From assembly GCA_021234155.1 (NCBI GenBank), contig JAJEKV010000003.1:15174386-15238385 (forward strand): a stretch of 64,000 bases of DNA. The letters are read 5' to 3'. Source of the DNA: Isoetes taiwanensis (taxonomy: Eukaryota; Streptophyta; Lycopodiopsida; Isoetales; Isoetaceae). Positions 1-64,000 of the stretch are shown piece after piece. A model generated the notes under the pieces. It was not told the DNA's origin. It did no database searches and worked only from the letters and a program-made list of their open reading frames with translations. How positions within the stretch are numbered: the first letter of the stretch is position 1; every line of letters starts with the position of its first letter. Both the position numbers and the translations under genes were made by a program.

Positions 1-660
1 ACACTACGAGGGCCTGACATACTTCAAGTAATTTGTTTTGATGCATACTCTAATTCTCCAGAAGGCAAAGATTGGACTCAAGAAAGCCGAATTTTGAGGT
101 ATCTTAAAGGTAAAATGACCTAGTATGGGATTGTGGTTACCCAAGGACAACATGGAACCGCAAGCATATTGTGGACGCTGATAATAAGGGACGAAGATAC
201 AAGAAAGTCTGTGATTCGGGTATGTGTCGAGCGTTTGGCACGCGCCCCACCTCCGGAGGTGGGGAAAACAATCTTCCATGTACCCCAATCAACTCAGAAG
301 TCAATATGCAAATGTGATGTCTCACAAGTAAAGAAATAGGTATGGTGTAGGAGATTGCTAATCGAAGTTAGAGTTGCTCGTGAGAATTCTACAAGAACTC
401 GACAAGATGAGTCAGAGTAGCATTATCAAGAAACCCCTATATGCATGAAAGAAGTAAACAGGAGTCAAGATGCACTATATGTAAGAGAAGTGGTGGAAAA
501 ATATTGTACGCTTGCGTATGTAACTACAAATATGCAGCCTAGCATATATTAACTAAAGCCTTCATGAAGGCAGAGATTTCTTGTTCTTAAGAAAATGCTT
601 AAATTGTTCAATTTCAATGCACTGTGGGGAAGTCCCGAAGCTAGTATTCTCAGACATGAT
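1..660 (+). pseudogene. Ty1/copia RNase H end fragment (decayed)
   Basis: Broken frames give typical copia C-terminal signatures: a RILRYLKG motif near 94-114 and, near 530-580, a degraded version of the 'ADI.TKA' ending of copia RNase H. Stops and frameshifts interrupt every frame, so no product is expected. A purine run ending about 672 (ccaagggggaa) follows and looks like the polypurine tract, so the 3' LTR probably starts just after it. The element is cut by the left window edge. Family assignment rests on motif recognition by eye. Confidence 0.6.
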
Positions 661-1130
661 CCAAGGGGGAATTGATAGTAAAAGGTTCATATCATATGGA
701 TGGATATATGGATGGATGTGCTTCGACGCTCATGTACACTAGCCAAATTGACACCATTTACCATTGTTTATTTATAAAAGTACCACCATGAGATTTGCAT
801 GGTCGACATATAAAAATATGGACAAGTTAAGACAACGATTAGTAAACTACAAATCTTGGTTCCTAAAATAAGATACAAGACGAATTCGCCTTTAGAGCTG
901 GAAGATGCCGGATTGCAGAGATAGTGAGTCGGATTGCAAGCAGCTCTGACCGCTATTAGGGCTGAACCATTTCCGACTTGCCTAGGGTGACGCCTTAATG
1001 AAATAATAGCTACGCTTAATTTCCCTAACAAGTGTTAATGGTTCAATTGCTAATGGTTGAATCATAAAGTATTGAACTTGAATATAGTATTAGAAGTTGA
1101 ATTGTTCATTTACATTAACAATTTCCGTCT
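661..1130. other. No gene; probable copia 3' LTR remnant
   Basis: This AT-rich stretch starts with a polypurine-like run and holds no supported coding region. It probably contains the start of the 3' LTR of the preceding copia fragment, but no matching LTR copy is in the window. Confidence 0.3.
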
Positions 1131-2508
1131 AATCATCTCACCATCGCAGACACCTGTGCATGTGGGCTGATACCGAGTCCCACATGGGTATAACACGCAT
1201 TAATTAATAATATTGCATGTTTTATTCCTTATATACCTTTGGTCTTTTTTCTAAAACTTGGCTGTGGATATACTGCTTTATTTTTCAAGAATTTAATCCC
1301 CGCTCGCCAAGATCCTAAGAAATCCACTCTGGGAATCAACCGCTTAATCATGATCTAAACACTTCGATTTGCCTAATTGAACCAAGAACTCATTAACTCC
1401 AACAAGTGATGAAAGATCCGCCTGGATTTGCCAAGAATAGGTCGAATAGAGGATTTGAAAAAGGAGAAACACTCTGCCGATTTTTCGAGGGCTTTGAGGT
1501 TGTCGATCAAATTCTTTGAAGAAAGACTGGATTTGATGGTTTATGTTTTTGAATTTGCCTTCCACTACGCCGATTATGCAATTCTAATTATTGATATTTT
1601 ATTACCCCGATCAATGCTTGATTTGATCCCTGCGCTCCAAAGACATCGAGCTTTGGGATTATCTTTGTTTGCTCTTGATTTCTTAAGAATGAAAATCAGG
1701 CCATGGGAAAAACATTTGTAGAATGATTACTTTGACATTGTGTTTTGCATCTTAAAAAATTCGACAATGATTCTGCATTTTAAGCAATAAGATAGTATTT
1801 TCATGAAATAGTTGCATATAAGCATACGGAATAGTGAATGATGACTAAAAATGCTTATCCCTAGATTTGAGATCTCCTCAAGGCACAACAGGGGCTAAAA
1901 TTTTCATATATTACTCTTAATTCATAGGGTAACTTTGCATCCCACCAACTACCAGAGCATAGATAGCATTGGAATTTAGTCCAAAGACAAAAAAGGAGCT
2001 CATTAAGCATCAATTAGCCCAAGTTTTTGCCAACTGCTCATAGGTCACCTTATGATCACCTTGTTCTAAACTCGTGATAATTTTACATATTTCTTTGCAA
2101 AAGAGCACTTGACCATTCATTGTCTCGGACATATTGAAGGATCAAGCATCAAATCAAAAAAGATGCGCCTTTTGGGAGTTATAGAAATCTACTCTACATC
2201 GGGGTTGACAAAAATTTTGACCCTTCGAATTACATTTTTAGGGTTTGCAATCGATAAATCACCACTAGACTTTTTCACAACATTCCTTAGGATCTTGAGT
2301 AGCTTTGACATAAAAAATCATAGGCAGATTCTTGCTTGTCTACATTTGGCATCATTTCTTGCAAGGCAGACTTTTTTCTCTTTAGGGAAAGTGATTGAGA
2401 ATTGTTATTTAAGCTTTCTAATTGGAATTTCTTCACACAGAGTGGTTGCCTTAAGCAAACTGGAGTTCCAAACCACTGAGGTTGAAGGTTTTGCCAGGAA
2501 CACCTTCA
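1131..2508 (+). mobile_element. LTR/leader remnant of a Tat-like gypsy (copy 1)
   Basis: This stretch is a diverged direct repeat of 16641-18085, which sits immediately upstream of the gag gene of the gypsy at 16641-34806. Shared landmarks in order are a CCCAC(A/G)TGGG palindrome, a TATA-like box (ttatatacc here, tataaaccc there), a 'tttgccaagaa' block, a 'tgaatttgccttccac' block, and a 'gccaggaacaccttcaa' block at the end. The similarity stops at about 2508, where sequence switches to an unrelated gypsy integrase region. It is non-coding; open frames inside it are not supported. Confidence 0.6.
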
Positions 2509-2686
2509 ATACCTGTCCATTGAGTTCAGACAAGAAGATTGAAGAGGCTATTCCCTCTAGCAAAGAATTTAAGGAAATATGGGCTAGTCTTTGCAAAGAA
2601 GCAATGATAGATAAAGAAAGAGAAGACAAAGAAATTTAAAAAGAAGACAACCCTTTATATTATAAAGATAAGCTTTGTGTCCCATT
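2509..2686 (+). pseudogene. Chromovirus gypsy integrase, N-terminal flank (left half of split fragment)
   Basis: The translation resembles the segment just before the integrase zinc finger of the gypsy at 53250-53390: WASLCKEA here against WASLSKEA there, and YKDKLCVP against YHKDKLCVP. The frame has an internal stop near 2637. It ends where Copia-A inserted at 2687 and resumes at 8163. Inferred to be a remnant of a chromovirus older than Copia-A. Confidence 0.65.
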
Positions 2687-3265
2687 TGTTAGAATTCATG
2701 CCATAATTGAGATGGGAAAATATTCAAGGAAATTCTATGACAAAGTTGAGATAGCACCTAAAAGCACTTAAAGCACCTAAGAAGTTTGAGCACCTAAAGC
2801 ACCTGTCAATGGAGCCAATTTCGGTTCAAATGAATCGATTCAGTTTTGTAAGATATGAAGAGTGTCATCATCCGGGCTTGGACCCGTCGGACTGCAAAAT
2901 AAATAAAGATGGAATACTGAGGTGGTGTACTCATTGGAAATTAGCGCAGAGCAATCGTGAAAGGTGTATGAATCGATTTGAAATTGAATGACCTATTTGA
3001 AGTTTGAAGCTACAAAGATCCTCATCGATCTCATATGAACAAGAAATACTAAGATTATTTCCAATGGTCATAATTGCCAATGTTAATAATGAAGTTGAAG
3101 AAGTGGCTTTGCTAGTGTTATACAATTGGTTCTTTGTTGAGCTGAATGTAAAATCATCTTGCTTTATTAGATTGAGGTGTGTTTCTTACACATAGATGAT
3201 TATCAATCCAAGAAAACCTAACATTGTTACATGATATTGGTTCTATTCATGGTTTATTTCTAACA
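2687..3265 (+). repeat. Copia-A 5' LTR
   Basis: This 579-bp repeat matches 7587-8162 in order, with substitutions and small indels. It carries a short 'AGCACCTAA' direct-repeat cluster about 70-120 bp from its start. It starts TGTTAG and ends CTAACA. Confidence 0.85.
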
Positions 3266-3279
3266 GCGGTTTATCGAGC

Positions 3280-4270
3280 TAGGTTTGAGACAAATGGCAA
3301 TGATTTGGTGCGGGCACGATTGAGTGCCATTGATGTTTTCAAGGGGATTCGTGATTTCAAGTTTGGAAAGAAAGATCAAGCATGTATTGCAAGTAGAAGG
3401 GCTATGGGATATTGTTGAACCTAAGAGCAGATTCTCCGAGGTTGTTCTTGAAGGAAGCTCGAGCTTCGAAAAAAGCCGGTAAGCCGCAACCAAAGCAACA
3501 AAAGGAGGAGGCACAAGATGTGGCAAAACTAAGAGAGGCTCGGGATTATAATGAGTAAAGGTAAACTCAAGTATTGTGTTAAAATAAGAGGATTGCATCC
3601 CTAGCCGAGATGTGGAGTTATATGCTCTTAATTATGAGGAGAAAACCTCCTCACAAATCGATGTGCTTGAAATGAAATGAGAAGGCTAAAGTTTCATGAT
3701 AAAGACAATGTCAATGAGTTTTCAAACCTTGACACTATCATTCATTGCTGACTTAGAGGGAGCGGGAGTGTTATTCTCAACAGCAACAGGTGTTGGCCAT
3801 TTCAAGATCCGTTACTACCTTGGAAACATAACCATGTTTATCGAACCCTTACAAGAACAAGGATTGAGGCGAAAGAATGTTGAAGAGCCAGAAATAGAGC
3901 AAAACAACGTAATGGAAGAAGAAGAAGATGCCACACAAGTTTTATTTGCAAAAGGAAAAGGTAAAGAAGAGAAGAAAAGAGGTAAGCTTGGCCCATGTTT
4001 CTTAACTGTAATCAATATGGTCACTTGAAAATAGACTTGCCCTATGATGACTAAAGAAATAAATTGCTACAATTGTGGAGGAAGAGGACATTATGCATCC
4101 AATTGCTCATCACCTAAGAACTTCTCAAAGGGAAAAGAAAGGGAACAAGAGGATATTCTACACAAGGGGAAGAGGTAGAGAAGATTCAGGGAAACAGAAA
4201 CTTCTCATATGCGTAGAAACAAACATAGAAGTTATGCTTGAAGAAATTACTAAGATGATGAGGATAAGGT
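3280..4270 (+). pseudogene. Copia-A gag remnant
   Basis: Starts with a frame resembling the Copia-B gag start (AIDVFKG here, AIEVFKG there). A CCHC zinc knuckle CYNCGGRGHYASNC is encoded at 4065-4107, preceded by acidic and lysine-rich sequence typical of copia gag. Stops and frame changes (for example near 3416 and 4026) break the reading frame. In life this would be the nucleocapsid protein binding element RNA. Confidence 0.7.
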
Positions 4271-4319
4271 AAGAAAACATAAAAGTTTTTACCGTTACTA
4301 ATCTTTGGAATTGATGATG

Positions 4320-7300
4320 ATGATTGATTTTATGATTCTAGATAGTGGAGCGTAAAAAGTCCATTGCATGTAGTTCAAAAATCCTAAAAAGAAAAAGGGG
4401 GAAGTCAAGGTGGTCATATACAAGTTGGAAATGGTGACCTCAAAAGAATTGAAGATGTTGTATACTAGAGCTATTTGATCTAAATGGAGAATTGTGAACT
4501 TACAAAAAATGTTTTATGTGTTCTAGCTTAGTGAGAAATTTGATTTCTATTTCTCAATTAGTTGATATGGATTGAAAGTCATTTTGAAAGGACTCATTGT
4601 AAAATCTTTGATGGAAATGAATTAAAATTCCTTGGAAGAAGAGTTATAACTTGTTTGGTATAAATGCTCGATCGGGTTGAAAGATTAATGCGACTCTAAC
4701 TCCAAATATTGCAATGTGGCATGAAAGACTTGGGCACACAAATATGAAGAATATTGAACTTATGATAAAGCGAGGACTATTGGTGTCATCCGATAAAGCA
4801 ATAGAAAATCATGTTTGCGGGGGTTGCATGTTGGGTAAGCACTCAGTTATTGCCTTTTCAAAGGCAAAAGGAAAAGCAAATGAAATTCTTGGTTTAATTC
4901 ACACCCGACCTTTGTGGTCCATTGAATGTGAGGAATAACAGGAAAAAAGATACTTCATAACATTTGTTGATGATTCTGAAACAGACTCTACCATGCGAGA
5001 ACAAAAGACCAACTTTTGAAGCATTCAAAATGTTTTGCAAGAGAAGTAGAGTGTGAAACCGGAAAAGAATCAAATGTGTAAGATCTCGATCGAGGAGGAG
5101 AATACTTGTCGAAAAATTTGTTAGATATTGTCAAGATAGGGGGTATAAAGAGACAATTTACTTGGTGACTATACACCCTCAAACAGTAATGGTGTGGTTG
5201 AGAGGAAGAACAAAACAATTCCTAATGCTACAAGATCTATGTTGTTGGCATGCGGTCATGCCCAATTTTAGGGAGGAGGCGGGTCAAGATCACAGACTCA
5301 TACAAAAAATAGTCCGCCATCAAAAGCATAGAAGGAAAAATACCGTAAGTCATTTGGTCCTAAAAACCCCTTATTATGAAATATTTAAAAGTGTTTGGGT
5401 GTTTGGGATACACACACATTCCCGAGGAATTAAGACTGAAAATGGATGACAGTCAAGGATAACCTATTTGGTTGGCTATGACATGCATTCCAAAGGTTAT
5501 AGAATGTATGATCCACTTAAAAGGAAAGTGTTGGTAAGCAGAGATGTAATATTTCAAGAGAATGTTTTGGTAATACAGATCAGCGATAGAAAAGGAGAAT
5601 TCAAAAGGAGAAGGAAAAACAATTACGACAATATGATGAGTCCCAACGTGCACAAAAGGAAAAAAACAATAACTAAAAATGAGATAGATGATTTGAAGAT
5701 TCTGACACAAAGATGAAGAAGATAATAAGAGGGATGGAAAGGTTCTGGGAAGAACAGAACATGAATCAAAGAAATGAAAAACAATCAAGAAGATAATAAT
5801 GAGGGATGGAAGTGTTGCAGGAGAAGAAACGCAGAACATGAACCAAAAAAAAAAACAAATAAGTTAAGAAGAGGAAAACCAAGGAGAAAGGCTGCAACAG
5901 AAATTGCCATTGACATAGAAAATTTGGAAGGAGAGAGAATGGTAAAAGTAGCGGACAAAAACCACTGGAGGATAACACGTATCTAAATATTTATGGTGTT
6001 AGAATTGAATTCCCGAGACTTTTTGAGGAGGCAAAAACTCACTTTGACAAGAATAAATGGAAAATTGCAATGATGGAGGAAATGAGGTCATTCGAAGAAC
6101 ATCCTCATATGAATTAGTAGACCCGCCAAAGGGGAAGAAATGCAATATGAAACAAATGGGTATTCAAGTTGAAAACAAAATGCGCATGGCAAGCCCAAAG
6201 CACAAAGCAAGACGGTTGCTCAAGGTTATTCACAAAAGAGGGGAGTAGATTTTGATGAAACCTACTCACCACCGCTAAGTTAGCCAAAGATTAGAATGAT
6301 AATTGCCATATCAAATGCCTTAAATCTAGATTTACACCATATGGATGTTTGTAACAAATTTCCTTAATGCAGATTTGGAGGAAGAGGTTTACATGAGACA
6401 AGCTCAAAGGTTTTGAAGTTGAGAAAGACAAAGTTTGGAGATCAAGAAAGTCTGTCTCACGCTGAAGCAATCTCCAAGACAATGGTATTTTTGTATTGAC
6501 AATTTTTGAAAGAACAAAGCTTTACTAAGTTGGCTAATGATGGCAACGTTTATCTATTCACTAAAGGATGAGGGAGAATTTTTGTATAATGGCGGTGTAT
6601 GTGGGACGATCAGATCTTGGCATCAATAATATGAACTTCTTGAATAAAATGCAAGGAGATGCTCAAAACCAGTACCAAATGACGATCTTGGAGAGTTGAC
6701 ACGTAGCACAGAATTCAAGTAAGAAGAGACGAATAACAAACATGACAATATCTCTAAATCAAGGTAAGTACATAGACTTCGGTCTTGGAAGTTCAATATG
6801 CTAGAATGCAGTGCAGAAGGCACCTATCATGGTTGGAAACAAACCGCCAAAGGAACTTTGCCCTCCCGAGGAGTGAAGATGAGAAGGAGAAAATGAGTAA
6901 GATTCCATATAGGCAGTTGGTAGGAAGCTTATTGTTCATTGCCAACAATACAAGACCCTACATTGCATTCATAGTAAATGTGTTGAGCAGATATAACAAT
7001 AATCCGGTTATGAGCATTGGCCCCTGACTAAGAAAGTTTTGAGATTTTTGAAAGGCACAAAACACCGCGAGTGAATTGTTCTTGTTCAAAGGATCTGAAA
7101 TTAAAATGTTACAAAGATGCCGACCGGTGTGGAGATCTAGATGAACACAAATCAACTTCGGGATACATTGTAATGTTAGGAGGAGCACCGTTAGTTGGAG
7201 AAGCAAGAAACAATCATCTATTGCTTTGTCAACCTTGAATCTGAGTATGCCTCAACAACTCTTGGTGCTAAAGAAAATCATTTGGGCGGAAGGTTACCGG

Positions 7301-7575
7301 AAGAGTTGGAAATAAAACAAGAAGACAAAGACAGAATTATTTTGTGACAATCAAAGTTGTATTGCAATGACAAAAACCCGTGTTGCAACGAGAGGACCAA
7401 ACATATCGAAATGGAGATGCACTATATCGGGGACATGGTGAATAAAGGGATTTATTCAACTAAAGTATGTAAGATCGAAGATCAACTTGTCGACATAATG
7501 ACCAAGGCATTAAGCCGGAAGAGACTTCAAAAATTATCAACCGCTATGAGTGTAGAGATGCACGAATTATGACAT
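4320..7575 (+). pseudogene. Copia-A pol remnant (protease, integrase, RT, RNase H)
   Basis: Recognisable pieces in copia order: protease active site ILDSGA near 4336; integrase zinc-binding region MWHERLGHTNMK with C..C and LGKH near 4714-4850; integrase end with ERKNKTI near 5195-5220; RT start with DETYSP and LHHMDV near 6255-6345; RT/RNase H region PYRQLVGSLLFIANNTRP near 6905-6955; and RNase H end with HIEMEMHYI and DIMTKAL near 7395-7510. Frames change repeatedly and the RT YVDD box is not intact, so the polyprotein cannot be made. Confidence 0.75.
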
Positions 7576-7586
7576 GAAAGGGGAAA
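7576..7586 (+). other. Copia-A polypurine tract
   Basis: An uninterrupted purine run (gaaaggggaaa) lies directly against the TG of the 3' LTR, as expected for the plus-strand primer. Confidence 0.8.
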
Positions 7587-8162
7587 TGTTAGAATTCATG
7601 CCATAATTGAGATGGGAAAATATTCAAGGAAATTCAGACAAAGTTGAGATAGCGCACCTAAAGCACCTAAAGCACCTAAGAAGTTTGAGCACCTAAAGCA
7701 CTGTCAATGGAGCCAATTTCGGTTCAAATGAATGGGATTCAATTATGACGAAGATATGAAGAGCCAATCGGGCGATCCGCTTGACCGTTTGATTGCAAAA
7801 GATAAATAAAGATGGAATCTGAGGTGGTGTACTCATTAGAAATTAGCGGTGAACAATCATTGAAGCGGTATGAATCGATTTGAAATTGAATGACCTATTT
7901 GAAGTTTGAAGCTACAGTATCCTCATCGATCTCATATGAACAGTAATGCTAAGATTATTTCCAATGGTCATAATTGCCAATGTTAATGATAAGTTGAAGA
8001 AGTGACTTGGCTAGTGTTATACAATTGGTTCTTTGTTGAGTTGAATGTAAAATCATCTTATGCTATTAGATTGAGGTGTTTCTTACACATAGATGATTAT
8101 CAATCCAAGAAAACCTAACATTGTTACATGATATTGGTTCTATTCACTGCTTATTTCTAACA
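7587..8162 (+). repeat. Copia-A 3' LTR
   Basis: This 576-bp copy of the 5' LTR has the same TGTTAG and CTAACA ends. Differences from the 5' copy are frequent, consistent with an old insertion. Confidence 0.85.
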
Positions 8163-8785
8163 CCAGAAGTATCAGGAGTAAGGAAGTTAATCCTCCACGA
8201 TGCCCATAATAGCCCAATAGCTGGCCACGCAGGATTTATGAAAACATACTTCAAGATAAAAAGTAGTTATTTTTGGCCTGGCATGAAGAAGGACATCGCC
8301 AAGTATATTCGGCAGTGTCAGTCATGCCAGCAGATGAAAGCGGAGCAACTTTGAATTCCGAGAGTTCTTGAACCCTTGACGGTTCCAGACGATAAGTGGA
8401 CGATGGTAAGTATGGACTTTCATCACGGGACTTCCCCAAACAACAATGGCTGACAAGTTGTCTAAGATGGCACATTTCTTGCCATGCAAGATCACAGATA
8501 CAGCTCTAGATACAACCTTGTTTTTTGCAAAGGAAATCCTTAGGTTGCATGGGATGCCTAGAGGAATCATATCAGATAGAGACCCAAAGTTCATAAGTGC
8601 ATTTTGGAGAGACTTCTTCAACACCATTGGGACGAAGCTTTGTATGAGTACATCATATCATCCCCAAACTGATGGTCAGACAAATAGGATGAGCAAGATA
8701 TTGGAAGATATGTTGAGGCACTATCTCTGGAATAAGCAATCAAAGTGGGAGGACTATATCTACTTGGTCAAGAAGTCAACAGTCA
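8163..8785 (+). pseudogene. Chromovirus gypsy integrase fragment (right half)
   Basis: Continues the fragment at 2509-2686. It encodes the H-H-C-C zinc-binding region (LHDAHNSPIAGHAGF to QCQSCQQM, about 8194-8336), the first core Asp near 8415 (SMDF) and the second in SDRDPKF (about 8570-8590). The third-position region reads PQTDGQTNRM, so Asn replaces the catalytic Glu. A stop near 8354 and a frame change near 8440 also break it. Closely similar to the integrase at 53390-54010. Sequence identity to gypsy ends near 8785, where LINE sequence begins. Confidence 0.8.
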
Positions 8786-9043
8786 GCATTTGAATCAAAA
8801 TTCAAATGGCACAGTCATTGACCAGGTCTCCTGCAGGATTAATAAAGAGTTTGGTGGATCTTCTGATTTTAATATTATCTCTAAAGACAACAAATTTGTC
8901 TGGACCAAGGTCAATGGCAGCTATAAGAGAATTCAGGGAAAAAAAGATTAAGAGATGCTCAGGCTCAGAAAGATAAAACAATTCAAAATAAGGGAAGTGT
9001 TTCAATCGAGAAGATACCTAGCAAGGATAAAAATATATCTCAG

Positions 9044-10156
9044 GTGGTGAAAGTTTTACAAAATCATGAAGATACAGCAAAAAAGATAAGTAGGATAAAA
9101 GATAAGGTAAGAAATCTGCATGACACCTTGAATAGGATCATTGTGGATGCTAAAGGCTTATCCAAAAAAAATGAGTCCTTACTTGACTCTTCAAATCTTT
9201 ACAAGGGTAAGAGTGATCCATTAGGCAAGAAAAGAAAACATAGCAAGGTATTGAAGCAGGCAATTTTTGCCAAAAAGAAAGACAATGGGTTTGAAGCTGA
9301 AATAAATCCTTTGGATACCATAGTGGAAGTTGTCCCTGCTCCACCTCCAGTTGTGGTAGAACTTGGCAAAAAGGCCAACCCAGATTATTCAACAAAGGAG
9401 ATTCCTGCCACAGCTTCAGTGCAACACAAAGATCATATGGAAGATGACAGCCATTTTACTGATAACTCTAACCAGTTTCAGGTATTAGCTGACCTTAACT
9501 CTGACCTTGATGTTGATTTAATGTTGAGCAATTGCCCTTCTATACCCAACCATATAACTGTAACAAGTTCATCTCCTCTTGCTAAATATGATCATAAACA
9601 ACCCACTTTCATTGACCTTTCCCCATCCACTGATATAAACAACCCTTCTCCATGCACTATCTCCTCTGAAATTGCAGAGCAGTTAGCTTCATTACAAGAG
9701 GGATTCAAGCTGGATTCACAACAAATTGTACAAGAAGTATGCTCATGGAATCTAATGGATGAGGACATAGTCAAAGATACTCCAGATAGGGAATTGGATG
9801 CAACCAGGGAGATTAATAGAGATCAAATAGGGGATGCAGAATTGGAAAATGTGTGCATACAAAACATTGTTGCAGATACAAACCTTACAGGTCGTGACTC
9901 TTTCCCCTTAAGGCAAATTGATTTTTGTGATTGTATAAGGGACAAGAATTTAAATTTAAATGTTGGTTCCACTTCTCCCCTTTATAAAAACAAAATGTTT
10001 GAATTTGTTCCTGGTGGGATCTTGGATGACAGTGATGGTGAGCTAGATAAGGAAAATTGGAAGCGGGATGATTTCTTATCTGATAATCCTTCTCTTGTTT
10101 TAAGCAAGAAATCCCTGCCCTCTAGTGCTAAGATCAGGAAGTCTGTCAAATTCTAA
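9044..10156 (+). CDS. LINE-1 ORF1-like protein, C-terminal part (370 aa)
   Basis: An unbroken 370-codon frame sits 40 bp upstream of the ORF2 start, the ORF1 position of a plant L1 element. No zinc knuckle or recognisable RNA-binding domain is visible. The N-terminal third is lysine-rich (predicted basic and helical) and the rest acidic and Ser/Asp-rich. A short frame just upstream (about 8800-8951) with VWTKVNGSY may be the true N-terminal domain separated by a frameshift, so this is probably only the C-terminal portion. In L1 elements ORF1 packages the element RNA; assignment here rests on position. Confidence 0.55.
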   Translation: MVKVLQNHEDTAKKISRIKDKVRNLHDTLNRIIVDAKGLSKKNESLLDSSNLYKGKSDPLGKKRKHSKVLKQAIFAKKKDNGFEAEINPLDTIVEVVPAPPPVVVELGKKANPDYSTKEIPATASVQHKDHMEDDSHFTDNSNQFQVLADLNSDLDVDLMLSNCPSIPNHITVTSSSPLAKYDHKQPTFIDLSPSTDINNPSPCTISSEIAEQLASLQEGFKLDSQQIVQEVCSWNLMDEDIVKDTPDRELDATREINRDQIGDAELENVCIQNIVADTNLTGRDSFPLRQIDFCDCIRDKNLNLNVGSTSPLYKNKMFEFVPGGILDDSDGELDKENWKRDDFLSDNPSLVLSKKSLPSSAKIRKSVKF

Positions 10157-10196
10157 TTTCTCCCTTTACTTTTCCTTTTTGTTTTCGCCCTTCTAA

Positions 10197-12626
10197 TGAA
10201 TATTCTCTCTTGGAATGTTAGGGGTATCAAAGGCCCTATTAAAAGGAGGAGAGTTATCTCCCAAGTCAAAAATTATAATGCTGACATTATCCTTCTTCAG
10301 GAAGTCAAGCTTCCCAAATTTGAAGCCTCTAATCTTGGTGATTGAATTTACCCTGGTGCCTCTTCCATCTGGATTGAAGCTAGTGGTAGGAGTGGTGGTC
10401 CCTCTAAAATGTGGCAGGCTGTTATTTATACTATCCAAGAGTCCAGTTTTGGAATTATTAACATTTATGCCTCCACCAATCCTAAAGAGTGGGAAACCTT
10501 GATGGGCTGTGATCAATTCTTGGATGCATAACAGTCCTACTTTTGATTGGATTGTTGCTGGTGATTTTAACGACACTCCTTCTTGGAATATGAAGCTTGG
10601 CAACAAAATTAACATGTCCAGCCTAGAAAAGGAAAATTGGGAAGCCTTTATCTTTGATTCCTCTTTGGTGGATGTGCCCTCTTCCACAGCTACTTTTACT
10701 TGGCCAAATAAACAAAAGGGTGACAAAAGAGTCTATTGTGCTTTGGATAGATTTTATGTTTGCACTCCTGATTCTTCTTTCTGGAATAATTGCTTTGTTA
10801 CCAGTGATGAAGGTACTATCATCTCTGATCATCAACCTCAATTTCTATGTATCCGTCACATAACTCAAATTCCAAGAGATAGCAGTGAATCCTATAAGTT
10901 CAATTGTGCTTTGCTAAACAATGTCTCCTTTGTCAAAGATTTTAGAGATTTCTACCAGAATATTCACATGGATAGCAATGGCCAATCTATGAAGAAATTT
11001 TCCCTGCAAAATCAAGCTAATTAAGAGTTGAATTAAGGAATGGTCTAAAAGCAGACATCTGTCGAGACTTAAAGAAAAGGAAAGTTTTCTCTCTCAAATG
11101 AGAGAAATTAGGTCTCTTCTTCAAGAAGACCCTTATAATTCTAATCTTCATATTGGGGAGGAAATGATTGAGAATTACCTGAAGAATATTGAGAAAAGTG
11201 AAGCCAAAAGTTATGTAACTAAATGCAAAGTTAAGTTTAATAAGGAGATGGAATTCGGTAGCTCTAATTCTTTTTCAAGATGGCTAAAATTAGGCTGCTT
11301 AGAAACTCCATCACACAAGTGAGAACTGATGCAAGCATTACTCTGGATGATCCTAAGCTCATTAAATCTTTCTTTCAGGAAATTATGCCTCTCTTTTTTC
11401 AAAGGTGCCTCCTCAACAAATTGATTCTATCAGAGAAAGGGATTTCTTAGCCCTTATGAACAATATAATTCCATCTTCAATTGATTGTATGGATGATTCT
11501 ATAATTAATCCTCCAATGAAGAGGAAGTTCTCAATATCTGAAATCCTTTGTGAACAGCAAATCTCCTGGCGCTGATGGCTTGCCAAGTGAATTTTATATT
11601 CACTTTTGGGATATTATGAAATCTGATCTTCTTTCCATGGTTAGAGGGTATTGGAGGCTAATCATCTTCATCCTTCTATCTCAGCTGGTTTCATTGCTCT
11701 CATTCCTAAAGTGGATAATCACTCTGCTTTCTCTGAATGGAGACCTGTCTCTCTTACTAATACTTCTTACAAAATCTGTGCTAAAATTATAGCTAATAGG
11801 AGCAAGGCTTATCTACAGAAAAACATCTCTCAGTATCAATCTGCCTTTCTTCCAAACCGATTCATTTTGGACAATTACACGCAGCTATGGAAGGCCTCCA
11901 TTGGAATAAAATATCCAATCAAAATTGTGTGCTCCTTAAATTCGACATTAAGCATGCTTTTGATACAGTGAGATGAAATTTTCTAGGCTTTGCTCTAACC
12001 AAATTTGGCTTTCATCCTAAGCTTAAGCTGCTCATTCATGGTCTGAATATCAATTCCAATTCTGCTGTTATCTTAAATGGCACACCTTCTCAAATTTTTC
12101 CTTTATCTCAAGGTGTGAGATAAGGTGACCCCTTGCTCCTTATCTTTTTTTAATTGTGGCCGAAATGCTAACCAGGCTATTCTGCACTTTCAAGCTTTAG
12201 GAAGGATCACTGGTCTTAAAATGCCAAATAGTAATGATTCTCTCACCATCTCTCAATATACTGATGATACAATTGCTTTGTTGGATGCTAATATCTCTAA
12301 TATTGAGTTCTTTCTTGAGACTATCAATCCATTCTCTGTTGCCTCTGGAGTTCATTTGAATTTGGCCAAATGCACTATTACTGGCGACATCAATCATTCA
12401 AACTTTGCTAATATTAAGGTTCTAAACTGCAATCAAGCTTCTATGTTGCTTGGAATGCCTCTCTCTTTAAATTATTGCTCAAAAGGTCTTTAGCAACCTA
12501 TTATTGATAGAATTAAGAGAAAGCTAAATAATTATAGAAGCTGCTTATCTTTTGCAGGAAGAACTCTTATTGCAAATTCTGTCTTGGCTAGCTCTTACGT
12601 ATATTTTTTATCTGCTCTAGTTGGGT
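10197..12626 (+). pseudogene. LINE-1 ORF2: endonuclease and reverse transcriptase (part 1)
   Basis: Starts MNILSWNVRGI, the usual plant L1 endonuclease N-terminus, with LLQEVKLP (active-site Glu) soon after. The endonuclease continues with GDFND (near 10560) and ends with SDHQP (near 10827). RT motifs follow: SPGADGLPSEFY near 11560, FIALIPK and WRPVSL near 11685-11750, and the catalytic QYTDDT near 12255-12275. Stops near 10344, 10530 and 11022 and several frame changes make it non-functional. The endonuclease would nick target DNA and the RT would prime on the nick. Confidence 0.85.
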
Positions 12627-12634
12627 GTTTATAT

Positions 12635-13505
12635 CATAGCTACCGGGAACCAAGTTCCGAACTTGGTTCCCGTTCCCATCTCCGTTCCCGAGCGTCCTTA
12701 GTTCCGGGAACTCCTAACCAAGTTCCCACTATATGTGCTACCGGGAACTTCGTTCCGGACGATGTTCCCATAAATGGGAACTTGAGTTCCCGGTAGCAAA
12801 TTTTTTGGGAACTAAATTTACAAAGGAATGGAAAAAAGAAAGTGTCGAATATGATTTAAAACAATGCTATTTTTTCCTCCTATTTTTTTGGCCTACTGTA
12901 TTTTGGGCGGCCGACACTGTTATCGGATGATCGGATTTACTGCTGGAGCTTGCACTCTGTTGCCTACCTCCTAGCTGCAAGCTCGCTAAAAGCTTTTGTT
13001 CATATGAGTATTTTTACAAGGGTTAAGATTTATTCTTCCCTGTGAAATTAAAGCATCTGTTAAATGCAACCTTTTGCTACACAATTTGTTAACTTTGCAA
13101 TAAAAATCTTTTCCAGTCACGTTCCATATTTTTGCAATTTGAAATCTTCCCAAACTGTTTTATGTTGGTATTAAAGGTGTTTTCAGTTTTATGTGTTTTC
13201 AGTTACTATATTCTAGTTATATGTTTTTCCTAAAAGCTTATAACTTCTTAAAATTGTTGTTTTCAAATCTTAAATGAGCATTAAACAGTGGTTTTATCTA
13301 TTACCTTCACACATCACTATGTATTTCACTTTTTTCTATTCTAAATGTTCTATGATGATCTACATGCAAAGGGAACTCCAAAACCGTTTGAATTTTTAAA
13401 AAATTCGAAGGTTGGACGTTCCCGTTCCCATCCGTTCCCGTTCCCGTTCCCGTTCCGAATTTGAGGTCCGAGTTCCCGTTCCCGTTCCCGTTCCGGGTAG
13501 CTATG
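12635..13505. mobile_element. hAT-like non-autonomous DNA element (871 bp) with GTTCCCG subterminal repeats
   Basis: Perfect 10-bp terminal inverted repeats (CATAGCTACC at the left, GGTAGCTATG at the right) are flanked by a perfect 8-bp target duplication, gtttatat, at 12627-12634 and 13506-13513. Both ends are packed with GTTCCCG or CGGGAAC repeats, which look like transposase-binding sites. An 8-bp duplication is diagnostic of the hAT superfamily. No transposase is encoded; the interior is AT-rich. LINE-1 ORF2 continues on both sides. Confidence 0.85.
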
Positions 13506-14296
13506 GTTTATATTGAGCTGGAGAAAATTATTAGAAACTTCATATGGAAAGGATCTCACTTGGTAAATTGGAACTCAGTAGCTAGAGCCAAGTATCTAGG
13601 AGGGTTGGGCTGTAAAAATGTTCATTTACAGGCATGTGCCTTAGCTGGTAAATATATTTGGAAATCCTTTATTAATAATCCCAGCCCTTCCTCTCACTTC
13701 ATCAAATTTTGGCTATCTTGCTCCTACCTAGATGGCCACCCTTCAATTGCTCATATCATTCCTGACTCTTCTTTCAATGAGCTGCATCCAGGGCCTAACA
13801 CATCCCCTTTGATGAGAAATATTATCATGGCTTGAAATAAGGTCTATTCATGTTTTGACTATGCTCCTCTTGATGATCTAAATCTGCAGATGACTATCTT
13901 TTGGAATCCAGCTCTTAAGAATCATCCTAGTAAGGTTCTAGCTTTGAGACACCCTAGAATCTATAAAAATGGACTGATAAAGGCCTCACTGTCATAAATG
14001 ATCTCTACATTAATTGTCCTGGACCTTCTTGAGAAATATTATACAGGGTACCTCTAGTGACAGAAAGATTTACCCTCATATCAAATCTATCCTCCCTCAT
14101 ACTTGGTTGAATTAGTCTATTCCTAAAGCAACTAACTGGTGTTTGAATGGTAAATGCCATTACCAAGTTAATAGAATTTACTCCATTATTAACAGATCTG
14201 ACATCCCACCTAAAGCCATTACTAAGGGATCTATTTTTGAGGAGGAAGGTAAAGCCCTTTTTCAGGAAGTTTGGAATTCTTTCTGCTTTTCTAAAG
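13506..14296 (+). pseudogene. LINE-1 ORF2, region after RT (part 2)
   Basis: Resumes directly after the hAT target duplication with VYIELEKIIRNFIWKG and a GGLGCKNVHLQ block, typical of the linker between RT and the C-terminal finger in plant L1 ORF2. A corresponding block occurs in LINE-2 (FIWGGNE and GGLGMLDFHLQ near 38815-38920). Stops occur near 13835 and beyond. Confidence 0.8.
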
Positions 14297-14877
14297 CAGC
14301 GTTGTCACGTACCTAGTGTACAGTACTTGTACAATACGCCTTCCAAGGTATTGTACCTTTTATGTACTTCAGAGTTTTTTTGTACGTTACATACGTTTGC
14401 CATGTGTTGTTCTGTTTTATGTACAGTATGTACAGTACGTTACGTACGGAAAAAATATAAAGTTCTTTATATAAATATTGCAATCTTGCACTTAAAGTTA
14501 GACTTTTTTGAGATGTTCCTATAAGATCTGAACTATAAGGAGTTGGTTAAGAGCTCTGGCTGGTCAAATAAGAACCTGCAATACAAAGTTCATGTAAATG
14601 AATTGAATTTAGTACTAAAGCAAAGAAATATAAGCACAAAAGTTTTACGTGCTCTTTATCGAACACTACAAGATCTAGAAACATACAATTAGAGTTTTTT
14701 TAGTCTTGAAATTGACATTAGACATTAGATGGGCAAAAACTTGACATGAGGGTATGATTTAAATCCATTAAAAAAAAAATTTGTTGACTCTACACTTTAG
14801 AGGTACAAGACGTACTGTACACTACCCAAGGTACGATACGTACAAAATCATAGTGTACGGGTATATAAACAACGCTG
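14297..14877. mobile_element. hAT-like miniature element (581 bp) with GTAC-rich ends
   Basis: Terminal inverted repeats CAGCGTTGT (left) and ACAACGCTG (right) are perfect over 9 bp. Flanking 8-mers are ttctaaag (14289-14296) and ccctaaag (14878-14885), matching at 6 of 8 positions, consistent with an aged hAT 8-bp duplication. Subterminal regions are dense in GTAC and TACGTAC motifs on both sides. No coding capacity. LINE-1 ORF2 resumes at the right edge. Confidence 0.75.
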
Positions 14878-15185
14878 CCCTAAAGTGAGTTTCTTCATTT
14901 GATTAGTGGCTCATAGAAATATCCCGAATTTCCAAGTTATCTCAAGGAGGCATAATAATATTTCTGCTCTTTGTCACCTAGGATGCATGCTAGAAGAAAG
15001 TCTTGATCACATTTTCTTTTGTCGCAAACTGGCTCCTTTCTGGTCCTGGTATAGTGGTAAATTGGGTGCTTTCTTCCCTTCTATGGTGATTGAAAATTTG
15101 CTATCTTATATTCAGAATAAGTGCACTTTTGCTAACACTATCATGTTCATTGCTCGAATATATGGAAAGCTAGAAATAGAGTAGT
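14878..15185 (+). pseudogene. LINE-1 ORF2 C-terminal zinc-finger region (part 3)
   Basis: Encodes CHLGCMLEESLDHIFFCRKL (about 14970-15030), the C-x3-C...H-x4-C pattern of the plant L1 reverse-transcriptase zinc finger, then an IWKARN ending near 15160-15180. The same finger occurs in LINE-2 (CPLCLQRVESIEHCFFLC). No poly(A) is seen after it. Confidence 0.8.
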
Positions 15186-15730
15186 GTATGTGCTGCCATG
15201 CTATGGCAGCATAGAAGAGCAAGACAAATTGTGATTTACTCATGCTTACACATTGATTTGAGCACATATACACAAGTACAATTCATTTGAAGAGAACACA
15301 TCCTTGCACATTATGAAGTGGACACTTGAAGACCAAGGTGAAGACATTCAAGAAAGATCACACAAGCATGCTGCAAGACCCCTTGAAGTGTTCTTGGTAT
15401 GTGATATTTCCATTGAGTTCTTGGCATAACTATCTCCTATGATCCCCATCTCAAGCCTTCCATCTCCTTTTTCATGAAAACATACCCATATGACCTCAAA
15501 TTCCATGCCTAGCTTTCATAAGCAAATTGGCTTAGGAGATTTTTTCTAGTCAAAACTCCTCTCTCATATATCATTCATATCTCACACACCCACCACACCA
15601 TCATCATCTTGTAAAAGCAAAAAAATCTCACTTGATTTGGCCACATTTATAGTCTATGGTCAAATTCTCTCACTAGAAGTCAAAATGGAGAGAGAAAGTG
15701 CAAAATTCCTAAGGGAAGCATCAAAAGTAA
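15186..15730. other. No gene recognised
   Basis: AT-rich sequence between LINE-1 and the mitochondrial insert. A small inverted repeat (gctgccat...atggcagc) lies at 15193-15213. No open frame has recognisable similarity. It may be LINE 3' UTR or part of an LTR, but nothing in the window confirms this. Confidence 0.3.
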
Positions 15731-15876
15731 CTGCTGCGCCTCAACGCATTTCGGGGAGAACCAGCTAGCTCTGAGTTCGAGTGGCATTTCACCCCTAACC
15801 ACAACTTGTCCGCTGAAAACATCAGTCGGTTCGGACCTCCACTTAGTTTCACCCAAGCTTCATCCGTCTCGGCCAT
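15731..15876 (-). pseudogene. rrn26: Nuclear copy of organellar LSU rRNA fragment (rrn26-like), antisense
   Basis: Reading the minus strand, the sequence runs through the highly conserved large-subunit rRNA blocks GGATGAAGCTTGGGTGAAAC, AAGTGGAGGTCCGAACCGAC, GTGGTTAGGGGTGAAATGCC and AGCTGGTTCTCCCCGAAATG, ending GAGGCGCAGCAG. These are bacterial-type 23S-like sequences, so the source is an organelle. The adjacent nad5 fragment favours mitochondrial rrn26 over plastid rrn23. It is a fragment without flanking rRNA sequence and cannot act as an rRNA gene. Confidence 0.9.
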
Positions 15877-15879
15877 GAA

Positions 15880-16010
15880 GTATCATCTAAAGCTTTAGAT
15901 AAGGGCGCTATTGAGATCTTAGGTCCACCTGGAATTTCGTACACATCCTGAATATTGGCCAGGGAAATAAGTAAACTTCAAAGTGGATCCGTTTATTATT
16001 ACGCCCTTGT
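15880..16010 (+). pseudogene. nad5: Nuclear copy of mitochondrial nad5 C-terminal fragment
   Basis: The plus-strand frame reads [19 protein letters not shown], then, after a stop, ISKLQSGSVYYYA. These match the conserved C-terminal region of plant mitochondrial NADH dehydrogenase subunit 5 (family knowledge: KGAIE..GPYGISYTF and LQSGF.Y.YA). A TGA interrupts where Arg is usual, and two TCC codons stand where Phe is usual. These could be unedited positions of the mitochondrial gene or nuclear decay. It lies between two rRNA fragments in opposite orientation. Confidence 0.8.
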
Positions 16011-16017
16011 CACGTCA

Positions 16018-16092
16018 CAGAACCCTAGAACAGGGAGTGAAATAGAGAACTGAAATCCGATGCCGACCATCAGTCGAAGGAGAAGAGAGTGA
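16018..16092 (+). pseudogene. rrn26: Second organellar LSU rRNA fragment, sense
   Basis: Contains AGAACCCTAGAACAGGGAGT, GAAATAGAGAACTGAAATCC and CAGTCGAAGGAG, a conserved block of bacterial-type LSU rRNA located upstream in the molecule relative to the fragment at 15731-15876. It is on the opposite strand to that fragment, so the three organellar pieces are rearranged relative to their source. Confidence 0.75.
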
Positions 16093-16640
16093 ACTATAAC
16101 GGTGCTACTCCTGCACTATCACTATCGCAAAAAAATCCTTTTGCCTAAAGAATGCAATTTATATGCATTAGCATCAAATTGACCCATGTCATCACTTGAA
16201 AATGGCCAAGTCATCATACACATCATCACCATTGCCATGCCACACTATACACATGTCACCCCCATTGGAAATTCCTATTTTTCAAAATTCTTCAAAACAA
16301 GTTGTTTAAGATCATAAAGGCGACATATTGTCTTGCCACATCATCATCATCACATCCACATCATCACACACATGTCACTTTCATTACCTCCACCTCATCA
16401 TGTGTTTTGACTAGAAAAAATATACCTTGCCAACTTGTTTGACACCTCATCACCCCTCTTTGCCATGTCCATTTCTATAACCCCTTTTTGAGCCAAAAAT
16501 AGAAAATCTAGTTTTATAAAAAAGATTCCACCATGGTACAAAGCATCCAAAAAGATTCTTTTTGCAATTTTTTTTTCCAAAAAAATGGGCTCATATAGAC
16601 CTTCATATTGGGTTTATTGGGAAATGTGCCTGATCTCATT
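16093..16640. other. No gene recognised
   Basis: AT-rich with runs of CATCA and CACATCATC trinucleotide-like repeats (about 16190-16400). Probably includes the start of the LTR of the downstream gypsy, whose exact 5' boundary I could not fix because its 3' LTR is missing. Confidence 0.3.
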
Positions 16641-18117
16641 ATGCAAAAATTATTCCTATCTACCCCCATAACGTGGCACACCCGGGCGTGTGGGGCGGTT
16701 ACCAACCGAATCCCACGTGGGCATGGCACGTCGATTTCTTAAGATTGCTGACTGTATCTGTCTTTATAAACCCTGTCTTACTTTTTCAATATTTCCTGTG
16801 GGATATCTCGAGCTTATTTTTCAAAAACCCTAAATCACAGTCACACCAAGATCCGGAGTTTTGATCCTAACAAACCTTTCAATCATGCAAAACACTTTCG
16901 GATCAACCCATACTACATCAAGAACTCACTAATTAAGTAAAAACGACAAGAATTAGCCCAGATTTGCCAAGAAGGGGCCGGAACAGGGGATTTTCAAAAG
17001 GGAAAACACTGAGAGTTTTTCGAGGCTTTGAGGCGAAAGATTGATTGAGGTTCTTTGAGGAAAGACTGTTTTTTATGGTTAAAGCTTGAATTTGCCTTCC
17101 ACATGCCAGATGATGCATGAATTTCTGATATTTTCAGTGAATTACCTAACTTAATATTTGATTTGATCCTGTGCCCAAGACATAGAGCTTGAGATTATCC
17201 TTATTTGCTGTGTGATTCTTAAGTGAATGAAAATCCGACCCTTGGAAAAGTATTTATGAACGATTTCTTTTAACATTGTGTTTTGCATCATGAAAGAAGT
17301 GACGGTTGATCTTTGCACTTAGGCACGAGTAATATTGCAAAAATAGTTGCACATAGACACATGCAAAATAGAAGGATAAAGGTCAAATGCTTGCATATCC
17401 TTCTGATAGAGGTCTCTACTTGCATAATTAAGCCTAGATTTGCTCATTCTAGTCTTTGATTGCATTTTCATAGGGTAACTTGCATCCTTTCATTAGCAAA
17501 GCATAGATAGCATTGGGATTTGTTCCAAAGACAAAAAAGAAAAACATGAGCTCTCAAACATCAATTAGCCCAAGTTTAGTCTGCTGCTCATAGCCTGTGA
17601 TAGTCTGTCAAAACTAAACCTAAGTTTCCAGGATAATCTGCATCTTTCTTTCCTAAAAGAGTACTTAACCATTGTGTGCAGGCATATTAGGAAAAGATCC
17701 AAGCTTCAAATCACAAAAAAGAGCTGCCTTTTTGGAGTTACAGAAATTCACTCTCTGCCAGGGATATTGACCAAATTTTGACCTGGCCAGAAATGCATTT
17801 TTGAGTGATTTGCACTGATCAAAAAACATCTGAGCTTTTGCCCAACATTCCTCAAGATCTTGAGTATCTTTAGCACCAAAAATCATAAGCAGATCCTTTC
17901 TTGTTTGCGTTTGGCATCTTTTCTTGCAAGGCAGTCTTTTTTCTGTTTTGGGAAAGTGATTGAGAATTGCTATTTGAGCTTGCTACTTGGAAATTTTCCA
18001 CACAGAGTGGTTGCCTTAAGCAACCTGGAGGTTCTAAACCACTGAGGTTGAAGGTTTTGCCAGGAACACCTTCAACATTTTGGAGGTCCTACCGGGATAA
18101 TTTCCTGGAATTTGAAC
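16641..18117 (+). repeat. LTR and untranslated leader of the Tat-like gypsy (copy 2)
   Basis: Matches 1131-2508 in order and directly precedes gag. A CCCACGTGGG palindrome (about 16711) and TATAAACCC (about 16765) look like a core promoter. The last shared block is 'gccaggaacaccttcaa' just before the gag ATG. The LTR/leader boundary is not resolved. Confidence 0.55.
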
Positions 18118-19193
18118 TCATGGCTCCCAGGAGAAACAATGAAACATCTGAGCATGCTGAAGCACAGGAGAATCATGAAGCCTCTACTGCAGCACCAGGA
18201 GTGAGTATACAAGCAAACACAGGTATGCCTTGCCATTACTTTGAATTAAACATGCCAGTTCCTGCTCCTACATTTGATCCAAGCATGAATGCTAACAATT
18301 TTCTGAAAAACCTTTGTTTCAAAAATGATGAAGTTAGAGCTTAGTTGGAATATGTAATGAGTCTAGGAGCTAACTCATGGGATGAAATAGTCAAGAAATT
18401 CTTGGCAAGATTTGGTAAGTTGCTTGACCCTTAAGATTTTATCTTTGAGTTGCAAACCTTTCATATCAAACATGGTGAGAGTGTGCATCAATATGTGGAA
18501 AGGTTCAATCTTTATCTGGTTAAATGTCTAATCAGGTTCCTAACCATACCTTACACCTTGTAGCTTCATTTATTAGAGGTTTGAGCAGCAGACCAAGGAT
18601 ACACAGAAAGATGCTCAAGATTCAGGAACAAGAAGGATTTGATACAATACACAAAGCTTTTACAAAAGCTACTGAGATTGTAGATATGATTTCTTATCTT
18701 CCAGATGACATGCACTCACATCATGATCCTTTCTTTCCAGATTATGAGCAAGAGTACATGGGACCAGGACCTGTACCTGTTTATGCTGTTCAAAAAGAAA
18801 AGAAGAAATAAAAAATGGAGGATGCTGAGGGTCCTGTGGTTGATGTGAGAGCTAAAATAACTAAAGTGTCTGAAGCTCTGATTGAGGTGACCAAACAACT
18901 TCAAGAAATGAAAAGTTCCAGACCTAAGAAGAGAATATACCCTCCATGTGCTCATTGCTCAAGAAACACTCACTCTTCAGACTATTGTTGGTACAGGCCT
19001 TGCACAAAGTGTGGTAAAAAAGGGCATTTTGGTAAGGAATGTTTGTGCATTTTGCAAAGCAGTAGGTCACTATGAAGATAGATGCAGTGTGAAAGAATAT
19101 TTTGCTAGACAAGAAAAGTATAAAGCTAATGAGCAAAGTGCTTATGTCAGATTTGTACAGGAAATTGAAGAACAAGAGGAGGTCATGGCTGTT
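18118..19193 (+). pseudogene. Tat-like gypsy gag
   Basis: Begins MAPRRNNETSEHAEAQENHE at 18120. The middle carries retrotransposon gag core sequence (WDEIVKKFLARFGKLLDP, about 18378-18433, and FHIKHGESVHQYVERFN). The C-terminal part encodes two zinc-knuckle-like motifs, CAHCSRNTHSSDYC (about 18948-18990) and CTKCGKKGHFGKEC, then CAFCKAVGHYEDRC in a shifted frame near 19046-19087. Stops near 18342 and 18434 break the frame. The gene ends where an LTR element inserted at 19194; the following protease region begins after 23973. Confidence 0.75.
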
Positions 19194-19583
19194 TGTTAGA
19201 GCCTGAGGTCTAACCTTGCAAGAAGGATGAAAAACCCAACAATCCAAGCTCATCAGATCAAAGCAATGCACAACACAAAGATCCATCATCTCCATAGCTA
19301 GAACAAGCAAAATACTCTCTCTCAATACACCGTCTCTCTGTTCTTCTCTCTCTGCTCAAACAATATAGTGATGATCATGCCTTCGCAATGCATATGTGCA
19401 AATATACTGCACGCGTGCATGTGCGTATATCATTCCATATACGGTATACTATCTTCTATACCACCTCAATAGTGGTGATTGTGGTGAGTAATGACGAGTG
19501 TGGTGAGTGGTGAGTGGTGACGATTGTGATGAGTGGTGAGTGGTGAGTGGTGACGAGTGTGGTGAGTGATGACCACCCCAACA
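19194..19583 (-). repeat. 3' LTR of the compact element
   Basis: 390 bp; matches 23612-23973. It contains a degenerate GGTGAGT microsatellite-like block (about 19483-19570) whose copy number accounts for much of the 28-bp length difference between the LTRs. Confidence 0.85.
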
Positions 19584-20073
19584 GTGGCGACCACAGTGGG
19601 AAAATGTGCCACTCCGTGGCGGAGAACCCAGATTAAACATACTAATATGGTCCTTGGGACATGTCCCCAAATGACACAGTTACATGTACATTTAGAAAGA
19701 AAATTACCCTCCTCAAATCCAAATGACTAACCCAAAACAAATTGGTCCACAAAGAAAGTGACGAACCAGAGCCTCTGTAACTGTGGCAAACTTTGAAAGC
19801 TGATACCTTGAGTTCTAGAACTCTGTTTGACCTGCACCATAGCTCGTTGGATTCATATCGCCGAAACACATTCTCTGATGTGGAATAGATTGTGTATTAT
19901 GGAATTGTCACCATCTGTTTTTACAAAAAAATGACCTGCTGTAACCCAAAAGTTCTCCACAAATTCTCTGTAATTGGGGCTATGCCAAATCTGAATCCCT
20001 TAGAATAGCACTTCTCTAGGCCTGAGGTCTTATCCATTTCTGGGATTAAGCAACCATTCCCCTTCTGGAATTA
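19584..20073. other. Internal 3' non-coding region of the compact element
   Basis: No supported frame. It lies between the last minus-strand frame and the 3' LTR. No clear polypurine tract is seen against the LTR. Confidence 0.4.
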
Positions 20074-20769
20074 TCAACCAACTCCAACCCTATTAAGTAA
20101 GCATCTTCTAAATAGGAGAATTCTGACAACATGTAATAACAGCAAAAAGTGTGGCCAAAGAACAAGCCACAGTCCAACAACCTTCTCATATATTACTGCA
20201 CTAGCATACCAGTGTGGCAAATCTGATGTAATATAATAGAACTTGCTAAAATGATATATTCCAGGTAGCTGATTAGTCTCAAATAGTGCAAACAAACCTT
20301 TAGGAGCCTCTTTGGCTGCTACACATTGAGATAAAGTGCTGCTCATGTCCAACTTACCATCCTTTATCACATAGTCATGCTCAAATTTACTTACAACTTC
20401 CACATTTCCATGCTCAAACATGAAAGAAACTCGTTGTCCTTGATTCTCAAACTTCTTTGGACTGCTCAAAGCATAAAAAATTAGAAATTCTAGCTCACGG
20501 TTTAGTGTCCAATCATCAAAGCGAGCAAATTTCTCCATTTGAGGCATGTAAAAGTTTTGTTCAGCTGGTATACATGTCTCAAATCTGAAAGTCTCATAAA
20601 GAGGACTATTATCCTTACTGTCACCAAATTCAAAAGCATGTAACATATCGTTAGAATGCTCAAATGCTGAAATATCCATGCTTTCCACTTCTAACTCACA
20701 TAATAATGGTTCATCATCATCCAAAAATGTGTCACATATATGAAAAGTCTCAAACTCAGGGTTGCTCAA
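20074..20769 (-). CDS. Unrecognised 231-aa frame with hydrophobic C-terminus, in the usual RT position
   Basis: Not recognised. It opens in a different frame overlapping the last codons of the protease frame, with no ATG at the junction (first sense codons SNPEFETF), so it could be reached by frameshifting or be the continuation of a decayed polyprotein. The N-terminal two thirds are acidic and Phe-rich. A strongly hydrophobic run (GLWLVLWPHFLLLLHVV, about residues 195-215) looks like a transmembrane helix followed by a basic tail. No RT, RNase H or integrase motif is present. An envelope-like role is conceivable but there is no supporting motif. Confidence 0.4.
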   Translation of the reverse strand: MSNPEFETFHICDTFLDDDEPLLCELEVESMDISAFEHSNDMLHAFEFGDSKDNSPLYETFRFETCIPAEQNFYMPQMEKFARFDDWTLNRELEFLIFYALSSPKKFENQGQRVSFMFEHGNVEVVSKFEHDYVIKDGKLDMSSTLSQCVAAKEAPKGLFALFETNQLPGIYHFSKFYYITSDLPHWYASAVIYEKVVGLWLVLWPHFLLLLHVVRILLFRRCLLNRVGVG

Positions 20770-21983
20770 GCATCTATCACTTTCTTTCTCATAACAAAAT
20801 GCTCAAACTTATCATTTTCACATAAAAGAACATGCTCATACGCTTCAACCATGTGAGATGTGATTAGATTTACCTGATTTCTATTTGTCCCATCCATGCG
20901 TGATTTCAAAGGATGATCTATAGTAACTTTGTGCTCCCCTTGAAAGATGTTCATTTCACACTTCCTCCATGAAGTCTCAGCTTGTACGGCATCTAACCAT
21001 GTACGGCTCAGCAACAAAGTATAAGTTTCAGCATGCGCACTCTCTGGAAACTTCAAAACCATGAAATCCAAGATTGCTTCCACCTCATAAACCTTGCATA
21101 AGACATTTCTTATGACTCCCATAGGCTGTACCTTCATTTGATTGAATGCTTTGAGCATCGTAGTTGTCAGTTCCATCATTTTCAAGCCGACTTGAAGCAT
21201 TATATGGTAAGGCATTACATTCACTCCGCTGCCGGTATCTATGTTGGCGTCTTTGATTAAATATCCATTAATACTCACATCACAAAGAAATGGCCCTGGA
21301 TCCTTGGATTGCCGGGCTGGTGGCTCCATTCTACTCTTATTGGTATCATTTGAGATGATTTGTTGGACTGAAATTTCTGATTTTGTTCTTCCCCTTAATT
21401 CTTGCAACAAATTTGGAGAATAATGCATCAATTGCTCAAGAGTAAGTGTAACTTTAGTGGCCAAAACTTGGCTGATCACATCATCTTCATTTTGAATTTC
21501 CTCATCCACCATAGGAGGCATCACTATGGGCTGATTTTCTTCTATAGACTGAAACTGTTCTGTGGGCAGCACATTGAATTGCGCCTTCTTATGTGCTGAC
21601 ACCTTCAAAGCTTTTTCCTTCAAAGCCTTTGGAAAAGAGGTCTTAGTCTTCTCCGCAATTGGCACTACTCTTGGTTCTTGAACCACCTTTTGTGATCTTG
21701 TAACCGCATTTACTTCTCTAATCTCTTCTTCTTGCTGAAATGGATCATTCTTCACCTCAACAAATCCACAATTTACTACTGATTTTGCCATCTCTCGCTT
21801 CTTAAGCTCCTCAATAAGAGCCTTAACTTGAGGATTATCAATGTACTTTGCATCTTGAATGCGAACATCATTATTAGGAAGAGGTACTGATTCAAACACT
21901 TGCTGCCTTGGTGGATACTTGTTGGTTGCCCATTCTGGTTTCCCATGAATTTTCCAACAAGTACTCTCATCATGCTCTTGCAA
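20766..21983 (-). CDS. Retroviral-type aspartic protease region of the compact element
   Basis: The frame (405 codons) has an N-terminal linker rich in charged residues, then DPGPFLCDVSINGYLI leading to the catalytic IDTGSGVNVMP (about residues 248-258) and the later LLLSRTWLDAV block, equivalent to the usual 'LLLGRPWL' of gypsy proteases. The N-terminal residues overlap the zinc-knuckle frame, joined by a probable single frameshift near 21985. The frame ends near 20766, where an RT would follow in an autonomous gypsy but does not here. It would cleave the gag polyprotein in virus-like particles. Confidence 0.75.
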   Translation of the reverse strand: MQEHDESTCWKIHGKPEWATNKYPPRQQVFESVPLPNNDVRIQDAKYIDNPQVKALIEELKKREMAKSVVNCGFVEVKNDPFQQEEEIREVNAVTRSQKVVQEPRVVPIAEKTKTSFPKALKEKALKVSAHKKAQFNVLPTEQFQSIEENQPIVMPPMVDEEIQNEDDVISQVLATKVTLTLEQLMHYSPNLLQELRGRTKSEISVQQIISNDTNKSRMEPPARQSKDPGPFLCDVSINGYLIKDANIDTGSGVNVMPYHIMLQVGLKMMELTTTMLKAFNQMKVQPMGVIRNVLCKVYEVEAILDFMVLKFPESAHAETYTLLLSRTWLDAVQAETSWRKCEMNIFQGEHKVTIDHPLKSRMDGTNRNQVNLITSHMVEAYEHVLLCENDKFEHFVMRKKVIDA

Positions 21984-22246
21984 TACAAAGGAGCCTTAGT
22001 TGGATACCATCCCTGTTGTGGCTGCACCATTTGTGTGGAACTCATTGGAACTTGTTGAGCAATTGGAGCTTGTGGCATCATTGGAACTTGTGGTATGATA
22101 GGTACTGCTTGCATTGGTTGAATGGGAATAGGTAGTGCTTGTTGCATAACAGCAAATACCGGATTGGCCCTCTCAAAGAATCTCTTCTTCCTACATTCTT
22201 GATCATTATGGCCCTTTATTTGGCATCTTGAGCAGAATTTCAGCAA
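21776..22246 (-). pseudogene. Gag zinc-knuckle region of the compact element
   Basis: Encodes CSRCQIKGHNDQEC (C-x2-C-x4-H-x4-C), then a Pro/Gln/Met-rich linker. The first knuckle of the pair (CEYCGSI / GHSDTTC) is split by the miniature element at 22280-22515. After about 21985 the sensible frame shifts into the protease frame. Confidence 0.75.
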
Positions 22247-22279
22247 TGTACATGTAGTATCAGAATGCCCAATAGACCC

Positions 22280-22515
22280 CCGGGGGGTTCACTTATAGTA
22301 AGGGGGGTATGCCATGTGCGTGCATAGGGTGATCAAAAACACCCCCGTATACGATTTCTTGAAAGGCAAATTCGACCCCTTCCGTACAAAGTTTACCCCA
22401 AGTAGTGGCAAAAAACCCCCCCTACCTCTTACGTATACGTATGGAAATGGGTCGAAAAAACCCCCCTACAAGTCACTCAGGCACATTGTATGGCACTTAC
22501 AGTGAATCCCCCTTG
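22280..22515. mobile_element. Mutator-like miniature element (236 bp) inserted in a zinc-knuckle codon run
   Basis: Flanked by a perfect 9-bp direct duplication, aatagaccc (22271-22279 and 22516-22524), the size typical of Mutator-like elements. Ends form an imperfect inverted repeat (GGGGGGTTCAC on the left, GTGAATCCCCC on the right). Runs of five to seven G or C recur inside. No coding capacity. Removing the element and one duplication restores the reading between the second Cys and the His of a gag zinc knuckle. Confidence 0.8.
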
Positions 22516-22545
22516 AATAGACCCACAATACTCACAAGTAATAAA

Positions 22546-23421
22546 CTAAACCTCCCTTGGCTTCTCACCAATTGTAAGCTTAGAAATCTTGGCTGCAATA
22601 TCCTCTGTTTTATGCTCTGGAGCAGCAACTTCATGAATGTATCCGAGCTTATCTTCAGCCTTGAGAGCATACTTTTGTGCTTCTAACAATGTTGTAGGTT
22701 GTTTAGCCTTCACCTTATGAGCAATAGCTCGTTTCAGCCCCTTTACATACCATTGAATATCCATTTCATCATTCCTTGCAATCTTCCAATGAACCACGGC
22801 TTTGAGAACCGCAATGTACCTCTGATTATACTCTCTAATTGATTCATCTTCCTTTTGTGTGAAATTTGTCCACCTTTCCATAGTCTTATCCTTACCATGG
22901 ACTTCTTGATAATTAGCAATGAATGCTTCCTTTAATTCCTGATATGTCATGGTATCTGGCTGGGTTTGTGCCCATTCCTCCACTGAATCTTGCAAATAAC
23001 TATGAAACCAAAGCAAGTGATCATCAGCCGGTAACTTACATTGCTGACAATACCTCTCAAACTTCACAATATGCTTCAAAGGATCCCGATCCACCAGATC
23101 ATCAAACTTTGGAATCCCCATTGTCTGAAAACCCCATACCATAGGTGGTAATATAGCCATCTTTGCCTCCTCTTGGGTTTCTTGAAATTGGAAAAACGAA
23201 ATTGAATCTCCCTTCAATTTAAAAAACGAAATTGGATTACCTTCTAGATCGGTAAATGGAATCAAAACCTCCTGGATCTGAGAATTAGACCCCAGATCTG
23301 CTCCGAAATCTAAAAACGAAATTGAATCTTGATGCAATTTTGAGCCCAAAGATTGACTCACCGGTCCCCTCCTTGTTACGATAGAGCTTGGTGGGATATC
23401 CTTCTTACTTCTCTTGGGCAT
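22546..23421 (-). CDS. Gag protein of the compact element (291 aa)
   Basis: ATG at 23421 lies about 190 bp inside the 5' LTR. The N-terminal 80 residues are variable. The region from about residue 95 (MVWGFQTMGIPKFDDLVDRD) to 230 matches the retrotransposon gag core pattern, with FERYCQQCKL, LQDSVEEWAQ, YQELKEAFIANYQ and ESIREYNQRY. The frame ends in TAG at 22548-22546, just before the sequence encoding the zinc knuckles. That stop is probably a mutation because knuckle-coding sequence continues in frame beyond it. Gag forms the particle shell. Confidence 0.8.
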   Translation of the reverse strand: MPKRSKKDIPPSSIVTRRGPVSQSLGSKLHQDSISFLDFGADLGSNSQIQEVLIPFTDLEGNPISFFKLKGDSISFFQFQETQEEAKMAILPPMVWGFQTMGIPKFDDLVDRDPLKHIVKFERYCQQCKLPADDHLLWFHSYLQDSVEEWAQTQPDTMTYQELKEAFIANYQEVHGKDKTMERWTNFTQKEDESIREYNQRYIAVLKAVVHWKIARNDEMDIQWYVKGLKRAIAHKVKAKQPTTLLEAQKYALKAEDKLGYIHEVAAPEHKTEDIAAKISKLTIGEKPREV

Positions 23422-23611
23422 AAAACTATGCTCCCCTTGTCAAATTTTGTCCCGCAAATCAATTACGGCAAAATCCCCTTCACACAAGAAATTGCTCCTT
23501 TCTCAATGGTGTCGTTCTTTACCGACGATCACCAATACCAATGGTAACAACTCCTTTTTCAATGGAAATTCTTGCCGATCAATGGTCTGTCGAGCACCGT
23601 GGTCGCCAAAT

Positions 23612-23973
23612 TGTTAGAGCCGGAGCTCTAACCTTGCAAGAAGGATGAAAAACCCAACAATCCAAGCTCAATCTATCAGATCAAAGCAATGCACAACACA
23701 AAGATCCATCATCTCCATAGCTAGAACAAGCAAAATACTCTCTCTCAATACACCGTCTCTCTGTTCTTCTCTCTCTGCTCAGACAATATAGTGATGATCA
23801 TGCCTTCGCAATGCATATGTGCAAATATCCTGCACGCGTGCATGTGCGTATATCACTCCATATATGGTATACTATCTTCTATACCACCTCAATAGTGGTG
23901 AGTGTGGTGAGTAGTGACGAGTGTGGTGAGTGGTGAGTGGTGACGAGTGTGGTGAGTGGTGACCACTCCAACA
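23612..23973 (-). repeat. 5' LTR of the compact element
   Basis: 362-bp copy of 19194-19583, TGTTAGAGCC to CCAACA. Immediately inside, on the minus strand, ATTTGGCGACCACGGTG is the candidate primer-binding region, but I could not assign a tRNA. Confidence 0.85.
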
Positions 23974-24830
23974 CTATTCACATAAGAGGCATGAACAATG
24001 CAAAAGACAAAGAGCAAGTGCAAGTCAATGAGGATGTCAATGTTGTAAGACACAAAGAAATCGAGCAAAACATGGTTGTACCATCTCCCCCTTGTCAGAA
24101 ATATTTGAAAAGGGATAAAGAGAGTGAGGATTTTGAGTATTACTTAAGAACTCAAAAATTAGTGTTGACTTCCTAACTCTGCTAAAAATAGCTCCATCCT
24201 ACAGAAAGAAGGTTCTGAATCTGACCAAGGAGGATGAATTTGCTCTCACTAATCATATTGAGGAGCACGTCTTGACTCAGAAAGATTATGACCCAGGGGC
24301 CTTTACATGTGTTGCTAGAATGGGCAAGAAGGTTCTGACCAAGGTCCTATTAGATGGAGGATCACCTCTGAATGTGATGTCCCATCACATTATGAGATTG
24401 TGTGGCCTTGAAATAGACAAAAAGGCTCCCATGGTTTTAAAATCATTCTCAAACACCAAAATCAGCCCTATGGGAATAGTTAGCGATGTACCAATTGATG
24501 TGGAGGGAATAGTTGTTGCTGCTAACTTTGTGGCTGTTGCTTTTGAAGGAATAAATGAGAAGTCAGATATTTGATCTGCTTCTGGGAAGGAAATGGTTGT
24601 CAATAGTTGATGCCAGGCCTGTGTGGTCAAAGGGAGAATGCACTATTTCAAATGGTAAGAGAAGAGTAACACTCTACAATAAGGTAGGAGAGTTCGAGGC
24701 TTTGAATTTCATTGAAGAAGATATTCAGGTGTCAAATCCCTGTGAAGAGTTTGAGCTGAGTACAAATGATCAATTGCCAAACTTAGAATTTCCTATACAG
24801 GTAAATCTGCCAAAACAAGAAAACTTTGCT
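23974..24830 (+). pseudogene. Tat-like gypsy protease region
   Basis: Resumes the Tat-like gypsy after the compact element. The protease reads LLDGGSPLNVMSHHIM (about 24347-24394), where the catalytic Asp-Thr/Ser-Gly has become Asp-Gly-Gly, and later LLLGRKWLSIVDARP (about 24570-24617). A stop near 24174 and a frame change near 24572 break the gene. The layout resembles the protease of the compact element (NVMPYHIM there, NVMSHHIM here), suggesting related lineages. Confidence 0.75.
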
Positions 24831-25200
24831 TACTTATGGTTTGATGGTGGTGTCTCAAAAAGATTAAGTGTAGCCTCCTCTGCTGCTATTCTTAAAGATT
24901 CTTTGCAAAAGTATGCAGAATTTTTCCAAATATAACCTCAAACATGGCAGAATACAAGGCTCTGATAGCAGGTCTTCAAGAAGCCAAGAATTTGAACATT
25001 AATGAAATTGTTATTTTTGGAGACTCTCAGCTTGTGTGCAGACAGATATTGGGTGAATATCAAGCAAAAAATGAAGGTATAATCTTGCTAAGAGACCAAG
25101 CTGTGGGAGAGTTGACTAAATTCAGTTCTTGGAAGTTATGCCATGTGCCAAGGGAGCAAAATTGTGAAGCTGATGCATTGTGCAGAACTGTCCTACTCGA
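24831..25200 (+). pseudogene. RNase H domain placed between protease and RT
   Basis: A complete set of RNase H acidic residues can be read: Asp in LWFDGG (about 24836-24853), Glu in MAEYKAL (about 24944-24964), Asp in FGDSQLV (about 25016-25036) and Asp in NCEADAL (about 25160-25180). The pattern resembles the RVT_3/archaeal-like type known as an extra RNase H in Tat elements. One stop near 24933 separates the first motif from the rest. It would degrade the RNA strand of the RNA/DNA hybrid during reverse transcription. Confidence 0.75.
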
Positions 25201-25404
25201 GCATTTGGCTGAGGGAGCAATTCAAGAAGAAAACTTGGAGAGGGATGATTTGCAACAACTCTATCCTATCTTGGTAATCAATGCAAATGAGGAAAAACAG
25301 GTAAAAGAGGTAAAAGTGAATAAAAAGGGTCAAGATAGAGTTTTTTATGTTGGGGATTTGTTCAAAGAAGAGGATGAGTCCTTTGTCACCAAGTTTTTTG
25401 ATGA

Positions 25405-26103
25405 ATGGATGTATTTGCTTGGGACTACAATGAACTGGTTGGTGTTGATAAAGAGGTGTGTGAATTTGAAATAAAGATCAAGGAAGGCATGAAACCTGTT
25501 GTTCAAAAGCTTAGAAGAATAAATGCATCTTTGCTTGGCCTAATCAAGGAAGAATTATACAAAATGAAGGATGCTGGTGTGATCTCAAAAATTGTATATC
25601 CAGAATGGTTATCTTGCATTGTACCTATTGAAAAGAAAAACAAAACCATAAGAATTTGCATTGACTATACGGATTTGAATAAGGCTACTATCAAAGATTG
25701 TTACCCTTTGCCTTTCTTGGAGGAAGTGTTGCATGTTGTTGCAGGAAAAGAGATCTATTCTTTTTTAGATGGCTTCTCAAGTCTTAATCAAATAAGCATA
25801 AAAGAGGAAGATCAGCCAAAGACCTCATTCATTACACCACGGGGAACATTTGCAATGAGAAGAATGCCCTTTGGATTGATGAATGCATCAGCAACTTTCC
25901 AAAGAGCCATGGATACGATCTTTAAGGATATGCCTCCAACTGCATTTCCTGTCTTCTTGGATGATCTCTGCTTAGGTACTTATTTCAAGGACCACTTTGA
26001 TTATCTAACAAAGTTATTTGCCTTATGCAGGAAAGGAGGTGTCAGTCTAAATCCAAAAAAAGTGTGTCTTTTTATGCTCAAGAGGAGATTTACTGGGACA
26101 TGA
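25405..26103 (+). pseudogene. Tat-like gypsy reverse transcriptase
   Basis: Classic gypsy RT blocks: VQKLRRINASLLGLIKEE, SKIVYPEWLSCIVPI, KTIRICIDYTDLNKAT, DCYPLPFLEEVL, FITPRGTFAMRRMPFGLMNA, and the catalytic VFLDDL (Phe for the common Tyr). The frame runs 233 codons and ends near the normal RT thumb; RNase H-like sequence follows in other frames. An overlapping frame joins it to the upstream linker (25200-25474). It would copy element RNA into cDNA. Confidence 0.85.
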
Positions 26104-26640
26104 AGTGTCTACAATAGGTATTCAGGTAGCAAAGAATAAAAATTGAGGCTTTGACGAAGCTTGCTCCTCCTAAAACACTTAAACAGGTAAAAAGTTTCTT
26201 AGGGATGAATAGTTTTTTGAGAATGTATGTTCCTCATTTCTCACACACCATAAGTCCAATTTCTAACCTCAGGTTGGAAAATTCTCTAAGAATGAGAGCA
26301 AGCACATTTTGATTGATTGGAATGAAATATGCCAAGAATCCTTTGATAAAATTATCAATGCTATCTGCCATTCTATCCTGTTGAAACCTCCCGACTTAGA
26401 AAAGCCTTTTAAAGCCTACATTAGTGTCATTAAAAAGGCAATTGGTGTGGCATTACTTCAAGAAGATCATGTTATTTCTTTTGCCAGCAAGATGTGGTCT
26501 GACACTGAGCTAAGGTACCCCAGACTCAAGAAGAGTGCAGCTGCATTAATGTTTCTAATAGATATACAAGGTCATCTTTTGCAAAACAACCATACTCAAG
26601 TCTACATGAGGCAAAACCTGCAAAAAACAGCCTAAGGCCA
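26104..26640 (+). pseudogene. Second RNase H-like (connection) domain of the Tat-like gypsy
   Basis: KSFLGMNSFLRMYVPHFSH (about 26190-26247) is the usual start after RT. The domain continues KPFKAYISVIKKAIGVALLQ, SFASKMW and RYPRLKKSAAALMFLI. The first catalytic Asp of gypsy RNase H (normally in 'L..DAS..A.GAVL.Q') is replaced (YISVIKK), suggesting this copy of the fold is structural. Frame changes near 26100 and 26280 and a stop near 26633 are present. Confidence 0.7.
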
Positions 26641-27118
26641 AGTTATGTAGATGGGCTTGTAAAATTCAAGCTTACAATATTACTGTCAAGGTGGTGAACT
26701 TAATTGAAAATCCTAGTCCTTATTTACCTTATGCTTTGTTTGAACATGAAGATCAAGAAGGATTAAATGATACTGATTGCGTTACTAACTTGGTTGTTTT
26801 TCATGAAAAAGACTTGGGCTGGCAATTTGATATCAGGAATTATTTGGAGAATAATGAGTTGCCAAAAGACCTGAGTAGCAGTCAGGAAAGAAGATTCAAA
26901 GAGAAATGCAAAAAATTTAGATTGATTGGAGAAGTATTGTGCAAAGTTAACAAGGAAGGAGTGTTGCTGAGATGTGTGGATCCTGAAGAGGCCAAAATGA
27001 TCATTGAGGCTTGTCATGAAGGCATTTGTGGTGGACACTTTGCTGCTGATACAATTGCAAAGACAATTTTAAGGTCTGGATATTTTTTGCCTACCCTTTT
27101 TAAAGATTGCTATAATGC
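26641..27118 (+). pseudogene. Tat-like gypsy integrase, N-terminal zinc-binding part
   Basis: Contains LCKVNKEGVLLRCVDPEEAK, then EACHEGICGGHFAADTIAKT, with the two His residues of the H-H-C-C finger, and RSGYFLPTLFKDC. The Cys pair lies across an insertion and resumes at 33967 as CHKC. The upstream part has DWNEIC-like and DVSPTHLLIEN-like linker character. The break at 27118/33967 falls inside the zinc finger. Confidence 0.75.
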
Positions 27119-27287
27119 TATATTCTCGAATAACGGCTCGCATGAAAACAGACAAAAGCTCCCGATAGCTAGGCTTTTCATTCATCTCAGCAGTTTTTCT
27201 ACAATGGTATAGAATGAGTAGCTGCACATCACAGGCTACCCAAAAAATGAAAAACATAGGGAATATCCAATTATAACACCTAGACCC

Positions 27288-27968
27288 TGAAGAAATCAAA
27301 CAACAAGCACGTTAAATTTAAACATCTTCTATAGTCTATTCAAAGATAAAATTGCATAGACCATAAGCAATACTTCATCATAGCAATGTCATAAATTTCC
27401 TTAACCTTCATCACTTCATCAAGTTCACAAGTCTTCAAGACTCAAATCATTCTCAATTTCATATGTTAAGGTCATTAAACCAATAAACCAAATGATCATA
27501 TAATAATATCTTCAAACCTTCGAACTGCTACAGTGTTTTTACTGTAGCCAAGGGATTGATCAATTTTGACTACCTTCAAATCTTCAATTTGAATGATCGG
27601 ATCTTCACCCCCTTAGCTCCTGCCTGCAATGCAAAAAACCGTCTAACTATCTATACTCCTTTTTCATTGTTATAGCACAGATCCGGCCGCTATGGCGGAC
27701 CGATCGTGCCCCTTTGCATAAGCTTCCATTCCCGGCCAATTTCAAAAAGGCTTTCCCCCTTTAAACGTTTTCGTGGCAATCTCCACTTAGGCTATTATCA
27801 ATAATTTAACATCTCGTAACCATTGAACTTGACCTTATGAGAATTCCATCATACCTTAGGTAACCTTACATTTAACCTTGTAAATGAGTTCGTTGCTCCA
27901 TGATTCTTTCAGATATGGTACCTGCATCTTCAAGATAATCCCATGATTATAACATGACCATTTCAACA
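27288..27968 (-). repeat. Copia-B 3' LTR
   Basis: 681 bp; on the minus strand begins TGTTGAAATGG and ends GATTTCTTCA. Nearly identical to 32324-33004. A short inverted repeat (CTACAGTGTTTTTACTGTAG) lies near 27529-27548. Confidence 0.95.
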
Positions 27969-28487
27969 TTCCCCCTTCATGTTATAATCTAAGCATTGTA
28001 TCAAACTCTTCAACTCAGTAAACCTTCTTTCTGGCAGGGGTTTTGTGAGCAGGTCTGCTAACTGGTTTTTTGTATTGACATAGATCAATTTAACTATGTC
28101 CTTCCCAACAATTTCCCTGATAAAATGCAGTTCTAATTCTATGTGTTTTGACCTTTCATGGAATACTGGATCCTTTGTCATGGCAATGCAGCTGGTGCTA
28201 TCACAGAATAATTCAGTTGCTTGATTTTGATTGTAACCAAGTTCAACCAGCAACCTTCTTTCCGAGATCACTTCTTTTGTTGCCAACACAGCAGATGCAT
28301 ACTCAGCCTCTGCACTAGATATGGCTGTTGCATGTTGTTTTTTGCATTTCCAACTAATAGGTGCTCCTCCTAAGAATGTTAAGTATCCAGATGTAGATTT
28401 CCTAGTATCAAGGTCCCCTCCCCAATCTGCATCACAATAAGCTAACAACTGCATATCTTCAGTGCTATAGCAAATGCCATGATTCAT
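27963..28487 (-). CDS. Copia-B RNase H (C-terminal part of pol)
   Basis: 175 codons with the copia RNase H signatures: first Asp in AYCDADWGGD, Glu in SSAEAEYASA, Asp in ELFCDSTSCI, and the C-terminal NQLADLLTKPLPERRF. The stop lies at the polypurine tract/LTR boundary. It is cut from the RT frame upstream by a single in-frame TAG near 28511 (usual HWIAAKR; TGG to TAG). Otherwise complete. It removes RNA from the replication hybrid. Confidence 0.9.
   Translation of the reverse strand: MNHGICYSTEDMQLLAYCDADWGGDLDTRKSTSGYLTFLGGAPISWKCKKQHATAISSAEAEYASAVLATKEVISERRLLVELGYNQNQATELFCDSTSCIAMTKDPVFHERSKHIELELHFIREIVGKDIVKLIYVNTKNQLADLLTKPLPERRFTELKSLIQCLDYNMKGEC
27969..27978 (-). other. Copia-B polypurine tract
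   Basis: On the minus strand gaagggggaa directly precedes the TGTTG start of the 3' LTR. Confidence 0.9.
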
Positions 28488-28526
28488 TGTACCTTTTAAA
28501 TATCGTAAAACCCGCTTTGCTGCTAT

Positions 28527-29327
28527 CTAGTGCTCCTTCCCTGGATCATTGTTATACCTACTCAGCATGTTGACCACATAAGCAATATCTGGTCTAGTAC
28601 AATTAGCCACATATGCTAAACATCCAATTAGTGACATGTATGGTATGTCACTCATTTCTTCTCTCTCTGTTTCTGTTTTGGGACACATCCTGGCAGAAAT
28701 TTTGCAGCCTGGTACTATAGGTGTCTTGCAGGTATTGCATTCTGTCATCTTAAATTTATTGAGCATGCCTTCAATCTGCCCTTTCTGAGTTAAGGTCAAT
28801 GTCTTGTTTGCTCTGTTTCTATGCACCTCTATTCCCAAGAATTTTTTTAATTCTCCCAGATCTGACATCTTGAATTTATTTTTCAAAATAGCCTTGCAAT
28901 GCTCCAAGATATCTGTGCCATTTGCCACCATTATATTGTCATCAACATAGAGTGCAATTATGCACCATTTAGCTCCTTTCTGAAATTTGTAGAGGTTACC
29001 ATCATTTTGCAATTTTATAAAACCTTGCTCTCTGAGAAAAGTGTCTATACACTTGTACCACTCTCTTGGAGACTGTTTGAGCCCGTAAACTGCTTTGTTC
29101 AATTTCCAGACCTTCCCTGCATCTGCTTCAAAACCTGGAGGCAGTTTCATGTAAATTTCTTCTTCTAGTTTAGCATTTAAAAATGCTGTTGTCACGTCCA
29201 TATGATGAATTTCCAAGTCAGATGCATTTGCAATTGACAATAGCATTCTTATACTGTTCATCTTAACCAGTGGAGAGAATGTTTCTTCATAATCCTGTCC
29301 ATATTTTTGAGTAAATCCTTGAGCCAC
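28527..29327 (-). CDS. Copia-B reverse transcriptase
   Basis: Continuous 266-codon frame starting within the conserved ARLVAQGFTQKYG block. It contains YEETFSPLVKMNSIRMLLSI, HHMDVTTAFLNAKLEEEIYM, KLNKAVYGLKQSPREWY and the catalytic ALYVDDNI, followed by PYMSLIGCLAYVANCTRPDI. It is separated from the upstream gag-integrase frame by a one-base deletion near 29347 and from RNase H by a TAG. RT catalytic residues are intact. Confidence 0.92.
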   Translation of the reverse strand: MAQGFTQKYGQDYEETFSPLVKMNSIRMLLSIANASDLEIHHMDVTTAFLNAKLEEEIYMKLPPGFEADAGKVWKLNKAVYGLKQSPREWYKCIDTFLREQGFIKLQNDGNLYKFQKGAKWCIIALYVDDNIMVANGTDILEHCKAILKNKFKMSDLGELKKFLGIEVHRNRANKTLTLTQKGQIEGMLNKFKMTECNTCKTPIVPGCKISARMCPKTETEREEMSDIPYMSLIGCLAYVANCTRPDIAYVVNMLSRYNNDPGKEH

Positions 29328-32287
29328 TAACCTGGCCTTAAATTTGGGGTTACTCCATCAGCTTGAGTCTTAATTTTGAACAACCATTTGTTCCCCACAA
29401 TATTTTTATCATTTGGTCTGTCTACCACTTCATAGGTATTTGTCCTGTTAAATGATTGCATTTCTTCTTGCATTGCTTTTACCCAGCTTTTACTATCAGG
29501 CGAGGATATTGCTTCATCATAGGTCTTTGGTACTGAATCATCTAAATGCATTAAAATTTCAAACAGTCCAAGTACCTCACCTTCTTGTTCCTTGAGTCTT
29601 TGGCTTTTGCCCAGGTGATCCCTTCCAAATGCTTCCAAGTTTTCTTTAGCTTCTCCTCTGAGTATCTCGGCTTCAGTTCTTTTCCTTCTCCTTATAACCT
29701 TGGGTTGACTTTCATCTTGCTGATCAGCTAGATCCCCTGGCTGCACATTTTCAAAATCCACATGGTTAGCATTAGTTGGCATCTTTTCTGGTTCAATATC
29801 TTCATCTTCATCACTGTCTGCTATAGTTGCAGGTTCAGCTTGCTCCTTTTGCAGATTTGTTACTTCAGTTGCTTGACATTTAGTCATCTGACCCTGATTA
29901 TTAATCTTAGGTAACACCTTATAATACTGCTCCTCATCAAACAGTACATCTCGGCTAATTATGATTTTCCTTTTGCTTGAATCATACAGCCTATAGGCCT
30001 TAGATTCTTGATCATAGCCAACCATGTAAGTTATATATGCTTTGTCATCAAGTTTCTTTCTCAGTTCATCAGGCACATGCACAAATGCCAAACACCCATA
30101 GGCTTTAAGCCTTTCATAATCTGGTACTTTGCCCGACCATAATGTTATAGGAATTTCACCTTTAATACTTATAGAAGGTACCATGTTTTGAACGTACACT
30201 GCTGTCTTAACTGCCTCTTCCCAGAGGAAATTTGGCAGCCCTGAGTATTTGAGCATGCTTCTTACTGCATTGAGAATTGTCCTATTTTTCCTTTCAGCAA
30301 TTCCATTTTGCTGAGGTGAAAATCTACATGTCAGCTGCCTTCTGATACCTTGCTCATTGCAATAACTCTTGAATTCATTTGACATGAACTCACCTCCCCT
30401 GTCTAATCTCAAGCATTTGATTTTTCTCCCTGTTTCAACCTGCACCTCATTTGCAAAAATTTTGAATGCCTCCAATGCTGAATCCTTTGTCCTTAAGCAG
30501 TACATCCTGGTCATCCTACTATAATCATCAATAAATGTCATGAAGTACCTCTTCCCTGAAAGACTGGTCACATTCAATGGCCCACACAAATCTGTGCGTA
30601 TCAAATCTAATTTATTCTTTGCCCTCTTTACTGATTTTTTGAAGGGCAGTTTGGTATGTTTTCCCAAAATACAGCCAATGCATTTGAACTTCTCATCATT
30701 TGCACCAGAACCTTTAATTAACCCTTTCTTCAACATGAGTTGCACAGTTCTGGAATTTACATGACACATCCTCTCATGCCATGTTTTTAAGTTGGTACAA
30801 GTTACAAGATTTATACTTGAAGCATATTGATTCAGATTTAATCCAAACAGGTTGCCAACCCTTTTACCAACAAACTTTAATATATTATTGAAGAACACTT
30901 TACATTGCAATCTCTCAAAGAGAACTTTATACCCGAGATCCACTAGCTGACATACTGAAATCAGATTTCTAACTAGGCCTGGTACACAAAGAACATTTTC
31001 TAGTTTGACAGCCTTCCCTTCAAGATCATAAAGTTCGAGCATTCCTGTGTCCTTGATTTCTTGCAAATCCCCATTCCCTAGTTGCACGTGCCCTCTTGCC
31101 ACCTTTTTGCAATCCTTAAGCAATTTTGAGGAAGATGTCACTGTCCTCTCAGCTCCTGAATCTATAATTATCATATCATGATCATTTGCATCATGCATTA
31201 AATGACATAATTTAGCATGGCTTACCTCAACATCTTCATTCTGCTCGTCCTCCTCACTTCGAGCTTCTTGAGTTAAATTCAAAGCTGGATTGTCTTTTGA
31301 ACTCCCCTTTCCCCTCTGAGCAAATGTTCCCTTGCCTCCCATGCCTCTGTTTTTCCCTTTTGCATTCTGCCCCCTTGGGCTGGGACAGCTTGAAGCAAAG
31401 TGCCCCTTGCCATCACAGTTATAGCATATAATCTCTTTTCCTGTCTTTGGACAATCTGCCTTCAAATGCCCATAGGCATTACAATTGTAACATGGTCCAA
31501 CCTTATCCCTGCTAGTCTTATTAAATACTTTTTTCTCTTTGTGTTTCCCTGCATAAAGGACTTCAGTGGTTGGATCATCCTCCTCTTGGCCCATCTGCCT
31601 CTGCTCGAACTCCGTTCTTATCATTTGTATGGCATGTTCTTTTGTTCTGGCTATATTTCTTAAGAGAGTTGCCAAATAAGCATTGTGAGAGACTGCTCTA
31701 GAAATAGCTAGCAGCTGATACTGCTCATTCAATATGACTCCAGCCCCCTCCAGGTCAGCTACAATGGAGTCAAATTTTTCTAAGAATTCAGTTATGTTGT
31801 CCTTGTCATGTAATTTTAACTTTCTCAACTGCTTCTCTAAAACATCTATCTGTGAAGATGTTTTAGCTTCATAGTTCTTAACCATGTAAGACCACATTTC
31901 CCTGGGGCTTAGCCCTCTGAGCTTAAGCTTAATAATAGGTCCCACTTTACAGCAGATGATGGCTTGAGCCTCCTTAATTTTAATCACTTCACTTGGCTGT
32001 ACCTTTGAGGTGACAGTTGGTTCTGCACTACCCTTCGCCACACTTGTTTCAGCACCTCCACCAGCAGTGGAATCCCCAGCACTAGAGCTTGAAGTAGCTC
32101 CCCCTGTGCTTGCTGACCCTGTACTAACATTGATGTCAGACTGCCTGCTAGCATTTGGATCAACCAAATACCACAGATTCTCAAACTCCAGGACTTTCTG
32201 GATACTTTGTTTCCAGACTTGGAAACCACTTTCCCCCTTGAACACTTCAATGGCATTGAGCAAATTTGCTCCAAAACGGCTAGACAT
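29327..32287 (-). CDS. Copia-B gag-protease-integrase polyprotein
   Basis: I take the start as the ATG at 32287 (MSSRFGANLLN), because the frame upstream runs through the PBS into the LTR. Order: gag core (AIEVFKGESGFQVWKQSIQK, WSYMVKNYEA), two CCHC knuckles (CYNCNAYGHLKADC about 31495-31450, CYNCDGKGHFASSC about 31430-31390), protease active site IIDSGAERTV (about 31175), integrase finger (WHERMCHVNSRT ... CIGCILGKH), core Asps in DLCGPL and FIDDYSR, catalytic Glu region GIAERKNRTI, and the start of RT to about 29350. A one-base deletion near 29347 ends the frame early with TAG. About 986 codons; otherwise complete. Confidence 0.92.
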   Translation of the reverse strand: MSSRFGANLLNAIEVFKGESGFQVWKQSIQKVLEFENLWYLVDPNASRQSDINVSTGSASTGGATSSSSAGDSTAGGGAETSVAKGSAEPTVTSKVQPSEVIKIKEAQAIICCKVGPIIKLKLRGLSPREMWSYMVKNYEAKTSSQIDVLEKQLRKLKLHDKDNITEFLEKFDSIVADLEGAGVILNEQYQLLAISRAVSHNAYLATLLRNIARTKEHAIQMIRTEFEQRQMGQEEDDPTTEVLYAGKHKEKKVFNKTSRDKVGPCYNCNAYGHLKADCPKTGKEIICYNCDGKGHFASSCPSPRGQNAKGKNRGMGGKGTFAQRGKGSSKDNPALNLTQEARSEEDEQNEDVEVSHAKLCHLMHDANDHDMIIIDSGAERTVTSSSKLLKDCKKVARGHVQLGNGDLQEIKDTGMLELYDLEGKAVKLENVLCVPGLVRNLISVCQLVDLGYKVLFERLQCKVFFNNILKFVGKRVGNLFGLNLNQYASSINLVTCTNLKTWHERMCHVNSRTVQLMLKKGLIKGSGANDEKFKCIGCILGKHTKLPFKKSVKRAKNKLDLIRTDLCGPLNVTSLSGKRYFMTFIDDYSRMTRMYCLRTKDSALEAFKIFANEVQVETGRKIKCLRLDRGGEFMSNEFKSYCNEQGIRRQLTCRFSPQQNGIAERKNRTILNAVRSMLKYSGLPNFLWEEAVKTAVYVQNMVPSISIKGEIPITLWSGKVPDYERLKAYGCLAFVHVPDELRKKLDDKAYITYMVGYDQESKAYRLYDSSKRKIIISRDVLFDEEQYYKVLPKINNQGQMTKCQATEVTNLQKEQAEPATIADSDEDEDIEPEKMPTNANHVDFENVQPGDLADQQDESQPKVIRRRKRTEAEILRGEAKENLEAFGRDHLGKSQRLKEQEGEVLGLFEILMHLDDSVPKTYDEAISSPDSKSWVKAMQEEMQSFNRTNTYEVVDRPNDKNIVGNKWLFKIKTQADGVTPNLRPG

Positions 32288-32310
32288 GATTGCTTTTCCT
32301 TGGATCTGTA

Positions 32311-32322
32311 GCTCTGATACCA
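32311..32322 (-). other. Copia-B primer-binding site (initiator Met tRNA)
   Basis: The minus strand reads TGGTATCAGAGC one base inside the 5' LTR, complementary to the 3' end of plant initiator tRNA-Met, the standard copia primer. Confidence 0.92.
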
Positions 32323-32323
32323 A

Positions 32324-33004
32324 TGAAGAAATCAAACAACAAGCACGTTAAATTTAAACATCTTCTATAGTCTATTCAAAGATAAAATTGCATAGACCAT
32401 AAGCAATACTTCATCATAGCAATGTCATAAATTTCCTTAACCTTCATCACTTCATCAAGTTCACAAGTCTTCAAGACTCAAATCATTCTCAATTTCATAT
32501 GTTAAGGTCATTAAACCAATAAACCAAATGATCATATAATAATATCTTCAAACCTTCGAACTGCTACAGTGTTTTTACTGTAGCCAAGGGATTGATCAAT
32601 TTTGACTACCTTCAAATCTTCAATTTGAATGATCGGATCTTCACCCCCTTAGCTCCTGCCTGCAATGCAAAAAACCGTCTAACTATCTATACTCCTTTTT
32701 CATTGTTATAGCACAGATCCGGCCGCTATGGCGGACCGATCGTGCCCCTTTGCATAAGCTTCCATTTCCGGCCAATTTAAAAAAGGCTTTCCCCCTTTAA
32801 ACGTTTTCGTGGCAATCTCCACTTAGGCTATTATCAATAATTTAACAGCTCGTAACCATTGAACTTGACCTTATGAGAATTCCATCATACCTTAGGTAAC
32901 CTTACATTTAACCTTGTAAATGAGTTCGTTGCTTCATGATTCTTTCAGATATGGTACCTGCATCTTCAAGATAATCCCATGATTATAACATGACCATTTC
33001 AACA
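32324..33004 (-). repeat. Copia-B 5' LTR
   Basis: 681 bp, same ends as 27288-27968. Drives transcription on the minus strand. Differences from the 3' LTR seen by eye are single bases near 32765, 32780, 32847 and 32933. Confidence 0.95.
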
Positions 33005-33407
33005 GACCCCAAATAAAATTGTGTGCTACAGATGTTGGCTAGTGTACCTGCCGAGAGCTTATCGCCGGGATTAAAAAACCCCGCCCTTTCAGGTTTTCGA
33101 GGAAAAACCCTAGCGATAAAATCTCGGCAAGGAGCTTGGACAATGCAGGGCTGCTAAACGTTCCCACAAAAAACCCACGCTCCACAGAGAATACCGAAGT
33201 CGCGCATCACCCCTGGACCTGCACATCACCAATAGAAAAACCAATAGAGAAAAAACCTCGAAAAGCGAGGGGCTGGTCATGCGTGCCACGCGACAAAAAA
33301 CAATATTTACATCTCGAAAAAGCGAGGGGCTGTTCACGCATGCCACGCGACAAAAAAACAACATTTACAATAATATACACATTAAGAGAGGGTAGGTGGG
33401 AGTCAAG

Positions 33408-33579
33408 GGAACTGCTGAGAGAGGAGAAAACATCGATGAGAAGTCGATGAAGAACCTGCAAGAAATAGCGATCCCCAAACGAACCAGAGCCCTAGAAAAT
33501 GCATGCAATGCATGCATACATGGGACGGATGCATGGGCGCCCATTCGAGAATCTCGATCCGATGGCTCGGATCGATGGC
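33408..33579. repeat. 172-bp direct repeat B of the composite insertion
   Basis: Repeats at 33795-33966 with only a few differences. Contains an ATGCATGCAATGCATGCAT palindromic block and a hairpin (CGATCCGA tggc TCGGATCG) at its right end. Each copy ends exactly GATCGATGGC. Confidence 0.85.
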
Positions 33580-33794
33580 ATTCTCGAATAAGGGCTCGCA
33601 TGAAAACAGACAAAAGCTCCTGACAAAAAGAGAACTTCCTTATCAAAACGGGATCGAGGTCGAAGGTTGAAGGATGGCCAAAGAAGGGACAAGATCGGAA
33701 AAGAATAGGTCACAACATAGAAAAAGACGTCAAACTGGCAAACCAAGCAGGGAGAAGCTCCTCCCCTGCCTGGTATCAAAGAAAGAGAGCCAAT

Positions 33795-33966
33795 GGAACT
33801 GCTGAGAGAGGAGATAACGCCGATGAGAAGTCGATGAAGAACCTACAAGAAATAGCGATCCCCAAACGAACCAGAGCCCTAGAAAATACATGCAATGCAT
33901 GCATGCATGGGATGGATGCATGCTCGCCCATTCGAGAATCTCGATCCGATGGCTCGGATCGATGGC
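33795..33966. repeat. 172-bp direct repeat B' of the composite insertion
   Basis: Second copy of 33408-33579. Its right end is the junction with the gypsy integrase, so repeat B is terminal in the inserted unit. Confidence 0.85.
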
Positions 33967-34806
33967 AAAGTGTTGTCATAAATGCCAAATTTTTGGCAAA
34001 AGGACATTGCAACCAGCCCCTCTTACTGTCATAACTTCTCCAGGGCCATTTCAAACATGGGGCTTGATTTTATAGATCCAATAGATCTTCCCTCCTCAGC
34101 TCAGCACCAATTTATACTTGTGGGTACAGATTATTTTAGCAAATGGGCTGAAGCAGTTCTTCTGAGAGAAGCAAATGCCTACACCACATCAAGATTTTTT
34201 CATGAGAACATTGGTGCTCGATTTGGGATCCCTTTTAAAATTATCTCTGATAGGGGAAGTCAATTCATGAACCAAACTATTGCCTTGTTGCTAGCTACTC
34301 TAAAGGTCAAACACACCAAAAGCTCAGCATACTATCCTAAAGGTAATGGTCAAACTGAGTCAACCAACAAGGTTTTGAAGTCAATTCTGAAGAAAACCAT
34401 CAGCATTTTCAAAAGAGATTGGCATTTGAAGCTTCATGATGCATTATGGGCATATAAGTCCACCATTAAAGCTTCTACCAAATACACACATTTCGTCCTG
34501 GTTTATGGCATAGAATCTGTGGTGCCAATTGAGTCTGAGCTCCCATCACTTAGATTGGCCCATCAAATAAATTTAGAAATGGATGTTGCACTAAAAGAAA
34601 GATGTGTAAGGTTGATGCAGTTGGAAAAACACAGATATGAAGCTGAGAATGCAGTTATGATAAAAAAAGCCAAAGATATAGCAGCATTTAAAGCTGCTCA
34701 CAAGCTCCAAGGCACACTCAAATCAGGTGAACTGGTTTTAAAATGGAAGAAGGCAAGGGAAGACATAGCAGCAAAGTTTGAGAATCTTTGGGAAGGGCCT
34801 TTTGTA
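33967..34806 (+). pseudogene. Tat-like gypsy integrase core
   Basis: Continues the integrase broken at 27118. It starts with the Cys pair of the finger (CHKCQIFGK), then, after a one-base deletion near 34058, GLDFIDPI with the first core Asp, GTDYFSKWAEAV, IISDRGSQFMN with the second Asp, and YPKGNGQTESTNKVLKSILK with the catalytic Glu. The open stretch from 34066 has no stop up to 34806. The C-terminal part (ELVLKWKKA...NLWEGPFV) is the usual gypsy integrase tail; no chromodomain follows. It ends abruptly at copia sequence. Confidence 0.85.
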
Positions 34807-34872
34807 TGACGAAACCTTCTCACCAATTGTAAAAATGACAAGTGTTAGGATGCTAATTGCTTTAATGCTAAA

Positions 34873-34919
34873 ATGGACTAGTATTTTGTTCAAATCCTTT
34901 GAACAAAATACTAGTCCAT
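34873..34919. repeat. Perfect palindrome at the copia fold-back point
   Basis: 22-bp arms (34873-34894 and 34898-34919) are exact reverse complements separated by tcc. The left arm is the sense and the right arm the antisense version of a copia RNase H codon run (GLVFCSK-like). Confidence 0.95.
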
Positions 34920-35150
34920 GAGCCTTTGTTCCTTTAAGGTATCTAAGAATTCATTTTGCAGCTAGCCAATGACCTTTTCCAGGATTATGACAATATCTAC
35001 TGAGCAAATTAACATTGTAAGCAATATCAGGTCTTGTGCTATTTGCTACAAAAAGTAGACATCCAATTAGTTCCCTATAGGGAATATTCTCCATGTCACG
35101 AATTTGCTCATTTGTTTTAGGACACATTTCATTTGAGATCTTGCTGCCAG

Positions 35151-36165
35151 TGTTACACGACAAAAAATTTTCCTTAGAAACAATCCCTGCCCGCGTGTTG
35201 ACGCCGACTAGCTACCACCCACACCTTGGATATCGGATCCCCGGCGCTAGTCTTATCGGCTTGCTGCTAAGAGATTACTCCCACAAGCCCGGATTCCTGT
35301 AGAGAATCCCCCAAGAGTTCAACACCTTTCAGATGCTTCACCTTGACCAATCCTTTGCAGTAATCAACTGCTCTGTGACCATTTACACAGCCTTTGGCTG
35401 CAATCAGACCTTATGGGTCTAGTGCTGGTCCGACTCCTGGCAGTATGAGACTGCTTTAAAGCCACACTAACAGATTCGGAATCCACTTCCAAACCCAGAA
35501 CCTGGTCTATGAATCCTACAGCAAATGGTTTTGGCAGAATTGGCTTCCAATCTCAAGAACCCGGTTCATCTATGCTGCTCGAATTCCATCCCTAGACTTT
35601 ATAGAACTCTTCTTTGAGTTCACAGGCAGTCTTGCATGTCTAAAACCGGCCAGATCAGGCCCTTATTCGACCCAAATCCAAGCTCTGGAGCTCCACTTGA
35701 AGATCTGGCAGCCGGAATTGTCTCCACGATTCGTTTCTCTGATTTCATATCAGACTAAAAGACCCATCGAACCATTTAACGCCAAGTGTCACTTTAATGT
35801 TTAATTAAAAACCATAGCTAACATTTTCATCTAACATTTAAATGACATTGGCCCTAGGGCCTATACAACCTACATTAACATTAATGTCTAATGTTAATCA
35901 TGCAGGCCTACAAGTCCTCTGCCCCGGCAATCCCTGCTAGCCCTTGCCGTGCTAATATTAATAATATTAGCACCCCCTAGTGGACCATTACCCGCCGCTA
36001 GCCTTTATTACCATTTACCCTGCATCTCGTCACCGTAGACTGATTACAGTCAACACGGCCCATTAAATCACAACTGCCTGGCAATCGCGACCAATAGTAC
36101 CCCCGTGCTCATGGACGTCCGTCAAGGGCCCGATTTCGGCTATGCCCTTGGGAGCACCTGTAACA
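35151..36165. mobile_element. Solo LTR (1015 bp) with GCCAG target duplication
   Basis: Begins TGTTAC and ends GTAACA (6-bp inverted ends). The 5-bp duplication GCCAG flanks it perfectly at 35146-35150 and 36166-36170. Removing it rejoins the antisense copia sequence on both sides. No coding sequence inside. Consistent with LTR-LTR recombination; its parental family is not in the window. Confidence 0.9.
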
Positions 36166-36222
36166 GCCAGGTACAATCGGCATATTACCTGGATTGCAAT
36201 GTTGCATATTAAATCTTTCTAA

Positions 36223-37286
36223 CTATAATGCTAATCATGAGAATGTTAAGACAGGTCAAAGAGAGGATAAAGGAAATCAAATGAGGACTGTACTGCACCT
36301 CAAGCTGCATCTGTTCAAGAAAAGAATGCAGAAATACCGAAGAAGAAGAAGTGAGGGCCAAAGATTGAGAATGAAGCAGCTATTGATACTACACAATACG
36401 GAAGAGAAGATCAAGGCAGAAGTAAATAGTTGAGACCAAAAAAAAAGGGGTCTTAATTATGATGAAACCTTCTCACCAATTGTAAAAATGACAAGTGTTA
36501 GGATGATAATTACTTTAGCAAATGCACTTGATTTAGATCTGCACCATATGGATGTACAAACATCATTTCTAAATGCAAAGTTACAAGAAGAAATTTATAT
36601 GAGACAGCCCCCAGGATTTTCCAAAGGAGATAACAAAGTATGGAGACTCAAGAGAGCAGTTTACGGGCTAAAACAATCTCCATGAGAGTGGTACAGATGT
36701 ATGAATTCATATTTACAAGAGCAAGGCTTTACAAAGTTACAAAATGATAGAAATCTATACATGCTTAAACAGGGAGATGCATTTTGTATAGTGGCCTTAT
36801 ACGTAGACGACTACATCATGGCCGCAAGTAACATGGAGACAATGAATAAGTGCAAAGATATTCTCAAAAACAGATTTAAAATGAGTGATTTGGGTGAACT
36901 ACTTAAATTCTTGGGTGTGGAAGTCAAACGTGACAGAAAATTGAAAGTTCTGGCACTTTCTCAGACTCTAAACATTGATGGCATATCAGAAAGATTTAAT
37001 ATGCAACATTGCAATTAACACACCGATTGTACCTGGCAACAAGATCTCAAATGAAATGTGTCCTAAAACAGATGAGCAAATTCGTGGCATGGAGAAAATT
37101 CCCTATAGGGAACTACTTGGATGTCTTGTAGCAAATAGCACAAGACCTGATATTGCTTACAGTGTTAATTTGCTCAGTAGATATTGTCATAATCCTGGGA
37201 AAGGTCATTGGATAGCTGCAAAACGAATTCTTAGATACCTTAAAGGAACAAAGACTCATGGACTAGTATTTTATTCAAAGGGGTAG
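36223..37286 (+). pseudogene. Copia-C reverse transcriptase and start of RNase H (sense block)
   Basis: After a short pre-RT linker, RT reads NYDETFSPIVKMTSVRMIIT, LHHMDVQTSFLNAKLQEEIY, AVYGLKQSP then a TGA (usual Arg), ALYVDDYI (catalytic box intact), and FKMSDLGELLKFLGVEV. A frameshift near 37016 precedes TPIVPGNKISNEMCPKTDE and PYRELLGCLVANSTRPDIAY, ending RILRYLKGTKTHGLVFYSKG with a stop. Closest in the window to Copia-B. Non-functional. Confidence 0.85.
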
Positions 37287-37750
37287 TCTCATAGGGTGAT
37301 TCCATGAGATTGTATATCGGAAGGCTACAATCACGCCATAGCATGTTTCAACCTATCTGCAAAGTGTGCACAGGAGGGGCAGATGGAGTGAACTACCCTA
37401 GCCATTGTTCTATGCCAGGCAACGTCATTTGATATCTCTGTCTATTGTTATCCGGAGGCCTTGACCGTCAGCTGACCCCCTAGAGCCTGAGCCCAGGGTA
37501 GAGCCATTATTTATGGTATATTGCTTATGTTATCTTGTCCTTGTATTGCTATTTATATCAAGATGGATGGATCACCTTCGTGGTGGTATATTATATATTA
37601 TATATATTGTGTATGATTGCTAGGTGCTAACACGTATGTACGCTTCCACTGTATAAGATTTCCATAGAGGACGTGGAACGAATGATATCTCTGTGTCCTT
37701 CAGCCGGACACTTGGCCATCCCAAATGGTCTGAGTTAGACGGAGGGTGGG
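37287..37750 (+). repeat. Diverged gypsy LTR relic related to the H3-element LTR
   Basis: Shares ordered blocks with 44890-45310 and 56420-56830: 'tctgcaaagtgtgcacagga', a 'tgttctatgcca' block, 'cgtggtggt', and a 'gtgtccttc' block. Similarity fades after about 37750. It represents the R/U5-side half of a related LTR. Confidence 0.65.
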
Positions 37751-38277
37751 GTAATCGTCTGAAAGCATGAAGTAAAGTGTGCTGGAGCTTTGGTGAACGG
37801 TATGATTATCGGAAGCTGACCTCCAACGAATGATGCATTAGGGAGACAAACAATATACCCACTCACAATGGTCATCCAAGGGCGAGCGTGAAAGTTCTTG
37901 TGAACAACATTCCAAATATAGGGAATTTGAATGGACACTTTGAACAAGGTAGGTGCCCAGTGAATATCTCACGAAAGAGAATGTGCTCTGGATTTAGTAC
38001 TGTGTGTATATCCCGAGGAGTAGCTCCTCGTTGCTATATGCATACTAGGACCAATAAATGGTGAAGGATAACAACAAAAAGAAAGGGTGTATAATAGAAC
38101 TTTTAGTTCACAGTCCGTATGAACACGGAAATAATGAAGATAAGAGTTCCTATACTAGACATTAAACATGTCCACTAGGAACTTAGGACGGCATCTCTTA
38201 CTGTGGAATTTGTGACTAAAGCTTGAGGATCAAATCGAACTAGGGTTAGAGAGTTGAAAAAGTGTGGTGTCAAATCC
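37751..38277. other. No gene recognised
   Basis: AT-rich non-coding sequence up to the LINE-2 target site. It continues after LINE-2 at 40216 once the insertion is removed. Confidence 0.4.
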
Positions 38278-38296
38278 ACAACATGTATATGGTACA

Positions 38297-40196
38297 CTTT
38301 TTTGTTCCTAATTACCGAGGCTGAGAATCTTCGTAATGCTAAGCTATTATTAGACACATTCTCCTTAGCATCAGGAGTTCTTGTAGGGTGGCCGATGACA
38401 CTTTTTTGTTCCTAATTGCCGAGGCTGAGAATCTTCGTAATGCTAAGCTATTATTAGACACATTCTCCGTAGCATCAGGAGTTCTTGTAGGGTGGCAAAA
38501 ATGTACAGCTTTGTGGACGTTGGACAGTCACATCCCTCCCTGTATTTTGGACTATCCATGGAAGATTCTTCTGCATGGCAATACCACAAAGTTGCTTGGT
38601 ATCCCAGTTGGAATTCACCTCTGTGCTTCAGATGCTTGGGATGAAATCATTAGTGGGTTGCAAAAGCACTTGTTTTGGTGGAATACAGCTAAACTGTCCA
38701 TGCCCGGTAGAATCACTGTGGCTAAATGTGTTCTTCGTAATACTCATGTCTACATGGCGTCTGCTCTATTAGCTCCAGCAAAGATGGAGGAGATTGTGCG
38801 TGACGTCGAAAATTTTATTTGGGGTGGAAATGAGTTAGGAGTGATGGTCAAGGTAGCTTGGGCGAAATGCATTAGACCTAAGGCAGCTGGTGGTCTTGGT
38901 ATGTTGGATTTTCACCTCCAGAGCAAGGTGATGATATCAAAGTTTATTTGGAGGATTTTCATTGGTAAGGATGATTCTCTTGGCCTGAGGTTGTTGGTGC
39001 AGTCGATTCAGCATTGTCTCCCATTTCATAAGGCCACCATTAAGCCCCTCCTTCCTTGGGCTTTGCTTTATCATATGCATCTGTATCCTAATGCTTCTCC
39101 CTTTCTAAAGGGGTTGTTTGTTTGCTTGGGACACCGCCGTCTCTTTTTCCATATTAATCCCGAGACATGTCTTCAGTTGTCCACTCCATGCTGGTGGATT
39201 CCTTTGCAGGACACTCCAGAGAATGTGCGTCTAAGTGTGATTGTTCATCCAAAGACACAACGATGATGGATAGCCGTTGGTGTAAGCACTATTGCAGCTT
39301 GGTATGAGTCTGGTCATCTCATGTCATGGGAAGCATTTAGAACAAAGTTCTTGTTGTACATATGGGGACGTATAACTGAATCATATTGTTTGCATTGTTG
39401 CCACAGGATTCTGATCCACAGATTGAGGTAGTCGTATGGGGTTGCCATTAGGATATCCAGCCAGGGCGGTTTGTGTCTTATGTGTATAAATTGCTTTTGC
39501 ATTCTGAAACCTTGCCTCCATCTAATAGGTGGCATCTTCAGGTCCCTCAATCACAATGGAAAACTATTTGGATATGAGTATGGGATAAGCTGCTTCATCC
39601 CAAAGTAGTAGTTTTGTGGTGGCAAGTGATCCATAGATGCCTCAGAGTCAACAGGTTGGTTCATAAAATGGATAATCGGATTTCAGAGCTTTGTCCTTTA
39701 TGCCTGCAAAGGGTTGAGAGTATTGAGCATTGTTTTTTCTTGTGTGAGCGGCTTCGGCATGCATGGTCTTGGTTGTTGACCCTATTTGGCACGTCTCGAT
39801 CTAGCCAGCAAATTTTGCTTGCTATCTATCCTGATGCTTGGCCCAAACTACGGAAACGAGCTTTTCATCTCGCATGTGGCTGGTTTTTATAGTCAATCTG
39901 GAAGAGAAGGAGGTTGTTTATCTTTAAGGGCGTAGATACTGCAGATGAGATTGTTCTTCAGTGGGCGCAAAATAAAATTGTTATGGCTTACAATTGTTCT
40001 TCTCTTGATCAGGAGAAGAAAGTACTGATCTGGCATACGTACCTTCAGATTCATTATTTTGCATAGGCAGGTGGTTGTGCTCAGTTGGATCGGTTTGTCC
40101 ACTAGGGTTATAATCCTGTCTTTGCATTTTATGTTGCTCTAGTTCTTACTTGGTGAATAAAGCCTGTCGTCCTTGAAAAAAAAAAAAAAAAACAAA
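38297..40196 (+). mobile_element. LINE-2: 5'-truncated L1-type element with 19-bp target duplication
   Basis: The perfect 19-bp duplication acaacatgtatatggtaca lies at 38278-38296 and 40197-40215. The element ends in an A-rich tail (about 40176-40196). It starts inside the RT domain, so it is a 5'-truncated copy. The first 95 bp are present twice in tandem (38297-38391 and 38401-38495). Confidence 0.92.
38388..40110 (+). pseudogene. LINE-2 ORF2 fragment (RT end, linker, C-terminal zinc finger)
   Basis: Begins in the RT catalytic box (ADDTFLFL), then an open frame to 39266 with SVASGVLVGWQKC, LGIPVGIHL, VENFIWGGNE and AAGGLGMLDFHLQSKV, all typical of plant L1 ORF2 after RT. After a stop at 39266 the finger CPLCLQRVESIEHCFFLCER is encoded near 39695-39750. 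Truncated at the 5' end and broken by stops; it has no endonuclease. Confidence 0.85.
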
Positions 40197-40215
40197 ACAA
40201 CATGTATATGGTACA

Positions 40216-43128
40216 AGATAAACGAGTTGAGAGAATATGTTTGCGGCAACAAGAAGTTGAATTTTTTTGGTGGATAATATCATCCACTATATTGTTATAC
40301 GGGAGCAGATTATAATTACATTAGACGAGAAGACTATACATGGAAAAACACATGTATTAGAGTTGTAGGTAGTGAAGATTGAACAATACGGTCAGCAAGC
40401 ATGAGCATAGCTATGTGGCTATGTCAAACAATCACATATGACTCTAGACTTAGGATTGGCTCACACATGTTACTATATCACATAATAACAAGGTAGCGGT
40501 TGTGGATGTTGGATGTATTTAGTAGTATCAAATACTACATTATTAAGGATATCAAGGATGTCGACTGTGACATTCAGATGTATGTCATATTGGAAGATAG
40601 TAGAATATTCACACAAGGCGAGTAAAATGTTACTTGACAAGATTTAAAGAATAAGCATAATGATATGCTTATATATGAAGAAATTGGGTTAGGTATGATC
40701 TACCAGAGATAAGTATTCAAGTTATCCCAATAGTTGGATTTGACTATCTTAGATACACCGTACTAAGGGATATAAAAAGAGTTTAAGTCAGGAAAAATAG
40801 CTAGAGTAAGTCTAGCATATACGGTGATGTTACATTCAAAAACATCCGGAGGATGGTTGGAATAGAATTGAAATAACAGATAATGGGAATTTGACTCAAG
40901 GTTGTAAATACCGATGAATTAAACCAACATTATAAGCTGAGAGTATCTATTGGGTTTTGGGATTAACAAGATGTACAAAATTCACGTCCAATAATGGAAG
41001 AAGAGAAGGACGGTGACTTTGCCAATTATACCTTTAGGGATAACTGACAAGAGGGCAATATATAGCAATTCCAAGTCCCAAGAAGTGTATAGAGTAGAAT
41101 GGGTGAGATTATATAGACCAATAGTCCATATATCATAAGAGTTACCCTACTCACGGGGAGCAATTCTAGACCCCGAAGTAGAGGCTGGAGGATCCCTTGC
41201 CTTGAGGTATACACCTCGTATGGAGTATGACTTTAAGACTCTTAAGGGGGTAAAGAGTTGGATAACCATATGGCGTTTACTAATGAAGGCTCGAACATAG
41301 AGGTTTTCTATTATGAGATTGAGGGTTTAATGCCTCTGTCTCATTATGAGGGGGCCAAAGACGACAACATTTAAAAACCAATCAAAAGTTGAAGTGTTGA
41401 CACGATAACTTAAAAAAGATAATTGTGACAAAACATGGTTGATATTGGGAACACAAAGGATATTTAGGTGAAGGAACCTTTAGAAAAGCTCTTCGACTAG
41501 GGTAGTGCCCTTTGTAATTATGGCATAATCCCGTGGAGAGGATCATAGTTTATGTATAGGATTGAAGTACTATAAGGCACTAAAGGAATGGTTGAAGTAT
41601 CTGGGGACCCTATCAAAATGTAGGTAGCATATATACAATTCCAACATAGAGTTGGCCACTGTTCATTTGGGAAGTCGGTGGCTCAGCCACATCATAAAGG
41701 CACATGGGAAATGGGTTTTGTTTCAAGGAACTACCAAGGTCACACTTTAGCTAAGTTAGAGCAGAGCTCTAGTATTGTGGGATGAGGACATATGCTTATT
41801 ATGTACGTACCGTATACACATACGATAAACATCTTGGTGAGGTAATCTATGTAGTGACTGTAACCCAAACTTATCGATGAAGGGTATGGAGTATGTATGG
41901 AATGTGCAGACAACAATCAATCCGTTGCATGTTAAGGTAGGATGTTGCAGTTGGCACTTGAAATAAATGTCAACGGGCAATAGAATAAAGCTCAAGATGA
42001 TGGGGTTGAATAGTACAATAGTACAATTCCAGGATGAATAGCGAATAGCAGTTACCTACTAGAAGCTTGAATATGTCTTGCATAGACACCGAAGACTAGA
42101 TCTCCCACACGATCCTTGCTTAGATCAGGCAGAGGTGAACTCCATGGGTTACAGGAGGTGTAAGTTAGAACATATAGGGCTCGAACATCGATACAAGCTG
42201 GGTAGCAGGAAAATAATCGCCCGGGTTATATCAGACGTAGGTATTTTAGGAATATTTCTAGGTAACTTACAATTCTTACGAAGGCTTACTCAGTAACTTA
42301 AGGCATTATTATAGCTTATATGAGGATGACAAGTCATTTGTAATGCCACAACAGCGGCATGACGTCATGACAAAAGAGCCCAATGACTAATATTTCTCGG
42401 GTGTATGACAACGTTGAAGCATAGCCCCCCAACGTATGGGTTAAAAGACATAAGGAAAAATCTAACGCATATCTGTAACCTCAGGACATAGACATTTATA
42501 TAATACAACATATAATAGTGGTTTAGAAGCCAACAAGAGGGTTAAAGAGTATCTGAAGGAGTAAAGGTTGGTGACCCTAAGGAATAAGGCTCACAATGAA
42601 AGGGTTAATTGGATATGTTGTGTTACGTGTACAGTCGATCAGTAATGTTGAAATTAATAAGCAACATGTTTCAAGGGTCGGGGTAACGAAAATCGACCAT
42701 GGACGTAGAAAACATATTAAAGAAGAAGATAAAGGACTACTATTCATTAGGTGTAGGCCGAGGGTGCTCTCTACCAACAGGCGAGGAGAGATGTCTATGT
42801 CGAAAGGTGGCAAGGGGTTTCAAAATCCTTCAAAGATTTAATACGTGGCTTAGGGGGAAAGAATTTCAATTTCTAGAACAACATGGTGGATTGAATTCAC
42901 CAAGAAGCTTTTTTAATAGGAGGCCCCTCGTGAGAGGTTCTTAAGTGGTACTATCCTTTGGGATATTCACATAATCCCTTGGAATATATGTAAGTTCATT
43001 TATGGAGCTTAATGATGCTTAGGCGCTAAAGTAATGGTTGGAAAACACTTTGCCCCAAGCATATCTAGATACCCTAGAAGGAGGTGACTAGTCAACAATG
43101 GTTGGATGCCATTGGACCGTTACGGTAG
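40216..43128. other. Long non-coding stretch with diverged repeats; no gene recognised
   Basis: About 2.9 kb of AT-rich sequence with no convincing coding frame. The block about 41470-41760 resembles 42940-43230 in order (see repeat entries), suggesting an old large retrotransposon-derived or tandem non-coding region. It is the continuation of 37751-38277 across LINE-2. Confidence 0.4.
41470..41760 (+). repeat. Diverged direct repeat unit 1
   Basis: Ordered matches with 42940-43230: 'cataatccc(g/t)tgga', 'ggc(a/g)ctaaag(g/t)aatggttg', and 'ggccac(t/c)gt'. Strongly diverged; seen by eye only. Confidence 0.4.
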
Positions 43129-43439
43129 AACAACTCCAAAAGAGGGTAGGCCACCGTCAATTTGACAGGCGTGTGGCGCAGACAAATAATCACGGCCATA
43201 TAGGCAGTGATGTTTGGCACAAAATAATACTAAAGTTTGTATTCTAGATAAATTAGATTAAAGTATTGACATTGTTGTGGGGGTTTTAACACAAACATGC
43301 ACTATGTGTTACAGAGTATGTATCGTGATCTGGGGGAGTGATCCATAAAAGGAACACGACCATTGAGAAGAAGCACGGAAGGGTGATAGGATTAGAGAAA
43401 TCCAAACCCATGGTCTAGAGGGGTGCTGCATGGCAGTCC
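42940..43439 (+). repeat. Diverged direct repeat unit 2, also matching 57072-57319
   Basis: Its left part resembles 41470-41760. Its right part (43129-43439) is nearly identical to 57070-57319 apart from two deletions there. It is probably the left LTR remnant of the outer gypsy whose 3' end follows the H3 element. Confidence 0.6.
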
Positions 43440-43784
43440 CTAGCCAGTTGGGCCCAAGAGAGATCCGCTCTCTGGGAAGTGAGACGAGTCAAAACTTGGA
43501 CACTAAAGAACATAGCGTTAGCTATGGTTGTCTCTATGAATTTTACTCAACCCCAGTATATAAAGTCAAGGCATAAGATAAAGTACATCAATGTAATATA
43601 GATTAAGTCATGGCAGGGCTGAAAGAAATTTTCTACTAAGGCATGTGCTAGGGGAAAAATATTTGAGCATCTATGCTGGAAATTTCGGTACTTCTAGTGG
43701 CTATATAATTTTGTATAACTTATAAATATAGCTTTATAATTACATAATAAGTAATTAACAGAAAGTTGATCTTTTCAATAAAGT
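43440..43784. other. Outer-element sequence left of the H3-element insertion
   Basis: Non-coding, AT-rich. It ends with AAAGT (43780-43784), the left copy of the target duplication of the H3 element. Confidence 0.5.
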
Positions 43785-45397
43785 TGTGACGTTCCAAGTA
43801 TTTATACGGTATAAGTATAAATATGTTGACACGTCACCAAGGATACATACGCCACATGGGGTATGGGAACCTAGGTGGTTCACTTAAAAGGAATTAATTG
43901 ACAATAATAACCTATAATTAAGGAACTAATATTTAAAAACCATAATTAAGCTAATTATGGTTTGGGAAGGCGCCACGTGGCCACCCTCGATTGGCTAGCA
44001 TGATAATGCTAATTGGGGTCAATAGGGTGGATCACCACCCCCATATCAGCCACAACTCACCTGGAGCAGTGGAGCGCCACCCTTGTGACCAGAGCTGAGC
44101 GCCACCTTGAGCAATTGGACGCCACCCTTCTTACACAAGTTGAACACCAAGATCAAGAAGATGGAGATCCCCAATGACAATGGGTCGAGCCGAAACACAG
44201 GTGGGTGGCTAGTGTAGTTGTGAATTCTAGGATAAGCGCCCCTGTTGGGCACCTGTTTGGGTTGTTGATCTATTCTCTTTGTGTTTACTCGTAGGAACTA
44301 ACCCTTGATTGTAAAGGTAGGTTCTCTCTATATATATTTCGATTCTGGTTCTGCTTGTAATGGATGGATTGGTGGTTGTTAGCCTAGGGTTACTCGAAAT
44401 GGGGATTAAGGGGGTAGAGACCTCTCGAGGCTATTTATTGTAGTATGCTCCTAGATAGAGCCCCAGTATTATCCCGCTAAATGCGGCCTGTGCACAAGAG
44501 CCCACCGGGTCATAGATGCTATGGTGCTTTGCTTAGCACCGCACAAGGAACACAAAGGGTGAAGTGGAGGTGGGGTCTTGCACGAACATAAAAGGCTCCT
44601 GGGACTCCTATAGCGAGCTAGACCTGATAGCCGGTCACGTAGAGGGCCGGGTATGGGTCTGACACTCCCTGGGTGGGAAGGTGTGACCCGTATGGGGCAC
44701 CTTGCACTTTGAGTAGATTTAGGGTGAGTAAGTCTGCACGGATGCGGGGGTCGGCCGATGCGCACGTATTCTCTAGCTTCGCCCATGGAGCCACCGTGAT
44801 TACGGAAGGGGACGCTTCCGACCTGCCTCATCGGACCGGGGCTTCATGAACCACCGGAGTAGGCTCAAAGGGGTGATGCCTCGAGCCCGCGTCTCCTGGC
44901 TATAGCGACGCCATAGCGTGAATTGACCCATCTGCAAAGTGTGCACAGGAGGGGCGGATGGAGTGGACAACCCTAGCCAATGTTCTATGCCAGCCAACGC
45001 CATGTCAAGATTCTGTCTGCTGATCTCTTGAGGCCTAGCCGTCAGTCGATCCTCACTGGAGTCTGAACCGGGGTAGAACCATGGGTTTGGGGTGTTTTCT
45101 TAGGTTTAGATGCATATTCTTTGCCGTTGGTATTTGGATGGATATGCCACCCTTCGTGGTGGTTATTTATATGTGATTTATGCTGTGTGCTAACCCTTGT
45201 ATTCACGCTTCCGCGACGTAGGAGCCCCATTGAAGGCGTGGGCCGAATGACCCCTTCGTGTCCTTCTTTTCGGGCATCGTTATTATAGATGGCCCGAAAT
45301 AGGCGGAGGAGCCCGCTCATGGCGAGTTGGTCGCCATGGGAGGGAAAGTCCCGTGATGTATACGTCCGAGGGTCGTATATGTTCAGGGAGCGTCACA
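43785..45397 (+). repeat. H3-element 5' LTR
   Basis: 1613 bp, TGTGACGTTCC to AGCGTCACA. A TATA-like cluster (tataagtataaatatg) lies about 30 bp from the start. Matches 55304-56918 along its whole length with many small differences, several of them CG in one copy and TG in the other. Confidence 0.93.
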
Positions 45398-45398
45398 G

Positions 45399-45410
45399 TG
45401 GTATCAGAGC
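45399..45410 (+). other. H3-element primer-binding site (initiator Met tRNA)
   Basis: TGGTATCAGAGC lies one base after the LTR, complementary to the 3' end of plant initiator tRNA-Met, as usual in chromoviruses. Confidence 0.92.
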
Positions 45411-45580
45411 ATGGTTCTGGGAAGCCAAACTATTGCACTGCCCACATACTAACTCGTTAGATCGTTAGCTAGTGTGTGAGGATTTTTGGGTAGTATGAGA
45501 TTTGGGGTGGTGTAGTAGATGTCGTCATGATTGCTTTAACGTGGTTTAAGAGTAAATAAGAGGTGAGTACCCGGTGCCAA

Positions 45581-45770
45581 ACCCTAACCCTAAGTGGCGG
45601 GCAGGGGGTACCCGGGTGTCGCTGGCGACCGTAGAAACCTCGGGGTAAGGGGTGCCCGCCACCTCGTGTAAAAAAAAAAAAAAAACCCTGACCCTAAGTG
45701 GCGGGCAGGGGGTACCCGGACGCCGCTGGCGCCCGTGGCGATGTCGAGGTAGGGGGTGCCCGCCACCTCG
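45581..45770 (+). repeat. Two tandem 86-bp units, each able to form a hairpin
   Basis: Units 45581-45666 and 45685-45770 begin ACCCT(A/G)ACCCTAAG and end CCGCCACCTCG. Each has complementary ends (GTGGCGGGCA near the start, TGCCCGCCAC near the end), so each could fold into a long hairpin. They are separated by an oligo(A) run. They lie in the leader between PBS and the H3 ORF. Confidence 0.85.
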
Positions 45771-45994
45771 AAAAGCGCGCTCCGCCACTTTTTCATAAAA
45801 AGTTTTTTTTTAGGGTTAAAATTTTAAGAGTGACTTTTTTCTTTCACTTTTCGAATACCTAGCCCTTTTGAGCTCCGCCCCAGCCGCCATAGCCGCCGGA
45901 ACTAGAAGGAGGCCTCCGCCATAGCCAAACCTCGGCCTTCACCTTCCTCCCCCAAGCGCCTGCCCAGCGCCCGCCTAGCGCCTACCTTTCAAGG

Positions 45995-47350
45995 ATGGAG
46001 ACACCCAAGCAAGTGTATAAGCGCAAACCTCGTCATTCTCAAACCCCTATAGAGTTCTTAATGGCTGAGTTGCTGCCACAACAAAACCCCGTGCGGGCGA
46101 CGCACAAGCAAAAAAACAAGAAATACCGAATATTTCGTGGAAGCGCTTCTAATGGGGGTCAAATACCATACCCGCTCTTTTGCTATAATGAGCGTTTTGT
46201 ATTTAAGCTCAACGCCATTCGGGAGACCTGCATGATAGTTGAACAGGAAGATGGCGTCCAGAAGTATGCCCCATTCTTCCCGCCAGCAGGGGATGAACAA
46301 GCTGAGGAGGAGGCCCTACAAACGCAGGCCCAAAACAGTTTGCAAATGGCCCAAGAGGCGGACCTACAGTGGCTAGCATCGGATGATCCGGCTTCGGGAT
46401 ACCGCTACCTGGGAAACGGCATGTGCCTCTTTGATGGGGGAGCCTACACTCTCCCATCGTTTTCATATGAAGAGGAGACCAACCGTATCCTCTGGGAAGC
46501 GGGATCACCCTCGTATTTCACAGATCACTTTCAGCGGACTGTTGAGCGAGATATGCAAGCTAATCCCCCACGTTACTTCATAGAGCTTACAAGAAGAACG
46601 GAGATCAGAATAGCCAAAGAGAAGCAAGCAGAGGAGCAAGCCACACTCCGGGCGCAAGCACAGAAGGCAACACAGTTGACGGAGGAGGCTGCCAAGCTTC
46701 GTGAGGATACTATCCATCAGCAGCAGGTAGAACAAGAGCAAAATCTGAAGAGAATGCAGGACGAAGCAGAGCAGAGAGCAAGAGAGGCAACCGAAGCCGT
46801 GAAGGAGCGGCTGAGGAAGGAAGAGGAAGAAAGGCATCGGCAAGAGCAACCACCTGCAGAAGTCCGTGTTCCTCGCCGAAGACAAAAGAAGACACCCCAA
46901 AGATCTGGTGCTCAGTATAAGGATCAGCTTAGGGCTCGAGGAGGAATCGCTAAGGCTGCAGGGGATAACCGGCGGGACAACATCATCCGTAAAGCCCGGC
47001 ATCCCGGAACAGCAGGGAAGACTCTACCCGGAGCTGCACCCCAACCTAGGAGGAGGCATCGTTACAAGCCTGGTACCGTGGCACTTCGAGAGATAAGGAA
47101 GTACCAGAAATCCACTGAGTTTCTGTTACGAAAACTTCCTTTCCAGCGTCTGGTCCGAGAGATTGCCCAAGAATTTAAGACGGACCTTCGTTTTCAAACT
47201 CATGCCATTCTAGCACTTCAGGAGGCGGCCGAGGCTTACTTGGTGGCCCTCTTTGGCGATGCAAACCTATGTGCCATCCATGCCAAGCGAGTAACCATCA
47301 TGACAAAAGACCTACAGTTGGCACGCCGGATCCGTGGGGAACGGTCATAA
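45995..47350 (+). CDS. Histone H3-fold fusion protein carried by a retrotransposon (451 aa)
   Basis: Clean frame with ATG in good context (aaggATGgag). Residues 1-200: no recognised domain. About 200-286: charged Glu/Gln/Lys/Arg/Ala-rich, predicted long coiled coil. About 290-357: very basic, Arg/Lys-rich tail. 358-451: histone H3 fold from [18 protein letters not shown] to ARRIRGERS, co-linear with canonical H3 residues 42-135 without gaps. Canonical loop 1 length and retained [25 protein letters not shown] and RRIRGER argue for replication-type or H3.3-like ancestry, not CENH3. Differences from plant H3 include E59-L60 to EF, G102A, E105G, T107A, P121T, A135S. The H3 tail with K4, K9 and K27 is absent. 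H3-H3' interface residues (C110, H113, R116, D123 by H3 numbering) are kept, so pairing with H4 is plausible. Function is unknown; it might tether the element to chromatin. Confidence 0.93.
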
Positions 47351-47586
47351 TTATGTACATAACAATTTTGTATCTATGTAAATCGGTATATATATTAATA
47401 CAGAACTGTTTTGACTTCTTATCTTAAATTGTGAATTTTCCTACAATTAAAAAAATAACTGAAAAAAAAAATGATGATGAGCTGGCGCCTCGAACGCCGT
47501 GCCCAGCAAGTTAAAGACTCAGATTCATTTTAGGGTTTCATCATTTCTTACTCCTGTTTCCTTCTTCCTCCCATCTTCCGCCTGCA

Positions 47587-48024
47587 GTGATGGACTACGC
47601 TGGCCGACTAGCATGGTATATGGGAGGCGAGCAATGGGACCCCCAGGTTCCTTACCCTCTCTTGGATTATATGTTGCAGAGTTCAGTCGACCTCATCGAC
47701 AATATGCGCGCCCACCCTGACTATGCGACCTTTGTAGAGTTCTATGATGAGGAAATATTGCCTGAGGCGGAATTCTTTGGGGAACCGCCCCAACCTTATC
47801 TTCACAGAGATATTGTGGAGCATATGTTGGGAGATGATCGCCACAGCTATGACATCCTCAAGGGCATCATCAGACGTGCTAAGCACGCTCCCATTATCGA
47901 TTGTGGCTCTAGTGGGCTATACTTTGAAGCCCAGTTTGCCCTTGCTCTTATTATGGACAGGTATGTTGATGGTACTGACACCGCTTTAGAGCAAGCTAAG
48001 GCCCCACTTCCTCCGGATCCGTGA
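47587..48024 (+). CDS. Unrecognised acidic 145-aa ORF downstream of the H3 fusion
   Basis: Not recognised. Frame begins MDYAGRLAWYMGGEQWD and ends APLPPDP. Composition is acidic and aromatic-rich, predicted globular. It is preceded by a polypyrimidine stretch ending in CAG (about 47547-47588) that resembles a 3' splice site, so it may be an exon of a spliced transcript, joined to what follows or to upstream leader. The intervening 47351-47586 is AT-rich and resembles a 3' UTR. Co-inherited with the H3 ORF inside the same LTRs. Confidence 0.5.
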   Translation: MMDYAGRLAWYMGGEQWDPQVPYPLLDYMLQSSVDLIDNMRAHPDYATFVEFYDEEILPEAEFFGEPPQPYLHRDIVEHMLGDDRHSYDILKGIIRRAKHAPIIDCGSSGLYFEAQFALALIMDRYVDGTDTALEQAKAPLPPDP

Positions 48025-49200
48025 GGAGGACGAAAGGATAAACTTTTGCTGATTTTGTACGATGGAAGGAGTTAGCTAAAGAGAGGCCTTTACCTCGTAG
48101 TAAGGGCCAAGCACTTGTGGGATTGAGTTAAGCTTGCTACCATCAAGGTTGGGGATCAGGATTACTTGCTGAGGCGACATTCAATGGGCGATCGCATATC
48201 ACCAATAAGGGTAAGCAGAGGACCGCTCACCTTCTCTATGAGCTGGCGAATATTGTCAGGGTCAGCATGATTTCATTGATTACTCTCGCCCCAATTATGC
48301 GCCAGAGATACATCAGCTGCTCAACTATCAACCTCTTGATGTTGAGCCTATCAAAGACACTCTTGTCTTTGCGCGATTAATGATTCGTGGTACCCCATCT
48401 TCGCCTCGAATCGGCTTTCCGTGCTACGGGCCACATGTGCCCAACATCAACGACGCCGTCGTCAAAGCCGGGAGGACGACCCAACCATGGAGGATTTATG
48501 TAATGAGAGTCGGTATGCTCGGGAGGAGAAGGATTTTGCCATGGAGGAGGAGCTGCCTTAACTTGGAGTCCGAGTTGGCCTCTTCAACCCATCCGATGGT
48601 TCGGGGTTGAAATGCCATATTACTGATTCTTCCCGTCGGCTTTTACAAGCGCATGTGTTCTCTTCTTTGCTAAGGCAATTGCCCCCGGGCGCAGGCGGCT
48701 GTATGGGCATTAAGGGCACTTTCCACCACAGCCGGCCACAAGAAGTTAGCTCCTAACCTTGAGCAGATCATCCTAGTGAACCGTGATCTTGCCATTGCAG
48801 TGTTTGACCATGAGATTGGTTCTTGGATGAACATGAGTCTGCTGGTTGCGGCGCCATTGGCTACAAATGTTCCTCCGTAGATAGCTTCATCACCGTTGCC
48901 TCATCGGTTAATCCTAGCGTGCTACTCCTACAGCATCGACCAGAGCCCCAGTTTAATACTCAAGCACAAGATGTTGAAGGATCGACCTCTTAGTTTTAGG
49001 TTTCATTGGGTCATCGTATGAAATTTTATTAATCTTGATTGGCATTACCTCTAGTGGGCCAACACTAAAATCTATGTACTGTTTCAATTTTATATATATT
49101 CAGGATAACTTCTTATGTTCCTTGCACTGTTGAAAACCATTGAATTGTCTTCTCCTTTTAATGATTAATTATCTTCCTTAAAGTTGGAGTAGAAGGAAAT
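48025..49200 (+). pseudogene. Decayed continuation of unknown ORF region
   Basis: Short open pieces in alternating frames (for example HDFIDYSRPNYAPEIHQLLN near 48270-48330, INDAVVKAG near 48450, LAPNLEQIILVNRDLAIAVF near 48750-48810) suggest a once longer coding region broken by indels. No family recognised. From about 49010 the sequence becomes AT-rich and non-coding, ending near another splice-acceptor-like tract (about 49220-49240). Confidence 0.35.
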
Positions 49201-49283
49201 TGTTCAATGTATATATAATTATTCCTGTCGTCTTGCAGAAGAAACACTCGCGGAGTAACGAAGATAGGATAATATCCTAGATA

Positions 49284-49661
49284 AGGAGAGATGAACAGGG
49301 ACCTCCTGAACAGGACTATGGGGAACGATACAACGAGTATCCTGAACGGGAAGTTGACGATGAGATAGCGGAGCTTAGGGTGCCGGAACAACCTTATGAT
49401 CCTGACAAGGGCATGGAAGTAGTTACTCTTCTTCGAGAACGTGCTTACGATGATCCGAAATGGACTCTTTCCGTGCTTTGGGATTATTGGAATATGACCC
49501 CACATCAAGCTTTTGAGGATGCTAATGATCATCTCTCGGCAAATCTTCACGACCTTTGCGAAGGCTCTTCAACCTTCCGATTATTAGCCCCACTTGGGAT
49601 TATCAACCCGTTATTATTCGTGCTTGGGCACGCATACAAGCTCGTCGAGCCGCGGGCGTGA
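49284..49661 (+). CDS. Unrecognised ORF piece upstream of gag
   Basis: An in-frame run from about 49284 to the stop at 49661 encodes an acidic N-terminal part (DYGERYNEYPEREVDDEIAE) followed by a helical region (MEVVTLLRERAYDDPKWTLS, VLWDYWNMTPHQAF). Preceded at about 49220-49240 by a pyrimidine-rich tract ending in CAG, again like a splice acceptor. An overlapping frame (49556-49807, RAWARIQARRAAGVRVCAYA) may be its continuation after a frameshift. No family recognised. Confidence 0.35.
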   Translation, partial: RRDEQGPPEQDYGERYNEYPEREVDDEIAELRVPEQPYDPDKGMEVVTLLRERAYDDPKWTLSVLWDYWNMTPHQAFEDANDHLSANLHDLCEGSSTFRLLAPLGIINPLLFVLGHAYKLVEPRA

Positions 49662-49807
49662 GAGTGTGCGCTTATGCCGCCATGTATCCCTACGCAAAAC
49701 CCTTAAGCCGCAATTTCCAGTTTTGTGTGTTCCTATGCTTCACTATGGCTAGGAAATGGCCTCAGATCAGAGGCCTCTTTATGTATTATATAACTATAAG
49801 TTTATAA

Positions 49808-50049
49808 CTGTGTTCCGTATGAACTTCTTTGATGTAACCGTCATTTCGCTTGTAATTTGAATCTTCCGTCCTTTTTCGTGTTCACTTTGTGTTTCTCGAT
49901 ACTACCCAAAATGACTTTGTTATAACACTTACTGTTATCGTACTCTTTCTTATATCATCGTGATGTTTAATATAGACGGTGCACGCATGTCACCCGCGCA
50001 TTGGCGAGACACCCTCAAACGCCCGGTCGGTTAACACCCAGAACAAGAA
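49808..50049. other. Non-coding spacer before gag
   Basis: AT-rich spacer between the unknown ORF piece and the Pro-rich region leading into gag; nothing recognised. Confidence 0.3.
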
Positions 50050-51200
50050 TTGATGCTGATGAAAAAGACGGTTAGGCTAATTACAGGGCCCTACGTCTTG
50101 CATGCTAACCCACCACAGCAGGTACAACAGGATGCACCGGAGTTACCTCCGTTCTTTCCTAGTCCACTGAGTCCACCAAATGGGCCCCCACCACGAACCA
50201 GTCCCGTGCAGGTGCGAAAGAGGTCCCACTCTAAACGCCGACGGAGCTCCTCTAGAGACAAAGGCCACCTCCTCAAAGTCGCCGCCGGTTTCGTCATCCA
50301 ATCATCCGCATCATCCGTGGCCATGCAAAGCCGAGATAAGAGTACCGCAAGACGGTTGATCTGACCATAACTAGTATATGGAAGAATAGGAAATTGGCCC
50401 AGTTTGATGGGAAATCTAGAGGCGGCTTGAATGCCGAATCATGGCTGGACGAAATGAAGGAGTTCGGCAGGTCCTATGGCATGACAGAGAAGGATACAGG
50501 AAAGGTTGCCACCACAAACCTTACCGGAGCTGCCCGTATTTGGTGGAAGGGTTATGCCGAGCCAAACATCCGGGCGAGGAGTAGATGCAACTTCGAGAAA
50601 GTTTGCCAAGGCCTTCAAATCGCATTATGTGCCTGCGTGCACATAAATGCCAACAGATCCGAACTTTCTACAAAGTTGGAGCGAAAGAGTATGTCCGTCT
50701 GTGCTTACGGATGAGTTTATGCTTTGAGAGACCGTATGTACCGGTATGAATGAGAAAAGGCGTTGGAGGGCTATATTGAGGGTTTGGCACCATCGATCAA
50801 ACGGATGGTTAAGGCCATCGACCCGAAATCAGTTGCAGAAGCCGAGGCTAAAGCATTGAGCCTCGAGGAGGACATACCAAGGAATCAGTATCCGCGTCCT
50901 GCTCCTTACTCGCAGCCACGGTACCGGCCCACACCTTTACAAACCCCGCCTCAAAGTCCGGGGCCCTCTCGGAGAACTCTTACGGTCGCCGCCAGAGAAG
51001 AAAGTCGCTTTTAGCACGCCCGATAAGCAGAACAATGCTGGTAAGGAAGTTCGAAACCTCTTACAGTCCATTCCTAAAGAGGCCAGAGAACAGCTGCGCC
51101 GGGATAAGGCATGTTACAGGTGTATGAGGCCTGGACACTTCATGCGTAAATTGCCCATATGTTACCTAGGATCGCCTACCGCCATGGCCGACCTTGATCG
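50050..51200 (+). pseudogene. H3-element gag (chromovirus type)
   Basis: A Pro/Ser/Arg-rich start (about 50100-50300) leads into the gag core: FDGKSRGGLNAESWLDEMKE, GAARIWWKGYAEPN (about 50530-50570), and YIEGLAPSIKRMVKAIDPKS near 50772-50830. A degraded zinc knuckle CYRCMRPGHFMRKLPIC is encoded near 51113-51163, where the last Cys spacing is disturbed. Frames change near 50370, 50715 and 51014, so no intact Gag is made. Gag would form the particle core. Confidence 0.75.
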
Positions 51201-51839
51201 GGGCGATATTGAGTCAACATTACCGACGAGGACGCTCCCGAGTACATTCACGGCGGTCCTCATATCCTTGCAGCTATAGAAACCGGGTAATGCCGAAAAG
51301 TCAGCCTTCTTTGTCATTTCCACCATAGGCCAAATAGACAAGTAAGCCTTTTGTAATTCTTATGGATACGGGGAGTACACATAATTTTGCTTCTCCTAGA
51401 ATGGCTCAGTCCTACAACCGAAAACCCTAAGGTCACGACCAGAGACCCGCCACTTTAGCCGCTGGTAAGGTTAGACATACTCATGGTCGCCGTGATCAAC
51501 CTTAACATGCGGTTGCTAGGCGCACCGGTTGCTATGGGTGCCGAAGTTAATGGATATTGGCAAATACGACCTCATTGTTGGAATGGAATTCTTGGCATCC
51601 GCAAAAGCCAACATAGATCTGCGAGAAGAGAGAAGTTACCTTCAACGCAGCTAAATGGAGCCCGTGTAACTATAAAAGGTGAACCATTCAACCCTATCAT
51701 GCGCCTATGTCCATTCGACAGTTAGATAAAGCTATCGCAAGCAAAAGCTCCTCTCGTTATTAGACTTGCTTCCATTGAGTCGGATGCTAAGCAAAACCAA
51801 GTAATCAACACCTTGCCACGGGGGATTGCCAGTATTCTC
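51201..51839 (+). pseudogene. H3-element protease region
   Basis: The active site ILMDTGSTHNFASP is encoded at about 51356-51400. The second characteristic block, KYDLIVGMEFLASAKANIDL, lies near 51562-51621. Frame changes between them break the gene. Confidence 0.75.
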
Positions 51840-52585
51840 CATGAATTTAGCGATCTTTTCCCAGACGAGATCCAGAAGCTTCTTCCTTTTAGAGGGGTAG
51901 AATGTGAGATAGCTTTAGAGCCAGACACTAAGCAAGGCCCCGTACCGTATGAGTCCCCCAGAGTTGGCAGAGCTTAAGAAGCAACTTCAAGAGCTACTAA
52001 ACCTAGGTTTTATTCGACCTAGCGTTTCGCCCTTTGGTGCCCCTATTCTTTTTGTAAAGAAAAAGGACGGCTCCTTGAGAATGTGTATTGATTATCGGCA
52101 ACTCAACAAGCATACCATCAAAAATCGCTATGCTTTGCCGAGAGCAGATGATCTAATGGATCAGTTGCAAGGGGCCAAATATTTTTCAAAGATTGACCTT
52201 CGCTCGGGATATCATCAGATAAGGATTAAAGAGGAGGACATCCATAAATCTGCTTTTCGCACTAGATATGGCCATTATGAGTTTACCGTTATGCCTTTCG
52301 GATTAACTAATGCCCCAGCAACGTTTATGCGGTTAATGAACGATGTTTTCCGACAATACTTGGATGATTTTGTTGTCATTTTCTTTGACGACATTCTCAT
52401 CTACAGTAAGACTCTAGAAGAGCATGAGAAACATCTTAAATTGGCCCTACAAAAGTTAAGACGCCATCAGCTTTTGCCAAGTTCTCTAAGTGCAAGTTTG
52501 CCACTCCAAAGGTTGACTATTTGGGCCATATCATTTCTGGCAGAGGGAATTGCTACAGATCCAAAGAAAAATAGAGGCCCGTAAG
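51840..52585 (+). pseudogene. H3-element reverse transcriptase
   Basis: The upstream part reads EFSDLFPDEI and [10 protein letters not shown]. After a frame change at about 51947 comes [60 protein letters not shown], the catalytic-side [35 protein letters not shown], and the catalytic [11 protein letters not shown]. This block is continuous over 211 codons with catalytic Asps retained. The C-terminal portion shifts frame near 52470. Confidence 0.88.
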
Positions 52586-53160
52586 GGAATGGCCTATTCC
52601 GAAAAAATGTCTCCAGGTCCCAAGTTTCTTGGGGCTAGCGAGGATATTACCAAAATTTGTAAAGGATTTTGCAAAGATTGCAGTCCCTCTTACAAATCTG
52701 ACCAAGCATGAGAAGGTAAAGGATTGGATGGAGCAATCGGAAGACTAAGGTTCAAATAAGTTTCCAACAGCTTAAAGATGCCTTAACCTCAAAGACCCGT
52801 TCTCACGTTGTCCGATCCCCGGATAAGGATAAACTAGTGGCCACAGATGCGGTCAATTGCCACCGGTGGAGTCCCCGATGCAAGAAGGGAGGGTTGTTGC
52901 CTATGATTCAAAGAAGATGAACGAGACCTTAACAAATGATATCCTACCCATGATCGAGTTGTTAGTCGTTGTTCACGCCTTGCGAATATGGAGACACTAC
53001 CTCCTTGGGAGAAGATTCCAGTTGGACACGGATCACCAAAGTCTCCGTTATTTATCCACCCAACCGAACCTCAACCTCCGTCAGAGGAGATGGATGGAAT
53101 TTCTTGAAGAATATGATTTTGACATCATGTATAAGCCCGAAAGCACAACGGGTTAAGGAT
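52586..53160 (+). pseudogene. H3-element RNase H
   Basis: Recognisable from VVAYDSKKMNETLTNDILPM (about 52890-52950), ELLVVVHALRIWRHYLLGRR and LDTDHQSLRYLSTQPNLNLR, ending DFDIMYKPESTTG before a stop near 53154. The first part of the domain is scrambled by frameshifts. Confidence 0.8.
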
Positions 53161-54345
53161 GCATTGTCACGCCACCCCTCGGTAACCCGAACCCATTGTA
53201 ATGCAATTTCTACACTCACAAGTGAGTTTGGGAAACAGATAGAAACGGACCTTGGCCACGGATCCCGAAGTTCGCGGAAATGGGCTAGTTTGAGTAAGGA
53301 GGCACGGATAAAAGAACGCCAAGCTTTCCGTTCATATAAGAAAGAGGGCAATTTGTTGTATCACAAGGATAAGTTGTGTGTACCTCTGACTTCCGGGGTG
53401 CGTAAGTTAATCCTCCATGACACGCACAACAGCCCTATAGCTGGACATGCGGGTTTTATGAAGACCTATTTTAAAATCCGCTCTAGTTACTTTTGGCCTT
53501 CCATGAAGAAGGATATTGCTAGATACATTAAGCAAAGGTCAAGTGTGTCACAAACCAAGGCGGAGCAACTAAGAGTTCCGTGAGAGCTGCAGCCTTTGGA
53601 TGTGCCCCACGCAAAATGGGGAAGTAATAACCATGGATTTCATTGTGGGCCTTCCACGAACTCTCCGCGGGCTATGATGCACTAATGGTGGTCGCCGACA
53701 AATTGTCAAAAATGGCTCACTTCTTGCCATGTCGCATTCAACGACAATCGCCTTTCGACACCGCCTTGCTTTTCGCAGCGGAGATCTTCGTGTTGCACGG
53801 AATGCCACGGGTTATTGTATCCGACGAGATCCCAAATTTGTAAGTGCATTCTGAAGGATTTCTTCACCACCATCCGCACCAAGCTTGCTATGAGTACCGC
53901 ATATCATCCTCGCATGATGGTCGGACAGAAGGTACTAACCGTATCATAGAGGATATGCTACGGTTATGTGTGGAGTAAGCAATCCCAATGGGTCGACTAT
54001 ATTTATCTAGTAGAGTTTGCCTATAACATTATGAAACAGAGTCTTCCGAAATGTCTCCTTTCATGATAAATTATGGTTATCAATGCCTTTACTCGACACA
54101 TGGCACAACCCCGTGTCGAAAGTGGAGGTTTCTCAACAACTCCTCCTGGAGATGCAAGCTTTGGTCGACGGCACGTGGTTACTTGCTAGCTGCACGCAGT
54201 CGTCAAAAGAGTGTAGCAGATAAGCACAGGACCCCACGGTCTTCCGTGGGTGAATCGGTTTGGCTTAAGATTAAGGTAAAACAAGCCAAGCTTAAGATTG
54301 GTAATTGCAAGAAGTTGGCACCCGTGATGGGCTGGACCGCTTGAA
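53161..54345 (+). pseudogene. H3-element integrase
   Basis: Zinc finger: LILHDTHNSPIAGHAGFMKT with the two His residues near 53408-53467; the usual Cys pair is degraded (YIKQRSSVSQTK). The core has TMDFIVGLPR near 53632-53661 (first Asp), a damaged second Asp block near 53820-53840 (VSDEIPNL), and a frame encoding DGRTEGTNRIIEDMLR near 53916-53965 with the catalytic Glu. DYIYLVEFAYN follows near 53995-54030. Multiple frame changes; not functional. Confidence 0.82.
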
Positions 54346-54429
54346 ATCATCAACGTATTGGGAGCAAGCATATCGCCGGACTTGCCACCCCGCTTAAAGA
54401 TCCACAAGGTTTTTCATGTGAGTCTTCTA

Positions 54430-54750
54430 AAGCAAAGACACCCTGATCCGTAGGAGGTTTTGGAAACCCCAACCCTCCCCGAAATGACAGAGGAGCATCT
54501 AGAGATAGTACACAAGCTCTTCTTGATCGAAGCTTATAAACAGACCAGGAGGACTCAAATGCTACAATACTTGGTCAAGTGGAAACACTTGCCAGTGGAG
54601 GATGCTACGTGGGTGATGCAAACAGATCTTGAGAAGCACTACCCGGATTTCATGCGCGAATCTCAAGGCCGCACTATCAACGATGCTATCAACCCCGCTC
54701 CCGGCGGTAAGCTTGAAGACTTGATTCGCCGAGAATCAGTAGAGGGGTAG
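54430..54750 (+). pseudogene. H3-element integrase C-terminal chromodomain
   Basis: After the integrase tail (VHEVFHVSLLKQ-like, near 54400-54440) the frame reads LPEMTEEHLEIVHKLFLIEA, RTQMLQYLVKWKHLPVEDAT, W, then DLEKHYPDF. The 'YLVKWKHLPVEDATW' block is the core of a chromovirus chromodomain, which in this family directs insertion by binding modified histone H3 tails. The 97-codon frame from 54460 is open. Being a chromodomain element makes the histone H3 ORF in the same element more notable. Confidence 0.85.
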
Positions 54751-55266
54751 ATGCATCGTAGTTAACAACAGTTACCGATGATGGGATCACCTTCGTGTTC
54801 CTTAGGACGTGGTGTACCGTCAATGTGGACACGACCACGAACTGCTTGTAAAGCATGAACTTCCTTACGCCGCAATGAATTGCGAACCATAGGCATAATA
54901 GGTTCCTTGTAGATAAATTTTCTTTCATTTCTTCTAGGGGGTGGACCCTTCAACCACAACCTAATTATTTTTATCTATGAAAACTGATATATTGACATGT
55001 GCAGGCCAGTGAGCAGTACGTGACCTGCCCATGTATAGGGGGTTGCTGATGACCCGACTTTCCCCGTTTTCATGGTGTTTACACATAGTTCTTTAGTGTT
55101 ACGCTGCTTTTTGATATTGGACTTCGGTCCTTGAACTTGTTGCTTATGATAATCATGTGAACTGCACCACGGTGCTTGAACTGTTTTAAACTTTGAAGTT
55201 TTAATACATTATCTTCTGAAATAAGGAATTTCCTTCTTGTCATTTATTATATTTCTATCTAACCTC
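54751..55266. other. H3-element 3' non-coding region
   Basis: No supported coding sequence between chromodomain and the stem-loop; minus-strand frames here are not convincing. Confidence 0.4.
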
Positions 55267-55284
55267 AATGCTGAGGACAGCATT
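55267..55284 (+). other. Stem-loop just upstream of the H3-element polypurine tract
   Basis: AATGCTG agga CAGCATT forms a 7-bp stem (8 bp with the flanking C and G) and a 4-nt loop, 6 nt before the polypurine tract. The related outer gypsy has AATGTTG agga CAACATT at the same position (56986-57003), a C-G to T-A pair change keeping the stem. Confidence 0.7.
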
Positions 55285-55290
55285 GTTTCT

Positions 55291-55303
55291 AAGGAGGGGA
55301 GAA
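55291..55303 (+). other. H3-element polypurine tract
   Basis: A 13-base purine run (aaggaggggagaa) directly against the TG of the 3' LTR. Confidence 0.92.
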
Positions 55304-56918
55304 TGTGACGTTCCAAGTATTTATACAGTATAAGTATAAATATGTTGACACGTCACCAAGGATACATACGCCACATGGGGTATGGGAACCTAGGTGGTTC
55401 ACTTAAAAGGAATTAAATTAGATTGACAATAATAACCTATAATTAAGGAACTAATATTTAAAAACCATAATTAAGCTAATTATGGTTTGGGAAGGCGCCA
55501 CGTGGCCACCCTCGATTGGCTAGCATGATAATGCTAATTGGGGGCAATAGGGTGGATCACCACCCCATATCAGCCACAACTCACCGGAGCGGTTGGAGCC
55601 ACCCTTGTGACCGTAGAAGCAGCCACCTTGAGCAATTGGACGCCACCCTTCTTACACAAGTTGAACACCAAGATCAAGAAGATGGAGATCCCCAATGACA
55701 ATGGGTCGAAATTAAAACACAAGTGGGTGGCTAGTGTAGTTGTGAATTCTAGGATAAGCGCCCTGCTGGGCACCCGCTTTGGGTTGTTGATCTATTCTCT
55801 TTGTGTTTACTCGTAGGAACTAACCCTTGATTGTAAAGGTAGGTTCTCTCTATATATATTTCGATTCTGGTTCTGCTTGTAATGGATGGATTGGTGGTTG
55901 TTAGCCTAGGGTTACTCTGGAAATGGGGATTAAGGGGTAGAGACCTCTGAGGCTATTTATTGTAGTATGCTCCTAGATAGAGCCCCTCGTATTATCCCGC
56001 TAAATGCGCCTGTGCACAAGAGCCCACCGTCATAGATGCTATGGTGGCCGGGCTTAGCACCGCATAAGGAACACAATGGTGAAGTGGAGGTGGGGTCTTG
56101 CACGAACATAAAAGGCTCCCTGGACTCCTATAGCGAGCTAGACCTGATAGCGGTCACGTCACGAGGGGGCCGGTATGGGTCCGACACTCCCTGGTGGGAA
56201 GGTGTGACCCGTATGGGGCACCTTGCACTTTGAGTAGATTTAGGGTGAGTAAGTCTGCACGGATGCGGGGTCGCCGATGCGCACGTATTCTCTAGCTCGC
56301 CCATGGAGCCACCGTGATTCTCGAAGGGGACGCTTCCCCGACCGCCTCATCGGACCGGGCTTCATGAACCCCGGAGTAGGCTCAGCAGGTGGTGATGCCT
56401 CGAGCCCGTCTCCTCCTAAGGCTATAGCGACGCCATAGCGTGAATTGACCCATCCGCAAGTGTGTGCACATGAGAGGGCGGATGGAGGGACAACCCTAGC
56501 CAATGTTCTATGCCAGCCAACGCCATGTCAAGATTCCGTCTCACGATCTCTTGAGGCCTAGCCGCCGGTCGATCCTCACCGAGTCCGAAACCCGGTAGAA
56601 CCATGGGTTTGGGGTGTTTTCTTAGGTTTAGATGCATATTCTTTGCCGTTGGTATTTGGATGGATATGCCACCCTTCGTGGTGGTTATTTATATGTGATT
56701 TATGCTGTGTGCTAACCCTTGTATTCACGCTTCCGCGACGTAGGAGCCCCATTGAAGGCGTGGGCCGAATGACCCCTTCGTGTCCTTCTTTCGGGCATCG
56801 TATTATAGATGGCCCGAAATAGACGGAGGGCCCTGCTCATGGCGAGTTGGTCGCCATGGGAGGGGAAAGTCCCCGTATGTATACGTCCGAGGGTCGTATA
56901 TGTTCAGGGAGCGTCACA
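55304..56918 (+). repeat. H3-element 3' LTR
   Basis: 1615 bp, same ends and internal order as 43785-45397, followed by the right copy of the AAAGT duplication. Confidence 0.93.
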
Positions 56919-57021
56919 AAAGTTAGGTTCCTATATTCTTGTTGTGAGCTTTTGCAGGGCTATTGTAGGTTCGTCACCTTAGCGTAATGTTGAGGACAAC
57001 ATTATGCTAAGGGGGGGAGAA
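56919..57021 (+). mobile_element. Outer gypsy 3' end: stem-loop and polypurine tract
   Basis: Begins with the AAAGT duplication of the H3 element. The stem-loop at 56986-57003 (AATGTTG agga CAACATT, extendable to about 13 pairs with one G-T) is followed by the polypurine tract aagggggggagaa at 57009-57021. The layout matches the 3' end of the H3 element, so the outer element belongs to the same group. Confidence 0.8.
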
Positions 57022-57319
57022 TGTAACGTTCCCCTGAAATATACGCTATAAATATGTATATTTCAGGGGAACAACTCCAAAAGAGGGTAGGCCACCGTCA
57101 ATTTGACAGGCGTGTGGCGCAGACAAATAATCACGGCCATATAGGCAGTGATGTTTGGCACAAAATAATACTAAAGTTTGTACTCTAGATAAATTAGAGT
57201 AAAGTATTGACATTGTTGTGGGGGTTTTAACACAAACATGTATCGTGATCTGGGGGAGTGATGATAGGATTAGAGAAATCCAAATCCATGGCCTAGAGGG
57301 GTGCTGCATGGCAGTCCCT
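57022..57319 (+). repeat. Outer gypsy 3' LTR, truncated and rearranged
   Basis: Starts TGTAACGTTCC right after the polypurine tract. From 57070 it matches 43129-43439 closely but lacks two internal segments, each bounded by short microhomologies. A 17-bp perfect inverted repeat occupies 57028-57044 and 57056-57072. The match ends at 57319 without a clear LTR terminus. Confidence 0.65.
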
Positions 57320-58640
57320 GTTGTAAGAATAGATGATAGAAAAACAAAAAGAAGGGTTATTAAATTACCTTAAACTTGTCCATAGTTGTTGGAGCATCTA
57401 GAATCAAACTGAAGCAATTGCTTAATCTGTTACTTCACTCCTTGTGTAATAAGACTGCTCTGCCCAATGCATCCATTGAGGATTCGGAAGCCACAAATTT
57501 CTGATAGCAGTTAAGAAGTCATACCTCTTTTCAATCCATCAAATGCTCCAATCAAATGCTTATCGCCCAGCTAAACAATCTAAAAAACACGGAGAATTGC
57601 TAGCAAATGAGTTGCAATTACACGTCCTCAGCATATCTGCCTCCGATTTCGGATTTACCCTGCACGAACCCAAGAAAATTTGTGGAGAAGAAAGGCCTTT
57701 AGAAAACCGTAGAAATTACTGCACAAACTCGAGGGCCATGTTTAAAATTCTGATTTTCGAAACCCTAAAAAATAACTATGCATGGGTTCAAGTTTAGGGT
57801 CTGTTACGGCATCAGACTCGGCAATCCTTGAAGAAAATCAGTGCTTGGAGCATGGAATTCATGGCGAATGCATCAAATCCGGCAGCTCCTTCATCGTTTC
57901 GGCAACTCCTATACCCTGTTCTTGCAGCATTCCGGCAGCTCAAAAACTCCTACCCTGTTCTTGTATTCGAAAACTCCTACTCTATTCTTATATTCAGAAA
58001 TGGTAAGAGCTGATGCGATGACATGAAGCAGAAGCGAGGAATTTTGTTTTGCCATAGTTGGCTATGGCTATGTCGGTGGCCTTCCATAAGACATCGACGG
58101 TATAACATTGTTTCTAATTCGATGGACGGTCGAGATGAGTGCCTCGACGTCGAAGAATATGCCAAAGATTCGTCCCAATAATGATTATATATGTTAAGAT
58201 TAAGATATACGTTTTTTGATTCATAAGTTATAAATATACGGTTTTTTCATTGGGCACATATTATTAGGCTTTCGCAAACCATCGCGGTAAATGTCGGACG
58301 CTGACATGTTATAGCCAGCCTTAAATGGCAAAAAATCCGCTAAGTCCACAAAAACGCCGTGTAATTTTTTTTGGGCGTGGCTATAACATATCAAAGACAC
58401 GGATATGCCCGTGGGTATAACATGTCCGCGTCTGATATTTACTGCGCTCCGCAAACCCTTTGGCAAAAGGCAGTTTGGAGTTTCTAATGTAGTACTACTA
58501 GCCACGGCCACATGACATTTTTTTAAGCACCCCCGCCCCCTTTTTCCAAATTTTAGGGGGTGGAGGCCCCCCATTTCAACGCGGAGGTCACTTTTCGGTA
58601 CCCCATTTTTTACCCCCTTTCTTAACAATTTCCCCTTTTC
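57320..58640. other. No gene recognised; AT-rich sequence upstream of the transposase
   Basis: Contains a short local tandem duplication (ctccta then 'ttcttgtattcg/ttcttatattc', about 57945-57995) and C-rich tracts near 58525-58625. No open frame is convincing. It may be flanking genomic DNA or part of the Harbinger element. Confidence 0.35.
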
Positions 58641-58670
58641 TTAACAATTTTCTTTAACAACCAGTTACGT

Positions 58671-58780
58671 AATGCCGGAATGCCAGTCGGAGCTGTAATG
58701 CCGGAATGCCAGTCAGAGCTGAATGCCAGTCGGAGCTGAATGCCAGTAGGAGCTGAAGCCAGTCGGAGCTGAATGCTGGA
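58671..58780. repeat. Minisatellite, about five units of AATGCCAGTCGGAGCTG
   Basis: Units of about 17 bp (two of them 25-26 bp with an extra AATGCCGG) repeat from 58671 to about 58773 and fade into a related 'gaatgctggaatgttgag' copy. Non-coding. Confidence 0.85.
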
Positions 58781-60116
58781 ATGTTGAGATGAAGGCCGGG
58801 GATGTCAGAATGTACAGATGAAGGCCAGGGCTGGATCGAGAATGCTGAGTGATAAGAATCATGCTGGAACGATGAGAATCAAGGTTAGAATTTGCATAAT
58901 TATTTGTCATTGATTATCTCCCATTGTTGATTAGCTTGCAGAATCAAGAATGTTTGAAGTTTCAATTTATTTAGATCTAAATTCTAAATTTTAGTTTCTT
59001 CTAGATGTAAAGTCTTCAATGGAGCAATCAATCATTAGCAAATGTAAACTCAAAATCATCTTATGTTGTGATCAGCCTCACAGTTGGATAAAACTAGAGT
59101 AGTAACATGAAAAATAGAATTTTAAGTAGGAATATGATACCTTCTTAATCCTCACACATAAAAATGATCCTTTGAGCCATTCGATAGCTAAACTAACATC
59201 CGACACAGTCATAAGGACTATCTCTGCATTCAAATGCTCGGCTATTGTAGGCAGCAATCTGCATGAATATATTATTTGCTTAAAATACAAAGCAGTTGTA
59301 TCATTATTTCAGACTCAAAAGTTCCTTAGACAAACTTACTGTGATTCAACCATTTCAGACCCAGAAAGAAGGTTCTCGTAAAGATGAACCTGCAAGAGAG
59401 TATGTGCATTAAACGATATATGGCACCATTCTGCCCCTTTCTAGTACATGACTGAAAAACACTGAATATTGTGAACAACTGTTGCCTCCTCCATCCATAC
59501 ATGACTATCACTTAACAAAAAGGTTTGCTAAGTGTGATGATCTCTTTCTTACTCGTTTTTTGCTTATACGGGTCTTATGGCCCTCTGCTGTACTTGTTTG
59601 TAAGTTCTCAAAAACATTTGCTAGATGGCTGTTGGTTATACCATCCTACGCCATGTGTCAAAAGGCATTGTGTTCATTGCAGTGATCACAAGCCATGAAG
59701 TTATTAACAGTTGTTAACTATTTGATCCTGTTGAATGTACGTAACTCAACTGTCAATTGTGTTGTTTTAACTTGAAACATATATCAACGCTATCTAGTGC
59801 TCTTATACACGCCATACAAGCTGCATTTACAACTTGGCACTTTTTATCTTTGTAGTCATAGGAAGTCAGACTCCATTTGCTAAATATTCTAGATCTTTAG
59901 CCTTCTTTATATCTATCTATAACTTTAAGACCATTATGGGTTCTTCCCACTAGATGGTAACACTACATGTTAACTCCCTTGTAGATCATGCACATGCGCT
60001 TACGCTACAGATGCAAGTGTGCTTCTAGGCCTGCTCATGCCAAATTTAACACTACGTCAACTTTATAATTTCAGGCTTTATCTTTAGCATAAGTCATGCT
60101 TTTAGTTTAGCATAAT
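58781..60116. other. Possible 5' region or introns of the transposase gene
   Basis: AT-rich, no convincing frame. It ends with 'tttgctcttgcag' at 60126, a good plant 3' splice site just after the first in-frame ATG, so the transposase may have an upstream exon in this region. Confidence 0.35.
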
Positions 60117-61490
60117 TTGGACATGTTTGCTCTTGCAGGATTATGGTCTGATAGCATGGCAAAATTGGTTGATGTAGTTGTGGCTATTCTTCAAAACAAT
60201 GTTATGCTTTTCTTCAATTTTTTCAATTTCATGGTGAATACAATGGAATTACAAAGTGAAGAGATCAAAAAAATGAAAGGAGAAATGGAATCCATGGCTT
60301 TGGCATCATTTTTAATTTCCCATTGGCTTTTAGGAAGTTTGGCAAGCGCAGGGAGAGATTTTTGGGTCTTCCCTCGGCAATCAACATTCAATGAGGTAAT
60401 TGAAACGCGCTCTTGGCATTTTAATCCCACTGTTCGTGATAGAAAGTGGCTTGAGTTCTACCGGATGGACTATGCTTCATTTGAGAGGCTTGTTGACTTG
60501 ATCTCCCCTTACTTGATTGTTCCTAGTAGAAAGGTGAGAGAACCATTAAGTGTTAGGACAGCGTTGAAGATCGTTTTGTATAGATTGGGGGATGGCATGA
60601 GCCCCAGAAAGATGAGGGATTTGTTTCAGGTTGGAAGATCAACGATTGAGAAGTACACGGATATCATATGTGAGATTTTGTCCAACAGCAGCAAGCTTTT
60701 GAGGGTGTTTATTCAAATTCCGAGAGGGGAAGAGTTGCAAAGAGTGATCCACGAGTTTGAGGAATTGTGTGGCCTTCCTAATTGTTGTGGAGCTGTTGAT
60801 GGGACTTACATAAGACTGAAATACAAACCAGGGAAAATGTATGACACCACTGCCTACAGGAACAGGAAACAATTTAGCTCCTTATTATTACAAGGCATGT
60901 GCGATGCCAACAAGATGTTTATGGATGTATGCTGCTTGTTTCCAGGAGGTGTCCATGATTCTACACAATTTGCAAAGTCATCGTTGTACAGGAAACTCAA
61001 GCATAAGATTGAGTGCAACTTGCCGATACTAAAGTTACCATGTGATAACTTCCAACAAGATAATAGGAGTGTGAGAGAAATTGATATACGACCTTATGTG
61101 CTTGGTGATAGAGCATATTCATCCCGTGATTTTTGTATGAAAATCTTTAATAAGCCCACGAATGCTCTTATGACTCAGTTTGATAGGCGTATAAAGCAAG
61201 GCCGAGTTGTGATTGAAAATACGTTTGGAATCTTGAAGGGGAAATTTCAAATTTTGGACAATTTAAGATGCCAGAAAATAGAGAAGACAAGTAGGATCAT
61301 CATTGCGTGTTGTGCACTTCACAACTTCTGTCGGATGATGAAGCTTGGATTGCCTTTGAATGAACCAAGACCGTTGGAAGATGTGCCACCTCATTTGGTT
61401 GAATGGGATGATAGAAAACTTACAAGAGAGGGGCAGGTGATTCGAAGTGCTATATTTCAGAGGTGGCTAGCGGAAAGAATCTCCGAATGA
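60117..61490 (+). CDS. PIF/Harbinger-type (HARBI1/ALP1-like) DDE transposase, intact frame
   Basis: 457-codon frame without stops. Helix-turn-helix-like segment at about 161-183 (SPRKMRDLFQVGRSTIEKYT). Catalytic core of the DDE_Tnp_4 type: Asp228 in GAVDGTYIRLK, Asp331 in VLGDRAYSSRDF, Glu367 in VVIENTFGILKGKF, plus CCLFPGGVHDS and the C-terminal ALHNFCRMM. All three acidic residues are present. The first 13 codons may not be translated: a splice-acceptor-like tctTGCAG at about 60133-60139 precedes an in-frame ATG at 60156 (MAKLVDVVVAIL). It catalyses excision and integration at TA-rich trinucleotides, or may be a domesticated ALP1-like chromatin protein. No terminal inverted repeats identified. 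Confidence 0.88.
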   Translation: MDMFALAGLWSDSMAKLVDVVVAILQNNVMLFFNFFNFMVNTMELQSEEIKKMKGEMESMALASFLISHWLLGSLASAGRDFWVFPRQSTFNEVIETRSWHFNPTVRDRKWLEFYRMDYASFERLVDLISPYLIVPSRKVREPLSVRTALKIVLYRLGDGMSPRKMRDLFQVGRSTIEKYTDIICEILSNSSKLLRVFIQIPRGEELQRVIHEFEELCGLPNCCGAVDGTYIRLKYKPGKMYDTTAYRNRKQFSSLLLQGMCDANKMFMDVCCLFPGGVHDSTQFAKSSLYRKLKHKIECNLPILKLPCDNFQQDNRSVREIDIRPYVLGDRAYSSRDFCMKIFNKPTNALMTQFDRRIKQGRVVIENTFGILKGKFQILDNLRCQKIEKTSRIIIACCALHNFCRMMKLGLPLNEPRPLEDVPPHLVEWDDRKLTREGQVIRSAIFQRWLAERISE

Positions 61491-62940
61491 TAAGGTTTGA
61501 CAAGGTAGGACACTTTACTTTTTTAAAGATTCTGCTTCCATGCTTGAATACTCCTTTTGCTATGCTTATAAATTACCATGCAGGTTTCTTATGGGGTTGA
61601 GCGGGTGAAGTTACCACTGCCTCGAATTTATAGGTGAATAATGAGTTAGTTTAAATGATTGTTGTGGCTATAGATGTTGAGGCAAATGTTCCACAACTGA
61701 TTTGGCTAAAGCATGGCAGCAGTTTCCTCAGACAGAACTGATATATGTAGATGGAAAGTTTTAATGGAAAGTTTTTTTATTAATGCTGTGTTTTGGCATT
61801 CAGCCATGTGAAATTGTGAAATTGTTGAATTTGTTGAGTTATACATGTCTGGAAGCCAATAGTAGAAATTCAGCCATGTGAAATCCAATTTTGAAAACAA
61901 TTATTCTCCCATGTTGAATACTAGCATTTCTTATAATACTAGCATTTCTTGTTTTTTGTTTTTTATAATACTAGCATTTCTTGTTTATGAATGTTACTGC
62001 GCCACATGGCTAGCCTTTTAAATTCAGGAAGCCATTATGCTGCATTTAAGTACAGAAAAATGCATTGGCATTGGATATTAACTAGGCTGTTGGTCTTAAT
62101 GGCCGATTCTCATAATGGCTGATTCTATGCTTGTGCATTAATCAATTTAGTCATCTGCATATATTACACAACAATAGGAAATACCAATCATACTCAGTAG
62201 CAGAGATGCAATAAAGATTTAAGGCATAAAGATACCCAGCCATAAAGATACCCAGCCATAAAGATTTAAGGCTGTGCAGATCGCGCTAAAGAACTTTAGA
62301 ATATTCTGCAACCGTGTCTTTATCAAGTCTATAACTCTATAAAGTTCATACGAGAGTGCTGCATGCTGCTGTATCCATGCTATATGCTAACAAAAACAAC
62401 TTACTTGTCCATAACTTAGAAGATACGAAGCCCAAGCAGCTCTGGCTTTTGTATTTACACAGGGATAATATTATGCATGTCATTTTTCTGATCACGAATA
62501 GCACCAGGCCAATTTCTGTACATCTGTTAAACTTGCATGTCTAGCATAAAAGAGGTTCTTGGATCTACAAACGTGTAGATGCTTATGCAAAATGCAACAT
62601 TAATCCTAAAAGTAGGAGTGCAAAACTTGTATACTTCCTTAAGATTACGGTATCCTAGTGAGAATGAGATGGCTATCCTTGCACTTCTTTAGCAATATAG
62701 TATGCTTATATCGTGCAATCCTTAATGCAGAGTGCTTTGTAGTCCAATAGTAGCAGGTAGAAGCATTTAAATACATTTATCTACAGTTTAAACTTCAGAT
62801 TTAAGGCCTAGGCCAGAATTTTACACTCGTTTTAGAAATATACACCAGAATGTGATGCTAGAGTGCACACATGATCAAACCCAGTTTTTCTTTACTCATG
62901 CATAAATAATATGATCCTTAAAGAAACAAGTTAAAGAGCC
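61491..62940. other. No gene recognised; AT-rich sequence downstream of the transposase
   Basis: Holds a short tandem repeat of 'aatactagcatttctt' (three copies, about 61917-61983) and a 'ccataaagatacccag' duplication (about 62225-62265). No coding region supported. Confidence 0.4.
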
Positions 62941-63533
62941 TGAATGCGTTGAAGCTCCTGATCAGAATCTTCTTCAGTTAAATCTTCATGCTGGATTGCT
63001 CCATCGAAGCAACATTATTGATGCTGGGTTCTGCCACGTACTCACTGCACTCAGTCTTCTGCGGGCTGTATTTGTTCATGCTGCCATCTTTATTTGCAAC
63101 ACGATTTTCTTCCAACCTATCTCCATTATGCTTATCAAGATTGCTTGCTGGGCTGAGCAACCGTTTCTACTTCTCTCTCACATAGGGCAGACTGATCTAT
63201 ACCAGCCCCTTTGATCAGGCTCAAAAGCTCAGGCCATACTGTGATATGCTTTGTTGATGTTGCCTTCCTTCTTTGTTGCAACAAGCCGTAAAAATTGTTT
63301 GTTGGGTTAAGTAACAGTTTCCCCTTCCTTCTTGCATAGAGCCTGCAGATCAAGATCAATGTCTGCTCCACGAATGAGATTGAGCATTTCCGCCCTTGTT
63401 TGTTTGTTCTTGCCATAAGGGATGCAAGAACCATGGCGCTCATGTGAACCTGCTGTTGTTGATCAGCCATGGCCATATCCCTGATGATGGGCAGAGTAAA
63501 TTTTGAAACTACTAAGACCATATAAAAGTTCAA
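62941..63533 (-). pseudogene. Decayed reading frame with an internal repeat, next to the transposase
   Basis: Not recognised as a family. On the minus strand, EMLNLIRGADIDLDLQALCK (about 63398-63339) is followed about 150 bp later, in a shifted frame, by ELLSLIKGAGIDQSALCERE (about 63215-63160). Each is followed by a 'P(N/S)KQ' element, indicating a duplicated module of about 55 codons. The downstream frame is Asn/Ser-rich and ends near 62978. Stops and frame shifts separate the modules, so it is probably a pseudogene or unannotated exons. Confidence 0.4.
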
Positions 63534-63849
63534 ACTACAAAGAAATTCCAGGTAACTTCCAATTGCATTGTATCATTTGTTTGCAATGAATAACTCGTGC
63601 AATGAATCAATGTACATTTATGAGTTACAGCTTATTGTCAGCTTATTGTCTGTACTGGAGATCCAACTAAAAAAGTTTGCTTGCTCATGTTGCAGACTTT
63701 GGCCTTTCATTGCTAGGTCCTTCAACTCGTAATTACACTTAGTATGATCTTCTTCCTCACATTGCGTGCTGCATGCTTGGTGCTTCAAGATTGTCTTGGA
63801 CCTATTAAAGAACAAACAAATTAGCTTTTCTTATAGCAGAGTGGGATAA
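63534..63849. other. Probable 3' non-coding sequence of the minus-strand gene at the right edge
   Basis: AT-rich. Between 63863 and 63802 on the minus strand GTACGT...TTTAATAG could be an intron, but splicing it does not extend the upstream frame, so the downstream open stretch (63618-63815) is not supported as coding. Confidence 0.35.
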
Positions 63850-63999
63850 TCAAGTAAACGTACTTTGATGCATCAAAGTAGAAATTAGTTGCGTGTTGAA
63901 TGCATTTTGCTGTTGCATCATAGCTGAAAACATTTCAGACATCCTCATCTGATTTTCTTGCCTTTGAAGTTCTATCTTATGAGCAAACTCCATTCTTTG
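63850..63999 (-). CDS. C-terminus of a Gln/Met-rich coiled-coil protein (partial, runs off the window)
   Basis: Minus-strand frame open to the right window edge: MEFAHKIELQRQENQMRMSE, MFSAMMQQQNAFNTQLISTL, MHQSTFT then TGA at 63852-63850. A charged coiled-coil helix followed by a Gln/Met-rich helix is typical of the C-terminal end of plant Myb/SANT-like proteins encoded next to PIF/Harbinger transposases. That role is inferred from position only, since the DNA-binding part lies outside the window. Orientation is convergent with the transposase. Confidence 0.45.
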   Translation of the reverse strand, partial: QRMEFAHKIELQRQENQMRMSEMFSAMMQQQNAFNTQLISTLMHQSTFT

Positions 64000-64000
64000 A

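Follow-up and report, generated by a model that had tools for sequence, protein, structure and literature searches.

A retrotransposon family of Isoetes taiwanensis carries a histone H3 fold under strong purifying selection

Introduction

Silencing of retrotransposons by their hosts works largely via marks on histone H3. According to the accessible parts of two reports, fungal hAT DNA transposons can themselves carry H3, as with H3L of Pyrenophora tritici-repentis (PMC3538342) and a hAT with a captured H3 in Pseudocercospora fijiensis and five more genomes (PMC6710886); like the element described here, these are mobile elements with an H3-like gene, present in tens to hundreds of copies. Among viruses, single histones such as bracovirus H4 and the H3s of giant viruses are, in the available portion of one paper, parasite-encoded folds 73–89% identical to those of the host, often with an extended N-terminus as in our ORF1, and nudivirus Orf1 likewise joins an N-terminal part of no assigned kind to C-terminal histone folds (PMC9145170). 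A Ty3/Gypsy element of orchids offers a further parallel, as far as the excerpt of that report goes, in that an extra ORF encodes a host-like AlkB-like RNA demethylase retained through rounds of replication (PMC9289625). With plant chromoviruses the element shares LTRs, a tRNA-type primer binding site (PBS), the order gag-PR-RT-RH-IN and a C-terminal chromodomain.

The initial annotation of the locus knew of no described retrotransposon that encodes a histone. This stands among the matches listed in open-access PMC papers, none of which is a retrotransposon with a histone ORF, and has to be narrowed for transposable elements at large, the hAT DNA transposons with H3 having been published, as the consulted parts of those papers show (PMC3538342, PMC6710886). 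The papers on the I. sinensis and I. taiwanensis genomes use the word 'histone' 0 times in their main text, so far as it was available.

Results

The element in the window

The window, a stretch of 64,000 nucleotides of I. taiwanensis DNA, contains ORF1 within a chromodomain Ty3/Gypsy LTR retrotransposon, as judged by its LTRs, PBS, target duplication and domain order. Its features are listed below; the window copy belongs to subfamily A of the family.

43785..45397, + strand: 5' LTR, 1613 bp, TGTGACG...CGTCACA, with target duplication AAAGT before it (43780-43784)
45399..45410, + strand: primer binding site TGGTATCAGAGC; ten of 20 further A copies have the exact 12-mer
45561..45568, + strand: weak leader match to a splice donor, AGGTGAGT, found unchanged in 3 of 20 other copies
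45995..47350, + strand: ORF1, 451 aa, with N-domain about 1-190, helix 191-283, linker about 290-354 and fold about 355-451
47590..48990, + strand: ORF2 remnant, broken in the window copy; no relative found
49194..49702, + strand: ORF3 remnant, broken in the window copy
50394..50714, + strand: gag fragment, Retrotrans_gag E 0.0018, below the Pfam cut-off here and strong in other copies
51949..52584, + strand: reverse transcriptase fragment, RVT_1 6.3e-34
52857..53156, + strand: RNase H fragment, RT_RNaseH 4.8e-19
54460..54750, + strand: chromodomain at the integrase C-terminus, Chromo 5e-9
55291..55303, + strand: polypurine tract AAGGAGGGGAGAA, adjoining the 3' LTR
55304..56918, + strand: 3' LTR, 1615 bp, with target duplication AAAGT after it (56919-56923)

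We take the PBS TGGTATCAGAGC to be of the initiator tRNA-Met type. The matching LTRs and perfect target duplications reported at the outset are confirmed, the LTR pair being 93.7% identical and AAAGT exact on both sides. Across four pairs, LTRs differ at 4.2–5.6% of sites; these differences cluster, with small indels, and the assembly is nanopore-based, so that no insertion date is drawn from them. The assembly comprises, in the part of its description that was available, 1658.30 Mb in 204 scaffolds and 909 contigs from polished nanopore reads (PMC8566536), and the breaks that split ORF2, ORF3 and gag-pol of the window copy into short frames may therefore partly be sequencing error. ORF1 itself has no internal stop in its 451 codons, and the ORFs for gag, reverse transcriptase, RNase H and chromodomain downstream of it place this uninterrupted frame between PBS and gag, as the initial annotation had it.

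Other repeats were seen around and within the element. A direct repeat of 314 bp (43128-43441 and 57069-57319, 79% identical with gaps) lies on both sides, about 0.15–0.65 kb outside the LTRs, which may mean that a small, older unit of LTR or repeat type was the insertion site of the element. Positions 37333-37701, which may be what remains of an old solo LTR, are 70% identical to part of the element's LTR, and in the leader, 5' of ORF1, a G-rich unit stands as two tandem copies at 45579-45770 (88 nt, 86% identical). Judged by eye, the window also holds Copia-like long gag-pol frames of 1002 and 266 aa, recognised from their translation (28527-32335, minus strand), and an ORF of 457 aa with the look of a Harbinger-type DDE transposase (60117-61490).

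Domain structure of ORF1

ORF1 consists, in order, of an orphan N-domain, a long helix (coiled coil), a basic linker and a C-terminal H3 fold. Pfam Histone (PF00125) matches residues 341-447 with E 1.5e-36, and the solved structures nearest to the C-terminus are H3; the top solved-structure match by sequence, the H3.3 chain 7ux9_E, runs without gaps over H3 37-135, in keeping with the gapless H3 alignment originally noted. An AF2 model made without an alignment is usable for the long helix 191-283 alone, pLDDT in the H3 fold being about 42–67.

The N-domain appears to be without a convincing known relative in the protein database, Pfam or the solved structures. Neither residues 1-340 nor their 16-row alignment had a protein-database relative at E ≤ 0.01, the viral contigs searched held no relative, and a solved-structure profile search with the N-region gave nothing below 0.25. 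Weak Pfam matches in parts of 16 N-region members, to DUF5960 in four (best 0.00029) and to AAA_19 and ART-PolyVal in one each, were distrusted as an identity.

Copies and subfamilies

The species' own genome (1,658,258,908 bases in 1110 contigs) was searched with the 451-aa ORF1, for which 94 of 14,804 first-look candidates were scored, and with a typed plant H3.3, for which 150 of 9,103 were scored. ORF1 matched at least 94 distinct loci (99 matches). The first 15 matches of H3.3 were full-length, host-like and 97–99% identical (four of them were read), and the remaining 135 were 72–87% identical; ten of these 135 coincide with loci of the ORF1 query, and 23 further loci read among them comprise 18 of subfamily B, two of C, one of D and two of A. 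Both queries combined, at least 219 distinct loci on 94 contigs match the fusion or its H3, the window locus included, a figure that counts matching loci, with LTR context examined for a minority.

The genome does hold other LTR-bounded copies of the same fusion, which the initial annotation had proposed to look for: four further copies (three A, one B) have LTRs on both sides. In the 5 kb upstream, leader sequence precedes ORF1 in 20 of 20 A copies (partial in L032 and split by an insertion in L024) and LTR sequence is present in 19 of 20, while the 10 kb downstream contains an LTR in three of three. Exact 5-bp target duplications flank L002 (GGAAA) and L009 (GTAGC); the 5' LTR of L007 is incomplete and its start not placeable. 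A single host gene or an assembly join is ruled out by the at least 219 loci together with the LTR context of other copies, and a chance fusion by that number of loci in one genome.

The loci read fall into subfamilies A, B and C plus one D. The H3 folds of the other subfamilies are about 85–92% identical to the window's, and N-domain identity of A to B and C is 28–31% (28–30% in three B copies, 31% in one C), with 19 invariant columns in ten aligned A, B and C rows, one of them partial. Subfamily B has the same layout as A, with an ORF1 of 409–420 aa (seven copies); by tblastn, five B copies are 42–45% identical to the window's ORF1 over residues 53-450, fold included, and two more are 42% identical over 64-450 and 42% over 53-449. 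For residues 54-349, identity is 34–36% in subfamily C; a piece of 67 residues from D gives 36%.

The B copy L079 has an LTR pair 95.3% identical, a PBS and flanks that match over 6 bp; its RT-RNase H stretch is missing and its integrase end is frameshifted. Compared with A, it is 75% identical in ORF3, 87% in gag and the start of pol, 98% in the first part of integrase and 45% in ORF2. Against the 87–98% of gag, pol and integrase, the A-B divergence of ORF1 and ORF2 greatly exceeds that of the rest, and the two proteins may work together or may both have moved as a cassette. A subfamily B copy at L095:2494-4647 is a deletion derivative that retains ORF1–ORF3: its gag and early pol lead straight into integrase, with RT-RNase H missing.

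Between ORF1 and gag lie ORF2 (about 470 aa) and ORF3 (about 150 aa), each open in two of the three other A copies examined. ORF2 is open from an ATG for 465 and 469 codons (L062, L063), whereas ORF3, with no obvious ATG, spans, from stop to stop, 152 (L061) and 171 (L063) codons and is interrupted by stops in L007. In L063, gag-pol is open for 1207 codons; a single frame encodes capsid, RVP, RT, RNase H and H2C2, and rve and Chromo (4e-8) come next, the remainder of integrase together with the chromodomain lying in an overlapping frame. The element's gag is an ordinary Ty3-type capsid with a zinc knuckle. A pyrimidine-rich stretch ending in CAG stands directly 5' of the ORF2 ATG in three of four copies (those with the start located), and the ORFs may be expressed by splicing, with the candidate leader donor exact in 3 of 20 other copies. 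ORF2 has no protein-database relative at E ≤ 0.01, and a low-confidence model of a 68-residue ORF2 piece from the window contains one helix and three strands. The by-eye idea of an H2A-like fold in ORF2 and an H2B-like fold in ORF3 was unsupported by BLAST, Pfam and hhalign against typed H2A, H2B, H4 and H3.

Selection on ORF1

Among the 41 A copies read were 34 of nearly full length, of which 16 had no stops and entered the analysis; the other 18, which have stops, and seven partial copies were dropped. Summed over the 120 pairs of these 16 copies, ORF1 has a pN/pS of 0.181, a choice of stop-free copies favouring younger ones and divergence between lineages predating that choice. By part, pN/pS is 0.25 in residues 1-100, 0.13 in 101-210, 0.28 in 211-300, 0.22 in 301-347 and 0.060 in the fold (348-451, the same 16 copies and 120 pairs). 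Seven B copies give 0.048 in the fold and 0.20 before it, and comparison of the fold between A and B gives pS 0.91 and pN 0.08. For the pair L007/L009, dN/dS is 0.097 in ORF1, 0.023 in its fold, 0.106 in ORF2, 0.081 in gag, 0.076 in pol and 0.094 in the integrase part, so that the constraint on ORF1 is about that on gag and pol, and is stronger in its fold; in ORF3 it is 0.066 (L002/L009), with silent sites saturated.

These values, far below 1 in the A copies, the B copies and L007/L009, bear out a departure from neutral dN/dS across copies, on which the initial annotation had made its proposal depend. Purifying selection on ORF1 and its H3 fold is strong, and since the H3 part has hardly changed during the spread of the copies, the element apparently employs its own histone.

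Origin and residues of the H3 fold

The tree of the H3 fold holds 54 sequences (50 element, four host), 14 of 68 having been dropped for stops, gaps or partial length. One branch splits the 50 element H3s from the four host H3s with support 100/99, and the subfamilies group at 97/96 (A), 98/97 (B) and 93/88 (C, two rows), which upholds the descent of the ORF1 fold from H3 as first read. One capture of a host H3 behind all element H3s is supported by this grouping, though not proved, as the tree is unrooted and has just four host genes. Where the typed plant H3 has D77, all four host H3s and 38 of the 50 element H3s have E, which suggests capture in this host lineage. By tblastn, the element fold is 83–89% identical to four host canonical-type H3s (pieces of 97–115 residues, mainly fold) and 77% where the gapped linker is included. 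Identity with CENH3 was rejected on the 83–89% to canonical-type H3s, with no CENP-A in the best 60 of 179 structure matches.

S86T, V89I, G102A, E105G, T107A and I124L occur almost throughout A, B and C; the single D row, on a long branch, is without V89I and E105G. At each DNA-contact position of the set considered, as known from the nucleosome structure, the residue is conserved in no fewer than 48 of 50 element rows (49 of 49 at T45), and at each H3-H3' position in no fewer than 49, so that more than mere H4 binding appears to be selected. H87 and L90 are, we take it, the plant H3.3 residues. L90 is present in all 50 element rows and all four host H3s read, and position 87 is H in A (29/29) and C (2/2), F in B (18/18) and L in D. 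The chaperone-choice segment 86-90 mostly reads THAIL or TFAIL in the element as against S[HST]AVL in the host, and two single viral H3s, thought to be nucleosomal, read TAIL at 87-90 in the available portion of that paper (PMC9145170). The overall residue pattern fits a protein that would wrap DNA with H4 but be altered in its delivery or placement.

The N-terminus of H3 reads MARTKQTARKS. The initial annotation had this tail replaced, a statement to be qualified: no whole tail is recognisable, and short tail-like motifs are present, without statistical support. In the linker these are TARKSG (5 of 29 copies), TPRKSG and TPQRSG in A and VARKSG in several B copies; the protein itself starts with MARTKG in two C copies and with MANTK, MAITK, MAHTK or MANIK in B. 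The best of 29 copies in a comparison of linker and H3 tail was equalled by 59 of 1000 shuffles, and none of 16 exceeded the shuffles in a joint tail-motif test, so that descent of the linker from the H3 tail is unsupported and is retained as a lead. The idea that the element's own chromodomain reads the ARKS-like site is weak: the lysine of that site is R in several A copies, and the chromodomain, by eye against HP1, appears to lack part of the aromatic cage.

Discussion

The use that the element may make of its H3 is best approached through the reading we favour, namely that a captured host H3 of the L90 type, kept by selection, works as an element-specific H3.3-like variant on element DNA (probability roughly 0.45). 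A chromodomain Ty3/Gypsy family would have captured this H3 as the C-terminus of its first ORF, with the orphan domain and coiled coil placed in stead of the modifiable tail. The element H3 would pair with host H4, and H3-H4 tetrasomes or nucleosomes would form on element cDNA or new insertions; such chromatin would be without the tail on which silencing marks are normally set, and it would label element DNA for recognition by the other proteins of the element. The role we favour is to mark the element's own DNA or protect it from silencing, and function as a real H3 variant is what we infer from the sequences. An element-made H3 variant is argued for by the fold pN/pS in A (0.060) and B (0.048) together with the kept DNA-contact and H3-H3' residues, by the altered segment at 86, 87 and 89 (HAIL/FAIL), whose AIL recurs in two viral H3s, and by the position of ORF1 as the element's first ORF, separate from gag-pol. 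Against it, the large N-part could hinder nucleosome assembly, many copies have decayed (18 with stops and seven partial among 41 A copies), and the modelled fold has a low AF2 pLDDT, about 42–67. The present results would fit marking of its own DNA, packaging and tethering alike.

Under packaging, ORF1 would act as a nucleoprotein and, together with host H4 and perhaps H2A-H2B, cover the cDNA within Gag particles or next to them. We consider this unlikely: the conserved DNA-contact residues, a constraint on ORF1 equal to that on gag and the precedent of viral histones, as given in part of the source (PMC9145170), all suit it, but an ordinary capsid gag with a zinc knuckle is already present, and host H4 would be needed in cytoplasmic particles. 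It is also possible, if rather improbable, that the fold enters chromatin at H3.3 sites or binds chaperones with the N-part and coiled coil as the anchor for the integration complex, steering integration beside or instead of the chromodomain. The long helix 191-283 of the AF2 model, the chromodomain on the integrase, and a changed chaperone-choice segment in which all 50 rows retain L90 would agree with such a tether, as would the A-B divergence of ORF1 and ORF2 far beyond that of gag-pol, which leaves room for joint action of both proteins.

The tail-like motifs admit a more specific possibility, which we regard as quite doubtful, that an insertion divided the tail of an H3 to give ORF1, which builds a private, silencing-escaping chromatin on element DNA only. 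The MARTK-like start would then be followed by some 300 foreign residues before the ARKS motif resumes ahead of the fold; changed chaperone and helix-2 surfaces would confine its nucleosomes to element DNA, and this chromatin would be read by the element's own proteins. The same H3-tail-site-like linker motifs in some copies, again without statistical support, could point to a decoy that merely sequesters histone chaperones, H4 or silencing enzymes and is never DNA-bound; this is very unlikely, the DNA-contact residues being conserved equally to the H3-H3' residues. That the captured piece is a functionless passenger is scarcely credible, for although stops in 18 of 41 A copies, these near full length, and the inactivated hAT-amplified H3 copies of P. 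fijiensis, as seen in part of that report (PMC6710886), would suit it, neutrality is contradicted for the family by fold pN/pS of 0.05–0.06, the A-B fold values (pS 0.91, pN 0.08) and dN/dS.

If the favoured reading of an element-specific H3 variant is true, an element family with a selected H3 acts on the very substrate of silencing. The family would be a source of natural H3 variants with a replaced tail, and whether a retroelement builds its own chromatin, a question open outside DNA viruses, becomes testable.

In comparison with known systems, the fungal hAT-H3 elements are, in the parts of the reports available, DNA transposons with terminal inverted repeats, whereas the present element has LTRs and gag-pol, which excludes hAT-H3 transduplication as its identity. 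By the same excerpts, hAT-H3 copies are near-identical in one case and RIP-inactivated in the other, while here diverged subfamilies are under purifying selection, and, unlike the fungal genes, the H3 forms one protein with an orphan domain and a coiled coil. Nudivirus Orf1 differs in carrying an H4-H3-like doublet of 30–40% identity, and viral histones, as far as the available portion of that paper goes, belong to DNA viruses or their derivatives rather than to an LTR retrotransposon (PMC9145170). The AlkB element of orchids, from the excerpt available, carries another domain, and the Isoetes family has three extra ORFs before gag. It is these, ORF1–ORF3 5' of gag, that set the family apart from plant chromoviruses.
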